Under the pieces are notes generated by a model, which was given only the letters and a program-made list of their open reading frames with translations, had not been told where the DNA came from and made no database searches. Source: Entophlyctis helioformis (lineage: Eukaryota; Chytridiomycota; Chytridiomycetes; Chytridiales; Chytriomycetaceae). Taken from it: 64,000 nucleotides of DNA. Shown here piece after piece: positions 1 to 64,000 of this stretch. The position numbers were made by a program, and so were the translations under genes. The stretch lies in contig JAHLKH010000077.1 in assembly GCA_025526915.1 (NCBI GenBank), forward strand, positions 1 through 64,000, written 5' to 3'. How positions within the stretch are numbered: position 1 is the stretch's first letter; the number at the start of each line of letters is the position of its first letter.

Positions 1-315
1 GCAAGAGGTATGTGACGCTGCTGGTGTCCCTGCCTGGCATGCTGTGCATCATGCATTGTTGGTCAATGGCGCGGCTGACTCGTGCATGGATCGCGATGGA
101 TCTGTGCTCTTGCAGATGCTGCTCTGGCTGCAGCAGGTGCCAAGGCTGCATCTGATGTCTCGGCTACGACCACGACGCAGGCTGAACTGCCGCCCCTGCC
201 AGCCAAGCCTGCCAGCAGCAAGGTCTTTGCTGCGATTGATATCCCGCTGGACCGATCGTCTCACAAGGCGAAGCGCAAGACCGAAGGCTGCCAAGAAGGC
301 TGCCAAGTGAGGTGA
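1..315 (+). pseudogene. 3' end of second copy of the Cys-rich gene (truncated by window edge)
   Basis: This is the inverted duplicate of the last exons of the gene at 39239-40335. Base 1 corresponds to 39550. Bases up to about 115 hold the end of an exon and its intron; an acceptor (gctcttgcag) at 106-115 opens the last exon, which begins Asp-Ala-Ala-Leu-Ala. The tail diverges from the other copy after the AAIDIP segment: indels replace the Lys-rich end (KKAAK) by an unrelated frame that stops near 315. No function is recognised. Whether the differences are real or consensus errors cannot be told here, and the 5' part lies outside the window. Confidence 0.5.
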
Positions 316-429
316 TATCATCCCTCCGCTCCATCAAGACTCTTGTTTCAATAGACTGCTTCTCTCTCGACCACTTCATTGGCATTTCAAGCGAGCAGCA
401 CAACGAGTGCGAGATGGCCAGCAGAGTGC

Positions 430-2747
430 TCACATTGTGAATGCCGTCGCCAGCAGCCGCTCAATGCCATCCATCCTGGCTGGCTCAACCACAACCCGCA
501 ACGATCCCTCGTTGCGCTTGCTGTGCAGCCACTTGACGACGCGTGCGTGGCCCTCCTGCGCAGCCCCAGTCCAAACACGTTCGCACTGCAGCCCTCGCTC
601 CTGTTCTCGTGCAGCCAGACAACAACGTCCAGGTGTCCACGTGCTGCTGCCACATCCAGTGCGAGGGGAGTCGCACTCGCATTGTGCTCATTCAGAACCT
701 CGAGAACGCCAAGAGCGCCATGTGCAGCCGCCACATGCACCACAGACCCGCCATGCCGCACCGACTCGTCGTGTCTGTCCAGATCCTGAACAAACAGCGT
801 CTGCTTGTCGAGCATCTTTGCGAGTGCAGCCGCGTGTCCCGCCCTTCACAGCGTGCATGCCAAGGTCGGCAGGTGGCCAAGGTGGCAGGCCGTCGAGCCA
901 CAGTCGCTGCATGGACAGATCAGCAAGCAGAGCCTGCATCTCGGTGCTTGGGAATCGGCAGCAGAGAGCCTTGGTCATTGCGCTGCTCTTGACTCGGTCG
1001 AGTTCCCCGCGACTCAGCTTGGCGTCTGGGAGCAGAAGCAGACTGTCCGTCCAGTCCAGATCGAATGCATCCCTCCACAGACGCATCTTGGCATCGCCAG
1101 TCATGACCGTCCTGGACAGCCGGCCGTTGAGAAACTGTGTCAGCGGTCCCGCGAAGCCAAGAATGATGTCCTGGATGCGCGAGGGGAGACTATCCCAATG
1201 GCTGGTTGGCTTTGGTGGTGGAGCGACTGGCTTTGGGGGTTCGGGCGGCTGTGGAGGAGCCGGCTGTTGCGCAGACAGATCAGACCATGGCAGATTGGGA
1301 ACCTTTGGCTTTGGCTGCTTCTGTTGAAAGAGAGAAAGGCGATGCGCGACTGGCTTTGGAGGATCGGCTTGCTGCTGCTGCTGCTGCTGCTTTGGATCTG
1401 CTGGCGACTGCTGTTCGACCACAGCCTTCTGTTGAGGAATCGGCTGGACCGGCACTCGCACCTCTGGCTTGAGCACCTTCATGGTGGGTCGTGCGGGAGG
1501 CTGTGCTGCAGGTATTGGCGGTGCAGGCGGCACCACTGGGTGTGGCTGCACTGGAGACGCAGTGACCTGTTGCGCGAGTTCGGGCGAGCAAGGTGGAGCA
1601 TGCGGTTGCTGCTTTGGCGACTGCGGCTGAGGATACACGGCAGGATCGGGCTGCTTCGGAAGGTGCACATCTGGCATGGTTGGGTCGAGTTGGACAGGCT
1701 GTTGGTGCGGCAGGTGCTCGGCGATTGGCGTCGCAAGTGGCGGATGCTGTGCGGCTCGGGCAGGTTGAACAGCATGCTTTGGTGGCAGATCGAAAGATCT
1801 TGTCACTTGCTGCACTTTCTGCACTCGCTGCTGCCAAACCGTTGGCTTCAGAAGATCTGCCACTGGATCGGCAGGCTTCTGGAATGCAGCTGGCATGGGC
1901 GGTTTGAGCTGGGCAGGCTGCAGACGCGGTTGGTGCTGCTCGACTGGATCCGGCACCGGCATGGGCTGCAGTGGTTCAGCAGGTTGATGCTGCCCGGCTT
2001 GCATTGTCGACGGTGCTGGGAGTGGGTCATGGCGTTCGACTGCTTGAGCCGCGACGCTCGCTGCGAGGTGGATTGGGGGCTGAGTGGAAGCAGTAGAGCC
2101 AGCAGCAGCAAGGTCCACGGGAGGAGGGCCGGCTTGCGGCAGCTGGCAGTGCGGACTAGGCGCCGCGCTGGATCGGGGCGGCGTGGCAGGCTTGTTGGCG
2201 GCCTCTGCAGCAGACGCGGCTGCCATCGCAGGCGGTGCACCAACAAGGCTGGAGTTGTCAAGATGAGTGCGCGCGTCGACTCGCACGCTGACGGCAGCCT
2301 TGCCTGGCGGCTGCTGGACAGGCGGGACAGGCGGGACTGACGGGACCGGTGTGTGAGGTGCCGCGGTCTCCACAGCAACAGCAACCGCTTGCTTGGCGTG
2401 CGGCGCACCGTGAGTGGCATCGTGCGTGGCATCTGCAGGCGGCCGTCTGGGCGGCGAGCGGTCGTTGGCAGCGGGACGGTCAGCCGCCTCAGCCGACAAG
2501 TCTGGTGCGCGGCTGTCCGGGCCAAAGACGATGCACAGAACGATGGCGGCGACGAGGGCCGACTCGGCCGGGAAGGCTGCGGCAGCACAGTCAGATGCGA
2601 GCCAAGCGCGCGCTCTCACGGCCGTGTGTGTGTAGGCAGGCAGGCAGGCAGGCAGCCAGGCTTACCATAGACGGCGTAGAGAGGAGCAACAACGACGAGC
2701 AGCACGGTGGTAGTGAGGGCGAGCGTGCCATGCCCAATGGCGTCCAT
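430..2747 (-). CDS. F-box-like/ankyrin-repeat protein, copy 1 (frameshifted in this sequence)
   Basis: Second copy of the gene at 36805-39119, in inverse orientation. It keeps the same two-exon plan: a short first exon (start MDAIGHGTLAL at 2747) encoding a hydrophobic segment, one intron of about 90 bp, then a long exon. The product has two N-terminal hydrophobic stretches, a long Pro/Gln/Ala-rich middle with a poly-Gln run, an F-box-like stretch (SLPSRIQDIILGF) and C-terminal ankyrin-like repeats (HLDVVVWLHENRSEG). Relative to the intact copy it carries three extra G residues, one near 840 and two near 560-575, each in a G run. They break the ORF over the ankyrin region and together restore the frame. 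I read it as one gene with consensus indels or recent decay. Role unknown; ankyrin repeats usually bind proteins. Confidence 0.7.
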
Positions 2748-3029
2748 GCTGCTGCTGCTGCTGCTGTTTGGACAAAGAGCGAGCGATGGATGCGTTGCTG
2801 CACCAACAGACGCGTGTGGGATGGATGGACGCGTTGGCTGGATGGAAGGATGGAAGGAGCAAGGCCAAACAAGGAAGCTGCAGGTACAGAACGGAAATGT
2901 GATATTGTGCAAATCCAATGGACAAAAGAAGGGACGTGCATGGCTGGGCCAGTAACAGGCGAGGGCAACAGGTTGAGAGGGGAGAGGCGAAGGGCGAGAG
3001 GCGAAGGGCGAGAGGCGAAGGGCGAGGGA

Positions 3030-3512
3030 TTAGTGCGATGCCGCGCCAGACTTGTTGCCCTTGCCGTCGTCGGGCAGTCTGCGCACACAGAGCGGGCACT
3101 TTGCATTGAGCTTGAGCCACTCGTCGATGCAGTCGACGTGGAAGTGGTGGTTGCAGGCCAGCTGGCGCAGCGACTCGCCCTCGTCGTACTCGCCCAGACA
3201 GATGCAGCAGACGGCGTCTTCTGCGTCCAGCTCGAGCTCCTTGGGGCCGGCAGCCGCTTGTGCAGCCGCTTGTGCAGCATCGGCGTCGGCGTCGGCACCA
3301 GCGTCGGACGCGGAGCCCTTGCCGCGCTTGAAGATGCTGGGCAGCAGGTTGAACTTGCGGCGTTTCCGCTTGGGCGGTGCGGCCTTGGCCGGACTGGATG
3401 AGCCAGAAGGCTCGACACGGCATCGGCTGCTTCCAGCCACGATGGCAGCGACGGCGATGATGGACAGCGCCGTCTTGCGAGAGCCGCAGCCATGCAGCAG
3501 TCTCTGGACCAC
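3030..3512 (-). CDS. Chimeric RING-H2 ORF (hydrophobic leader fused to RING tail)
   Basis: The C-terminal part equals the tail of the RING-H2 protein at 34970-36529: a Lys/Arg-rich patch, an Ala/Asp-rich linker and a RING-H2 domain (CCICLGEY ... [11 protein letters not shown] ... CPLC). Its N-terminus instead comes from the small ORF downstream of the PAM2-like gene (43929-44114), which encodes a hydrophobic leader ([13 protein letters not shown]). The join lies in EPSGSS, which is in the same frame in both parents. The frame is open through the join, but the ATG used by the other copies is out of frame here because one G is missing in the Ala-codon run (near 3485). If expressed, it would be a signal-anchored RING E3-like protein lacking the four membrane spans of the parent. 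Confidence 0.55.
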
Positions 3513-6264
3513 GATGCAATGAATGCTTCATCGGCCTGTTGGATTGACATCTATTATAGGAAACAATCGAGAAGAAGAAGATAAGGAAGAGCCGCTCAAC
3601 ATGGACGCCAGAGAGTGGCAGGCACCATCTTGTATGTGCTGCCGACCCACTGCATGGCCCATCGGTCAGAGTTGGCCCACGACATGAATGTGGGAGTCGG
3701 AATGGCTGAGCATCAAACAGCCACCACGATCGTCAGTCCATGATCAAGCACAGGCATCCAACCACAACAAAGCCACATGTCAATCCACACTCACCACCTG
3801 GCAGGTGCGGGCAGCAGTAGCTGCACACACACGGCGTGCACATATACAGACCCGTGTGGTTGTCGAAGTTGACAAACTGCAAGCCACGCAGGCAGTGTCA
3901 GTCGGCTGGCTGTCAAGACACGCACACAAATGCACAGTCAATGAGACTTACAACGCGTTGGTAACGGTCGACGCCGTTCCATTGCCATGCCGTGTCGAGG
4001 CATGGCGATGAGCACAGAACCGGCATCGGCGCGCAGCAACCGCGAGTACACACAAGGTGCTGGCTGCGATGCTGGTGCAGCTGCTGAAACTGCCGGTCAA
4101 AGACCTGACCGGCAGTCATCGGCTGGTGGAGCATGGCCATGTCAGCATGGGATCGTGCCAAGCAAAGCGTGCATTCAGTCGAGACTTACAGGGTACAGAA
4201 GAGGCGACACCGACTTGGCGCTGTCGACTCCTTGTGGCTTGGGGCGAGGGCCGGCTGCCGGGCGGTGGTGTCGACGGTCAAAGCGGTCTTGTTGCCCGTC
4301 GTTTGGGCGGGACAGGCGGCTTGGCGGCAGCGGGCGGCTTGTCGGTGCTGACATTCTTAGCGGCCTTGTTGTTGGCGGTCTTGGCCGGGACAGGCGGCTT
4401 ATAGTCTGCATCGGTGGTGGTCGCGCCTTCCGGAATGAACTCTGGGGCCCGAACGTTCCACTTGAAGGGAACGACCGGCTCGAACTCGGCGGCAGCAAAG
4501 TTCCAAACGGTCGGCGACGCGGCGGGAGCGACGGCCGGTGTGGTGGACGGAGCCGAGTCGGGCTGGGCGACCGTGGTGTTGGTCTGATGCGTGATATGAG
4601 AGGGAATGTGGATGGGATGGTCAGCCAGACAGTCAAGGCAGCCGCATGGGAGAGTGGCCGCAGTCTGGGGACATCCACTCAGCCAGCCAGCCAGCCAAAC
4701 AGCGCAGCACTCAAAGTCGCCAATCAGATCCACATGGCAAACAAACAGACAGACGAGTGGATGTCCCAAGACGCGATGTGCGGCGAATGCGGATCGTGAT
4801 GGGAAGACAAAGTATGCGAGGCAGCGTGCTGGGGACGGGGGAGGGCAGAGCGAGTGATGGGATGCGATAAAAGGACGGCAAGACGGCAAGATAGCAAGGC
4901 GGCAGGCATGCCATGCGAGCAGCGCCGAGGACGATCCAGCATGCCGTGTGGAAGCATGCGACACTTACAGGCGATGCGACAGCCGAGTTGGCCGTCGTGT
5001 TGGTCGTGGCGTTTGTGGCGTGTGTGGCCGACGAGCTGCATGAGAAGAAGAGCAAGAGAGGCGATAGAGAAGCACGGCAGGCAGCAGGCAGTCGGCATAG
5101 CCCATCAGATCATGCGATGCGGCAGTCGAGAGAGCAGCAGCAAGGCAGAGTGCGACACGCAGCACGGATGGCACTGGGACTTGCCTGGCAGCGACAGTGG
5201 ACGAGGAAGCGTTGGTAGAGGACATGTTGTATTGCTTGTGAGTATATCTCGAGTCTTGATTCGTGTCGGATATGGCGGAAAGACAGGGAGCCAGACGCGA
5301 TGCTGGCAGAATGTCGCGAATTGCGATGGCGATTGGTGTGTCTGGAAATGCGACCCGAAATGGCGGCACAGAGCACAAACAGCAATGCAAATGGGCAATG
5401 CGAGTGAATGGCGTCGGCAGTCTGGTGGTCCAATGAGCATGTCTTCCTGCAGCTGAGGCGATGGCTGTGACGATGGACAGGCAGGGCGATGCAGCAAACA
5501 CACGCCAGAGACACAAGACGGCCAAGGCAGGCTGCCACACAGCGTGCATCATGCGGCATCATCAATCGCACCTCGCCCAGCACGGCATTGCCCATGCATG
5601 CCTCGCTGCTCTCTGTCCCGCATCTCTGCATCTGCCAGCCACGCGTCCATTGCCTCATGTGGCATTGCCGCCTCGTTCTCGTCCCTCGGCATGCTGCTGT
5701 GCGAGCAACGCGTGCTCGCGTGTTGGTGATCGCGAGATCCACCGTCTGTCCGCATCACCATCGCCACATCACCGGCACTCAGTGTCGCTGTCCCTGCGCA
5801 GCATCGACTGTCGTGTCTCCACCAGCCGCCCCTGCCCACGCCGTCCACCAACCACACACCGCCGCCTGATCCAGCCACGACACCAGCCGCTCTTGCCTCT
5901 CCAACAGCCTGCAAGCCGCTCGTTGTCCACAGCCAGCCAACCGACTGTTCCTTGCACAAGCGAGCGCATCCATCCGGCGTGGCTGGTGTGACTCGTTTGG
6001 CTGATCGTGGTGCCGTGTGGTGATCGCTGCTCGTTCGTGTCTCGCTGCCTGCCTCCAGCCGAGCCAACTCGCCAGCCTTCCAGACTGTCCGCCCATTGCA
6101 CGAATCCATTGGTGCGTGACAACCAGCTCGCTCATGCCGTGCTTGACATTCGTCAGATGTGCGATGCAGCTCGCATGAGCCACCACGACCGCATCCAGGC
6201 ACTGTATCGTCGCTGCTCTTCTCCAGCACCAACCAACGCGGCCACAGATCTCGCCCGACCTGCC
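3396..6264 (-). repeat. PAM2-like gene cassette, copy A
   Basis: One of three dispersed copies (others: 41180-44027 and 61095-64000). Each holds about 1 kb of upstream sequence, the six-exon PAM2-like gene and the start of a downstream small ORF. Copies A and C share roughly 20-80 bp more at the outer, upstream end than copy B. The upstream block ends 70 bp before the start codon of the divergent zinc-finger gene at 6335. Confidence 0.9.
3596..5225 (-). pseudogene. PAM2-motif/Cys-rich protein, copy A (two single-base deletions)
   Basis: Same exon plan as the intact copy B (42197-43827): exon 1 is 5225-5185 with a GC-AG donor (AG|GCAAGT), exon 2 is 5035-4969, followed by the PAM2-like exon and three Cys-rich exons ending in LWRPC-stop at 3596. 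Two 1-nt deletions in exon 3, one in an A run near 4303 and one near 4258, put the Cys-rich exons out of frame. The first falls in a homopolymer, so consensus error is as likely as decay. The PAM2-like motifs (WNFAAAEFEP and WNVRAPEFIP) are unchanged. Confidence 0.65.
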
Positions 6265-6334
6265 TTTAACTGCTCGACGTCATCTCGCCTTGAATGTTGT
6301 TCGCGTCGTCACGTTTTCTTTCGTCGCAACAACA

Positions 6335-8944
6335 ATGAGCTCAGGTGGCGGCCATCGAGCCCACGCTGCCAACAGCGGCCACGGGCCGGTCAAGGCCAGC
6401 GACAGCAACAGCCAAAGCCGCACGACCAGCAGCACCAGCACCAGCACCAGCACCAGCACCAGCACCAGCCGCACGGCCTTGACGCCCTGTCGCCGCACGA
6501 CCTGTTTGCGCTGTTGTGCCGCAGCCTTTCCGGCCCCTCGCACGCTGCCGGCGGAAGCGCCTCGCCGCCCGCCTCGCTCGAGCTGCCTCTGTTGTTGGCG
6601 CCGTTGGCCGCAGCCTCGACGCCCGCCAGCATCGCCTGCGACGCCGCCAGCATCCGCCAGCTCAGAGACTCGTACGCCGCAGAGGCCGCCGCCCTCTCGC
6701 ACATCCGCCGCAACTCGCTCGCCCCCGAGACGTCCCGCCGGCTCGATCTGGCCGCTCGGCTGTCGGAGACGCTCGCTCGCATCCAGACGCTCGCCAGCGA
6801 CCTCCGAAACGCAGAGGCCGATGCCGGCCACTTGCGGGACCTGCTGGCCAGGTCGGCGGCTGCAGAGGCCGCCGCAGAGCGGTCGTGCATGATCGCCCAG
6901 GTGCAGATGAACCGCCTCCTCTCGGACATTGAGCTCAGGCAGGTGCGTCTGCGTCTGCTGGCTCCGACGGTGCCGCCGGGCAGCTTGGACTCGCTTGGGC
7001 TGGATATCGACGATCTGCTGCTGCCGGTGCGTCCGCCGTCGCGGCCGTCGTCGCTGTCCATGGCCGCCGATGCGCACACCTCGAGAGAAAGCCACGATCG
7101 TGGCCGCACTCGCACTCGCAGCCATAGCCATAGCCGTGATCATAGCCGTGATCATAGCCGTGATCGTCAGCCTGGCCATGCAAACTTCAGCCGCAGTCGA
7201 TCTCGCAGTCCTCGCAACTCTCGAAGGCCTCGTGGCAGTAACAGCGCCAACAACCGAAGCCGCAGCCACAGTCGCAGCCCAGTTCAAGCCAGGCCAATGT
7301 CGCCGCTGACTGATCCCGCCATGAAGCTCCACTCGCCCCAAGTGGCTCATGCAGACCGGTTGACCACAGCACCCCAGGGCAACCATGCAGAGCCGCCAGC
7401 ATCGGCATCTCTGGCCACAGCACCAACATCTTCCGTGGCGACTCCTATGCAAGTAGATGCTGCTCTTGAACTGTCGCGACAGTCGCTTAGCGAGCGACTT
7501 GACGAGGCAGTCGACTACGGAGATCAGAGCGATGACGACGATTTTGACAGCGCCAACAGACTGGATGCTCCTAGCCGCATCGACATGGCTGCTGTTCCCA
7601 TCCCAAAGCCAAGTCCAAGACCCGACACCATTCAACAGCCAGCGGCTCCATCTGCGGCCGCATCACCGACTACTGTTCTACTCGTGTCTGGTACGGATGC
7701 CCAGTCGCCGCTCGTTTCAAAACCAGCGGACGCTATTCCGGCAGAAGCATCAGCACCTCCACTGCCATCGCCATTGGCATCATCATCAACTCCTGATAGA
7801 GGGTCTTTTGGCGACACCGCCAGTGGAGACCACAGGAGGCAGCAGGACCTGGCTGATTCAGAGCAGCAGCGCAATCGACGCACCTCGTGGCTAAACAACA
7901 GCGACCGCAGCTACAGGCCAGGCGGCTCATCTCTCAACCGCAGTCGCGAGCATCTAGAACGCCAACGCGAGCCTCAACGCGACCACGACCGGATGCACGC
8001 AGGCCGAGGCCATGCAGGCGGTATGGCTACAGGCAGCAGCGAGTGGACAGCCGATACAAGAAACGAGCGTAATGGGGGCGAGCCAAGGTCGCATTGGCTG
8101 CCGGAGAAAGCGCAGGCACAAGACGCGAGACCACGCTCGATATCCAGATCGCGCACTGCGTCGACTCTGCACGAAACAGACCGCGGACGCGAACATGGCA
8201 TGCCGAACCCGCTGAAGCGACAGCGTGTTGATGAGACCGATGATGCGGACTCTGTGCGCAGATCCAGTGACGCCCTTCTCCATCGACTTGGATCTGTGTC
8301 GGACGACTTTGCTCAATCGGGTAATCAGGGCCATACCAATGGCCACAGCCAAATGGCCAGCGATGGACGAGAGCCTCGAGACTTGCCCCGCGAGCATCAC
8401 TGGGAGGCTCGGGATGGGCGTGACAGACACGGAAACCGAGCCGGGCCTCCTGGTGCCGACTTACCAACGTCTGTCTGCCAAAAATGGAACATCTACAAGG
8501 TACGTTTGATCGTGGAGCAAGGCCGAGTGGCGCTTGGTCGTGCGGTGGACTGACTTTGTTGATTTGCGTTGGTGCATGCAGGAGGGATGCCCGACCGAGT
8601 TGCGACGCACCAGATGCCAGTACGCGCATCGCTGCATGCTGTGCCTGTCGCCTGAGCACCGGCTGAAGGAGTGTCCGAACCGACGACGCGACGGCGAGCC
8701 GCATGACAAGATCTGCTTCGCGTGGAACGTTGACATGCGCCGGGCGTGCTCGTTTGGAGGGTGCCAGCGGCAGCACGTGTGTTTGCGGTGCCATGGACGC
8801 GACCACAATGCGCTGCAGTGCCCGGCGACTCTGGCGTCGCTTGCTGATGGTGGTGGCGGCGGAGGCGGCGGCGGTGGAGGGCCCGTTTCGGGGCCACATG
8901 GGGCGGGGCAGCGCACGGGCACGCACACACGCCCGATCGCTTGA
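6335..8944 (+). CDS. CCCH/CCHC zinc-finger protein with RS-like region
   Basis: Two exons (6335-8499 and 8582-8944; donor AAG|GTACGT, acceptor GCATGCAG). The N-terminus is low complexity, with His-Gln repeats near 6436-6466. An Ala/Leu/Arg coiled-coil-like stretch follows, then a Ser-Arg-rich region with SHSRDHSRD tandem repeats, then a long disordered part. The C-terminus has four alternating zinc-finger-like units: C-x9-C-x8-C-x3-H, a CCHC knuckle (C-x2-C-x4-H-x4-C, CMLCLSPEHRLKEC), C-x10-C-x4-C-x3-H and a second CCHC knuckle (CLRCHGRDHNALQC). SR dipeptides plus CCHC/CCCH fingers suggest RNA binding, perhaps splicing-related; this is inference. The first ~25 codons from ATG 6335 are in another frame from the main ORF, so an indel near 6400 or a missed start is likely. 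Confidence 0.7.
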
Positions 8945-9051
8945 CCGCCGCCGCCGCTGCTGCTGCTCTGCGGCTGGCTCTGTTGGGATCTGGCGGCCTC
9001 GTTGTCCCGCCAATAAACGCTGCTTCGTGCGTCTGCGCGAGATCTCCAACG

Positions 9052-11480
9052 ATGCTGCGAGCGTTGCACGGAGCGAGCGCTGGACGGGCCGGCGGTTCAA
9101 CGAGCGCGGGTGCGAGCGCGGCGGCCGGTGCTGCTGCCGTCGACACGGCGGACACGGCAGATGCGGCAGATGCGACTGCGCTGCAGTTGCGGCTGCAGCT
9201 GCGGCTGCGGCCACCGTCGCAGTTGCGCTTGCGGCACTTGGCGGCCTCGACAGCGATGGCCGCCACGGCAGCGCCGACACGGGCAGCGACGCTGTTCAGC
9301 CAGCGGCATCCGCGGCAGCTGCAGCTGCAGGCGGCCCAGAGCCCGCATGCACCACTCGCACGCCTGCACCGCCCCCACCTGCTGCAGCACCCGCTGCTCG
9401 CACACACCAGCAGCCGCTCTCTCTTCATATCCCCGCCGCCTCCTTCCCTGGATGCGTCGCCATCGCCGTCCTTCAAGTGGAAAGCGCTGCCGCCAGACTG
9501 GCCGCGATGGCTGTCAACGTCGCCAGCAGTGTCAACAGCGTCAACGCCACCAGCAGCGGCTCCGCCACAAGCACCCAAGGACGCCTTGACCGCCAAAGAA
9601 CTAAAAGGCAGCGACGCCGATCCCGCCAAGGACGACGAGGTGTCCGTGGCGACGGCTGCCTATGTGCCCAAGCACGCGTATCTCGGCGAGTGGAAGAGCC
9701 GTGTGCGCCAGATGCGCCGAGACGTGACCGAAGGTGTGTTTGCCCTTTCCGTCCTGATCCATTCCAAGCAGGGAGTTGGCTGCGAGTCACTGACCCTGGG
9801 ATGCCGCCGCAGTCGAGATCAAGAACCAGCGCAAGGAAGTCATGGAGGGATCTCAAAAAGTCGTTGCGCTTGCCATCACGAGGCGAGTCTCGCCGAGTGG
9901 TTGCTGTGGAGTGCGCTTGATGGCGGGACTGACGAGGCTGGCGTGCAGCAATCTGATCATGTTTATGGGCAAGTTGTACGGCGCGATGCAGAGCGGGTCG
10001 GCGTCCATGTTCTCCGAGGCACTGCATTCTCTTGCTGATGGTACGTTTGGCCAACACTCATGGATGCGCTGGAGAGTGTGACTGACCTTTTGGCAGTGCT
10101 GAACGAGAGGTGAATCGTCAATGGCTGCTGGGGTGTGACAGGAATGCAAGGATGTCACTGACTGGCTTGGTTCTCATGACGCGGTTGAACGGTGCAGTCT
10201 GCTCATGTGGGGTATGTCACCATGACAACCATTGGCAGTTGGATGGCGTGTACTGACGGACTGATTGTACCCGGCAGGATTGTGGAGGTCTTTGCGGCGT
10301 CCTGGTAAGCTCATGTACGCCATGTCGCGCTACATAGTCATTGTTTCTCACATCCAACGCCGACAGATTCTGATCATCCGTATGGGTTTGCGAGTGAGCG
10401 GTACGCCTGGGCTCTTGTCAGCGGTGTTGGCGTGTTCTTTCTGGGCGGAGGCGTGAGCTTGTACCACGGCATCAGCGGCCTGCTGTCGACCACTGGGCAC
10501 GTGGTTGGCGATCCCACGACGTCGCTCTTCGTTCTTGGTGCTTCCCTCACCTTTGAGCTCGGTAGGTGGACTAGCTGCACGTCTGGCATCCAATCTGTTG
10601 GCCTGGCACCTTACACGATCTGGCAGTTACGATGACGTTCGCGTTCAGACAAATCTCGCGCAGTGCACAGGCAGCCGGCAAGCCGTTCATGGACTACCTG
10701 CGTCGCGGCGGCGACCCAACCTCTGTCCAGGTGTTTTTGGAAGACTGCGCCGCTGTGACTGGTGTCGTCATTGCAGCCACCTGCCTCTCGCTCTCCAAGT
10801 ATCTGGCTCTGCCGTTTCTCGACTCGCTTGGTTCGCTGCTCATTGGTCTGCTCCTGAGCGCCGTCGCCACATTTCTCATCCGGCGCAACATTGCTGGACT
10901 TGTCGAGACCAGCATGAACATTCAGACAGAGGGGCATATTGTCGAGTTACTCGAAAACGACCCTGTTGTTGTGTAAGCGGTGTTTTCTGACTGCCGATGG
11001 GCATGGCGATTGACTTGATGGCTGTTGGCAGGTCTGTTCATGATGTCAAATCAACGAGCCTTGGGCCTGAATGGGCGAGATTCAAGGGTAGGGTCTTGCC
11101 TCAGTGCTGCTGATGCTCGCCGCATTCAGACACGTCTGACAGCCAAGCAATGCCACAGCCGAGATTTTGTTCAACGGCGAGGAAGTCACGCGGCGATACA
11201 TGGCAGCCAATCCAGGCCGCATCGACAAGGAAATCGCCATCCTGCGCGGGCTGACAACGGATGACGAGATCCGTGCTTGGATGGCTGTCCATGGCGCACA
11301 CGTTGTAACGAGCCTGGGCGGCGAAGTCGATCGTCTCGAAGGCGACATCAAGGTGAGCATCTTGTCTTGGCGAAATGCCGTTGCTGTTCCTGTTGTTGTT
11401 GTTCTTGCCGCTGCTCACCAGTCTGCATCATTCAGGCATTCCATCCCGAAGTCAAGCACATTGATCTGGAGATTCTGTGA
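9052..11480 (+). CDS. Mitochondrial-type zinc transporter, SLC30A9 (ZnT9) homologue
   Basis: Eleven exons: 9052-9733, 9813-9882, 9949-10040, 10097-10109, 10198-10211, 10278-10304, 10367-10561, 10627-10972, 11032-11087, 11159-11352, 11436-11480. They sum to 1734 nt (577 aa). The cation-diffusion-facilitator core is recognisable: SGSASMFSEALHSLAD, DSDHPYGFASERYAW, and the C-terminal SVHDVKSTSLGPEWARFK and HPEVKHIDLEIL typical of SLC30A9 rather than other ZnTs. The long Ala/Leu/Arg-rich, acid-poor N-terminus fits a mitochondrial targeting sequence. In animals the family exports zinc from mitochondria. Intron 2 uses a GC donor (AG|GCGAGT), and exons 4 and 5 are only 13 and 14 nt. It converges on the NRPS gene, with 69 bp between stops. 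Confidence 0.92.
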
Positions 11481-11549
11481 GCGCAATAAGCCATCAAATA
11501 TCATATCTTCGTCATCGCATTTCATTCAACTGTCTTCAGCCATCGGCTC

Positions 11550-14500
11550 TTAGGACTTGGCGCCATGGCCAAAGGAGCGGAACCAGTGCACGAGCCTCTT
11601 GCGCAGTTTCTTGAACAGAGCCATTCTGCGCGCCTTGCGCCACCTGCTCCCACTACCCTTGCTGGCACCGTCCTGGCCCACATTGCCATTGCCCAAGCCC
11701 GGCTTGCCAACCTCGGCCTCCTCCACAATGCAACGGTCGCAGGTGGCCATGTGCGGGTGCCACCACGCCGTACGGAACGCCAGCACAGCAGCCATGCCGG
11801 CATCGATCTTGCCCGTGCGTTTGAGATCAGCGACAACGGCTGACGGAATCATGGCAGCCGACTCCATCGCACGGGCAATGTGGCCCACAATGTCTCCGGT
11901 ATGCGGCACCTCGTGCCCACCGTCGTAGGCAAGCTCAATGCGCAGGTGCTGGTTGTAGTGACTGCGCATCTGGCGATGGTTGCCGGCAGGCTCGTGTCGG
12001 CCGTGCAGATGGACAGACGGGATGCAGATGCCCTCGGGAACGGGCTCCTTGAAGACAGCCGGCACCTGCAGCGAGGACTCGAGGATGGCGCCACTGAGCA
12101 CGGAGAAGGACCAGGTGCGCGTGAGCTTGCCGCGCTCGGCGAGGAGGTCGAGGATGGCGACGACGTGTGCGCCTTCCGAGTGGCCCAGCAGGCCGTCGAT
12201 CGCGCCATGCGAAGCGAGCTGGTCCGTGCAGTACGCAACAAGCTGGTGAACAGACTCGACCGTGTTCTCACCTTCCGCGAACCACGAGTAGGTTTCCTGG
12301 TCTTGCAGGATGATGTGCTCCATCCCTGGCCAAACCGACAGCACAGATGCTTGCCGTCAGACAATGTCCATGCACAATCACTGCAACCACGCACGTTCAA
12401 CGCTTACCTGCGCCATCAACCTTGATAGGACCCTGAATGAACACAAACTCGATCGGCGTGCCAGCCTTTGCGGCGCGGATACTCGACATCTGGTACTCCA
12501 TCATTGTCGTGTTGAAAATGGAGCCGTGGAAACACGCGATCCTGAGCGGTCTGGATGGTGCTGCAGAGGGACTCTCGGTTTTGGCATCGTCTCCGTAGTG
12601 GTTGTCGACGTCCTTGGGCGGAACGGCTGGGAGGTACGAGCGAGCAACAGCGGCAGTCATGGTCGACAGGGTCGAGTACTTGAAGAGAATGTTGGCGTGG
12701 ATGTCCGAGTTGGGGAACGCCTGCTTGATCTTGGAGTAGAGGACGAATGCAGAGATCGAGTCACCACCGAGTGCAAAGAACGACGTGTTGCGACCAATCG
12801 ACTCGACTGGCACGCCAAGCACATCGGCCCACACGGCTGCCATGCGCATCTCGGCATCGCTCGTCGGTGCCTCGACTGTAATCACAACATCCATGGCGGC
12901 GAGTGCCTTCTTGTCCGTCTTGCCGTTGGCGTTGGTCGGCATGGCGTCCAGTCCCACAAACACGGCCGGCACCATGTACGCTGGCAGGTGCTCCGACACC
13001 ACATCGCGCAGCTCGTCGGCATCAATGTCGGCAGGTGTCACGAATCCCACCAGGTGCGTCTTGTCCTTGACAATCGCTGCGGCCGCCGTCACACGCGGGT
13101 GCTTCATCAGTGCGGCTGCAACCTCGTCCAGCTCAATGCGGTATCCCTTGAGCTTGACCTGGTCGTCCATCCGGCCGAGAATCTCGAAGCGGCCGTCGGG
13201 AAGCATGCGTCCGAGATCGCCCGTCTTGAACATCCGTGAGCCAGCAACACCAGAGAACGGATCGGCCAGGAACTTGTCGGCCGTCATGCCAGGCAGGTTG
13301 ATGTATCCAGGCGACACACCAATGCCGCCAAGATACATCTCGCCAACGACTCCGGCGGGAACGCGACATCGCTGTCCGTCCAGCACGTAGCTGCTCACGT
13401 TGGCCATGGGCGGTCCGACCATCACCGTATCAGCGCGTCCGAGCACCAGACTGTGCGTCATGATGGCTGTCTCGGACGGTCCGTACGAGTTGGTGAACGT
13501 CACGTGGCTCGCCCACAGATCCTTGAGCTCGGCCGGCACTGCCTCGCCAATGAGCGTCACGTGCGTGATGTTGGGATACTGCTCCGGTCGGCCGAGCAGC
13601 GACAGACCCGTCGGTGTCGTCACAAGCACACTGACCCGGCCGATGGTGCTGAACACGTCGCCTTCGCGCAGCACAAGCGTCGCGCCGTTGCAGAGCGATC
13701 CCCAGATCTCCCACTGGCAGACATCAAAGCCAATGGCCATGAACTGCATCACACGCGAGCGCGGGAGGATGCCGATGGGAGCAGCGCGGAAGGATGCCAC
13801 GTTGACGGCACCGGCGTGCGGGACAGGAACACCCTTGGGAGTTCCTGTGGAACCCGACGTGAACACGACGAATGCCTCCGAGTTGCGCGTGGCCGTATTG
13901 GCATCGTCGGCTGCACGAACAAACACGGCGTCGGACTGCAGCAGTTGGTCCGCAGACACGGTCGCGACACGGACGGAAGTGGTGTGCAGAGCGAGTGCGT
14001 CGACGCGCTCTTGCTCAGAGTCTGTGGTCAAGAGAGCGTGGATATCGGCGTCGCCCAGAATGAAGCGAATACGCTCGGCTGGGAACTTGGAGTCGAGCGG
14101 CACCATGGTGGCGCCAGCCTTGAGCACGGCGAGCAGTGCCAGCGGGAACTCGAGGCATCGCTGCATGATCACTGCGACGCGCGAGCCAACGCCAGTGCGC
14201 ACGCCGATCGAGACGAGCTGGGCAGCCAGAGCGTTGGCACATGCGTCAAGCTTGCCGTAAGTCAGGTGCAGGTCACCGTACTCGACGGCCGTCCAGTCGG
14301 GATGCTCCACTGCGCGTGCCTCGAAGCTGTGGTGCACGAGCTCGTATGGCAGATCCACAAGTGGTCCGAAGCTGTGTGCGTCGAGCAGCTGCATCTGGGA
14401 AGGCGACAGATCCCACAGCGACTTGAGGCTTGTCTGAGACTTGACAGCCTCGACGACCTGTCCGAGTGTAAAGTCAAACTCGGCCAGAATGACTGCAGCC

Positions 14501-16774
14501 TGCGTCCGTGTCAGCTGCGCGTGGTCAAAGAGCGCGTTGAGCTGCAGAACTGTCGGCTGCGGGAGCACAATGAGCTCAAAGTCGTATGCAAGCGAGTGCG
14601 ACGACTCGGTGTCGGCCATCAGCTCAAACGGTGCCGCTTCGCTCTTGCCGCCCAGACCGTCATCCGGCACGTTCTCGAGCACGACAAGCGTGTTGAACAG
14701 CTTGGCGTCGGACGGAAGACCCGTTGTCTTGGCCACGTCGATCAGACCGGCGTGCGAGTGCGGCAGCATCAGGCCGTGGTCGGACTGCATGGTGCGCATG
14801 AGATCGGCAACCGGAATGTCGTCCGAGCCAATCTTCACACGGCAAGGCACCGTGTTGATCATTGCACCGATGATGCTGTTGTCGAGGATGCACACGCGAG
14901 TTGTCAGCCGTTGCTCACAATCATCAGCCACAAGCACACGCAGCAGAAGCATCCACAAGCAGCAACATCAGCATGCGACTCACCGATCGGCACCAGCAAC
15001 GGGAATGTCACGGCCAGACACAACCTGGCCAAACACAATGTCGTTGGACGCGTGTACTTGCGCAGCATCATGGCCCACGCCGCCTTGATGAGCACGGCCG
15101 CTGTGACGCCTGCCTGCTTGCACACCGCTTGGATCTGGTGGATTGGCGTGCTGCACTCGAGCGACAGCGGCTTGTCCTCGGGGGCGTCCTCAAAGCCGTC
15201 CTTGCCGTCCTTGCCGTCCTTGCGTCCCATTTGCCGAGCGACAGCGGCTCGGCAGGCACAATGTGCGCCAGATACTCGCGCCAGAAGGACTCGGTCGCCG
15301 CGGTGTCCTGTGCCGCAATAAAGTCGACCACTGACCGGAACGGCGGACGGTCGGCAAGGGGCGTGCCGTCGAGTGCGTCCATGAGGTCGTTGATGATCAT
15401 GGGGAGGGACCAGCCGTCGTACAGCGTGTGGTGGATCGTGAGCACAACGACTTGCGTGGCATTGTCGGTGCTCTTGCCACGCATGGACATAGGCAGCACA
15501 GACGACGTGTTGGCCGGCTCGAGGAGAGCAAGACGGATCCAGAGACCGTCGCCGACTGTGAAGCCACGCTGGCGGTCGCTGGCAACAAAGGCCGCAAGAT
15601 CGGCGTCGCTGGCCATGACAGCACGGTGCAGCGCAACATCGCGCTCGCTGACACGCAGACGCACGACCTGCACGATGCCGTCAGCCGTGGCAGTTGGGAC
15701 AAACGACGTGCGCAGGATGGCGTGGTGCTGCACCAGCGTGCGGAACGCCGAGCCGAGAGCAGCGGGATCGACGGTGTGCTTGGCACGCAGCACGACCTGG
15801 TTGACGTATGCACTGCTGTCTTGCATGGTGGCAGCCACCATACCGGACTGCAGCGGCGTCGCGGGGAAGATGTCGACCTGCGAGGCTGCATCGACGGAAG
15901 CATCAGAAGCACCGGAAAGCACCGGAAGCGCCAGCCGTGGCAACAGGCAGACCGAGACGATCCGACCATTCAAGAGCGATCTCGTCACGAGCAGCCTGTG
16001 ACACAGACGCCGCTGGCCACGAAGGAGTACCGGCTGGGTCGGCAGATGCAGAAGGGGTCAGATCGCCAAGCGTTTTGGCGCCGAGGAGCTGTGACGCTGA
16101 AAGCTCGATGCCGCTCTCCTTTGCTTTGGCGGCCATGCGAATAGCAGAGATCGAGTCGCCGCCCAGCTCGAGAAAAGACGCATCGTTCGACAGGGAGCCA
16201 ACGTCGATGCCGAGAATGTCGGCATACATGGCCTTGAGCTCGTCGGGCATCCCGCTGAGGTCAAATTCCGACGACGCTGCAGCCGGTTTGATTGGCTTGG
16301 GAAGCTCGACCTTGGCTTCAATCGGAGCCGCAACGGGATTCTCGGCATTGGCCGTCACGGCTGCCACATGGATGTTCCGATCTGGAAAGCGCAGCGTCAA
16401 GATCAAGCGAAACGAGAATGTGTGGATAAAGTGGTCAGGAGGAGTCGTTTAAGCAAGTGCACAAGAGTGCCAAATGAGGTACACTTGCCATTGGCGAGCA
16501 ACTTGGGACTCGGAAGCGAGAGTGTAGATGGCTCCTCGCCTTTGTTTCCGGTGCTGCTGGTCGGCGAGGCAGCTTGACTACCGTCGAGCGACACGGGACT
16601 TGGAGGCGTAAGCAAAGCAGGCAGCTCGCCCTGCTCCTTGGCAACGGCGGCAGGCGAGGCGCTAGCGTCTACGCGGTAGTTGATGCCGTTGCTGGCGGTG
16701 ACAGATGGGACGGCAGCGTTGAGAGTATTGCCAGAGGCAGCGGTTGAGGGAGGGAGATCGTAGACAAGAGTCAT
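11550..16774 (-). CDS. Non-ribosomal peptide synthetase, T-C-A-T-FSH1 hydrolase
   Basis: Four exons: 16774-16489, 16381-14984, 14875-12408, 12325-11550; intron 1 has a GC donor (G|GCAAGT). After a ~95-aa low-complexity leader come a carrier domain (ELGGDSISAIRMA), a condensation domain (TPLQSGMVAA, HHTLYDG), an adenylation domain (FTSGSTGTPKG, NSYGPSE, FKTGDLGRMLPDG, GYRIELDE, NGKTDKKAL), a second carrier (FALGGDSISAF) and a serine hydrolase of the FSH1 family (IACFHGS, LLGHSEGAH, DGGHEVPH) in the place of a thioesterase. A basic tail follows. Three single-base indels (an extra T near 15915, a missing A near 15232, a missing C near 15044) break the ORF; undoing them gives 1643 codons. The first carrier has no partner A domain, so it needs loading in trans. 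Product unknown. Confidence 0.9.
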
Positions 16775-17866
16775 GGAGTCGAGTGGCTAGACTTGTATTG
16801 CGACTTGTTGGGTCTGGTTGATTGCTTGCCTTGCAAAAGGAACTGTCGTCGCTGTCGCCGAAGCAATTATTGGTGGTGATTGTCGGTATAAAAGGAGGCA
16901 AGAGGTGCGCAATGGTATGGAGGCGTTCAGGCGTCAGTCAAGACAAGGTGTAGCACTTCAAGGGGAAGAGACAAGGAGCAGCCAAGAGATGCACAGCCAT
17001 ACGTCTAGGTAAGGATGAGGGAAAGCCGATGTCAATGCCTTGGTGATTAAAATCACAAGTCGGCAGGCACGCGGGGGCGGGTGCCAGATCGCCGAGTGTT
17101 TTCACGACAGGCAAGGCAAGACGCCCACGTGGCGGGTCGAGCCCTTGTGGAGTCGATGAGGCTGTGAGTGCAAAAGTGTGCACAGCACGTGTGGCAGGGC
17201 GAGAAACAGGCATCTGAGAGAGGTCATCTGATGTGCCAAACGATGGCGTGATTGCGCGACTGCTGACGAGACGAGCCCGCTGCGATGAGTTGACGCGTTG
17301 GACTCTGGACTCGTTGGAGGTGGTGGGAGTTTTGGGCAGCGCTGGTGCTGTTGCACTGTGCTTGCGCAGACGGCAGGACTGCGCGACAGAAGGAGAGAGG
17401 GGCAGAGGGACAGAGGGGACGAGCTTGTAGGCAGCGATGCGGATGTGAGCGCCGTGCTGGCGAGTGCACGGCAGCCGGCAGCAGCAGCAGCAGCGAGTGC
17501 CGCGCGGCAGGTGTGGCTGGATTCGATTGTGGATTGCCAGTCGGCCACACGCCCACACGCCAACACCAGACGGACTGATACCAGTTTGCACAGCACACGT
17601 GTCCGCATGGACCCGTGGCCGTGACGCCGGCGAGCGACCCACGCCCATCATCGACTGACTGTCACTGCCCAACCGATGATGGCGGCTGATTACGAATCGC
17701 GCGTCACGCGCTTCTGCCATGCCAAAATGTGGCAGTACAGGCTTGGCTGTGTGGCACAACCATCCCGCCTGCGGCATCCACGTGGCCGAGATCCGTTGCA
17801 TATCTGGTCGTCGATGGGCTCCACCGACGCTCGTGGATTCGCAGACCCTATCTGGTCAACTCTCCA
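16775..17866. promoter_or_regulatory. Divergent intergenic region NRPS / ABCC transporter
   Basis: About 1.09 kb separate the two start codons. I see no convincing gene here. Bases 17058-17831 are the first copy of the 0.77-kb direct repeat; 16775-17057 is unique. A TATAAA motif on the minus strand is not obvious, but GGTATAAAAGG lies at 16885-16895, roughly 110 bp upstream of the NRPS start. Overlapping ORFs in this region repeat exactly in the second copy and look like chance GC-rich frames. Confidence 0.5.
17058..17831 (+). repeat. 0.77-kb direct repeat, copy 1 (5' flank of ABCC gene)
   Basis: Matches 27169-27941 with about six differences over 773 bp by eye, including one single-base indel (CAACCGATG versus CAACCATG). 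Both copies are in direct orientation. Copy 1 ends 36 bp before the ABCC start codon, copy 2 53 bp before the ABCG start codon. No terminal inverted repeats, transposase or LTR-like ends are visible. I read it as a duplicated upstream region and not as a transposon. Confidence 0.93.
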
Positions 17867-20800
17867 ATGCCGAAAGCAGATCCAGTGGTTGTGTCGTTGG
17901 ACGCCAACCACCACGCCGACCACCACGCTGACGATGGCAAGAGTGCTGGCAGCGGCAGCAAGCTGGCCACCGCGGCCTTGCCCGCCACTCCGCCCCTGCA
18001 GATCAAGCGCAACGCCTTCTCCTTTGTGACGCTGTCATGGCTGACGGCGACGCTGAAGAGGGGCTACCGCAAGCCGCTGCAGCAGGAGGCAAGTCTGTGC
18101 ACACCCTCCGATCCCACCCAGGCTGCTCACGGCTGGTCGCTCGGCCTGCCCCGTGCACCGTCGCTGCAGAACAGAGGCTGACAGCGGCTCCTGCGCTCCA
18201 CAGGACCTTCCCCAGCTCAGCGTCAACGACCGGACGGCCACCAAGGCAATCGTGCTGCAGCCGTTCTGGTCGCAGTTCAGGACGCACTCGGCCGATCCGC
18301 AGCGTGCAGCGCCTCCGTCGCTCGGTGCCGCCCTGTCTGCACACTTCTACGGCCTCTTGTGAGTCGCATCCGACTGGCAGTCTCTGCGACACTCTGCATC
18401 TTCAACCAGGCACTGACAACCGCCACACTTGCAGCTTGATTATGCTGGTGGCGCAGGCAACCGAGGCGGCCATCAACATCCAGCTGCCGCTGCTCATCCC
18501 GCAGATCCTCAAGGTGCTGCGCTTCGGCAGCCTGGCGCCAGACGTCATCATCTCCAACGCCTACGGCCTCGCCTTTCTCTTCTTTGGCCTCCAGGTCCTG
18601 CGTGTCGTCGTCAATGCGACGCAGAACGCCGTGCGCATCAACATGGCCATGAACCTGCGCTCTGTTCTGATCGATGCCATCTTTGGCAAGGCGCTTCGAC
18701 TGTCGGCAAAGGGCCGCTCCGAGTACCCAGCCGGAAAGATCAACTCGCTCGTCGACGTCGACTCGCTGGCCATTGTCGGATTTCCTTCCAGCTTCCTCAC
18801 GCTCGTCGTCTCGTTGGGCCAGATCGCATCGGGCATCTACTACCTGTCCCGCGAGCTCGGCATTGCAACGCTGGTCGCCATGGGCACCTTTGTTCTGTTC
18901 CTCGGCCTTGTGTTTGCCCTGCTGCCCTCGGTCAACGCGGCCTTTGCAAGATACATGACATCGATGGACTTGCGCACCAAGTACTTGCGCGAGTTCCTGT
19001 ACGGCATCAAGGTCATCAAGTTCCAAGCCGCCGAAGAGCTCTTCCACGAGTCCATCACTGCGGCGCGTGCTCGGCAGCTGTCGGCCCTCAGTGGCATCCT
19101 TGTGCCGCTGGCGACCTTGTTCTCGCTCCTCGTCTTTTTGCAGATCGGCATCGCCCCCGTCGCCATCATCTCCTTTTACGCCTTTGGCGGCGAGATGTCG
19201 TCGGAAAAGGTCTTTGCCATTCTCGGTCTGCTGAGCGCCGTGACCTCGCCTGTCGGCTTCATCAGCAACGCATTGACGTGAGTTCCGTGCGGCCGCCATT
19301 GAGTGTTTGGATGTGGTCGCTGACACGATCCTTGCAATCCGTCCCGCTTCATCAGAGATGTCATCAAGTTCTTTGTGTGCTTCAAGCGTGTGCGCGACTT
19401 TCTGGCTTCTCCCGAGGCTCAGCCCGGCGAGTCAACGCTCTTGCTCGCAGAGGACCAGTCTGACGACGGATCTGCCATCAAGATCGATGGCGCCACCTTT
19501 ACCTGGGAGGAAGTCAAGAAGGATGACCCTCAAGGTTCCAAGAGCAAGAAGCTGTCGAGAAGGGCCAAGAAGATCGCCAAGAAGGCTGCAAAGGCCGGTG
19601 CCGACGCCAACACAAGCACCGCCGGGCAGCTGCACGAGCCGTTCAAGGTCGAGGACATCAACCTGTCCATCCCGCGCGGCTCGCTGTTGCTGTGTTGGCT
19701 CTGTCGGATCTGGCAAGTCGTCGTTCCTGTCTGCTCTCATTGGCGGCATGCGCAAGACGGCTGGCTCGTCGTCCGTCTTCGGATCCGTCGCCTACTGCGC
19801 TCAGGAGCCGTGGATCCTGACCGGCACCATCGAGGAGAACATTGTGTTCAGCGACGAGTCTGTGCGTCCCAACATCGCCAAGGCCGTGTCTGCCTCGTGT
19901 CTTGAGCACGATCTCGAGATCCTCCCCAACGGTCTCGGCACGCAGATTGGCGAGAAGGGCATCAACCTGTCTGGCGGCCAGAAGGCTCGTGTTGCACTCG
20001 CTCGTGCCATTGCTCGCGACGCCGATATCTACCTGCTGGACGATCCCATTGCCGCCCTTGATGCCACGTCGGCAAGAAAGTGTTTGACGAGGCCATCTGC
20101 GGCACGCTCAAGAGCAAGACGGTCGTGCTTGTCACGCACCAGCTGCACCTGCTTCCCAAGGTCGACTTTGTTGTCGTGCTCGATGACGGCCGTGTTACCG
20201 AGACGGGCACGTTCAAGGATCTCATGGTCAAGCAGGACGGCACCCTCGTCGAGATGATGAAGGACTACCAGGTCGACGACGAAGACGACAAGGACGATAG
20301 CGAGTCGACCATAAGCAGTGAAGAGGAGGAAGAGGTTGCCATGGCGATCAAAGAGTTTGAGGAGGAAAGAGCCGCCGCCGAGGACCGCCGTGTCGGCGCA
20401 GTTCAATTCTCGACCATCCGATCCTTCTTCCTTGCAGCCGGAAGCGCGTACTTTGGCTTCGTCATTGTGCTCTTCACAATGCTCGTGGGCATGTCTGCCA
20501 TGGTCTCGATCACGCTCTCCATCTGGACAGACAACAAGTGGGGATGGACGCTGTTTGACTACTTCAAGTTCTACGTTGGCATCACTGTCGGCCAGTCTGC
20601 CATTGCCAGTAAGTTGGTTTGCTCGTCGCTTTGATGCGCTTCTTGAATGTCTCTTGGCACTTACCCGCCATACCATCGTCACTATCCACAGTCAGCTTGA
20701 TCGTGATTGCATTCGTGCTGTGCTACCGCTCGATCGTGTTCATTCACAGCACGGCTCTCGCTGGCCTGATCCGCGCGCCAATGTCCTTCTTTGAAAGCCA

Positions 20801-22540
20801 GCCCATTGGCCGCATCCTCAACCGCATGACGACGGATGTCGAGTTCCTCGATCGCGACTTTAACCAGATGCTGATCAACACGCTGGCTGGTGCTGTGACG
20901 TTTGTGGCTTTTGGTGCAGCCATTGTGTACGCATCGGCCATCTTTTGGGTAAGTTGCGGCCATGCTTGCTGCGTTCCAATGCGCCAGCTCCGAAGCTAAC
21001 ATTCGAGACGCTTTTTGTGCATTCTACACTCTCGCGCACCAACAGTCCAGTTTGCGGCCATCACTGCCGTCAGCCTTCTCGTCTACCGCTTCTACAACGT
21101 GTCTTACCGCGAGCTCAAGCGTCTGTCGTCCATCATGAAGTCGCCGCTCAACTCGCACGTCTCAGAGTCGCTCAACGGCATCCCGACCATCGCTGCCTAT
21201 GGCGTCCAGTCCAAGTTTGTCGCCACTGAGCAGACCAAGATGGATCTGCTCAACCAGTCGGCGTTGCTTCTTGGAAGCTCTCAGCTGTGGCTGGCATTCC
21301 GCCTCGAGATGCTCACGTCGACCGTGACGCTCGTTGTTGTCATTCTGGCAGCCCGCGAAGTGATCAAGGGAGGCGACGTTGGTCTTGCGCTCAACTGCTC
21401 GATCATGCTTGGATCGTCGCTGAACCAGCTGCTTGGGCTATCCAGTGAGCTTGAGGCTGCCTTCAACTCGGTCGAGCGACTCAACTACTACGCCAACGAC
21501 CTGCCGTCCGAGGCTGCCCGCCTGCTGCCCAACGACCCTGCGACCAAGGACGAGTGGCCGACTGCCGGTGCACTTGCCATCCGCGACCTGCAGATCTGCT
21601 ACGACTCGCGTCCCGACCACGCCGTCATCAAGAACCTGTCGCTCGACATCCGTCCTGGCGAAAAGGTCGGCATTGTCGGCCGCACCGGCTCGGGCAAGAG
21701 CACGCTCATGACGGCCCTGTTCCGTATCATGGAGGCATCCAAGGGATCCATCACCATCGACGGCCGCGACATTGCGACGCTCGGTCTCAAGACGCTGCGC
21801 TCTCGCCTGCAGATCATCCCGCAGGAGCCCGTGCTGTTCAAGGGAACCGTGCGGTCCAACCTCGACATGCTGCAGACGGGATACACCGACGACCAGCTGT
21901 GGGAGTCGCTGTCGCTCGTGGGTCTCAAGGACTACGTGGCTGCGCAGACAGACAAGCTGGATGCGGCGATCGAGGAAACGGATCCAACCTGTCGATGGGC
22001 CAGCGCCAGCTGCTGTGTCTTGCCAAGGCCATTCTCGCGCGGCCCAAGGTGCTCATCATGGACGAGGCGACGGCGTCGGTGGATGCCGAGGCCGACAAGC
22101 GCATCCAAGAGTCGATCCGGTCGCAGTTTGCCGACACGACGGTGCTGAGCATTGCGCACCGTCTCAACACGATTGCGGCGTTTGACCGCGTGCTTGTGCT
22201 GGACCAGGGCGAGATTGCCGAGTTTGATGCGCCGCATGTGCTGCTCGGCCGGGCTGGCTCTGTGTTTGGTGAGCTTGTGGATGCGACTGGCGCTGCCAAT
22301 GCTGCTGTCATTCGCGAGATTGCGTCTGGCCACTTCAACGCCTCGCAGGTGTGATCTGTCTGTATGTCTGTCTGTCATCAATACACCCTTGTGCAACAGC
22401 CACCACTGCCCTTGAGCACGACAGACAGCCAGACTCGCACAGTGTTCAAGCAGACGACTGTGCAGGAGCAGCACGCCATCGCCATGGTGCACTTCCTGGA
22501 CACGTTCCTGACCACGACTGCTCGTGCAGCCAAGAAGTGA
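17867..22540 (+). CDS. ABC transporter, ABCC/MRP type (full-length TMD-NBD-TMD-NBD)
   Basis: Seven exons: 17867-18088, 18204-18358, 18435-19277, 19356-20608, 20692-20948, 21046-22348, 22433-22540. Intron 1 has a GC donor (GAG|GCAAGT) and joins PLQQE to DLPQL, a hallmark of the ABCC N-terminus. NBD1 has Walker [10 protein letters not shown], signature LSGGQ and Walker B IYLLDDP; NBD2 has [14 protein letters not shown] and [13 protein letters not shown] charged linker ([11 protein letters not shown]) precedes NBD1. Single-base deletions, in or beside short homopolymer runs, occur near 19690-19705 (two), 20063, 20947 and 21975; restoring them gives 1382 codons. The family exports conjugates, drugs and peptides across plasma or vacuolar membranes. 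Divergent from the NRPS, it is a candidate exporter or self-resistance pump for its product. Confidence 0.9.
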
Positions 22541-22775
22541 TTGTCCCACAAGAAAGCATCAATTATGACATTGACATTCATTGACGCCAGCATGCATAAT
22601 GGCAGATGCCACTTCACACGACCATCAACAGGCACTTCTCACGGTTTCTCACTGACTTTGCATTTTGCCACAGCTTCAGATATCTGGTTCTCACTCATCA
22701 GCTCGTCCAGCTCGGCAAGCTGAGGGTTGACGAGTCGGTCCACAATGCGCTCATGCTGATGTCACAGTGGACCAC

Positions 22776-24166
22776 TTAGAGGGATGCGAGGTGCTCAAGA
22801 GCAGCCAGACCGTGAATAATGAATGCCACGACATTCTGGAGGGCAAGAGATGCGTCATGTGAGCACAGCATGGCGTGGTCGTGATGGAGCAGCTGCTCCT
22901 CAATGAGCATGATGCCATTGCCCTTGCTGTCAGGTCATGCGAGACAAAGCATTTGGCGATGTTCGGGTGGCCCTGGACCCATTCAGTCATGTGGGCCACC
23001 TTGGTACATGATGTGGTAGCCGGCTTCTGGAGCCGCCTCCATCTTGTGCCAAAACGAGTTGAGGGCGAGCATAGCCCTTCGCCATGCTGCTGCTTGATGC
23101 CTACGCGCATGCACGTCCAGGCGGTTGGTGATCTCAACTGGAGAGGGGAGCCAACTGCAAGGCCGCCAATGAGCCACTCCAGAGCATTCTGCGACTCGTC
23201 CGCAGCAATGTCGTTTGCCCTGCGAACCGCAGTGCGTGAGGTGGCTGCCCAATTGAGACGAACATGACCGGGTTGTCAAACATGCGGCTGGATGGATCAA
23301 GCCGCCCAAACTGCTTGAATGCCGCGACATAGATGATGCCGAACCGCGACAAAGAGAACATCCGCCGGGCAACAGTCTCCGAGCGAATGGCGGCCAAGAG
23401 ACGAACGACGTCGCTGCTGGTAGCCGCCTCGCGCTTTGCTCGCTGTCGTGCAAACACTATCATCGCCTGCTTCTTGGCTTCGATGATCCAGCTACCTTTA
23501 AGCAGCAGGTGCGCGATATCTGGTCAAGTCAACAACAAAGAGTCAGCAAGCAAGCAGACCCAGAGCCAGCACAGCAGAAGCACACATACCGTCAAGGATG
23601 GTGGTTGCGCGTTCAACATCATAAACGCGATCGCTGACGATGGTGTCGTCGTCGGCCAGCGGCTCTCCATCCAGGAGGACGCTCAGACTAGTCTTGACGA
23701 CCTTATGCTCTTTGGCGATGTGGTCTTTCAGAGCCAGGACGGTTTGCTGCTGGGTGAGCTTGAAGGGGTGCTCGTCACCATCGAAGGTGTAATACACCCA
23801 GCGTTGGCGCTGGCCGGTGGGTCGTGGTGTCGTGGCCTGAGCCGATGCAGCAGCAGGAGCGGCTGCGGTTGCTTGTGCAGCGGTTTCGTCCGAGACAAAG
23901 AAGGGATTGGCTGGATCGAAGAATGCCGGCTCAGGGTTTTGTTGGCGGTCTGCAGACGAACTGCCACCGGCGGGGCGTTGCGAGGGTCCTGCAGCCGAAC
24001 TGCCACTGGCGGTGTCGTGGGCAGAGTCCGCTGCTGGTGCTGTTTGCGGCTGGCCTTTGCGAGGCCGTAGGACCCTTTGCGAGCGGCCGCCAGCTTGTCC
24101 TTCGCCCGACATCTGGTTGGCAGTTGACAGTTGAGGCGGAAAGATGCGAAATCCACGCAGATTCAT
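22776..24166 (-). CDS. Uncharacterised protein with ubiquitin-like domain (several frameshifts)
   Basis: The first exon (start 24166 or, better, MSGEGQ at 24112) encodes an Arg/Gln/Ala-rich leader and then a ubiquitin-like stretch: WVYYTFDGDEHPFKL, LKDHIAKEHKV and LSVLLDGEPLADDDTI, with beta-strand/helix spacing like ubiquitin. An intron (donor G|GTATGT near 23590, acceptor TTGACCAG) leads to a second exon, DIAHLLLKGSWIIEAKK. Downstream the coding potential moves between frames at least three times (near 23253, 23146 and 23010), finishing as ALQNVVAFIIHGLAALEH and a TAA at 22776-22778. I cannot name the C-terminal domain. The gene converges on the ABCC transporter. A link to the adjacent metabolic genes is not shown. 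Confidence 0.5.
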
Positions 24167-24190
24167 TCGTCGGAACAGAGCGGGATCGTG

Positions 24191-24799
24191 CTATCCAGCG
24201 TCGTGCTCGACAAGCACGGCGACATCGTCGCTCTTCTGTCGGGCGTGCTGCCCCAATGGCGTGCCTGCTGATATCCGCACGATCGCCTCTCTGTCGGCAT
24301 TCAACCATCCGTCTTTGATATCAATAATACTCGAGTCTCGATCACTCTGCGACAAGCTGCTGTTGCTGTTGTTGTCCGAGGATGCCGCTGTCGATGGCGC
24401 TGTTGCCGTGTCTGACCGCCGCTTGCGACGCAGCTGATGCAGCCGGCGACGATTACGACGACGGTCTCTGTCTGCCTTGATGTCCAGCCGCAGACGCCGG
24501 ATCCGACGATGGCGGACGAACAGGAAGACGGCGGCGGAGACGAGGATGTTGAGCACCACGATGCCAATGACGACTCCCTGCGAATGCGGCATGCTGCGTG
24601 AGTGTCTGGAGTCGGCTGCATGCACAAGAGCAGCGCCGCGATGGACGTGAGAGAGCGGCAATGCACCCACCATCCAGATCCAGAAGAAGCTGTCGCCTTG
24701 GCGGTTGATGTCTTGGATGCGAGAGATCTCTGTGCTGTCAGTCTGCGCGATGGGCTGCGATGGTGCTGGCGACGGCTGCTGTGGCTGTTGGACAGACAT
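24191..24799 (-). CDS. Small single-pass membrane protein
   Basis: Two exons. MSVQQPQQPSPAPSQ begins at 24799; a donor ATG|GTGGGT and an acceptor CATTCGCAG join phase 0 to GVVIGIVVLNILVSAAVFLF, a clear transmembrane segment. A strongly basic stretch (RHRRIRRLR, DRRRNRRRLHQLRRKRR) then gives a positive-inside cytosolic side, followed by a Ser/Asn-rich tail. By the positive-inside rule the short N-terminus is outside or lumenal. Family unknown. Its stop lies only 24 bp from the next possible start codon of the downstream gene on the same strand. Confidence 0.6.
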   Translation of the reverse strand: MSVQQPQQPSPAPSQPIAQTDSTEISRIQDINRQGDSFFWIWMVGALPLSHVHRGAALVHAADSRHSRSMPHSQGVVIGIVVLNILVSAAVFLFVRHRRIRRLRLDIKADRDRRRNRRRLHQLRRKRRSDTATAPSTAASSDNNSNSSLSQSDRDSSIIDIKDGWLNADREAIVRISAGTPLGQHARQKSDDVAVLVEHDAG

Positions 24800-25059
24800 G
24801 GCAGGGCAATGGCAAGAAGGTGGCGGTGGTGGTGGCAGTGGTTGTGTGTCGTTGTGTGCAGCAGATGGAGCGCAGGCAGCATCCGCTCTTTATGGAGATG
24901 CGGCTGCGGCAATGACAGACAGAGCGGTGCACGACGCTGACACTGCCAGGGCAGTGCAGCGATAAGCAGATTGCACAGCAAATTTTGGTAAACCGAGAGG
25001 TCTTCTGTATTGCAAAGTGTGGGAAGGCAGGGACAAGGAGCAAGACCAGCAGGGAAGGA

Positions 25060-26830
25060 TCAAGCCGTCTTGGTGGCAGCAAGGGCAACGGACAGCTTCT
25101 CGCGCAGCACACGGCGCAGGATCTTGCCAGACGCAGCACGCGGGATGGCGTCGATAAACACGACACCGCCACGCAGCTGCTTGTGCTGGGCGACCTGGCC
25201 AGCAATGAACGTCTGGATCTCGGCCTCGGTGGCCGTCTGGCCGGGGTGCATCACCACAAAGGCGAGGGGCAGCTCGCCGACAGCCTCGTCGGGGCAGCCA
25301 ATGACGGCCGCATCGGCGATCTTGGGGTACGACAGGAGCTTGCCCTCAAGCTCGGCAGGGGGCACCTGCAGACCAGAGTACTTGATGAGCTCCTTGAGAC
25401 GGTCGACAATGGTCAGATGGCCATCGCAGAGATGATCGCACATCGCCGGTGTGGAAGTAGCCGTCGGCATCGATCGAGGCGGCAGTGGCCTCGGGGTTGT
25501 TGTGGTAGCCCACCATGACGTTGGGACCGCGGACCCAGAGCTCGCCGATCTGGTCAGCGGCCATGTCATCGCCAGTCTCGGGGTCGACAATACGAGCCTC
25601 GATGTTGGGGGCAAGCACGCCGATCGAGCCGTGCACAGGCTCCTTGAGCGGGCACAGACTGATGAACGGCGTCGTCTCGGTCAGACCGTAGCCCTGCACC
25701 GAAATGGCACCGAAACGCTTGGTGATCGCCTCGGAGATGGCGGCAGGGAAGGGAGCAGCGCCAGTCACAACGCGCGAGAGGGCCGACAGGTCAAACTTGT
25801 CGACGATCGGGTGGCGGGCAAGGGCCAGAGCGACGGGCGGCACAATGAGGGCCGTGCGGATCTTGTGCGTCATCATCGTCTTGAGGAAGAGGAGCATGTC
25901 GAACTTGAACATGACGGACACGGGGATGCCCTGCAGCACAGCGATCAAAGCAGGCGGCGATGAGTGGCATACAGACACTGCAGCAAGATACGACGTGACT
26001 TACGGCATGCGGGACCAGGTGGAGAAGCACCTGCAAAGCGTACATGTGGAAGAACGGCAGGAATCCGATCCAGGCGTCGTTCTCGATCTTGTACTCGTCC
26101 ATGAACGCGAGCGTCTGGAGCACGTTGGCGACCATGTTGCGGTGCGACGTGACGACGCCCTTGCTCTTGCCGGTCGTGCCGGACGAGTAGGTGAGGTACG
26201 CAGGCTTGTGGGCAAGCTCATCGGCCGTGAACTCGACCTTGGTGTACGGCGCCGTCGAAAAGAGCGACGAGACGGGCTGCACAGACTCGATGGCCTCGGG
26301 GGCAATCACAAACACGCGGGCAGCGGGGATGCCAGCCTGTTCGGCAGCAGCGAGACCGTTGGCGAGCGTGTCCTTGTCGACAATGAGGACCGAGGCGGCC
26401 GAGTCCTTGAGCTGGTAGAGCAGCTCCTCGACGGTGTAGGTCGAGTTGACGGTCGTCACCGTGCAGCCTGGAAGATACGACGCGATGCGAGGCGATGCGA
26501 GGCAAGATCAGCAGTGTGCAGGATGCTATGTATGCCAAGACTGCCCTTACCAGCAAGGAGGGTGCCATAGACGAGCGAGCCGTAGTGGATGTTGTTGGCG
26601 CTGTACAGCGCAACAACGGACCACGCCTCAAGTCCAAGTTCCGTCTTGAGACCGGTGGCAAACGCCAGCGACTGGTCGTGCACCTGCTGGAAGGTCAGCG
26701 ACTTGCCGGTGAGGGCGTCGACAGAGGCGGGCTTGTCCGGGTTGGCCTGGAAGCGCTCAGAGTCGATCACAAACGAAGCGGCATCGATCTCGGGGACGGA
26801 AAGGTCGGCGTAGGAAGAGGTGAAGACCAT
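25060..26830 (-). CDS. AMP-dependent acyl-CoA synthetase / 4-coumarate-CoA ligase-like
   Basis: Exons 26830-26551, 26467-26004 and 25930-25060. ANL-superfamily motifs run in order: YSSGTTGKSKGV (phosphate loop), QGYGLTETTP, GELWVRGPN, GYFHTGDV, VDRLKELIKYSG and PRAASGKILRR with the catalytic Lys. The layout and length fit the 4CL/luciferase-like acid-CoA ligases, which adenylate a carboxylate and then form a thioester with CoA. No SKL-type peroxisomal signal is present (the C-terminus ends KTA). Two single-base deletions near 25435-25450 break the frame after HTGDV; restoring them gives 539 codons. Divergent from the ABCG transporter. In this locus it could activate an acyl or aryl starter for the NRPS carrier; the substrate is unknown. 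Confidence 0.88.
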
Positions 26831-27993
26831 GTTGTAGGCTGGTTGTGTCTGAGTGGAAGGAGTGCCACGAGAAAACTACTTCCCCTTTATACCAGCGCAG
26901 CAGATTGTGAGGCGAGGCCAGCCACGGAGTTGGCCAGCGCCGCAGATCTCGTGACGGGGCCAATTCAACCGTGGTCGTCACAGGGTCGGACGAGCAGATC
27001 CAAGCTCAAGCCTGGTGGGCGACAGGAGCGGTGTGTCGCAGATACGAAACGCCATCGTGGCTGCCATGGCCATTGTTGGTCTCCAGCGCACAGCACAGCA
27101 CAGCATAGCACAGCACAACGGCGCCAACAAGAGGATGCGGAATGCACAGGGCCAATCCGTCAAGGGCGAGTCGGCAGGCACGCGGGGGCGGGTGCCAGAT
27201 CGCCGAGTGTTTTCACGACAGGCAAGGCAAGACGCCCACGTGGCGGGTCGAGCCCTTGTGGAGTCGATGAGGCTGTGAGTGCAAAAGTGTGCACAGCGCG
27301 TGTGGCAGGGCGAGAAACAGGCATCTGAGAGAGGTCATCTGATGTGCCAAACGATGGCGTGATTGCGCGACTGCTGACGAGACGAGCCCGCTGCGATGAG
27401 TTGACGCGTTGGACTCTGGACTCGTTGGAGGTGGTGGGAGTTTTGGGCAGCGCTGGTGCTGTTGCACTGTGCTTGCGCAGACGGCAGGACTGCGCGACAG
27501 AAGGAGAGAGGGGCAGAGGGACAGAGGGGACGAGCTTGTAGGCAGCGATGCGGATGTGAGCGCCGTGCTGGCGAGTGCACGGCAGCCGGCAGCAGCAGCA
27601 GCAGCGAGTGCCGCGCGGCAGGTGTGGCTGGATTCGATTGTGGATTGCCAGTCGGCCACACGCCCACACGCCAACGCCAGACGGACTGATACCAGTTTGC
27701 ACAGCACACGTGTCCGCATGGACCCGTGGCGGTGACGCCGGCGAGCGACCCACGCCCATCATCGACTGACTGTCACTGCCCAACCATGATGGCGGCTGAT
27801 TACGAATCGCGCGTCACGCGCTTCTGCCATGCCAAAACGTGGCAGTACAGGCTTGGCTGTGCGGCACAACCATCCCGCCTGCGGCATCCACGTGGCCGAG
27901 ATCCGTTGCATATCTGGTCGTCGATGGGCTCCACCGACGCTTGCCAATCTTCACTCGCCAACCAACCAACCGCCACCTGCCTGCCTGCCCGCC
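26831..27993. promoter_or_regulatory. Divergent intergenic region acyl-CoA ligase / ABCG transporter
   Basis: About 1.16 kb between start codons and no convincing gene. Bases 26831-27168 are unique and include a short CACAG-rich tract near 27090-27118; 27169-27941 is the second copy of the direct repeat. TTTATACC at 26885-26892 on the plus strand reads as a TATA-like motif for the ligase, about 55 bp upstream of its start. Confidence 0.45.
27169..27941 (+). repeat. 0.77-kb direct repeat, copy 2 (5' flank of ABCG gene)
   Basis: Direct-orientation partner of 17058-17831, offset by 10,111 bp at its left end. The high identity extends over noncoding DNA that should drift freely, so the duplication is recent or the copies are kept alike by gene conversion. 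A direct repeat flanking 10 kb is also a substrate for deletion or excision of the ABCC-to-ligase segment. Confidence 0.93.
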
Positions 27994-30900
27994 ATGCTGG
28001 TCGAGTTCGACGACCCGCCGCTGTTCCCCAACGCCCCGTGCTACTTTAACAACCAGACGAGCGGCATCGTGCTGTCGAGCGACTACTCATGCCCGCCCGG
28101 CTACTTCTGCCCCAACCTCAAGCCCGCGGACCCGACGACGCTGCCGGTGATGTGCCCGCCCAGCCCGCTGTGCCAGATTTATCGTTTTGGCTCGGTGACC
28201 TGCCCGGTGCGTTGTTGCATCCTTGCGTGGCTGCTGCCAGCCGGCTGTGCACCAACAGACGGGCCGCTGACACACCACTCGCTCGCTCGCTTGCTTGCCC
28301 GCCTTCCCACCTGCAGCCGCAGGGCAAGTATGAGCCGTCCATCTGCGACCCGGGCTACTACTGCCCGACGTTCAAGGAGAAGCTCAAGTGGTGCGTAACG
28401 CCTCCTATCGACAATGTGGCTGTTGGCTGTTGGTGGGCGATTGCCGCCTGTGCCCATCTCGTGACGATCGAGGCTTGGCCCAGACGCAGCGAAACTGCCC
28501 TGCTGACCTGACCCATCGATCCTGCGCTCTCCCCGCCCGACTCGCTGGCTGCCCATGCACCTGTCGCCAGTCCTGCAGGCAGCTACTGCCCCTCGGGCAC
28601 GGTGACGCCCATCAAGTGCAGCGCGCTGTCGTCGTGCCCGGAAGGCGCCTGGACGCAGAGCACGCCCGTCAGTCTGCTGGTCTGCATCGCCATCGACCTG
28701 ATCCTCGTCGTCGTGCTCTTCTCGCTGCGTCTCCGCGATATCCGCCGTTCTGGCGGCGCATGGACCGAGATCCTGCCCGCCTTTGTGCGCTCCCGTCTGA
28801 CTGCTCGCCGTGCCCGCGTGCCGTCGTCCGCAGCGTCCTCTGCCAAGGCTGTGCCGTCTGCGTCGACTGACGAGCTCACCGCGGACGTCTCGACGGCTGT
28901 CCTGGTCAGTGTTGTTGACCACACTTCGGCCGCCACGGCCAACACGACCACCACGGCTGCGATGCGCGAGTCCAAGGCCAACATCGCGTCGCTGACCGAG
29001 ACATGGCGCCGCGGTCTGAATGGCCACGACTTGCACCTCGACTTTACCTTTACCGACATGGGCCTGCAGCTGCCGTCTGGCAAGCAGATCCTGCAGGGCG
29101 TCAACGGACAGATCAAGTCGTCGCGCATGACGGCCATCATGGGCCCGTCGGGTGCTGGCAGTGAGTGTGCTGCTCGTGTCTGCCCATGTCGTCTCTGCAT
29201 TGGATTGCAGCCGCAGTTGGACTCACACGCCTCTTGCACGATCCCAACTCCGCTCCAACCCCGCTTCCACCCGGCCAGAAACCACCTTCATGAACGTGCT
29301 GTGTGGCAAGGTCAACCGCACCAAGGGCGAGCTGTTTGTCAATGGCAACAAGGCAGAGATCCCGCAGTACAAAAAGGTCATCGGATACGTGCCGCAGGAC
29401 GACATCATGATCCGCGAGCTGACGGTGCGCGAGGTCGTGCTGCACTCGGCCAAGTGCCGTCTGCCGCGCTCGTGGACCAGTGCCGAGGTCGAGACGCACG
29501 TTGATGATCTGCTCCGTGCCCTCAAGTGCGTTTGGTGGCTCTGACTTGCATGCGGTGTCGGCTGGACTGCACTGGACTGACTTGAGAATGCACGCCTCCC
29601 TGCAGCCTGTCGCACGTTGCACACACTCCCATTGGTGACGAGACCACTCGCGGCATCTCTGGCGGCCAGCGCAAGCGCGTCAACATCGCCATCGAGATGG
29701 CCGCCGTGCCGCTCTGCCTGTTCCTCGACGAGCCCACGTCCGGCCTGGACTCGACTGCCGCGCTCGATGTCGCCGATATTCTCAGCCAGGTGTCGCAGCT
29801 CGGCCTCACGATCGTCGCCGTCATACACCAGCCGCGCATCGAGATCTACCGCAAGTTTGACGACGTGCTCATGATCGCGCCGGGCGGCCGCACCGCGTAT
29901 CTCGGCCCCACCTCGCAGGCCAAGTCGTACTTTGAGAGTCTCGGCTTCGAGTTTGATCCCAACTCCAACGAGGCGGATGTGCTCATGGACATTCTCGCTG
30001 GCAAGGGCATCAATGCCGTGGCGCAGCTGTCGCCCGACGATCTTGTGCGTCTGTGGGCCGACCGGTCGGCCGCCATCGACAAGAGCGGCGCAGTCACGAT
30101 CCCAGCTCCGATCGCCGACAAGAGCCTCGACAAGCTCATCACGTCGATCGCCCAGGAGCGCGGCGCCAGCCACTTTATGCAGGCCGTCTACTGCCACAAC
30201 CGCTCACTTCTCCAGCAGCAGCGTCTCTCGGGCACCATCTTGCTCGAAGTGTTTGTTGGTCTCTTTGCCGGTCTCCTCCTCGGCCTCGCGACCATCTCCG
30301 ACATTGAGCTGTTTTCCGTCATGTACATCCCGCCGTTCACGCCGCTGTCGCCGGCGCCGCTGGATCACCTCATTCCGCTCACGTCGCTGCTCATGGGCAT
30401 GTCGATTGCGCTGGCGAGTGGATCGGCCGGTGTGAGCGTGTTCAGCGAGGAGAAGACGGTGTTTTGGCGCGAGGCGTCTGCGGGCCACTCCAAGTTTGGA
30501 TACTATGCCGGAAAGACGGTGGCGACCTTTTACCGTCTGCTGTTGTCGAGTCTGTAAGTCTTTGTGTGATCGGCTGTCTCTTGCTCATGATGCACTTGAT
30601 GCACTTGATGCTCACAACATGCTGTCTTGTGCGTGTATGCCACCAGCCACTACGCGGCCATCTACCGCATCCTTGCCACCCCGACGATCACGTTCCCGAT
30701 GGTGTACCCGATCGTGCTGCTCCTCTTCTTTGGCGTGTACGGCGTGTCGGCGCTCATTTCGATGCTCGTCAGCCGCGAGAACGCGCGTCTGCTGTCCGTC
30801 ATCACCAACATGTTCATTGCCGTGTTCTGTGGCTACGGACCCACGCTGCGCCAGGCCAAGAACTGGGGCATCATTTTCATCTGGGAGCTGTCGCCCGCCA

Positions 30901-31198
30901 AGTGGGCCGCCGAAGCCTTTTGTAAGTCCTTCTCCCTTGCTTGCTCGTGTTGTTCATACTCGAGATGTCCGGGAACGCTGACACTCTGACGTGCGTCGCG
31001 TCGCGTGGCGGATACACAGACTCGGAGTCGGTGCAGCCGTTCAAGGACGTGTACTTGACCAGCATCACCACCAAGGCCCTCGGATACACCGTCGACCGCT
31101 ACGCCTTTGATGTGCTGATGATGCTCGTGCTCGGCGTCGCCTTCCGTGCCGTCGCCTTTGTGCTGATGCTTGTCATCAACAGAGAGAAGCAGCGCTGA
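27994..31198 (+). CDS. ABC transporter, ABCG half-transporter with Cys-rich N-terminus
   Basis: Seven exons: 27994-28206, 28317-28390, 28571-29160, 29279-29525, 29606-30553, 30647-30921, 31020-31198; the sum is 2526 nt (841 aa) with no frame errors. The N-terminus carries Cys-rich modules (CPPGYFCP, CDPGYYCP, CPAGSYCPSG), then a membrane segment, then the NBD: Walker A GPSGAGKTTFMN, VPQDDIMIRELTVRE, signature GISGGQRKRVNI and Walker B LFLDEPTSGLDS. A C-terminal membrane domain follows. NBD-before-TMD order is diagnostic of ABCG. This Cys-rich subgroup is found in fungi and plants. It must dimerise to work. Substrate unknown; position suggests export related to the NRPS/ligase locus. Confidence 0.92.
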
Positions 31199-31311
31199 CC
31201 GCGATCGCTCGCTGTCTGTCTGTCCGTCTGTCTTCCCGTCCGCTTGTCTGCCATCCCGCCCATCCCATCTCATCTCGCCCATCCAGGCATAAACGCCTCC
31301 GCAATAAACGT

Positions 31312-34300
31312 ATGCCAAGTTTCCCTGTTACTCAACTCGACCATCTTGGCAGTCGCCCGATGCGAGCTTCGCCAGCGACTTCCCACACAGGCTGCCGGGC
31401 ATCGCTCGATGCGCACAGACAGCGCAGCGTAGCCCTGGGCAACCACCACCACCAGAAGCACAACCACAGGCAGCAGCCGCCCGTTGCTCTCCGCCTGCTG
31501 CGTCTCGCTGTCGTGGCCCTGGCCGCCATGCCCGTTGTCGTCGCAGCACCACCAACGCCTGCCCAAGCACAAGCACAAGCCCAGGCCCTGCAGCAGCCGC
31601 CGGCCACCGAATCGCCGCTGCTGCGGCCATGGGCCGATGCCGACCTGGCTGCCAGCAACCCCGCCAAGATTGACGCCGGGCTGGTCAACTACATCGCCGT
31701 CTACAGGTTCCTCGGGCCGGTCCTCGGCTCGTTGTTTCTGGTCCGTCTCTGCTTGCCTGCCTGCCCGCTCCACCATGAACCTGCTTGCACTGTGTCGGAG
31801 TTTTGCTCAGACATGCTTTTGGACGGCTTCCGACGACAACGACGATGACAACGACGACGACGATGACCAGATCGCCTGCGTGGCCCTCTTGTTTGTGAGC
31901 TTAGCCACAACCGCGCACCACTTCTTCTGCCCCAATCTGTCGTCCATCGCAGCCTTTCTGGCGCTGCCCGAGTCGGTATCCGGCGTCACGATCGCTGCCC
32001 TCGGTACGCCTGCCCGCCCTTTCCCGAGTGCCGTTTGTGTAGCAATGTGGCCGATGGCTAACGTCGGGCGGCTGCACAGGCAACGGCGCCGGCGATCTGT
32101 TTGCCACGTTCGCCGCGTTCAGGTCGGGGCTGGTGCCGCTCGCGCTGGGCGAGCTGTATGGCGCAGCAACGTTCATCACCTTTTGCGTCGTTGGCATGAT
32201 CTGCATCGTCAAGCCGTCCAAGCTGCCACGGTAACGCACTTTTCGATCGCACCTCGCTTGTTGTGTACGCTGCTCACATGGCATGCCGTGGACTGGACTG
32301 GACTGGACTCGACTGGGCATGACAGACGGCCGTTTGTGCGAGACATTGTCGCGTTTCTCGGTGCTGCGACGCTCGTCAACTACTTTGTGGCGACGGGCGA
32401 GATCACGTTTGCGCGCGCCGTCGTTCTCGTCTGCTACTATCTCCTCTATGTGACGGTCGTCGTCGTTGGCGCGCTCGCTGGCCGCAAGCCGCTGAAGCCT
32501 GCCCATCCGCCTGCTCAGGCCTCGCCCACGCTCGTCGTCAGTCCCAGCGCTCCTACTGAGCACTACTGGCTCGGCGGTGGCGGCGGTGGCGATGCCGAAG
32601 ATACGGGCCCGCTGACGGCGTTTGGCAGTGATGACGGGTATGGCTACAGCAGCGCTGGCTCGCCTGATCGCGCCACTGGACAGAGCCCGTACCTCCAGCC
32701 GCTGCAACCAGCCCCACTCGGCCGTGGCCTCATTCACGGCAACAGCGACGGTGTGGCCAGCGGTGTGTTTCTCTCGCCCCCGCGCTCCGACTCGTTTGGC
32801 GGTGGTGCGGCCAGTGGCGGCCCGCCAGGCACGCCGGTGGACCCGTTCATGATGCGGTCGCAGCAGAGTCTCATTGGCGAGGAAGACTTTGACGCAGACT
32901 TTTTCCTGCCGCATCTGCGCGTCGCGTCGTCGCGGCGGGTGATGCTGTACCGCAACCGCTCTGGGTCGCTGTTCTTGTCGCCGGACCTGTTTCCCGACTC
33001 GACGCTTACATCGCCGACTGCAGCGGTGCCCTCTGCGTCTTCAGTCGGTGGCGGCGGGTTTGCTGCCGACTCTGTTGTTGACGGCGGCACTGTGAGTCTC
33101 GGACACTTGAGCACGCCAACGATCGGCCGGACGGGGACGACCATCACCACACCGATAAGCGGTGTTGGCGGACAAAGCACGCGCGGCAGCGGCATGGACG
33201 GCGTGCTGTCGCCGCGGCCACCGCTCCGGACGTACCGGTCGATGGAGGAAGAAGTGCTCTCGTACGCGCCAGGCGGCCGGTCGGGCGGCGGCGGTACCAC
33301 GATTGTCGACGCCAACGATTTCGTGGAGACGGTGGCCCTTCCGGTTGCCCAGCGGGCTCTGCCGGTGCTGTTCAAGTGGCGCACGATGCTGTGGCACCAT
33401 CGCATCCACGAGATATTTGCGGCACCCGTGATGCTGGCGCTGACGCTCACGACGCCTGTTGTGCATGAACACTATTTCGATGGCGTGGATGGCGAGGGGG
33501 AGGGCGGGTATACGCGTGTGCCCGAGGCTGAGCCGCTTGTCGAGGACGCAGTCGTGGCTGTCGAGGACGTGCTCGCGGGCGGAGAAGGCGGCGTCGACCC
33601 AGAGATTGAGATGATACCGGCGTTGACGGTTGTGCACCTTGGACTGGCTCCGTTGTTGCTCTGTCTGGCGCTACGAGGTGCGTTGGACATTGGCGAATGC
33701 TGTTCACGGCGGCCACTGACACTGTTGAATGCCCACTGGTTACTGGGATGCAGTGCACAATGCAAGCCTGCGGCTGGGCCAGTCTGCGGTCGGGTTGCCA
33801 GTGTGGACGGTCGCGCTCGCGTTGGGAGGGGCGATTGCGCTTGTGAGTGTCAAGGTGCTGCATCCGTGGCTGCGCAAGAGCACGATGCTCAAGATACTCT
33901 CTGGGCTTGGGTTCCTGCTTGCGGTGCTGTTTGTGGCGACGATATCTGGCGAGCTGGTTGGGCTGCTGGACGCGATCGGCACGCTCTCTGGCCTGAGTCC
34001 GACGTTGCTTGTGAGTGGCCGCTTGTCTGTCTGCCTGACTGACTGTGTGTGGATAGGGATCGAAGTGAATGGAGCTGACACTCTCTGTATGTTTGTTTGT
34101 GTAGGGATTGACGCTGTTTGCGTTTGGCAACAGTGTTGGAGGTGGGTGGATGGATGCTGACAAGAGTGCTGGCTATGGGAGACGCTTGCTGACCGTGCTG
34201 GCGTGTGGCATGTGGTGGTGGACAGAGTTTGTGACGAACCTGTCGATTGCGCGGATGGGATACTCGACGATGGCGCTCGGGGCGTGCTATGGCGGACCCA

Positions 34301-34675
34301 TGCTGAGTGAGTGGATGCATGGCCCGATCTGCGCACCAATGGAGCGGGCGACTTGCACGTGACTTGCACGCGACTTACACGCGACTAACATGACCACGAC
34401 ACGAACACGATGCAGACATTGTGCTTGGGATAGGGTTCTCGTCGCTGTTTGTGACTGCGACCAGCGGCGGGCCGGTGGCGCTGCCGCCGATGGACACGAC
34501 GTTCTGGATGTCGAGCGTGAGCCTGTACGTGGGGCTTGTGGGATCGCTGGTGTATGTGGGCGGGCACGGGTTCCAGGCGGGCGAGACGTTTGGGGCGGGG
34601 CTGCTGGCGGGGTACGGCGTGCTGATGGCGGCGATAGTGGCGTACTCGACGGCTGCGTACCTGTTCAACGAGTGA
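31312..34675 (+). CDS. Na+/Ca2+ exchanger of the SLC8B1 (NCLX) / CaCA type
   Basis: Eight exons; introns at 31741-31870, 32004-32079, 32231-32325, 33678-33753, 34011-34104, 34142-34225 and 34307-34415. The start is uncertain (31312 or 31360); a hydrophobic leader (LAVVALAAMPVVVAA) follows. The alpha-1 repeat reads LPESVSGVTIAALGGNGAGD, and the alpha-2 repeat reads LTLFAFGNSVGEFVTN and ALGACYGGPMLNIVLGIG across two introns. Between them lies a long Gly/Ser-rich cytosolic loop (about 32500-33350). This is the two-repeat CaCA architecture; its closest match by memory is the NCLX-like group, which exchanges Ca2+ for Na+ or other cations in organelle membranes. An intron near 32290 holds a GACTG repeat. 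It begins only 113 bp after the ABCG stop. Confidence 0.85.
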
Positions 34676-34969
34676 GAAGCGAATGAATGGCGGCGAGTCT
34701 TGTCGTGTCTGTGGCGGTCACGTGCGTCCACGTGCAACACGTGACTGTGGGTGATGGAATGACGCGGGAATTGAGCCGCCCGTGGCCACTCGCAGGCACT
34801 CGCTTGGCCGACTCAACGACCGACAGACGGACCGTCGACAGTCGACTGCATTCGCAAGGTGGCGTGGCCGTTGGTGCCGTTGATGGCCGCAGATGCCTGT
34901 TGGTGCTGTGACTGACTGACAGAGACATAGACACACACGCAGGCACACACACACACGCAGACAGCACCC

Positions 34970-36529
34970 ATGAGTTCAAGCAGCGTCACGGCCGCCGCTC
35001 CGCCTGCCACGCGGCCCATGACGGCCGACGGCCCGGTCCTGGCAGGCACCAATGCAGGCACAGCAGCAGGCACAGCAGCAGCCAGCAGCAGCCAATGCAG
35101 GCACAGCAACAGCAACAGCAACAGCAACAGGCACGGACACGGACGCAGACGCAGACGCAGGCGCAGACGGCCAGCACCCGCCGGGCTACGTGGCCGACTC
35201 GGGCAGCGTGTGCATGCCGCTGTCGTCGTACCCCGGCCTGCTGGTGCAGCTGACGCCGTTTGAGCGCGGCCTGGTCGCCTTCCGCATGGCCCTGATGGCC
35301 GCCCAGGTGCGCTCTTGTGGTCTTGCTGTCGTGGTCTTCTAGCCTCGCTGTCGTGGTCTCGCTGTGGTCTCGCTGTGCCTGTCGTAGTAGTCTTGGTCGC
35401 GGTATTGCCACGCACGCAGCATACGCAGCACACGCAGCACATGCCCTGCCACGCTTGCCACGTTGCCGAATGCGGTGCACACACACACGCATGCCATCTA
35501 ACACACACCGTACAGATCGCCCTCGCCGTCTCCGCCCTCGCTCTCGCAGACCGCGCCGCATGCGCCCCCACCTACTCCACCGCCCTCTTCGCGTCCGCCA
35601 TCGTCTTCTCGCTCGTGCTGCTCTGCGCCCCGCGCTACTTCCAGCCCGCCCGCCGCACGTCCCAGGACCCCGTGCTCATCGCCGCAGAGGCCCAGCGGCG
35701 CAGGCGCATCAACAACATCGACCTGCTGTGCCTGATCCCGTTCATCATCGCAAACGTCGCCGTCTTCTCCGTCTCGTCCTGCAACGTCGACGCCCCGCTC
35801 CTCTTCTACTCCAACCTCACGCTCGTCATCATCGGCTACATGTACTTCTGCTCGCCCCTCACCTGGTGCATCCTCGCCGTCGCCTTCTCGCCGTGCCTCT
35901 TCCTCCTGTTCCACTACATGCAGCGCACCCAGGCCCTGCGCGCAAACCCCTTTGACGGCCGCATGGGCGCCACCGAAGACATCATCAACGCCATCCCCGT
36001 CTTCACCTACCGCAAAAAGGTCGTGCCAGAGCCCAGACCCGACATCGAGGCCCCCGCTGACTCGCCCGTGTCGCTTGCTGCCGTCCCTCCGCCTGCCGCG
36101 TCTGCACAAACCACATCGCACGCGTCACCCGCCTCACAAGCCTCTGAGCCTTCTGGCTCATCCAGTCCGGCCAAGGCTGCACCGCCCAAGCGGAAACGCC
36201 GCAAGTTCAACCTGCTGCCCAGCATCTTCAAGCGCGGCAAGGGCTCCGCGTCCGACGCTGGTGCCGACGCCGACGCCGATGCTGCACAAGCGGCTGCACA
36301 AGCGGCTGCCGGCCCCAAGGAGCTCGAGCTGGACGCAGAAGACGCCGTCTGCTGCATCTGTCTGGGCGAGTACGACGAGGGCGAGTCGCTGCGCCAGCTG
36401 GCCTGCAACCACCACTTCCACGTCGACTGCATCGACGAGTGGCTCAAGCTCAATGCAAAGTGCCCGCTCTGTGTGCGCAGACTGCCCGACGACGGCAAGG
36501 GCAACAAGTCTGGCGCGGCATCGCACTAA
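34970..36529 (+). CDS. Multi-pass membrane RING-H2 protein (putative E3 ubiquitin ligase)
   Basis: Two exons (to 35306; 35516-36529). The N-terminus is Ala/Gln/Thr-rich. ATG 34970 and the main frame are joined only if there is a 1-nt indel near 35085; ATG 35052 is in frame and is the fallback start. About four membrane spans follow ([54 protein letters not shown] and [13 protein letters not shown]). Next come a Lys/Arg patch, an Ala/Asp-rich linker and a C-terminal RING-H2 finger ([23 protein letters not shown]), which recruits a ubiquitin-charged E2. Substrate unknown. Its last ~380 coding bases are duplicated at 3030-3413 in the chimeric ORF. Confidence 0.85.
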
Positions 36530-39500
36530 TCCATCGCCCTGCGCCCTTCGCCTCTCGCCCTTCGCCTCTCCCCTCTCAACCTGTTGCCCTCGCCTGTTAC
36601 TGGCCCAGCCATGCACGTCCCTTCTTTTGTCCATTGGATTTGCACAATATCACATTTCCGTTCTGTACCTGCAGCTTCCTTGTTTGGCCTTGCTCCTTCC
36701 ATCCTTCCATCCAGCCAACGCGTCCATCCATCCCACACGCGTCTGTTGGTGCAGCAACGCATCCATCGCTCGCTCTTTGTCCAAACAGCAGCAGCAGCAG
36801 CAGCATGGACGCCATTGGGCATGGCACGCTCGCCCTCACTACCACCGTGCTGCTCGTCGTTGTTGCTCCTCTCTACGCCGTCTATGGTAAGCCTGGCTGC
36901 CTGCCTGCCTGCCTGCCTACACACACTGAGCTGTGTAAATGCGCGCTTGGCTCGCATCTGACTGTGCTGCTCCAGCCTTCCCGGCCGAGTCGGCCCTCGT
37001 CGTCGTCATCGTTCTGTGCATCGTCTTTGGCCCGGACAGCCGCGCGCCGGACTTGTCGGCTGAGGCGGCTGACCGTCCCGCTGCCAACGACCGCTCGCCG
37101 CCCAGACGGCCGCCTGCAGATGCCACGCACGATGCCACTCACGGTGCGCCGCACGCCAAGCAAGCGGTTGCTGTTGCTGTGGAGACCGCGGCACCTCACA
37201 CACCGGTCCCGTCAGTCACACCGGTCCCGCCTGTCCAGCAGCCGCCGGACAAGGCTGCTGTCAGCGTGCGAGCCGACGCGCGCACTCATCTTGACAACTC
37301 CAGCCTTGTTGGTGCACCGCCTGCGATGGCAGCCGCGTCTGCTGCAGAGGCCGCCAACAAGCCTGCGATGCCGCCCCGATCCAGCGCGGCGCTTCATCAC
37401 CACAGCCAGCTGCCGCAAGCCGGCCCTCCTCCCGTGGACCTTGCTGCTGCTGGCTCTGCTGCTTCCACTCAGCCCCCAATCCACCTCGCAGCGAGCGTCG
37501 CGGCTCAAGCAGTCGAACGCCATGACCCACTCCCAGCACCGTCGACAATGCAAGCCGGGCAGCATCAACCTGCTGAACCACTGCAGCCCATGCCGGTGCC
37601 GGATCCAGTCGAGCAGCACCAACCGCGTCTGCAGCCTGCCCAGCTCAAACCGCCCATGCCAGCTGCATTCCAGAAGCCTGCCGATCCAGTGGCAGATCTT
37701 CTGAAGCCAACGGTTTGGCAGCAGCGAGTGCAGAAAGTGCAGCAAGTGACAAGATCTTTCGATCTGCCACCAAAGCATGCTGTTCAACCTGCCCGAGCCG
37801 CACAGCATCCGCCACTTGCGACGCCAATCGCCGAGCACCTGCCGCACCAACAGCCTGTCCAACTCGACCCAACCATGCCAGATGTGCACCTTCCGAAGCA
37901 GCCCGATCCTGCCGTGTATCCTCAGCCGCAGTCGCCAAAGCAGCAACCGCATGCTCCACCTTGCTCGCCCGAACTCGCGCAACAGGTCACTGCGTCTCCA
38001 GTGCAGCCACACCCAGTGGTGCCGCCTGCACCGCCAATACCTGCAGCACAGCCTCCCGCACGACCCACCATGAAGGTGCTCAAGCCAGAGGTGCGAGTGC
38101 CGGTCCAGCCGATTCCTCAACAGAAGGCTGTGGTCGAACAGCAGTCGCCAGCAGATCCAAAGCAGCAGCAGCAGCAGCAGCAAGCCGATCCTCCAAAGCC
38201 AGTCGCGCATCGCCTTTCTCTCTTTCAACAGAAGCAGCCAAAGCCAAAGGTTCCCAATCTGCCATGGTCTGATCTGTCTGCGCAACAGCCGGCTCCTCCA
38301 CAGCCGCCCGAACCCCCAAAGCCAGTCGCTCCACCACCAAAGCCAACCAGCCATTGGGATAGTCTCCCCTCGCGCATCCAGGACATCATTCTTGGCTTCG
38401 CGGGACCGCTGACACAGTTTCTCAACGGCCGGCTGTCCAGGACGGTCATGACTGGCGATGCCAAGATGCGTCTGTGGAGGGATGCATTCGATCTGGACTG
38501 GACGGGCAGTCTGCTTCTGCTTCCAGATGCCAAGCTGAGTCGCGGGGAACTCGACCGAGTCAAGAGCAGCGCAATGGCCAAGGCTCTCTGCTGGCGATTC
38601 ACAAGCACCGAGATGCAGGCTCTGCTTGCTGATCTGTCCATGCAGCGACTATGGCTTGATGGTCTGCCACCTTGGCCACCTGCCGACCTTGGCATGCACG
38701 CTGTGAAGGGCGGACACGCGGCTGCACTCGCAAAGATGCTCGACAAGCAGACGCTGTTTGTTCAGGATCTGGACAGACACGACGAGTCGGTGCGGCATGG
38801 CGGGTCTGTGGTGCATGTGGCGGCTGCACATGGCGCTCTTGGCGTTCTCGAGGTTCTGAATGAGCACAATGCGAGTGCGACTCCCCTCGCACTGGATGTG
38901 GCAGCAGCACGTGGACACCTGGACGTTGTTGTCTGGCTGCACGAGAACAGGAGCGAGGGCTGCAGTGCGAACGTGTTTGACTGGGCTGCGCAGGAGGGCC
39001 ACGCACGCGTCGTCAAGTGGCTGCACAGCAAGCGCAACGAGGGATCGTTGCGGGTTGTGGTTGAGCCAGCCAGGATGGATGGCGTTGAGCGGCTGCTGGC
39101 GACGGCATTCACAATGTGAGCACTCTGCTGGCCATCTCGCACTCGTTGTGCTGCTCGCTTGAAATGCCAATGAAGTGGTCGAGAGAGAAAGCAGTCTATT
39201 GAAACAAGAGTCTTGATGAGCGGAGGGATGATATCACCTCACTTGGCAGCCTTCTTGGCACCGCGAGTCTTGCGCTTCTCCTTGTGAGAAACGATCGGTC
39301 CAGCCGGGATATCAATCGCAGCAAAGACCTTGCTGCTGGCAGGCTTGGCTGGCAGGGGCGGCAGTTCAGCCTGCGTCGTGGTCGTAGCCGAGACATCAGA
39401 TGCAGCCTTGGCACCTGCTGCAGCCAGAGCAGCATCTGCAAGAGCACAGATCCATCGCGATCCATGCACGAGTCAGTCGCGCCATTGACCAACAATGCAT

Positions 39501-39550
39501 GATGCACAGCATGCCAGGCAGGGACACCAGCAGCGTCACATACCTCTTGC
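36146..39550 (+). repeat. Source copy of the inverted segmental duplication
   Basis: Partner of 1-3413 in reverse complement. It begins at an 18-bp stretch inside the RING coding sequence (36146-36163), also present at 44010-44027 and 3396-3413. It runs through the ankyrin gene into the Cys-rich gene. Identity is very high by eye, with differences mostly single-base and run-length changes. Confidence 0.9.
36805..39119 (+). CDS. F-box-like/ankyrin-repeat protein, copy 2 (intact)
   Basis: Exons 36805-36886 and 36976-39119 give exactly 742 codons. The N-terminus has two hydrophobic segments (LALTTTVLLVVVAPLYAV and ALVVVIVLCIVF), so the protein may be membrane-anchored, with a reentrant or hairpin topology. 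A ~400-aa Pro/Gln/Ala-rich region with a poly-Gln run (from about 38164) follows. The C-terminus has an F-box-like helix (SLPSRIQDIILGFAGPL), an Arg/Lys-rich stretch and degenerate ankyrin repeats (GHLDVVVWLHENRSEG, AAQEGHARVVKWLHSKR). Such F-box-like/ankyrin proteins form large families in chytrids; specific roles are unknown. Confidence 0.88.
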
Positions 39551-40335
39551 TCGGCGACTGTAGATGCATCCACAGAAGCCATAGACGGGCCAGTAACCGC
39601 ACCTGTTTGCATGGTGGAATGCCAGGACGGCCAGGCGGAGTGTGAGTTGGCTGGCAATCGGCGCATGAGACACAGTGAGGTAGCACGATCAGATGCAGCT
39701 TACTGTGGGAACGGGCAGAGGAGAGACTCGCTGTCGATCTCGTCGTCGTCCTTTGTGGTCGTCGTGGTGGTGGTGGTGGAGGCCTCAAGTTCAGCGATTG
39801 TTGCCGTTGGATCGGCGACGACGACGACGGCAGATGGCTTCTGCTCTCTCAGAACGACGGCATTTCGGGTGGTCCTTGCTGGTTGGCTGCGATGGCTGTT
39901 GAGGCACAGAACGAGCAGGCGAAAGACACGATGGGAAAGGCAGGAAAGCAGACAGACAGACAGACAGATGGAGAGAGCAGTGTCAGTGGACAGATTGTCA
40001 CGGCGCAAGATGCCCATGCGGCGTTAGTCTGTCTGAAACAGAGGACGCATGCCAGCCTGCCTGCCAGCCTGCCAAACCACGTCGCTGGACTTGCTGGCCC
40101 ATGCAGACTGGCTGCGACAAAGTGAAGAATGACAAAGAAGCAAGCAAGGCATGCAGACACGCAGACAGACACGCTCTGCAATCAACTCACGCTGGCCGGA
40201 TGGGAATGTAAGGGACGGTCACTCCAGCTGCCTTTGGCGTGTGTGGCGGCTGGGTGATGCTAAGCTGCTGGACAGCTTTGGGGGCTTTCACCCAACGGTA
40301 GATGCGAGGCGAGTTGCTTGCGATTGCGCCGCCAT
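39239..40335 (-). CDS. Uncharacterised Cys/Thr-rich protein
   Basis: Four exons inferred from phase-consistent splice sites: about 40335-40191, 39895-39704, 39650-39544 and 39435-39239. Exon 1 has the readable stretch RIYRWVKAPKAVQQLSI and YIPIRPA; ATG 40335 is one frame off, so a single-base error or another start is likely. Later parts hold a Thr run with acidic residues (TTTTTTTTKDDDEID), a short Cys/aromatic-rich segment (HHANRCGYWPVYGFCGCIY) and a Lys-rich end (KKAAK). I do not recognise a family. It converges on the ankyrin gene (119 bp apart). The 3' exons recur at 1-315. Confidence 0.55.
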
Positions 40336-40656
40336 GGCATCCAGGTCAGAGGATCAGCGGATGCTCAGAGCAATCAGAAACAATGCAACCGTCGCGAGCA
40401 TGTGGAGTGTCGTGGGACGGACGGTTGAAGGCTGCCGCCCACGTAGGGATGGCTGGATCTTCGGGTTTACGAGAGGACTTGGTTACAGTGGAGTCAGCCT
40501 CGAGCTACTCCAGCAGTACGACGACGGATACGGTTGACGATGGGTTGGCTTGGGGAAAGCCCAACGCCGCCCGCCCTCTGGCACTGCACTCCTGCTTCCC
40601 TGCCACGCGACCCACGCGGCGACCACCCACGTGCACAATTCCCTTCCGCCCCCTTC

Positions 40657-40929
40657 TCACTCCCACGTGTCCACCGTGTCATCGGAATCCTCCGACATCC
40701 CATCATCTGCAGCTGTGCCTTCGTCGTGGTCCACGACAGGAGCATGAGAGAGGCAAGCCGCACATAAGGCAGACGGCACGCACAAGGTCACAGACACCAA
40801 TGATGCATGCATGCAATGCGAGGAGATCAGGAAGATGGCATGGCAGAAGAGCGTACCCTGCGTGTTGATGTGGCCCAGCATCGCCACTTCCGCGAATGTT
40901 GGTGTCTTGATGTTGACAGTCGAGAACAT
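40657..40929 (-). CDS. Possible very small two-exon gene (about 42 aa)
   Basis: ATG 40929 opens MFSTVNIKTPTFAEVAM. A donor G|GTACGC at 40857/40856 and an acceptor GCACAG before 40712 join in phase to an acidic tail (ADDGMSEDSDDTVDTWE) that stops at 40657. Good splice signals and an acidic end support it, but the length is small and no homologue is recognised. It lies divergently from PAM2-like copy B, across the upstream repeat block. Confidence 0.3.
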   Translation of the reverse strand: MFSTVNIKTPTFAEVAMLGHINTQGTLFCHAIFLISSHCMHASLVSVTLCVPSALCAACLSHAPVVDHDEGTAADDGMSEDSDDTVDTWE

Positions 40930-41179
40930 CTTGAGTTTGATCAAAGTTGGGGAATGCGGAAAGATGTGTGGAATGCTTGCTGCTGTTATGCTGCTCGTGT
41001 GTGCGTCGTGTCGCTTGCCGTGCCGTTGGCTGGCCGCTTTCTGGTGGAACAGCCGCTGCTGTGTGGATCTGTGCGTGTCTGTGAAGGCAGCCGACAGATA
41101 CAAAACAAACGAGGAGAGTGGCTGCGTGTCCATGAGAGCGAGCAAGTGCCGCAGCCGGCTATTCCCAGGTACATTGACC

Positions 41180-44027
41180 GCATCGGTTGGTGCTGGAGAA
41201 GAGCAGCGACGATGCAGTGCCTGGATGCGGTCGTGGTGGCTCGTGCGAGTTGCATCGCACATCAGACGAATGCCGAGCACGGCATGAGCGAGCTGGTTGT
41301 CACGCACCAATGGATTCGTGCAATGGGCGGACAGCCTTGAAGACTGGCGAGTTGGCTCAGCTGGAGGCAGGCAGCGAGACACGAACGAGCAGCGATCAAC
41401 ACGCGGCACCACGATCAGCCAAACGAGTCACGCCAGCCACGTCGCGATGGATGCCGCTCGCTTGTGCAAGGGGCAGTCGGTCGGCTGGCTGTGGACAACG
41501 AGCGGCTTGCAGGCTGCTGGAGAGGCAAGAGCGGCTGGTGTCGTGGCTGGATCAGGTGGCGGCGAGTGGTTGCTGGACGGCGTGGGAAAGGGCGGCAGGT
41601 GGAGACACGACAGTCGATGCTGCGCAGGGACAGCGACACTGAGTGCCGGTGATGTGGCGATGGTGATGCGGACAGACGGTGGATCTCGCGATCATCAACA
41701 CGCGCGGCACGCGTTGCTCGCACAGCAGCATGCCGAGGGACGAGAACGAGGCGGCAATGCCACATGAGGGAATGGACGCGTGGCTGGCAGATGCAGAGAT
41801 GCGGGACAGAGAGCAGCGAGGCATGCATGGGCAATGCCGTGCTGGGCGAGGTGCGATTGATGATGCCGCATGATGCACGCTGTGTGGCAGCCTGCCTTGG
41901 CCGTCTTGTGTTTCTGGCGTGTGCCTGCTGCATCGCCCTGCCTGTCCATCGTCACAGCCATCGCCTCAGCTGCAGGAAGACATGCTCATTGGACCACCAG
42001 ACTGCCGACGCCATTCACTCGCATTGCCCATTTGCATTGCTGTTTGTGCTCTGTGCCGCCATTTCGGGTCGCATTTCCAGACACACCAATCGCCATCGCA
42101 ATTCGCGACATTCTGCCAGCATCGCGTCTGGCTCCCTGTCTTTCCGCCATATCCGACACGAATCAAGACTCGAGATATACTCACAAGCAATACGACATGT
42201 CCTCTACCAACGCATCCTCGTCCACTGTCGCTGTCAGGCAAGTCCCAGTGCCATCCGTGCTGCGTGTCGCACTCTGCCCTGCTGCTGCTCTCTCGGCTGC
42301 CGCATCGCATGATCTGATGGGTTATGCCGACTGCCCGCTGCCTGCTGTGCTTCTCTATCGCCTTTCTCGCTCTGCTTTCTCATGCAGCTCGTCGGCCACA
42401 CACGCCACAAACGCCACGACCAACACGACGGCCAACTCGGCTGTCGCATCGCCTGTAAGTGTCGCATGCTTCCACACGGCATGCTGGATCGTCCTCTGTG
42501 TTGCTCGCATGGCATGCCTGCAGTCTTGCTATCTTGCCGTCTTGCCGTCCTTTTATCGCATCCCATCACTCGCTCTGCCCCTCCCCCGTCCCCAGCAAGC
42601 TGCCTCGCATGCTTTGTCTTCCCATCACGATCCGCATTCGCCGCACATCGCGTCTTGGGACATCCACTCGTCTGTCTGTTTGTTTGCCATGTGGATCTGA
42701 TTGGCGACTTTGAGTTGCTGCGCTGTTTGGCTGGCTGGCTGGCTGAGTGGATGTCCCCAGACTGCGGCCACTCTCCCATGCGGCTGCCTTGACTGTCTGG
42801 CTGACCATCCCATCCACATTCCCTCTCATATCACGCATCAGACCAACACCACGGTCGCCCAGCCCGACGCGGCTCCGTCCACCGCACCGGCCGTCGCTCC
42901 CGCCGCGTCGCCGACCGTTTGGAACTTTGCTGCCGCCGAGTTCGAGCCGGTCGTTCCCTTCAAGTGGAACGTTCGGGCCCCAGAGTTCATTCCGGAAGGC
43001 GCGACCACCACCGATGCAGACTATAAGCCGCACGTCCAGGCCAAGACCGCCAACAACAAGCCCGCGTCGAATGTCAGCACCGGCAAGCCGCCCGCTGCCG
43101 CCAAGCCTCCCGTCCCGCCCAAGACGACTGGCAACAAGACAAACTTGACCGTCGACACCACCGCTACGGCAGCCGGCCCTCGCCTCCAATCCCCAGGCGT
43201 CGACAGCGCCAAGTCGGTGTCGCCACTCGTGTACCCTGTAAGTCTTGAGTGAATGCACTCTTTGCTTGGCACGATGCGATGCTGACATGGCCATGCTCCA
43301 CCAGCTGATGACTGCCGGTCAGGTGTTCGACAGGCAGTTCCAACAGCTGCACGAGCATCGCAGCCAGCACATGGCATGCACGCGTGGTTGCTTGCCGATG
43401 CCGGTCCTTTGTTCCTCGCCATGCCTTGACACGGCATGGCAGTGGAACGGAGTGGACCGGTTCCAGCGCGTTGTAAGTCTCATTGACTGTGCATTTGAGT
43501 GCGTTCTTGACAGCCAGCCGACTGACACTGCCTGCGTGGCTTGCAGTTTGTCAACTTCGACAACCACACTGGCCTTTTTATGTGCACGCCGTGTGTGTGC
43601 AGCTACTGCTGCCCGCACCTGCCAGGCGGTGAGTGTGGATTGACATGTGGCTTTGTTGTGGTTGGATGCCTGTGCTTGATCATGGACTGACGATCGTGGT
43701 GGCTGTTTGATGCGCAGCCATTCCGACTCCCACATTCATGTCGTGGGCCAACTCTGACCGCTGGGCCATGCAGTGGGTCGGCACCACATACAAGATGGTG
43801 CCTGCCACTCTCTGGCGTCCATGCTGAGCGGCTCTTCCTTGTCTTCTTCTTCTCGATTGTTTCCTATAATAGATGTCAATCCAACAGGCCGATGAAGCAT
43901 TCATTGCATCGTGGTCAGAGACTGCTGCATGGCTGCGGCTGCTCGCAAGACGGCGCTGTCCATCATCGCCGTCGCTGCCATCGTGGCTGGAAGCAGCCGA
44001 TGCCGTGTCGAGCCTTCTGGCTCATCC
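41180..44027 (+). repeat. PAM2-like gene cassette, copy B
   Basis: Contains the ~1-kb upstream block (41180-42196), the intact PAM2-like gene and part of the downstream small ORF. Related to 3396-6264 (inverted) and 61095-64000 (direct), roughly 95 percent alike by eye. The right end for copy A is the 18-bp GAGCCTTCTGGCTCATCC at 44010-44027; copy C diverges earlier, near 43990. Confidence 0.9.
42197..43827 (+). CDS. PAM2-motif/Cys-rich protein, copy B (intact reference copy)
   Basis: Six exons: 42197-42237 (GC donor AG|GCAAGT), 42388-42454, 42842-43237, 43305-43472, 43547-43628, 43718-43827; 864 nt, 287 aa. The Ser/Thr/Asn-rich N-terminus is followed by two tandem motifs, WNFAAAEFEP and WNVRAPEFIP. 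Both match the PAM2 pattern (L/W-N-x-x-A-x-E-F-x-P) that binds the MLLE domain of poly(A)-binding protein, with Trp in place of Leu. A Pro/Lys/Ala-rich linker leads to a Cys- and Trp-rich C-terminus (CTRGC, LCSSPCLD, CTPCVCSYCCPHLPGG). No signal peptide is visible. If the motifs work, it is a cytoplasmic PABP partner in mRNA turnover or translation. The C-terminal family is not known to me. Confidence 0.7.
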
Positions 44028-44114
44028 CAACGGCCGCACAGTCTGGTCGAAGCAGATCCATTCATCAACGCACAAGTCCACAGCAGCCGTCCTTCTTCAT
44101 TTTGGTTGTGCTGA
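43929..44114 (+). CDS. Small ORF with signal-peptide-like N-terminus
   Basis: [21 protein letters not shown] opens a 61-aa ORF about 100 bp after the PAM2-like stop. A basic n-region and a 13-residue hydrophobic core look like a signal peptide or signal anchor. The equivalent start in copy C (63874) runs off the window with a different continuation, and in copy A the leader is fused to a RING domain. In copy B the ORF stops early, so it may be a relic of a longer gene or a first exon. Confidence 0.35.
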   Translation: MAAAARKTALSIIAVAAIVAGSSRCRVEPSGSSQRPHSLVEADPFINAQVHSSRPSSFWLC

Positions 44115-45253
44115 CAGCAGCCATGCAAGCCATCACGGGAGAGCGGCACAGACAGGACACAGCTTGCATGCAGTGGATGTGTTGTGGATGGGACGGTGCT
44201 TGCCAGATCTGGCGAGAGAGATGGTGCACAGAGGAACTGAGCTGGTTTACACCATCTGTCCGCGATCCGGCAAGACCGTCGCATGCATGGCAGACAGAGG
44301 CAGCAGACAAGCGAGAGAGCAAGCAGAGCCGCAGGATGGCAGGGCACGACGGAACAGGGGGCTGCAGCACAAGCAAAAGGAAGAAGGAGAAGGAGAAGGA
44401 GAAGGACAATGCGCCACGCTCGAAGCCGCAAGCAACGCACAGGACGATGCCGCTCGTTGACGCCGCGTGCCGAGCGAGGACGCACCTCTGATGCCCCAAG
44501 GGGTTGTGTAGGAGCATCTGGCAGGCGGCGGTCGCAGAGCCGCACCGACGCCGCACGCAGCCTGCCTTCCGCGACCGCATGCCAGAGCCAGCCGCTCATT
44601 GTCCAAGGCACACGACCAAGCCGAGCCGAGAGCCAAGCCGAGCCGAGCCGAGCCGTTGCCGCCGCGGGCTGGCAGCGATGGGCGGAACCGGGCGACGCTC
44701 GCACGCAGCGAGCAGGCAGCCAGGGCGGCAGAGAGCGACGGTGCGCCGCGCCTGCTGGAGCACACTTAGGGTTAGACGGTCGAGCGCGGCAGGCTCGTGG
44801 GTGGGGGCTGCAGCCCGGCGACGGCGGCGACTGACGGGCGGGAAGCGTCGGGTGGCTGGCTCGGCGGTTGGCTCGTGAGGCTGTGGCTGGCGCTGCGTGC
44901 CGGACAACACAGCACGCCGGCAGTGGCTGCAGCCGAGCGGTGCAGTGCTGCGTGCGAGGGGAGCGGACGCCCTGCGTGCGACGCTGCTGCTGCTGCCGGC
45001 CACGGCCAGACAGGCAGGCGGCCGCCGAGCGAGGCGCATTGGGCGAGCAGCACGCGGATCTCGCGATCGTGCCTGCTGCTGCGGGGAAAGGCGAGCGAGC
45101 GCGCGGGATCGCGTGGTGATTGTTTTGTTGTGGGCGACCCACGAGAGCGAGAGAGCGAGCAGGCGGGCGTTTATTGGGCAGACACTGCGCTGCAGGTGTG
45201 CTGCCAGGCGACTTGCCTTGCACAGAGCGGCCAGCAACACCACACAGAGCCGC
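44115..45253. other. Gene-poor GC-rich stretch
   Basis: No ORF here has a recognisable domain. Long open frames on both strands look like a by-product of high GC. It contains a GAGAAG-type purine repeat at about 44386-44404, GAGCC/AGCCG repeats near 44620-44660 and a telomere-like TTAGGGTTAG at 44766-44775. The DDX41 stop at 45254 bounds it on the right and the PAM2 cassette on the left. Confidence 0.5.
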
Positions 45254-47690
<2,437 letters not shown>

Positions 47691-47833
47691 CGGAATGAGT
47701 CGGTCGAGGTGGTTCGAAGACAGGGAAACCTGCAAGTCCCTGGAAGCACAGTATATATTTTGGCCGAGGGGCATGGACAGCAGCGCATCGACAATAGATC
47801 CACGAGCAGCGAGCAGCGAGCAGCGAGCAGCGA

Positions 47834-48889
47834 TCAGACCTGCTCGTCGCCAAACTCTGCCTCGACGGGCTTGTCCATGCTGCCGGCATGTGCAGCAACC
47901 ACAGCCGCGCAGAGCGACGCGACCCAGAAGAGCGTTGTGGACACGCCCGTGAAGAAGAGCAGGAAGAACGAGATGACGCCGTACGCCATCCACAGCTGGA
48001 GCTGAGAGAACTTGTCTGCAAGAGCCAAGGAGGGTCAGTCGTCATGGCAGCCGGCACACGCGGCGAAGCAAGCAACGGTCGGCGTACTTCCGGCAATTGT
48101 CGTGGGCTCGTTGGTGGGCAGCGACGAGATCCATTTGAAGCCAACTGGAAGAGCGCAGACAGGCGGGTGTGAGAGGATTGGTGGGACGGACATGAGCTTA
48201 TGCGGGCATGGGCATATCTGCCTACCAATCAAGAAGCCGACCGACACGAGCAGGAACGGCTCGGTGATCAGGAAATACGCAATGACGATAAGCACAATGA
48301 GGATGTAGTTGTTCTGGAAGTGCCGGACGTTGAAGGTCAGCCGCTGGTTGAACTCTGTCAGCGAGCCATCGGGTCAGTCCGTTGCCAAGTCAGCGTGGGG
48401 CGCTTGGCGCTCAGCGTGTTTCAAAGGCAACGTGGCGGCGAAGCGTGGCGTGGCGTGGCATGTCGTGGCATGTCGTGGCAGCACAGCCAGCGCCAGCGCC
48501 AACGGGAGGACGGCGACGGCGACAGCGGCAAGACAGCAGCACGCACCGCTAAAGTTCTTGGGGACGGCAAAGCGCAGACGGTCAAAGAACTCTGACCATG
48601 GACGGAGCGCCTCGAGCCTGCGCTGCGACTCCTGCTTGACGTTGTCCCACGTCTGAGCGTCTGTATCACGGCGTCGCACGGCACCACACGGCGTCGCATT
48701 CGGTCAGTTGGCAGGCAGGCAGGCAGGCAAGGCAGCGGACAGGCAAGGCAAGGCAGCAGGCAGGCAAGAGCGGCAGCTACCAATGCGGATGTACGAGCCG
48801 AGCTTGTTTGCAGACGCAGCAAGAGCGCCCGGTGCCGCAGAGGCAGCAGCAGCAGCAGCGGTGACGGACGCAGGCGACGACGAGAGCAT
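47834..48889 (-). CDS. PRA1 family protein (prenylated Rab acceptor)
   Basis: Five exons with in-phase junctions. The Ala/Ser-rich N-terminus is followed by the family core: RPWSEFFDRLRFAVPKNFSE, FNQRLTFNVRHFQNNY, then two paired membrane hairpins (IVIAYFLITEPFLLVSVGFLI and LWMAYGVISFFLLFFTGVST, LFWVASLCAAVVAAHAG) and an acidic tail. PRA1/Yip3 proteins sit in ER and Golgi membranes and help prenylated Rab GTPases to membranes. It ends 144 bp beyond the DDX41 start, in the same direction. Confidence 0.85.
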
Positions 48890-49005
48890 CTGTTGGCCTG
48901 TTTACAAATCAGTCAAAGCCGTCACGACCCCGGTAGTTCAGCCTGAGATCCTGGGGCGTTTGTTTCCATCCTTTGGATTCGCTTCGAGTGGTGGTAGACA
49001 CGGTC

Positions 49006-50199
49006 ATGGCCAGCACCGCGAATGCGTCGTCGCTGTCGGCAGACGCTGTCGTCTTGGGCAGCGCTGCCAGTGCAGCCATTGGCGCCACGGAGTGGGCCGC
49101 CTACCGCGACAACTTCCTCGAAGCCAACTTCATCTCGACGACGGTCACGTTCTTCTGCTGCGTAAGCATCGCGCTGTCGTCGCGCTACCTCTACGCCAAT
49201 GTCGCTGTCAGCAAGATGCCGCTCGCTGCCGCCATTTCGTGGTTTCTGTCGTCGCTGCTCTTTGGCCTCAAGATATACTCCAACAACGCACCCATCGGCC
49301 TCTACGTGTGCGGCCCTGCGTCGTGGCTGGCCGACTATGTCACCCGCTGCCTCGTTCTGTGGTTCACGTACTACCGCACGCTCGCCGTCTGGCCAAATGC
49401 AGCCCTCCTCACGTACATGGTTGCTGCAATGCAGATTGCGAGCCTTGGACCGTTTGGGTATGTCCTCTACGTCTCCGCGCCAAACGGCCCCGTCGCGACC
49501 AACTCGGTGCAGTACAACGACGGCGCGAGCATCTATATTGCCACAGACTTGTTCTCGTCCGTATTCGACATTCTCCTGCTCGGTCGGTTGTGGGCGCTGA
49601 ATGCAGAGATGCGCAAGTCGCCTCTGAATGCAGACCTGGTCAACCCACGCTTCTTTGGCTTCTCTATCGCGTGCCTGTCGTTCATCCTGGTCATGTCGTG
49701 TGCCATGATCAGCGTCTTTTTGACCGCAAACGACCCATACTGGTCCTGGTACTCGATCCTTTTTTCGTTCCGGCTGCAGCTTACAGACGTGTTCTCAAAT
49801 CTCCTCCGAGACTCGCTCATCGAGGCCCGGTTTGAGTCGACAAAGGGAATGCGATTGCCCCACGACAATTCGTATCTCAACAAGCAGCAACTCATGCCGT
49901 CGGCGCCAGCACCGTCAAGGCAATCGCATGCCGTGGTCATCCAAACTCTGTCGCTTCAGACCGAGTCGTCCGGCTCGACGACACAAAAAGCACCCAACAA
50001 TCAGCTCGGCCCTCCTAAAATGCAAACCTCGACGGGCGGTACGCCCAATCTTGCATCGCCAAAGCGCCGGCAGCCGCAGAGTCGCGACGGTCAGTCTCTA
50101 CCCAAAGACCAAACCGCGTTGCTATCTCGCCGACTTTCCACAGGGTCGATTATACCATCCCCGCCGGAATCGCTCGACTCGCTCGTTCAAGCACGATGA
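49006..50199 (+). CDS. Seven-transmembrane protein, paralogue 1
   Basis: Intronless, 397 aa from ATG 49006. About seven hydrophobic helices run from TTVTFFCCVSIALSS to SWYSILFSFRLQL, with a short extracellular N-terminus and a Ser/Pro/Gln-rich C-tail of ~110 residues (about 49850-50199). Conserved stretches shared with the neighbour include FGLKIYSNNAPIGLYVCGP, WFTYYRTLAVWP and YVLYVSAPNGPVATNS. The topology resembles a receptor, but I cannot assign it to a GPCR family. It is divergent from PRA1. Confidence 0.75.
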   Translation: MASTANASSLSADAVVLGSAASAAIGATEWAAYRDNFLEANFISTTVTFFCCVSIALSSRYLYANVAVSKMPLAAAISWFLSSLLFGLKIYSNNAPIGLYVCGPASWLADYVTRCLVLWFTYYRTLAVWPNAALLTYMVAAMQIASLGPFGYVLYVSAPNGPVATNSVQYNDGASIYIATDLFSSVFDILLLGRLWALNAEMRKSPLNADLVNPRFFGFSIACLSFILVMSCAMISVFLTANDPYWSWYSILFSFRLQLTDVFSNLLRDSLIEARFESTKGMRLPHDNSYLNKQQLMPSAPAPSRQSHAVVIQTLSLQTESSGSTTQKAPNNQLGPPKMQTSTGGTPNLASPKRRQPQSRDGQSLPKDQTALLSRRLSTGSIIPSPPESLDSLVQAR

Positions 50200-50642
50200 G
50201 GCGATTCAGCCGGGGACTGTTTGCAACAAGATGCGCACAGCCCATGGCCCGATGCTTCCATACCATCACGCACCACTGCCCATACATACATTCTCACAAT
50301 ATATAGGCAACTCTATCGCCCATCCCCACTCTGCAGTCCGTCAATGCGGCAGACAGTTATGGCTGCCTGGACCCTGTTCAACGCTCGTCGCTTCAACCCC
50401 GGTGCGTTCAAGGTCACCTGGCCGCCAGCCTGGCTGGACTGTGGCACCGTCAAGTCGCGTCTGATTGGCCAATCTGAAGGGATGCAGCGACCGTCGTGTC
50501 GGAGCCCGGTTGACTTTTGTTGCCAGTGCGGCTGAAAGAGCAAACTCCCTCCACCCAAACCTTCCGCCCAGAGCCTGCCCCGGTGCTGGTGTAGTTGCAG
50601 CAGCACTCGACCGTGGCAGATATCAACAACAACAGCACAACC

Positions 50643-51581
50643 ATGGTTGTTATGAGTGGCACGAGCAGCATGGTGGCCAGCAATGCGACCGATGCAGACG
50701 CCGAATGGATGGAGTTCCGCCGAGGGTTTCTCGAAGCCAACTTGCACGCCACAACGGTCGCTTTTATCTGCTGCGTGACCATCGCGCTGTCGTCGCGCCA
50801 CCTCTACGTCTCTACGTTTATCAGCAAGTTGCCGCTCGCTGCCTCGTTTGTGTGGTTTCTGTCGTCGCTGCTCTTTGGCCTCAAGATATACTCCAACAAC
50901 GCACCTATCGGCCTCTACGTGTGCGGCCCAGTCTCGTGGCTGGCCGACTATGCCACCCGCTGCCTCGTTCTGTGGTTCACGTACTACCGCACGCTCGCCG
51001 TCTGGCCCAAAGTCGGGTTCCTCAAGTACCTCACCATCTCCATGCAGCTCATCAGCCTTGCCTCGTTCGGATACGTCCTCTACGTTTCCGCGCCAAACGG
51101 CCCCGTCGCGACCAACTCGGCGCAGTACAACGACGGCGCGAGCATCTACACGGCAACCGATCTGTTCTCGTCCATCCTTGACATTCTCCTGCTCGGTCGG
51201 CTCTGGGTCATCAACCAGTCTCTGCGCACGTCGACCATCCAGACACAGCTGGTCAAGCCGCGCTTTTTCCACTTTTCCATCGTGTGCCTGGTGTCCATGA
51301 TTGTGCTCTCGGGTCTCATGGTCGGCGTCTTTGTTACTGGAAACGATCCATTCTGGTCATGGTACACCACCTTCTTCTCGTTTCGCCTGTTTCTCACGGA
51401 CGTGTTCTCGAATCTCATGCGCGACTCGCTCATCGAGTCGCATATCCAAGGCGGACGGTTGTCGGACTACGAGTTGAAACGAGTCAGCACTGCCAACTCT
51501 CCTTTGCAAAACAGCGGCGGCCATGGCCGTGTCGTTTTCAGCCGCACGTCCGACAGCTATGCAGACGTCGACGAGCGTTGA
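50643..51581 (+). CDS. Seven-transmembrane protein, paralogue 2
   Basis: Tandem paralogue of the previous gene, same strand, intronless, 312 aa from ATG 50643 with a much shorter C-tail. The membrane core aligns without gaps to paralogue 1 by eye; the N-terminus and tail are unrelated. Asn-rich N-terminal sites (SNATD) could be glycosylated. The 50200-50642 spacer contains no gene I can support. AATAAA at 51603-51608 may be its polyadenylation signal. Confidence 0.75.
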   Translation: MVVMSGTSSMVASNATDADAEWMEFRRGFLEANLHATTVAFICCVTIALSSRHLYVSTFISKLPLAASFVWFLSSLLFGLKIYSNNAPIGLYVCGPVSWLADYATRCLVLWFTYYRTLAVWPKVGFLKYLTISMQLISLASFGYVLYVSAPNGPVATNSAQYNDGASIYTATDLFSSILDILLLGRLWVINQSLRTSTIQTQLVKPRFFHFSIVCLVSMIVLSGLMVGVFVTGNDPFWSWYTTFFSFRLFLTDVFSNLMRDSLIESHIQGGRLSDYELKRVSTANSPLQNSGGHGRVVFSRTSDSYADVDER

Positions 51582-51739
51582 GGAGTGTACAGGATGGTCG
51601 CGAATAAAGGCATGCTCGATCCATTCTTGGTCAATCGGCGTGCTCTCCTGCTGGGCCGCACAACATCGCCGTCGCCAATGCTTTATTAGACGGCCACTGC
51701 ATCGAGCGGCGTGTTTGGCAAAGCGTGCATCGTCGGAAA

Positions 51740-52020
51740 CGATTCTTCTGTTCTCGTCGTCGTTTGGTGCTCAAGGCCACAGTGCCAAGCGCGACCTCGA
51801 GGTCGCTGAGCCCGTCACCGTCGTTTCGCTCAGCGAAGCAGTCGAGACCGCCATCAAGGAACTCGGTGGTGGCATTGCCCTCAACGATCATGCTGCGGCC
51901 AAGCCGACGCTTGTGTACAGACAGCTGCCCGATGGCAAGCTCGCTTACACGTTCAAGTTTGAGCTCAAGAACGAGGACGAGTCCAAGTGGTTCCAGGTCG
52001 CTGTCGATGCTGCCACAGGC
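51740..52020 (+). pseudogene. Fungalysin (M36 metalloprotease) prodomain fragment
   Basis: The readable frame has VTVVSLSEAVETAIKELGGG, KPTLVYRQLPDGKLAYTFKF and WFQVAVDAATGG, typical of the FTP/PepSY-like prodomain of fungalysins. No signal peptide precedes it in frame. Downstream there is no catalytic HExxH domain before the CSE1 gene starts at 52197. It is best read as a truncated relic. Fungalysins are expanded in several chytrids. Confidence 0.6.
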
Positions 52021-52196
52021 GGGTCTCGCTTGTGGCACACTGCACTCGATCGATGCCGTGCCTGCGATTCGCTTGCATGCTCACGCCACGCATGTGCATC
52101 GTCATGGCTGTCCATCTGCTTGCAGGCGACTTGTCTTTGCACTTGCAGCGACTCACGATGCAAGCGCGGTCACCCAACATCTCGCAAACGCTTCGA

Positions 52197-55100
52197 ATGG
52201 ATCTTGCAACGTGCCTGCAGCAGACGCTGGTGCCCGCGACCCGCAAGCTGGGTGCGTCCGTCGTGCTGCTGCTGCTGCTGCTGTCCGCTGTTTGCTGTCC
52301 GCTGTGCTGCGCCTGGTAGTGCTGCTGCTGCCGTTCGCTGCTGCCAGCCAGCCAGCGTGGCCTCGCCGCCAGCCAGCCCCGTGCACCGTCACCACCACCA
52401 CCACCACCACCAGCCAGCCTGCCCACTGACGCTGACTGCCACAACGCACCCTCACCTGCACCTGCAGCCGAGCAGCAGCTCGCAGCCGGCGAGGCCTCGC
52501 CCGGCTTTGCCGTCATGCTGCTGAGCCTGGTGCAGAGCCCCGCCACCGACCCCAGCGTGCGCTTTGCGGCCGCCCTCTACTTCAAGAACCTGGCCAAGAA
52601 GCACTGGAAGCAGGTGCGTCTGTTCTGTGTGCTGTTGTGTTGTGTGTTCCATGTCTTGCCTACCATGCCTACCTTGTCTGCCATGCCTGCCATGTCTTGC
52701 TAACCCCCCGCTGGCCATCCATCCTGGCCATCCTGGCATCCGCTTCTCGTTCGCTTCTCGTCCGCTTCTGGCCCGCTTCTCGTCCAGATTGACGGCGAGC
52801 AGGACTTTCTGGCCGCCGAGGACCGCGACGCCATCAAGGCCACGATCGTGCCCCTCATGATCTCGGTGCCCTCGTCGCTGCAGCTGCAGCTGAGCGAGGC
52901 CGTCACCATCATCGCCGACAACGACTTTCCCGGCAAGTGGAAGAACCTGATCCAGGTGCGTTGAACGCTGCTGCTGCTTGCTTGGCTTGCCCACTCGGCG
53001 TGCGTCCCGCCCGATCCCTCGCCTGTTCGCTTGCCGCTCAGTCTGGCATCCGGCCAGCGAGCACCTCCTTTTCTTTCCTTTTCTGCCGCAGCCGCTTCCT
53101 TGCTGGCTGCGCGTGCATGCCGTTTCCACTTGGCACTCACTCTCTGCTCGACTCCCAACAGGATCTCGTCGCCCGCCTCAACCTTCAGGACCTCAACGTC
53201 AACATCGGCGTGCTGCAGACGGCCCACTCCATCTTCAAGCGCTGGCGCCACCAGTTCCGCACAGACGCCCTGTACCTCGAGATCAAGTTTGTCATTGACA
53301 ACTTTGCCGGCCCGTACCTTGAATTCTTCAAGGTCGGTCTGTTTTACTGGCTGGCTGGCTTGCTTGCATACATCCTCTTGTTTTCTGACCTGCTCTTGTT
53401 CGACGTCACGCTGCGCGCTATTGGCAGGCTATCGACGGGCTCATTGATGCCAACTCTGGTGACAAGGCCACGCTCGAGAAGCTGTTCGAGATCCTCTTCC
53501 TCCTCACAAAGATCTTCTACAGCTTCACCTGTCTGGATCTGCCCGAGTTCTTCGAGGACCACCAGAACGAGTTCATGGACCTGTTCAGCAAGTACCTGAC
53601 CTACTCGAACCCGCTCCTTGTCTCTGTACGTCATCCATCATCCGCGATTGCTGTTGTCGCCATTCTATTGACACTCTGGCGCCATCTGCCCCGACACCAG
53701 CCTTCGGACGAGGCTGGCCACATGGAAAAGGTCAAGGCTATGATCTGCGAGAACATTGATCTCTTTGCCCGGATGTACGAGGACGAGTTTACTCGTCTTC
53801 CGCAGTTTGTGCAATTGGTCTGGACTCTGCTCACCACGACCAGCATCGAGCAAAAGAACGACGTGCTCGTCAGCCGCATGCTCGCCTTCCTGACATCCAT
53901 CATTAAGCCGGTGCGCCACCGCGAGCTGTTCAACAACCCAGCGACCCTGCAGAGCATCTGTCGCGAGATTATTCTTCCCAACATGACTCTCCGTGGTAGG
54001 TTCGGCTGCTTGCTCTCTCCATCTGTCTCTGCTCGTGGTGACCGAGTGTTGACGCCCATGCCTTGTCTTGTGCAGAGTCGGACGAGGAGCTCTTTGAGGA
54101 TGACCCGATCGAATACATCCGTCGCGACCTCGAGGGATCCGGTAAGTGCCGAGTGCTTGCCAGCTTGGCCAGCCACTCTGCAATCGTGCTGACTATCAGG
54201 CGGGGACCTGGTTGTGCCATCAGACAGCGAAACGCGCCGCAACGCCGCCGCTGAGCTTGTGCGCGGCCTTCTCGAGCACTTTGCCAAGGAGGTCACGGAG
54301 ATCTTCTCGCAGGATGTCAACCGATTCCTGACAGTATGTGCCGCGTTTCCATCACGCCTCGTGTTGGTCATGTAACTCACACACCAACGCTTGTTGCTCA
54401 GAGCTATGCAGCCAACCCTGCGGCAAACTGGCAGGCCAAGGACACGGCTCTGTATCTTATTACGTCGCTGTCCGCCAAGAGCCTCACTGCCCAGACCGGC
54501 GCCACACAGACCAACGAGCACATCCAGATTGCCGACGTTTTTGCTGCACACGTCCTGCCCGATCTCCAAGCGCCTGTCGAGGGTGCCATGCACCACATCA
54601 TCAAAGTCGACGCCATCAAGTACCTGACTGTGTTCCGTGGCCAGGTCAGTCTCTCATCATGGCTGGACCTCGTACCTTGCCGCTATGATTGACGCTACCG
54701 GCTCTTTTGCTCACTTACTTTCCTGCATCCCTCCCTTGCCATCACAACAACAGTTGACCAAGCAGCAGCTTGTCTCGATCCTGCCGCTGGTTGCCAACCA
54801 CCTCGGCTCCTCCAACTTTGTGGTACACACGTGGGCCGCCCATGCCATTGAGCGCATCTTTGCCATGAAGGCGGGCAACGCGCTCCTCTTCACTCCGGCA
54901 GACACCGCCATCATGTCTGGCCCCATCCTCGCGCGTCTCTTTGACCTCATCGAGGCCGGCCGCACACCCGAGAAGCTTGCGGAGAACGACTACCTGATGA
55001 AGTGTGCTATGCGCACCATTGCGACGGTCCGCGACCAGATCCCCGACTTCCAGAACGTGCTGGTGCGTTTGACCAACATCATCAAGGAGATCAGCAAGAA

Positions 55101-56810
55101 CCCGAGCAACCCCAAGTTCAACCACTTTGTGTTCGAGTCGCTTGCTGTGCTTGTCCGGTAAGTCGGGCTCTCGAGGTTTTTGGCGCAGCGCTAAACGAAG
55201 AGGCAAGGCTGGCATGCTGACACGAGTATGCCCACCTCGGTAGATTTGTGTGCGTCACCAACCCTGGATCCGTGTCGGAATTCGAGACTTTCCTCGTGCC
55301 GCAGCTTCTCAACATTATCCAGATTGAGGTGGCAGGTAAGGATGAACGCGTAGGTCTGCCGGCTCTCTGTCTCCGCCGGCTTCCCCAACTTACGCGACTG
55401 CATGGATGTGCGACAGAGTTTGCGCCGTATGTCTTCCAGATCCTTGGCCAGCTGCTCTCGCTCCACGCACAGCCTGGCCTGCCTCCTACGTACCAGTCGC
55501 TCATCACGCCGCTTGTCACGCCCACGACTTGGGAGAGCCAGAGTGAGTTGGCCTGGATGGGCACCGTTCATCTGTCCGCCTTTGCCGGGCTCACCGATAC
55601 TGACTCTGCACAACCATGTCCCATGGCAACCAACAGCCAATGTCCCTGCGCTTGTTGGTCTCCTGCAGGCGTTTGTGACCAAGGGCTCGGCCGAGATTGT
55701 GGCTGGACAGAAGCTCGGCCCGATCCTGGGTGTGTGCCAGAAGCTGCTCTCGTCGCGCGTCAACGACACCCACGGCTTTGAGCTGCTCATGACCATCTTT
55801 GAGTACACGTCCACGTGAGATCCTAATCGTGCCTTGAGTTTGGCAGCATGAACACGCTGACTGACTGACTGACTGACTAACTGACTGACTGACCGGCTGG
55901 CTGACTGGCTCGGTTGTGGCTGGTTCTCTTGGCAGACGCGACCTCGCTCCCTTTGTGCAGAACATCTTTGTGGTTCTGCTCACACGCCTGTCGCAGCACA
56001 AGACGACCAAGTTCTCGTCTGGATTCCTCAACTTTATCAGTTTCCTGTTCGCCCTTGAGCGTCCCGATCTGACGGTCGACTCTGTGATTGCGATCATGGA
56101 CTCTTTGCAGCCAACGTGAGTGTGGCGTGACTTGCCGGTTGGGCTGCACCCGCCACTCGATCCTCACGCCGTCTGTGTCCTGCGTTCACTGCAATACTAG
56201 GCCTCTGTTTGGCGGTCTGCTGCAGAACATTCTGCTGCCCGAGCTGCGTGCGCTTGTTGTGCCAGCTGACCGCAGACGCTGTGCCATTGGCATGACCAAG
56301 CTCCTCACGGAGAGCAACACGATGCTCAACAGCAACTACTTCCCCATCTGGTAGGCGTCCCTCTTGCGACTGTGCGCCGTTCGGGATCTGCCCCTCATCA
56401 TTGTCATTGTGATCATGAATGCCATGGCCGGCTCACCACATGCCGCGCATGGCATGGACATGGACAGGCCGGAAGTGCTGCTGGTGACCATGGGTCTGCT
56501 GGACACGCTCGAGGGATCGCTGCCGGGCGGCGGCGTGGCCGACGAGGAGGTGGACGTGCTTGCGAGCCTCGAGGAGGAGACGGGCTACCAGGCCAGCTTT
56601 GTGCGTCTGGCGACGGTCGCACGGCCCAGCCGCGACGCGGTGTTTGCGCGGTTCCCGGACCCGGCGCAGTACCTCGGGCAGGCGGTCGCGCGGCTCAGCC
56701 AGGCGCACCCGGGCAAGGTCGAGGCGATTGTGCAGAGCCAGCTGCCGCAGGAGAAGGCGACGCAGCTGCGGAGCTTTATGCAGACGGCCGGCGTGACGCT
56801 GCTGCGCTGA
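52197..56810 (+). CDS. CSE1: Exportin-2 / CSE1 (importin-alpha re-exporter)
   Basis: Sixteen exons: 52197-52251, 52468-52613, 52788-52955, 53162-53332, 53428-53625, 53701-53995, 54076-54141, 54200-54333, 54402-54644, 54754-55157, 55244-55335, 55417-55542, 55637-55814, 55936-56115, 56201-56350, 56468-56810. They total 2949 nt (982 aa), the normal family length, with no frame errors. Markers: [15 protein letters not shown] and [15 protein letters not shown] (importin-beta N-terminal), [20 protein letters not shown] and [15 protein letters not shown] (CSE1-type centre), and [20 protein letters not shown] near the C-terminus. It returns importin-alpha to the cytoplasm with RanGTP. An in-frame upstream ATG exists at 52158. 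Confidence 0.95.
55857..55893 (+). repeat. CTGA tetranucleotide microsatellite
   Basis: About nine CTGA units with one interruption (CTAA), inside the intron between exons 13 and 14 of CSE1. CTGAC is also the common branch-point-like motif of introns in this window. Confidence 0.8.
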
Positions 56811-56976
56811 TCTTGCCTCTGTTCGTTGCGTTCCTTTGCCATCCGCCGCTGTCTGCGATCTGTCGCTGCCTATCTGCGTATGTCTGTCTGTCTGCGTATC
56901 TGTCCGTCTGTCTGTTGTGCAATACATTGCGTGTTGGACGTTGCATCGAAACAGCCAAACAAGCTTCGACGCGGAG

Positions 56977-57665
56977 ATGGGCGACGACAACAACAGCGAC
57001 AGCGACAGCGACGTGCAGCGAGACGCCCTGCCCGACGCACGCCCTCGCCCGCTTGCAGGCGTGCCGGCCAGTGCCGTGCGGCTGTCGGCGGCGGCTGATG
57101 CCAAGGCACCGGCCGGCGTCACGGTCAGCGAGGACAGCGCCGTGCCTGTGCCTGTGCCACCAGCAGCAGCAGTCGTGGCACCAGCAGATGCCAGGGACGC
57201 AGACGCCGACACGGACGCAGCGTCCATGTCCACTAGCGTCACGGCTGTCACGGCACCCGCAGACGACCCGTCGACGCTGTGGGCACGCTTCTCCGAAGGC
57301 CTCGCCTTTCTCGTGCAGCGAGCCCGCTCCAAGCTGCACAACCAGCGGCTCGACGACGGCGCCCAGGACCTCTTGCGTCTCGCGTCCCGCTACACGGCGT
57401 CGGCCCGCTCCGCTGCCGGCTATGGCGGCGGCAACGGCAGCAGCAGCGGCAGCGGCGGCCAGGTGACGCTGCTTGCCAGCACGTACGCGCATGCGTCCAC
57501 CGCGTCGTTCCTTGAAGACTTTTATTCGCGGATATGGGTGACGTACCGCCGTGGGTTCCCACCCATCACGCCGGGCGGGTACACGTCGGACGCGGGCTGG
57601 GGGTGCATGCTGCGCAGTGGGCAGATGATGCTGGCGAGTGCGTTCATGGTGCACGAGCTTGGCAG

Positions 57666-57720
<55 letters not shown>

Positions 57721-58878
57721 CTGTCTATCGTGTCGCTTTGTGCTGCTTCCAGGCGTCGCGTGGCATGGGCAGGCGAGGCTGACGACGGTCTGCTGGACAG
57801 ATTGGCGGATGGCAACTGCAGCGTCGGATACAGCGTCGTGGCTCAAGTACACGCAGATTGTGGCAAGGTTCCTGGATGTGCACGCGAGCCCGTACTCGAT
57901 CCACAAGATTGCGCTTCTGGGCCGCCAGTTTGACAAGCAGGTCGGCGAGTGGTTTGGGCCGAGCACCATCTCTCAAGTGCTGCGGTGCGTCTCTTGGCTT
58001 TGCGCTTTCCAGGCCATGCAACTGATCTGCGTGCCTCGATGGATCGTTGTTTGGACAGAGTGCTGGTCAATAGCGACGAGCAGACCAACCTTCGCGTTGT
58101 GGTCGCCAACGACGGCGTGGTGTACAAGAACGAGGTGCGCCAGGTCATGTCGACCACGCGCGAAGATGGCCGGCCCACATCGCTTTTGCTGCTTGTGCCG
58201 CTGCGGCTTGGCGTCGACTCGATGAATCCCATATACCATCCCGGTCTCAAGGTGCGACGACGGGCGTTGGAGACATCCAGATGCGTGGACATGTGCACTG
58301 ACGCTCTGCCCTGCTGTAAATCACCAGCATTGCTTTACCATTACCAACTGTGTTGGCATTGCGGGGTGAGTGGCGAACCTTGCACCCAACGCTGTCTACG
58401 CACACACGCTGACGGTCAATGCGGTTGGACCACAGTGGCAGGCCCAATTCGTCGCTCTTCTTTATCGGCACGGATGGCGACAACCTCATGTACTTGGACC
58501 CCCACTACCAGCGGCCAAGTGTAGAATGTCGCGACGTGTCTTTATACAAGATGGAGGTATGCATGCGCAGCAGCCTGCGTCTTGCCTCGCTGTGTTCTTG
58601 GTGGCGGCCCGACTCATGCGTATCTTGTCATCTGGGTCGTCAAACGACATTCGCAGGATCTGCTGAGCTACCACTGCGAGACCGTGCGTCTGCTGCCACT
58701 GTCGTCCATGGACCCGTCCCTGGTCATTGGCTTTTACTGCAAGGACATTCAGTCGTTTGAAGCACTTTGCGTGAATGCAGAGGCGCTGTCGAATGGCCAG
58801 ACGCCGCTGTTTACCATTGAGGAAGATGCATCTGCCTTTGAAGCCGAAGTTGACGTCTTGTCCGACGATGACTTGTGA
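56977..58878 (+). CDS. ATG4: Autophagy cysteine protease ATG4
   Basis: Six exons: 56977-57667, 57753-57984, 58059-58251, 58328-58365, 58442-58556, 58657-58878; 1491 nt, 496 aa. The N-terminus is Asp/Ala/Val-rich. Catalytic Cys is in [21 protein letters not shown]-like [12 protein letters not shown] and [14 protein letters not shown] follow, and the catalytic Asp/His pair is in [13 protein letters not shown]4 trims ATG8 precursors and releases ATG8 from lipid. The stretch before the Asp/His site (GIAGPNSSLFF) is slightly shorter than in relatives, and the exon 4/5 boundary should be checked. Exon 1 is followed by a (GT)n tract at its splice donor. Confidence 0.93.
57668..57718 (+). repeat. (GT)25 microsatellite at the splice donor of ATG4 intron 1
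   Basis: Fifty-one bases of alternating GT start exactly at the 5' end of the 85-bp intron, filling more than half of it. Any GT in the tract could act as a donor; only some choices keep the frame. Confidence 0.9.
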
Positions 58879-59017
58879 GCCGCTGCCACCTCCCTCTTCT
58901 CGCTCTCTCTGTCACTATGTCACAAATGTATCATTGTCCCAGTGTCCGCTATTGGCCGCGTGAGATTCATTCGACATGCACATCCAAGCAGCGCCAGCTT
59001 CCGGCGACGCGAGTGGG

Positions 59018-60982
59018 CTACAGACCGTCATGGAGAGACGGCAGAGACTGCGAGGGTGCCATGGCCACACGCGCAACCGCATACACAAGCACAGCGCCAC
59101 CGATAACCAGAACAGCGCGTCGCACATGACGCGACGTGTACACTGCATACAGCGTGTGTCGCCAGTCGCTTGCACTGCCGCTCGCGTTGACACCACCTGG
59201 CGGGCTCTTGCGGCGGCGCAGCTCCCGCTCGAGCGCTGCAGCCTGAGCGACCTCGTCCATGACTTTCTTGTGGCGGTTAAACATGTCGTGCACGGCCGCG
59301 TCGTCAAACGGCGCTGCAGGGTCAAGCGGCCGCGTGTGGGCCGTGTACTGCGATGCGGCCGTGTCCGTGCCGAGCTTCCTGCGCTCCGACACGAGCAGCG
59401 TTGTCTCGGGCGGGAACTTGTCATACATGTCCAGAGCAGTGGCAATAACCCGCTCCAGACCAAGCACCGACACCGCACTGCTGGACGACTGCTGCTGCTG
59501 CTGCTGAGACGGTGGCGGCGTGTCCTCGTCTTGGTGCGATGGCTTGGCTGGCCGACGACGGTTTCCAAGCGACGACGCGACGCCTGAGCGCATGAGATGA
59601 TTGTGGATGAGCGCCATATCAGAGTCCAGCTCCATGAGCGTGTGTTTCTGCGACACGACAATGGCCGCAGCAACGTAGACGGGCATGAGCGGGCTCGACG
59701 ACACAAACAGGTCAAACAGCCGCGACGCGTGGTGGGCATTGTGCACGTCGTGGCTGAACCACGTCAGGATCCACGAAATGGCAAAGATGGCTTGGAACCG
59801 CGTGGTCGCTGCATTGGGACCCGACATACCGTTGCCGCCGCTCGCAGGCACCGGCGACGCATTAGACATGTCGTCGTTCTCGGCGTCTGCCAACGTGCGC
59901 GCAAGTTCCGGATCGATGCGCGACACCAGGATGGAGAGACAGTCGGTGTACGTCATGGTGGTGGCCAGCGACGGCTCCATAAAGTCGCGCAGCCACATGA
60001 GCGCGAGGTTGGGTGCCGCGCGTGTCGCCAGCCGCTCGCCCAGCACAAGCAGCAGGATCGCGCACACGTCGTGGAACCCTTGGTAGTAGCTCAGCCTGTC
60101 CAGTCGTGGTCAGCAGTGCAGGACTCGCGTGAGGGTCGCGTGCAGTGGCTGTGCCTACCATGGGTATTTGCGGAAGACGGACAGGATAACGCGGTTGAGC
60201 GCCGGACGCAGCGAGTCCATGTCGTGTTGGCGGGCCAGGCCGCTGATCTGCTCTTTGAACTGCACAAACGAGCGGTTGACGTCCAGGCCGACCTGGTGGA
60301 CCAGATCTGGATCCAGGCCGTGGGCTGCGGGTTCAAGCGGCGCAGATACTGTTGGTGCTGTTGTTGCCGGCGGATCGTCGGCTGCGGGGTCTGGGGCGTA
60401 TGTGGGATCTGAGGGTTCTGCATCCAGCGATGGTGGTGGTGGTGCACCGTCTGCATCTGTGTGCATCAGCAGTGGGTCAGCTGGCCAGCCAGCACGCCAT
60501 CATCGTGAGCATTCTCCGACATGGACGCACGCACCGCTTGAAGAAGCCGGAGCCGGAGCAGGAGCAGGATCGCAGTGCAGCAGCATGGCCCAGCACCGAC
60601 GCCGCAGCGCGCGGGTCAGGAAACCGCCGGGCGAGCGGCCCAGCAGCCGCAGCCGCTCAAGGTCGCCGTCGGCCAGCGCCTCTCGGATCTCCTGCGTCTT
60701 GGACACCAGCAGCATTGATGCGCGGCTGAACTGCGATGCCGTTGTCTGCTGCGGGGACGCCGGCCTTGCTGCTCGTGGCGAGCTTGGCGTGCGGGACCGC
60801 GAGGCCGACCCTTGCAGCTGCTGGTCGCGCAGATGCCGTGCGGCTTGCTTGGACGTGCGTCTGCGGGTCGTGGCAGCTGCCGTTGTCGTTGCCGTTGCTG
60901 CCGTTGCTGCTGCTGATGCTGCTGCGTCGGCGCTGGTGTGTGTGTGCAAGGCGCCGTCTGCGGCATCCTGAAGCGGTGGCAT
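59018..60982 (-). CDS. TBC-domain Rab GTPase-activating protein, TBC1D20/Gyp8-like
   Basis: Three exons: 60982-60535, 60480-60159 and 60095-59018; 1848 nt, 615 aa. The TBC domain starts at LRRRCWAMLL, shows the arginine finger in LDVNRSF and the glutamine finger in LSYYQGFHD, and continues with FMEPSLATTMTY and ILTWFSHDV. A C-terminal hydrophobic helix (AVLVIGGAVLVYAVARVAM) anchors it in a membrane. The TBC plus C-terminal anchor arrangement is that of TBC1D20, an ER-linked GAP for Rab1/Rab18-type GTPases. It has a Gln run (QQQQQQ) in a variable insert. It diverges from PAM2 cassette copy C. Confidence 0.88.
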
Positions 60983-62137
60983 CACGCAGGCAGCTGGGCG
61001 AGATTGTCACGAAGCCGCGGAGGAAAGCAAAGATGAAGTCGTGCAGATAAAAGGCAGAACGGCTTGGCGAGATGGCGACCTCGTGTGCCGCCTTGTGGGC
61101 AGGCCGGGCGAGATCTATGGCCGCTTTGGTTGGTGTTGGAGAAGAGCAGCGACGATGCAGTGCCTGGATGCGGTCATGGTGGCTCATGCGAGCTGCATCG
61201 CACATCAGACGAATGCCGAGCACGGCATGAGCGAGCTGGTTGTCACGCACCAATGGATTCGTGCAATGGGCGGACAGTCTGGACGGCTGGCGAGTTGGCT
61301 CAGCTGGAGGCAGGCAGAGAGACACGAACGAGCAGCGATCAACACGCGGCACCACGATCAGCCAAACGAGTCACGCCAGCCACGCCGCAATGGATGCCGC
61401 TCGCTTGTGCAAGGAGCAGTCGGTCGGCTGGCTGTGGACAACGAGCGGCTTTCAGGCTGCTGGAGAGGCAAGAGCGGCTGGTGTCGTGGCTGGATCAGGC
61501 GGCGGTGTGTGGTTGGTGGACGGCGTGGGAAAGGGCGGCAGGTGGAGACACGACAGTCGATGCTGCGCAGGGACAGCGACACTGAGTGCCGGTGATGTGG
61601 CGATGGTGATGCGGACAGACGGTGGATCTCGCGATTATCAACACGCGAGGCACGCGTTGCTCGCACAGCAGCATGCCGAGGGACGAGAACGAGGCGGCAA
61701 TGCCACATGAGGGAATGGACGCGTGGCTGGCAGATGCAGAGATGCGGGACAGCGAGCAGCGAGGCATGCATGGGCAATGCCGTGCTGGGCGAGGGGCGAT
61801 TGATGATGCCGCATGATGCACGCTGTGTGGCAGCCTGCCTTGGCCGTCTTGTGTTTCTGGCGTGTGCCTGCTGCATCGCCCTGCTTGTCCATCGCCACAG
61901 CCATCGCCTCAGCTGCACGAAGACATGCTCATCCGACCACCAGACTGCCGACGCCATTCACTCGCATTGCCCATTTGCATTGCTGTTTGTGCTCTGTGCC
62001 GTCATTTCGGGTCGCATTTCCAGACACACCAATCGCCATCGCATTTCGCGACATTCTGCCAGCATCGCGTCTGGCTCCTGTCTTTCCGCCATATCCGACA
62101 CGAATCAAGACTCGAGATATACTCACAGCAATACAAC

Positions 62138-63771
62138 ATGTCCTCTACCAACGCATCCTCGTCCACTGTCGCTGCCAGGCAAGTCTCAGTGTCATCCGTG
62201 CTGCGTGTCGCACTCTGCCTTGCTGCTGCTGCTCTCTCGGCTGCCGCATCGCATGATCTGATGGGTTATGCCGACTGCCCGCTGTCTTCCGTGCTTCTCT
62301 ATCGCCTTTCTCGCTCTGCTTTCTCATGCAGCTCGTCGGCCACACACGCCACAAACGCCACGACCAACACGACGGCCAACTCGGCTGTCGCATCGCCTGT
62401 AAGTGTCGCATGCTTCCACACGGCATGCTGGATCGTCCTCTGTGTTGCTCGCATGGCATGCCTGCAGTCTTGCCATCTTGCTGCCTTGCCGCCCTTTTAT
62501 CGCATCCCATCGCTCGCTCTGCCCTCCCCCGTCCCCAGCACGCTGCCTCGCATGCTTTGTCTTCCATCACGATCCGCATTCGCCGCACATCGCGTCTTGG
62601 GACATCCACTCGTCTGTCTGTTTGTTTGCCATGTGGATCTGATTGGCGACTTTGAGTTGCTGCGCTGTCTGGCTGGCTGGCTGGCTGAGTGGATGTCCCC
62701 AGACTGCGGCCACTCTCCCATGCGGCTGCCTTGACTGTCTGGCTGACCATCCCGTCCACATTCCCTCTCATATCACGCATCAGACCAACACCACGGTCGC
62801 CCAGCCCGACGCGTCTCCGTCCACCGCACCGGCCGTCGCTCCCGCCGCGTCGCCGACCGTTTGGAACTTTGCTGCCCCCGAGTTCGAGCCGGTCGTTCCC
62901 TTCAAGTGGAACGTTCGGGCCCCAGAGTTCATTCCGGAAGGCGCGACCACCACCGATGCAGACTATAAGGCGCCGGTCCAGGCCAAGACCGCCAACAACA
63001 AGCCCGCGTCGAATGTCAGCGCTGGCAAGCCGCCCGCTGCCGCCAAGCCTCCCGTCCCGCCCAAAACGACGGGCAACAAGACCGCTTTGACCGTCAACAC
63101 CAACAAGCCGGCAGCCTGCCCTCGCCCCAATCCCCAGGCGTCGACAGCGCCAAGTCGGTGTCGCCACTCGTGTACCCTGTAAGTCTCGACTGAATGCACT
63201 CTTTGCTTGTCACGATGCGGTGCTGACATGGCCATGGTCAACCAGCCGATGACTGCCGGTCAGGTCTTTGACAGGCAGTTCCAGCAACTGCACGAGCACC
63301 GCCGTCACCACCTTGCCTGCACGCGCGGCTGTTGCATGCCGATGCCGGTCCTTTGTTCCTCGCCATGCCTTGACACGGCATGGCAGTGGAACGGTGTAGA
63401 CCGTTTCCAGCGCGTTGTAAGTCGCATTGACTGTGCATTTGAGTGCGTTCTTGACAGCCAGCCGACTGACACTGCCTGCGTGGCTTGCAGTTTGTCAACT
63501 TCGACAACCACACTGGCCTTTTTATGTGCACGCCGTGTGTGTGCAGCTACTGCTGCCCGCACCTGCCAGGCGGTGAGTGTGGATTGACATGTGGCTTTGT
63601 TGTGGTTGGATGCCTGTGCTTGATCATGGACTGACGATCGTGGTGGCTGTTTGATGCGCAGCCATTCCGACTCCCACATTCATGTCGTGGGCCAACTCTG
63701 ACCGCTGGGCCATGCAGTGGGTCGGCACCACATACAAGATGGTGCCTGCCACTCTCTGGCGTCCATGCTGA
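62138..63771 (+). pseudogene. PAM2-motif/Cys-rich protein, copy C (one single-base deletion)
   Basis: Same six exons as copy B: 62138-62178 (GC donor), 62332-62398, 62784-63178, then three Cys-rich exons, with the stop at 63769-63771. Exon 3 is 395 nt, one short of copy B, because of a lost base in a C run near 63128. The Cys-rich part is therefore out of frame. PAM2-like motifs are conserved, with AAPEFEP replacing AAAEFEP in the first. Probably a consensus error or a very recent lesion, since all splice sites are intact. Confidence 0.65.
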
Positions 63772-63873
63772 GCGGCTCTTCCTTGTCTTCTTCTTCTCGA
63801 CTGTTTCCTATAATAGATGTCAATCCAACAAGCCGATGAAGCATTCATTGCATCGTGGTCCAGAGACTGCTGC

Positions 63874-64000
63874 ATGGCTGCGGCTGCTCGCAAGACGGCG
63901 CTGTCCATCATCGCCGTCGCTGCCATCGTGGCTGGTTGCCGTGTCCATGCTGTCCTTCATCCCAAAACGGCTGCATTACTTGGTCGATATAGTCGCCGAC
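63874..64000 (+). CDS. 5' end of ORF with signal-peptide-like leader (runs off the window)
   Basis: ATG 63874 opens the same leader as at 43929 ([13 protein letters not shown]) but continues CRVHAVLHPKTAALLGRY, open to the window end. The cleavage-site-like AGCRVHA favours a secreted or membrane-anchored product. It may be the complete version of the gene truncated in copies A and B. Confidence 0.4.
   Translation, partial: MAAAARKTALSIIAVAAIVAGCRVHAVLHPKTAALLGRYSRR

Follow-up and report, generated by a model that had tools for sequence, protein, structure and literature searches.

Probable recent capture of an ABCC-type 5′ end by an ABCG transporter gene at an NRPS locus of Entophlyctis helioformis

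Promoter capture and chimeric genes are already known. Promoter rearrangements at SSU1 in Saccharomyces provide an exporter gene with another promoter and raise its expression and sulfite tolerance; in the excerpts of these reports, the promoter is swapped by translocation or inversion, and carried-over codons go unmentioned (PMC7336578, PMC8631656). In chimeric gene duplicates, according to an excerpted account, a partial duplicate is fused to other coding sequence, possibly with regulatory elements (PMC3449122). Here we describe an ABCG/ABCC case that is an unusual variant of these arrangements. Like SSU1, the ABCG gene is an exporter gene that appears to have gained a new promoter by rearrangement (PMC7336578, PMC8631656, excerpts); unlike SSU1, it seems to use a copy of the 5′ end of a different exporter gene, duplicated within one locus. 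It resembles a chimeric duplicate too, yet its coding part is only seven codons and the copied block would be nearly all promoter region and leader, unlike the duplicates in the excerpted account (PMC3449122). Literature searches covering promoter capture, gene conversion and promoters that are duplicated or bidirectional showed no such arrangement among the titles and abstracts listed.

We analysed a window of 64,000 nucleotides (contig JAHLKH010000077.1), in which an initial annotation had reported a repeat, here called P, in front of two ABC transporter genes. Its two copies both lie in an NRPS locus, each between a pair of divergent genes; the NRPS gene and an adenylate-forming ligase gene, which that annotation had not noticed, flank the repeats on their other sides. 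The features are as follows.

11885..16774, minus strand: NRPS gene, encoding PP-binding, Condensation, AMP-binding, PP-binding and FSH1-type hydrolase domains; start at 16774 or 16250.
17058..17831, plus strand: P1, repeat copy 1, forming the window ABCC 5′ flank between that gene and the divergent NRPS gene.
17832..17890, plus strand: U, the window ABCC leader together with the first codons, in the place of the C15 leader.
17867..22540, plus strand: ABCC-type (MRP-like) gene, frame-broken as assembled, from the gene model and comparison with C15 and C349.
25060..26830, minus strand: stand-alone adenylate-forming ligase gene (AMP-binding and AMP-binding_C), divergent to the ABCG gene.
26843..27168, no strand assigned: 326-bp spacer from ligase start to P2, for which the genome search gave no other match.
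27169..27941, plus strand: P2, repeat copy 2, 5′ flank of the ABCG gene in the ligase/ABCG divergent intergenic region.
27942..28015, plus strand: ABCC-type leader, start codon and first seven codons (MLVEFDD), matching C15 and C349, with which the ABCG gene now begins.
27994..31198, plus strand: ABCG-type gene, frame intact (public protein P0121, BC831DRAFT_512884, 841 aa).

The NRPS gene has its C, A and T domains in order, with a Condensation match spanning profile positions 3–211 of 456 and, in the assembly, a single break of its frame near 15048. A 2010 survey that included a single chytrid genome described NRPS genes as scarce in this fungal phylum. The domain order, with its FSH1-type end, resembles that of Batrachochytrium dendrobatidis BDEG_03514.1, given in an excerpted source as T-C-T-A-T-FSH1, although here, unlike in that protein, no additional T domain was detected between C and A (PMC2823734); the excerpts are silent on the promoter of BDEG_03514.1. 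Near paralogues of the ligase on C55, C391, C86 and C6 are likewise divergent to NRPS genes, and none of five regions between other NRPS/ligase pairs (C55, C391, C86, C6 and C43), parts of which are common among themselves, matched P. Homology between the ligase and its paralogues ends at about the ligase start codon, suggesting that on its ligase side, too, the ABCG upstream region has been remodelled.

P1 (774 bp) and P2 (773 bp) are 99.225% identical, with five mismatches and one 1-base gap (BLAST, E-value 0.0), in line with the roughly six differences first reported, and this DNA precedes two genes with unrelated bodies. The repeats end about 35 and 52 bases upstream of the first ATGs at 17867 (ABCC) and 27994 (ABCG), respectively, as annotated. 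A search of the 29.57-Mb assembly, proposed at the outset as a check for a third copy, revealed no third close copy: its four matches were P1, P2 and partial relatives on C15 (76%) and C349 (72%), both upstream of ABCC genes. These relatives align to P with many gaps, and P positions 1–234 have no counterpart at C15 or C349 (43%, the level of unrelated sequence). The initial suggestion of a recent event or conversion gains support, in that five substitutions over 773 aligned bases point to a young duplication (or homogenisation); as a yardstick, the ABCC bodies of C15 and C349 show 2.8% divergence, with more in their flanks.

We consider it highly improbable that P represents a piece of a transposon inserted at two places. 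One insertion of that kind does exist in the genome: it is 950 bp long, has an A-rich end, sits directly before the C194 ABCC gene and has duplicated 18 bp of its target. For P, the genome search found just two close copies, there are no inverted repeats of at least 12 bases in 16950–17950, and the ends of P show neither a target duplication nor common flanking bases. P thus lacks the hallmarks of a transposable element (numerous dispersed copies, terminal repeats, target duplications), and its relatives at C15 and C349 occupy the same place before ABCC genes. The C194/C103 pair (99.9% over 950 bp) was rejected as a second case of the arrangement studied here, being an insertion with an A-rich end. 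A hidden gene in P was among the readings set aside; P does contain a minus-strand open reading frame of 168 aa. No Rfam model matched 16700–28200 at the gathering threshold, and an RNA element in P was rejected on that ground. CACGTG occurs four times in P1 and three times in P2 (shuffle mean 0.76; four reached in 30 of 5,000 shuffles) and is absent from the C15 and C349 flanks; as a transcription-factor site it is a weak candidate, because the motif was picked after looking.

The ABCC likeness continues past P. Positions 27942–28015 match C15:134929–135000 at 93% (E = 2.1e-22) and C349:14830–14901 at 92% (E = 6.6e-21); with gaps excluded, the ABCG gene agrees with C15 and C349 at 96–98% over the leader and 95.5% over codons 1–7, and at both loci the leader, ATG and seven codons are contiguous with an ABCC body. 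The gene itself is of the ABCG class (ABC_tran plus PF19055 in an open frame, with P0121 at 100%), and its N-terminus, MLVEFDDPPLFP, can be set beside those of the ABCG paralogue on C13, MNARQFKPEPYVFP, and of two Polyrhizophydium stewartii ABCG proteins, MAPPKEDTEKPLFP and MPPPKKLAEAPLYP. The MLVEFDD codons are missing from all three of these relatives, and the ABCG leader plus codons match the C13 ABCG 5′ end no better than chance (978 of 1,000 shuffles as high). The codons match the C15 and C349 ABCC genes and are missing from the ABCG relatives; alignment therefore shows that the leader, start codon and first seven codons of the ABCG gene are of ABCC type. The absence of P itself upstream of the C13 gene is less certain, because P2 plus leader (27169–27993) scores somewhat above chance against that DNA (5 of 200 shuffles as high); a blastn search of 27901–28700, a query holding only the end of P, gave, among the matches listed, none that lay upstream of that gene. 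Thus, the downstream genes first described as unrelated are so in their bodies, but ABCC likeness extends through ABCG codon 7, and the upstream region shared by two ABC subfamilies is, before the ABCG gene, more than a regulatory flank.

These comparisons make it probable, in our judgement, that the ABCG gene recently took both the promoter region and the translation start of an ABCC-type gene. P would be an ABCC-type transporter gene's 5′ flank on the promoter side, and some 850 bp, made up of P, the leader, the start codon and seven codons, would have been joined to the neighbouring ABCG body, copied from ABCC to ABCG by ectopic recombination or conversion inside the locus. Ending so close to both start codons, P would contain the core promoter, so that the ABCG gene would follow the old ABCC programme. 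The donor context is known at C15 and C349, though the window ABCC gene is without that leader, and the ABCG relatives examined are without the leader and codons, with less certainty for P itself. C15 may be the same locus as C349, with which it is co-linear.

Direction rests mainly on the placement of P, because N-termini vary in both families: ABCC genes have P or a relative in front of them at C15, C349 and in the window, whereas a single ABCG gene does. The same variability would suit the reverse, in which P and leader were originally those of the ABCG gene and were acquired by the ABCC genes, as would the loose resemblance of the ABCG N-terminus to QFKPEPYVFP of the C13 protein and the shuffle result for P2 plus leader against the C13 upstream DNA. 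We regard this reversal as improbable, given the placement of P, the dissimilarity of the ABCG leader and codons to the C13 5′ end, and a weak trace of the C15 codons in the window ABCC gene (17 of 1,000 shuffles as high).

Where the window ABCC gene should carry the C15 leader, 17832–17890 bears no similarity to it (713 of 1,000 shuffles as high), and 17826–17920 matches only itself in the genome. A single copy of the present window ABCC gene cannot yield the ABCG 5′ end, because it is without an ABCG-type leader; capture would require later loss of the leader, an allele that has since vanished, or a second donor. We favour the first, in which the window ABCC gene would later have lost its leader and decayed.

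Identity of the ABCG gene to C15 and C349 rises from about 73–76% to 96–98% at 27941/27942, which suggests two pieces of different age and speaks against the capture reading. This step would suit a two-step conversion, in which the ABCG gene first gained its leader and codons, with a diverged P, as an older 5′ end of C15 type, and P alone was then overwritten by ectopic gene conversion from the window ABCC gene, the tract stopping where leader homology stops. The three ABCC bodies are 97.2–97.9% identical to one another, whereas the window flank is 59–76% identical to the C15 and C349 flanks where alignable, as if the bodies had been homogenised. We find this route unlikely, however, as the tract would need to import 234 non-homologous bases, the part of P without counterpart at C15 and C349.

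The MRP-like class of the window ABCC gene rests on the Pfam domains and names of its relatives, P0001–P0005 carrying PF00664 and PF00005, as do P0006–P0009, which are named multidrug resistance-associated protein. Its body (17934–22420) is 97.9% identical to C15 and 97.4% to C349. As assembled it has seven single-base deletions relative to both, is not an open reading frame, is broken within its nucleotide-binding domains and has a gene model in which three of the 'introns' cover frame breaks; the C349 gene has no single-base gap over its aligned part, and that of C15 has one single-base deletion, in exon 1. The original proposal of two exporters under common regulation is therefore doubtful as stated, the window ABCC gene being frame-broken and without the leader. 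From the arrangement we infer that the genes behind P1 and P2 may be co-regulated, and the ABCG gene may be heir to the promoter of a decaying ABCC gene.

The frame breaks of the window ABCC gene are possibly assembly errors, since the C15 deletion and the NRPS frame break allow for indel errors. That misassembly or base errors also account for the arrangement, with one copy of P in reality, has a very small probability: P1 and P2 differ at six positions, their flanks are unrelated and the leader match to C15 and C349 independently supports a mosaic 5′ end. The public ABCG protein also starts MLVEFDD, though it probably derives from the same assembly.

Fourteen other ABCC-family 5′ regions of about 1 kb each, chosen from 64 genome matches, contained neither P nor leader (best chance-level matches, 16–30 bases). 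P is therefore the flank of one lineage and no common repeat, and on these fourteen regions general swapping of ABC promoters was rejected. At C15, Pfam scans of stretches on either side of the ABCC gene, inside a 9.5-kb segment, found no NRPS domains, and none of the 118 Condensation matches listed fell on C15 or C349.

More tentatively, the locus may record a succession of exporters, in which a transporter of another subfamily took the promoter, leader and start codon of a decaying ABCC gene in one recombination step, and so its place in the expression programme of the cluster. If true, this would be a base-by-base record of a gene of another family brought under cluster control in one step. 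It would make the recruitment of new exporters to clusters by promoter capture testable, and would warn that promoters and gene bodies in such families may differ in history.

We aligned the two copies of P, the repeated 5′ flank, and found them in direct orientation with five substitutions and one 1-base gap, in keeping with the initial annotation, which had described near-identical flanks with about six differences.

Features of the repeat pair and its neighbours
17058-17831: P1, before the window ABCC gene (first ATG, 17867)
27169-27941: P2, before the ABCG gene (first ATG, 27994)
27942-27993: leader before the ABCG start codon
Start 16774 or 16250 (model scores nearly equal), minus strand: NRPS divergent to ABCC, with PP-binding, Condensation, AMP-binding, PP-binding and FSH1 domains
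Start 26830, minus strand: adenylate-forming ligase divergent to ABCG

Between the end of P and the start codons there are 35 and 52 bases; transcription therefore probably starts within P, and window ABCC and ABCG would then have the same core promoter. CACGTG occurs four times in P1 and three times in P2, above most shuffles, and is absent from the flanks on two other contigs of the assembly, C15 and C349. The initial annotation had also raised the matter of a third copy. With P as query, the whole assembly (29.57 Mb in 482 contigs, the window sitting on C77 of 115,945 bases) yielded four matches: besides the two copies themselves, two partial relatives turned up, and no close third copy.

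Partial relatives of P in the assembly
C15:135194-135372: 76% identity
C349:15119-15309: 72% identity

Each of the two precedes an ABCC gene, and the bodies of these genes match window ABCC at 97%. At both places tested, C349 (18 kb) runs co-linear with C15 (96% and 90%), and the two are therefore not counted as independent loci; they may be haplotypes of one locus (a retained second haplotype) or a segmental duplicate.

The copied block extends past the repeat, through the leader and start codon of ABCG to its seventh codon (MLVEFDD). A genome search with the ABCG region matched 27942-28015 to C15 at 93% and to C349 at 92%; the matching sequence on those contigs is the leader of the ABCC gene with its start codon and codons 1-7, and it continues into the ABCC body. 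The jump in identity falls where the window ABCC and ABCG copies part.

Identity of the ABCG 5′ end to C15/C349, gap columns omitted
P 1-234: 43%, no real homology
P 235-472: 70-71%
P 473-660: 59%, with over 90 gap columns
P 661-773: 73-76%
Leader: 96-98%
Codons 1-7: 95.5%

From codon 8 onward the gene, whose product matches a public Entophlyctis helioformis protein at 100%, resembles an ordinary ABCG; its alignment with Polyrhizophydium stewartii proteins and with a paralogue on C13 begins at around the LFP or VFP motif. Counting against capture of an ABCC-type 5′ end, only 5 of 200 shuffles score as high as P2 plus leader against the DNA upstream of the C13 paralogue, so an old relationship between the two is possible.

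The leader and first codons of window ABCC (17832-17890) had no other match in the genome search and no similarity to the C15 leader (713 of 1,000 shuffles as high). The longer stretch 17832-17933 retains a weak trace of C15 codons (17 of 1,000 shuffles as high) and includes a 12-bp tandem duplication at 17901-17924. The identity of the body (17934-22420) is 97.86% with C15 and 97.35% with C349; between C15 and C349 the figure is 97.22%. The bodies are thus at much the same distance from one another, unlike the window flank, and were probably exchanged or homogenised recently. The region of the second nucleotide-binding domain (about 21450-22340) matches several ABCC genes at 96-98% (for example on C106, C114, C287 and C73); the other parts of these genes are less similar or align piecemeal, which suggests conversion of this region.

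Relative to both C15 and C349, window ABCC carries seven single-base deletions, two within an intron; six lie outside homopolymer runs and one in a run of five. C15 has one such deletion (exon 1) and C349 none. When translated and aligned with two P. stewartii proteins, C15 and C349 each show one uninterrupted frame across the first membrane and nucleotide-binding part; window ABCC breaks there into three pieces, its frame changing twice, and changes frame again in the second nucleotide-binding domain. The best 120 of 126 protein matches to window ABCC included no identical public entry from E. helioformis; the closest ABCC proteins among the matches listed are from P. stewartii (49-52%). The frame breaks may reflect decay or assembly error, and we lean towards decay.

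The simplest history would be that an ABCC gene with P and a C15-type leader once stood at this locus and passed a copy of its 5′ end to ABCG, before losing its own leader and frame. The main rival has two steps, with conversion of P alone. Copying or homogenisation of P is young on the scale of the C15 and C349 ABCC bodies, because its copies differ less (5 substitutions in 773 bases) than those bodies do (2.8%), which bears out the earlier proposal of a recent event or conversion.

The NRPS frame has one break, near 15048. The ligase has its nearest relatives, 91-97% identical and in pieces, on C55, C391, C86, C6 and C43, and homology ends at about the ligase start. On C55, C391 and C6 the region between ligase and NRPS is 95.6-98.3% alike, and C86 has parts of it in common; in the window that position is taken up by a 326-base stretch with no other match, followed by P and the leader. 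Cation efflux and Na/Ca exchanger domains flank the NRPS locus (9.9-10.9 kb and 31.9-32.2 kb, both plus strand). The stretches 1-6264, 36146-44027 and 61098-63935 are long repeats of 94-98% identity, with counterparts both in the window itself and on C34, C256, C314 and C196; a RING-finger domain is encoded in one frame of 1-3413. Elsewhere, a 950-bp insertion (C194:38753-39702; 99.9% identical to a C103 segment) with an A-rich end and an 18-bp target duplication lies directly upstream of an ABCC gene and looks like a non-LTR retroelement; a near-identical ABCC gene on C41 is without it.

A genome search returned at least 118 Condensation matches on 21 contigs (including C82, C153, C65, C178 and C41), a lower bound that counts frame pieces, not domains, with contigs tallied from the table. 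These matches point to a large NRPS expansion in a chytrid; a 2010 survey that included one chytrid genome called NRPSs scarce in Chytridiomycota. Several of the contigs also hold ABCC genes (for example C41, C194, C19 and C178), and four hold the ligase (C55, C391, C86 and C6).

The initial annotation knew of no described case of this arrangement, and among the titles and abstracts listed on promoter capture, duplicated or bidirectional promoters and gene conversion we likewise found no report of promoter, leader and start codon passing between ABC subfamilies. Exporter genes gaining new promoters through rearrangement are known at yeast SSU1 (PMC7336578, PMC8631656), which ABCG would resemble as an exporter gene acquiring a new promoter, and chimeric duplicates are well described (PMC3449122). 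Transfer between ABC subfamilies would be an unusual variant of these known kinds.
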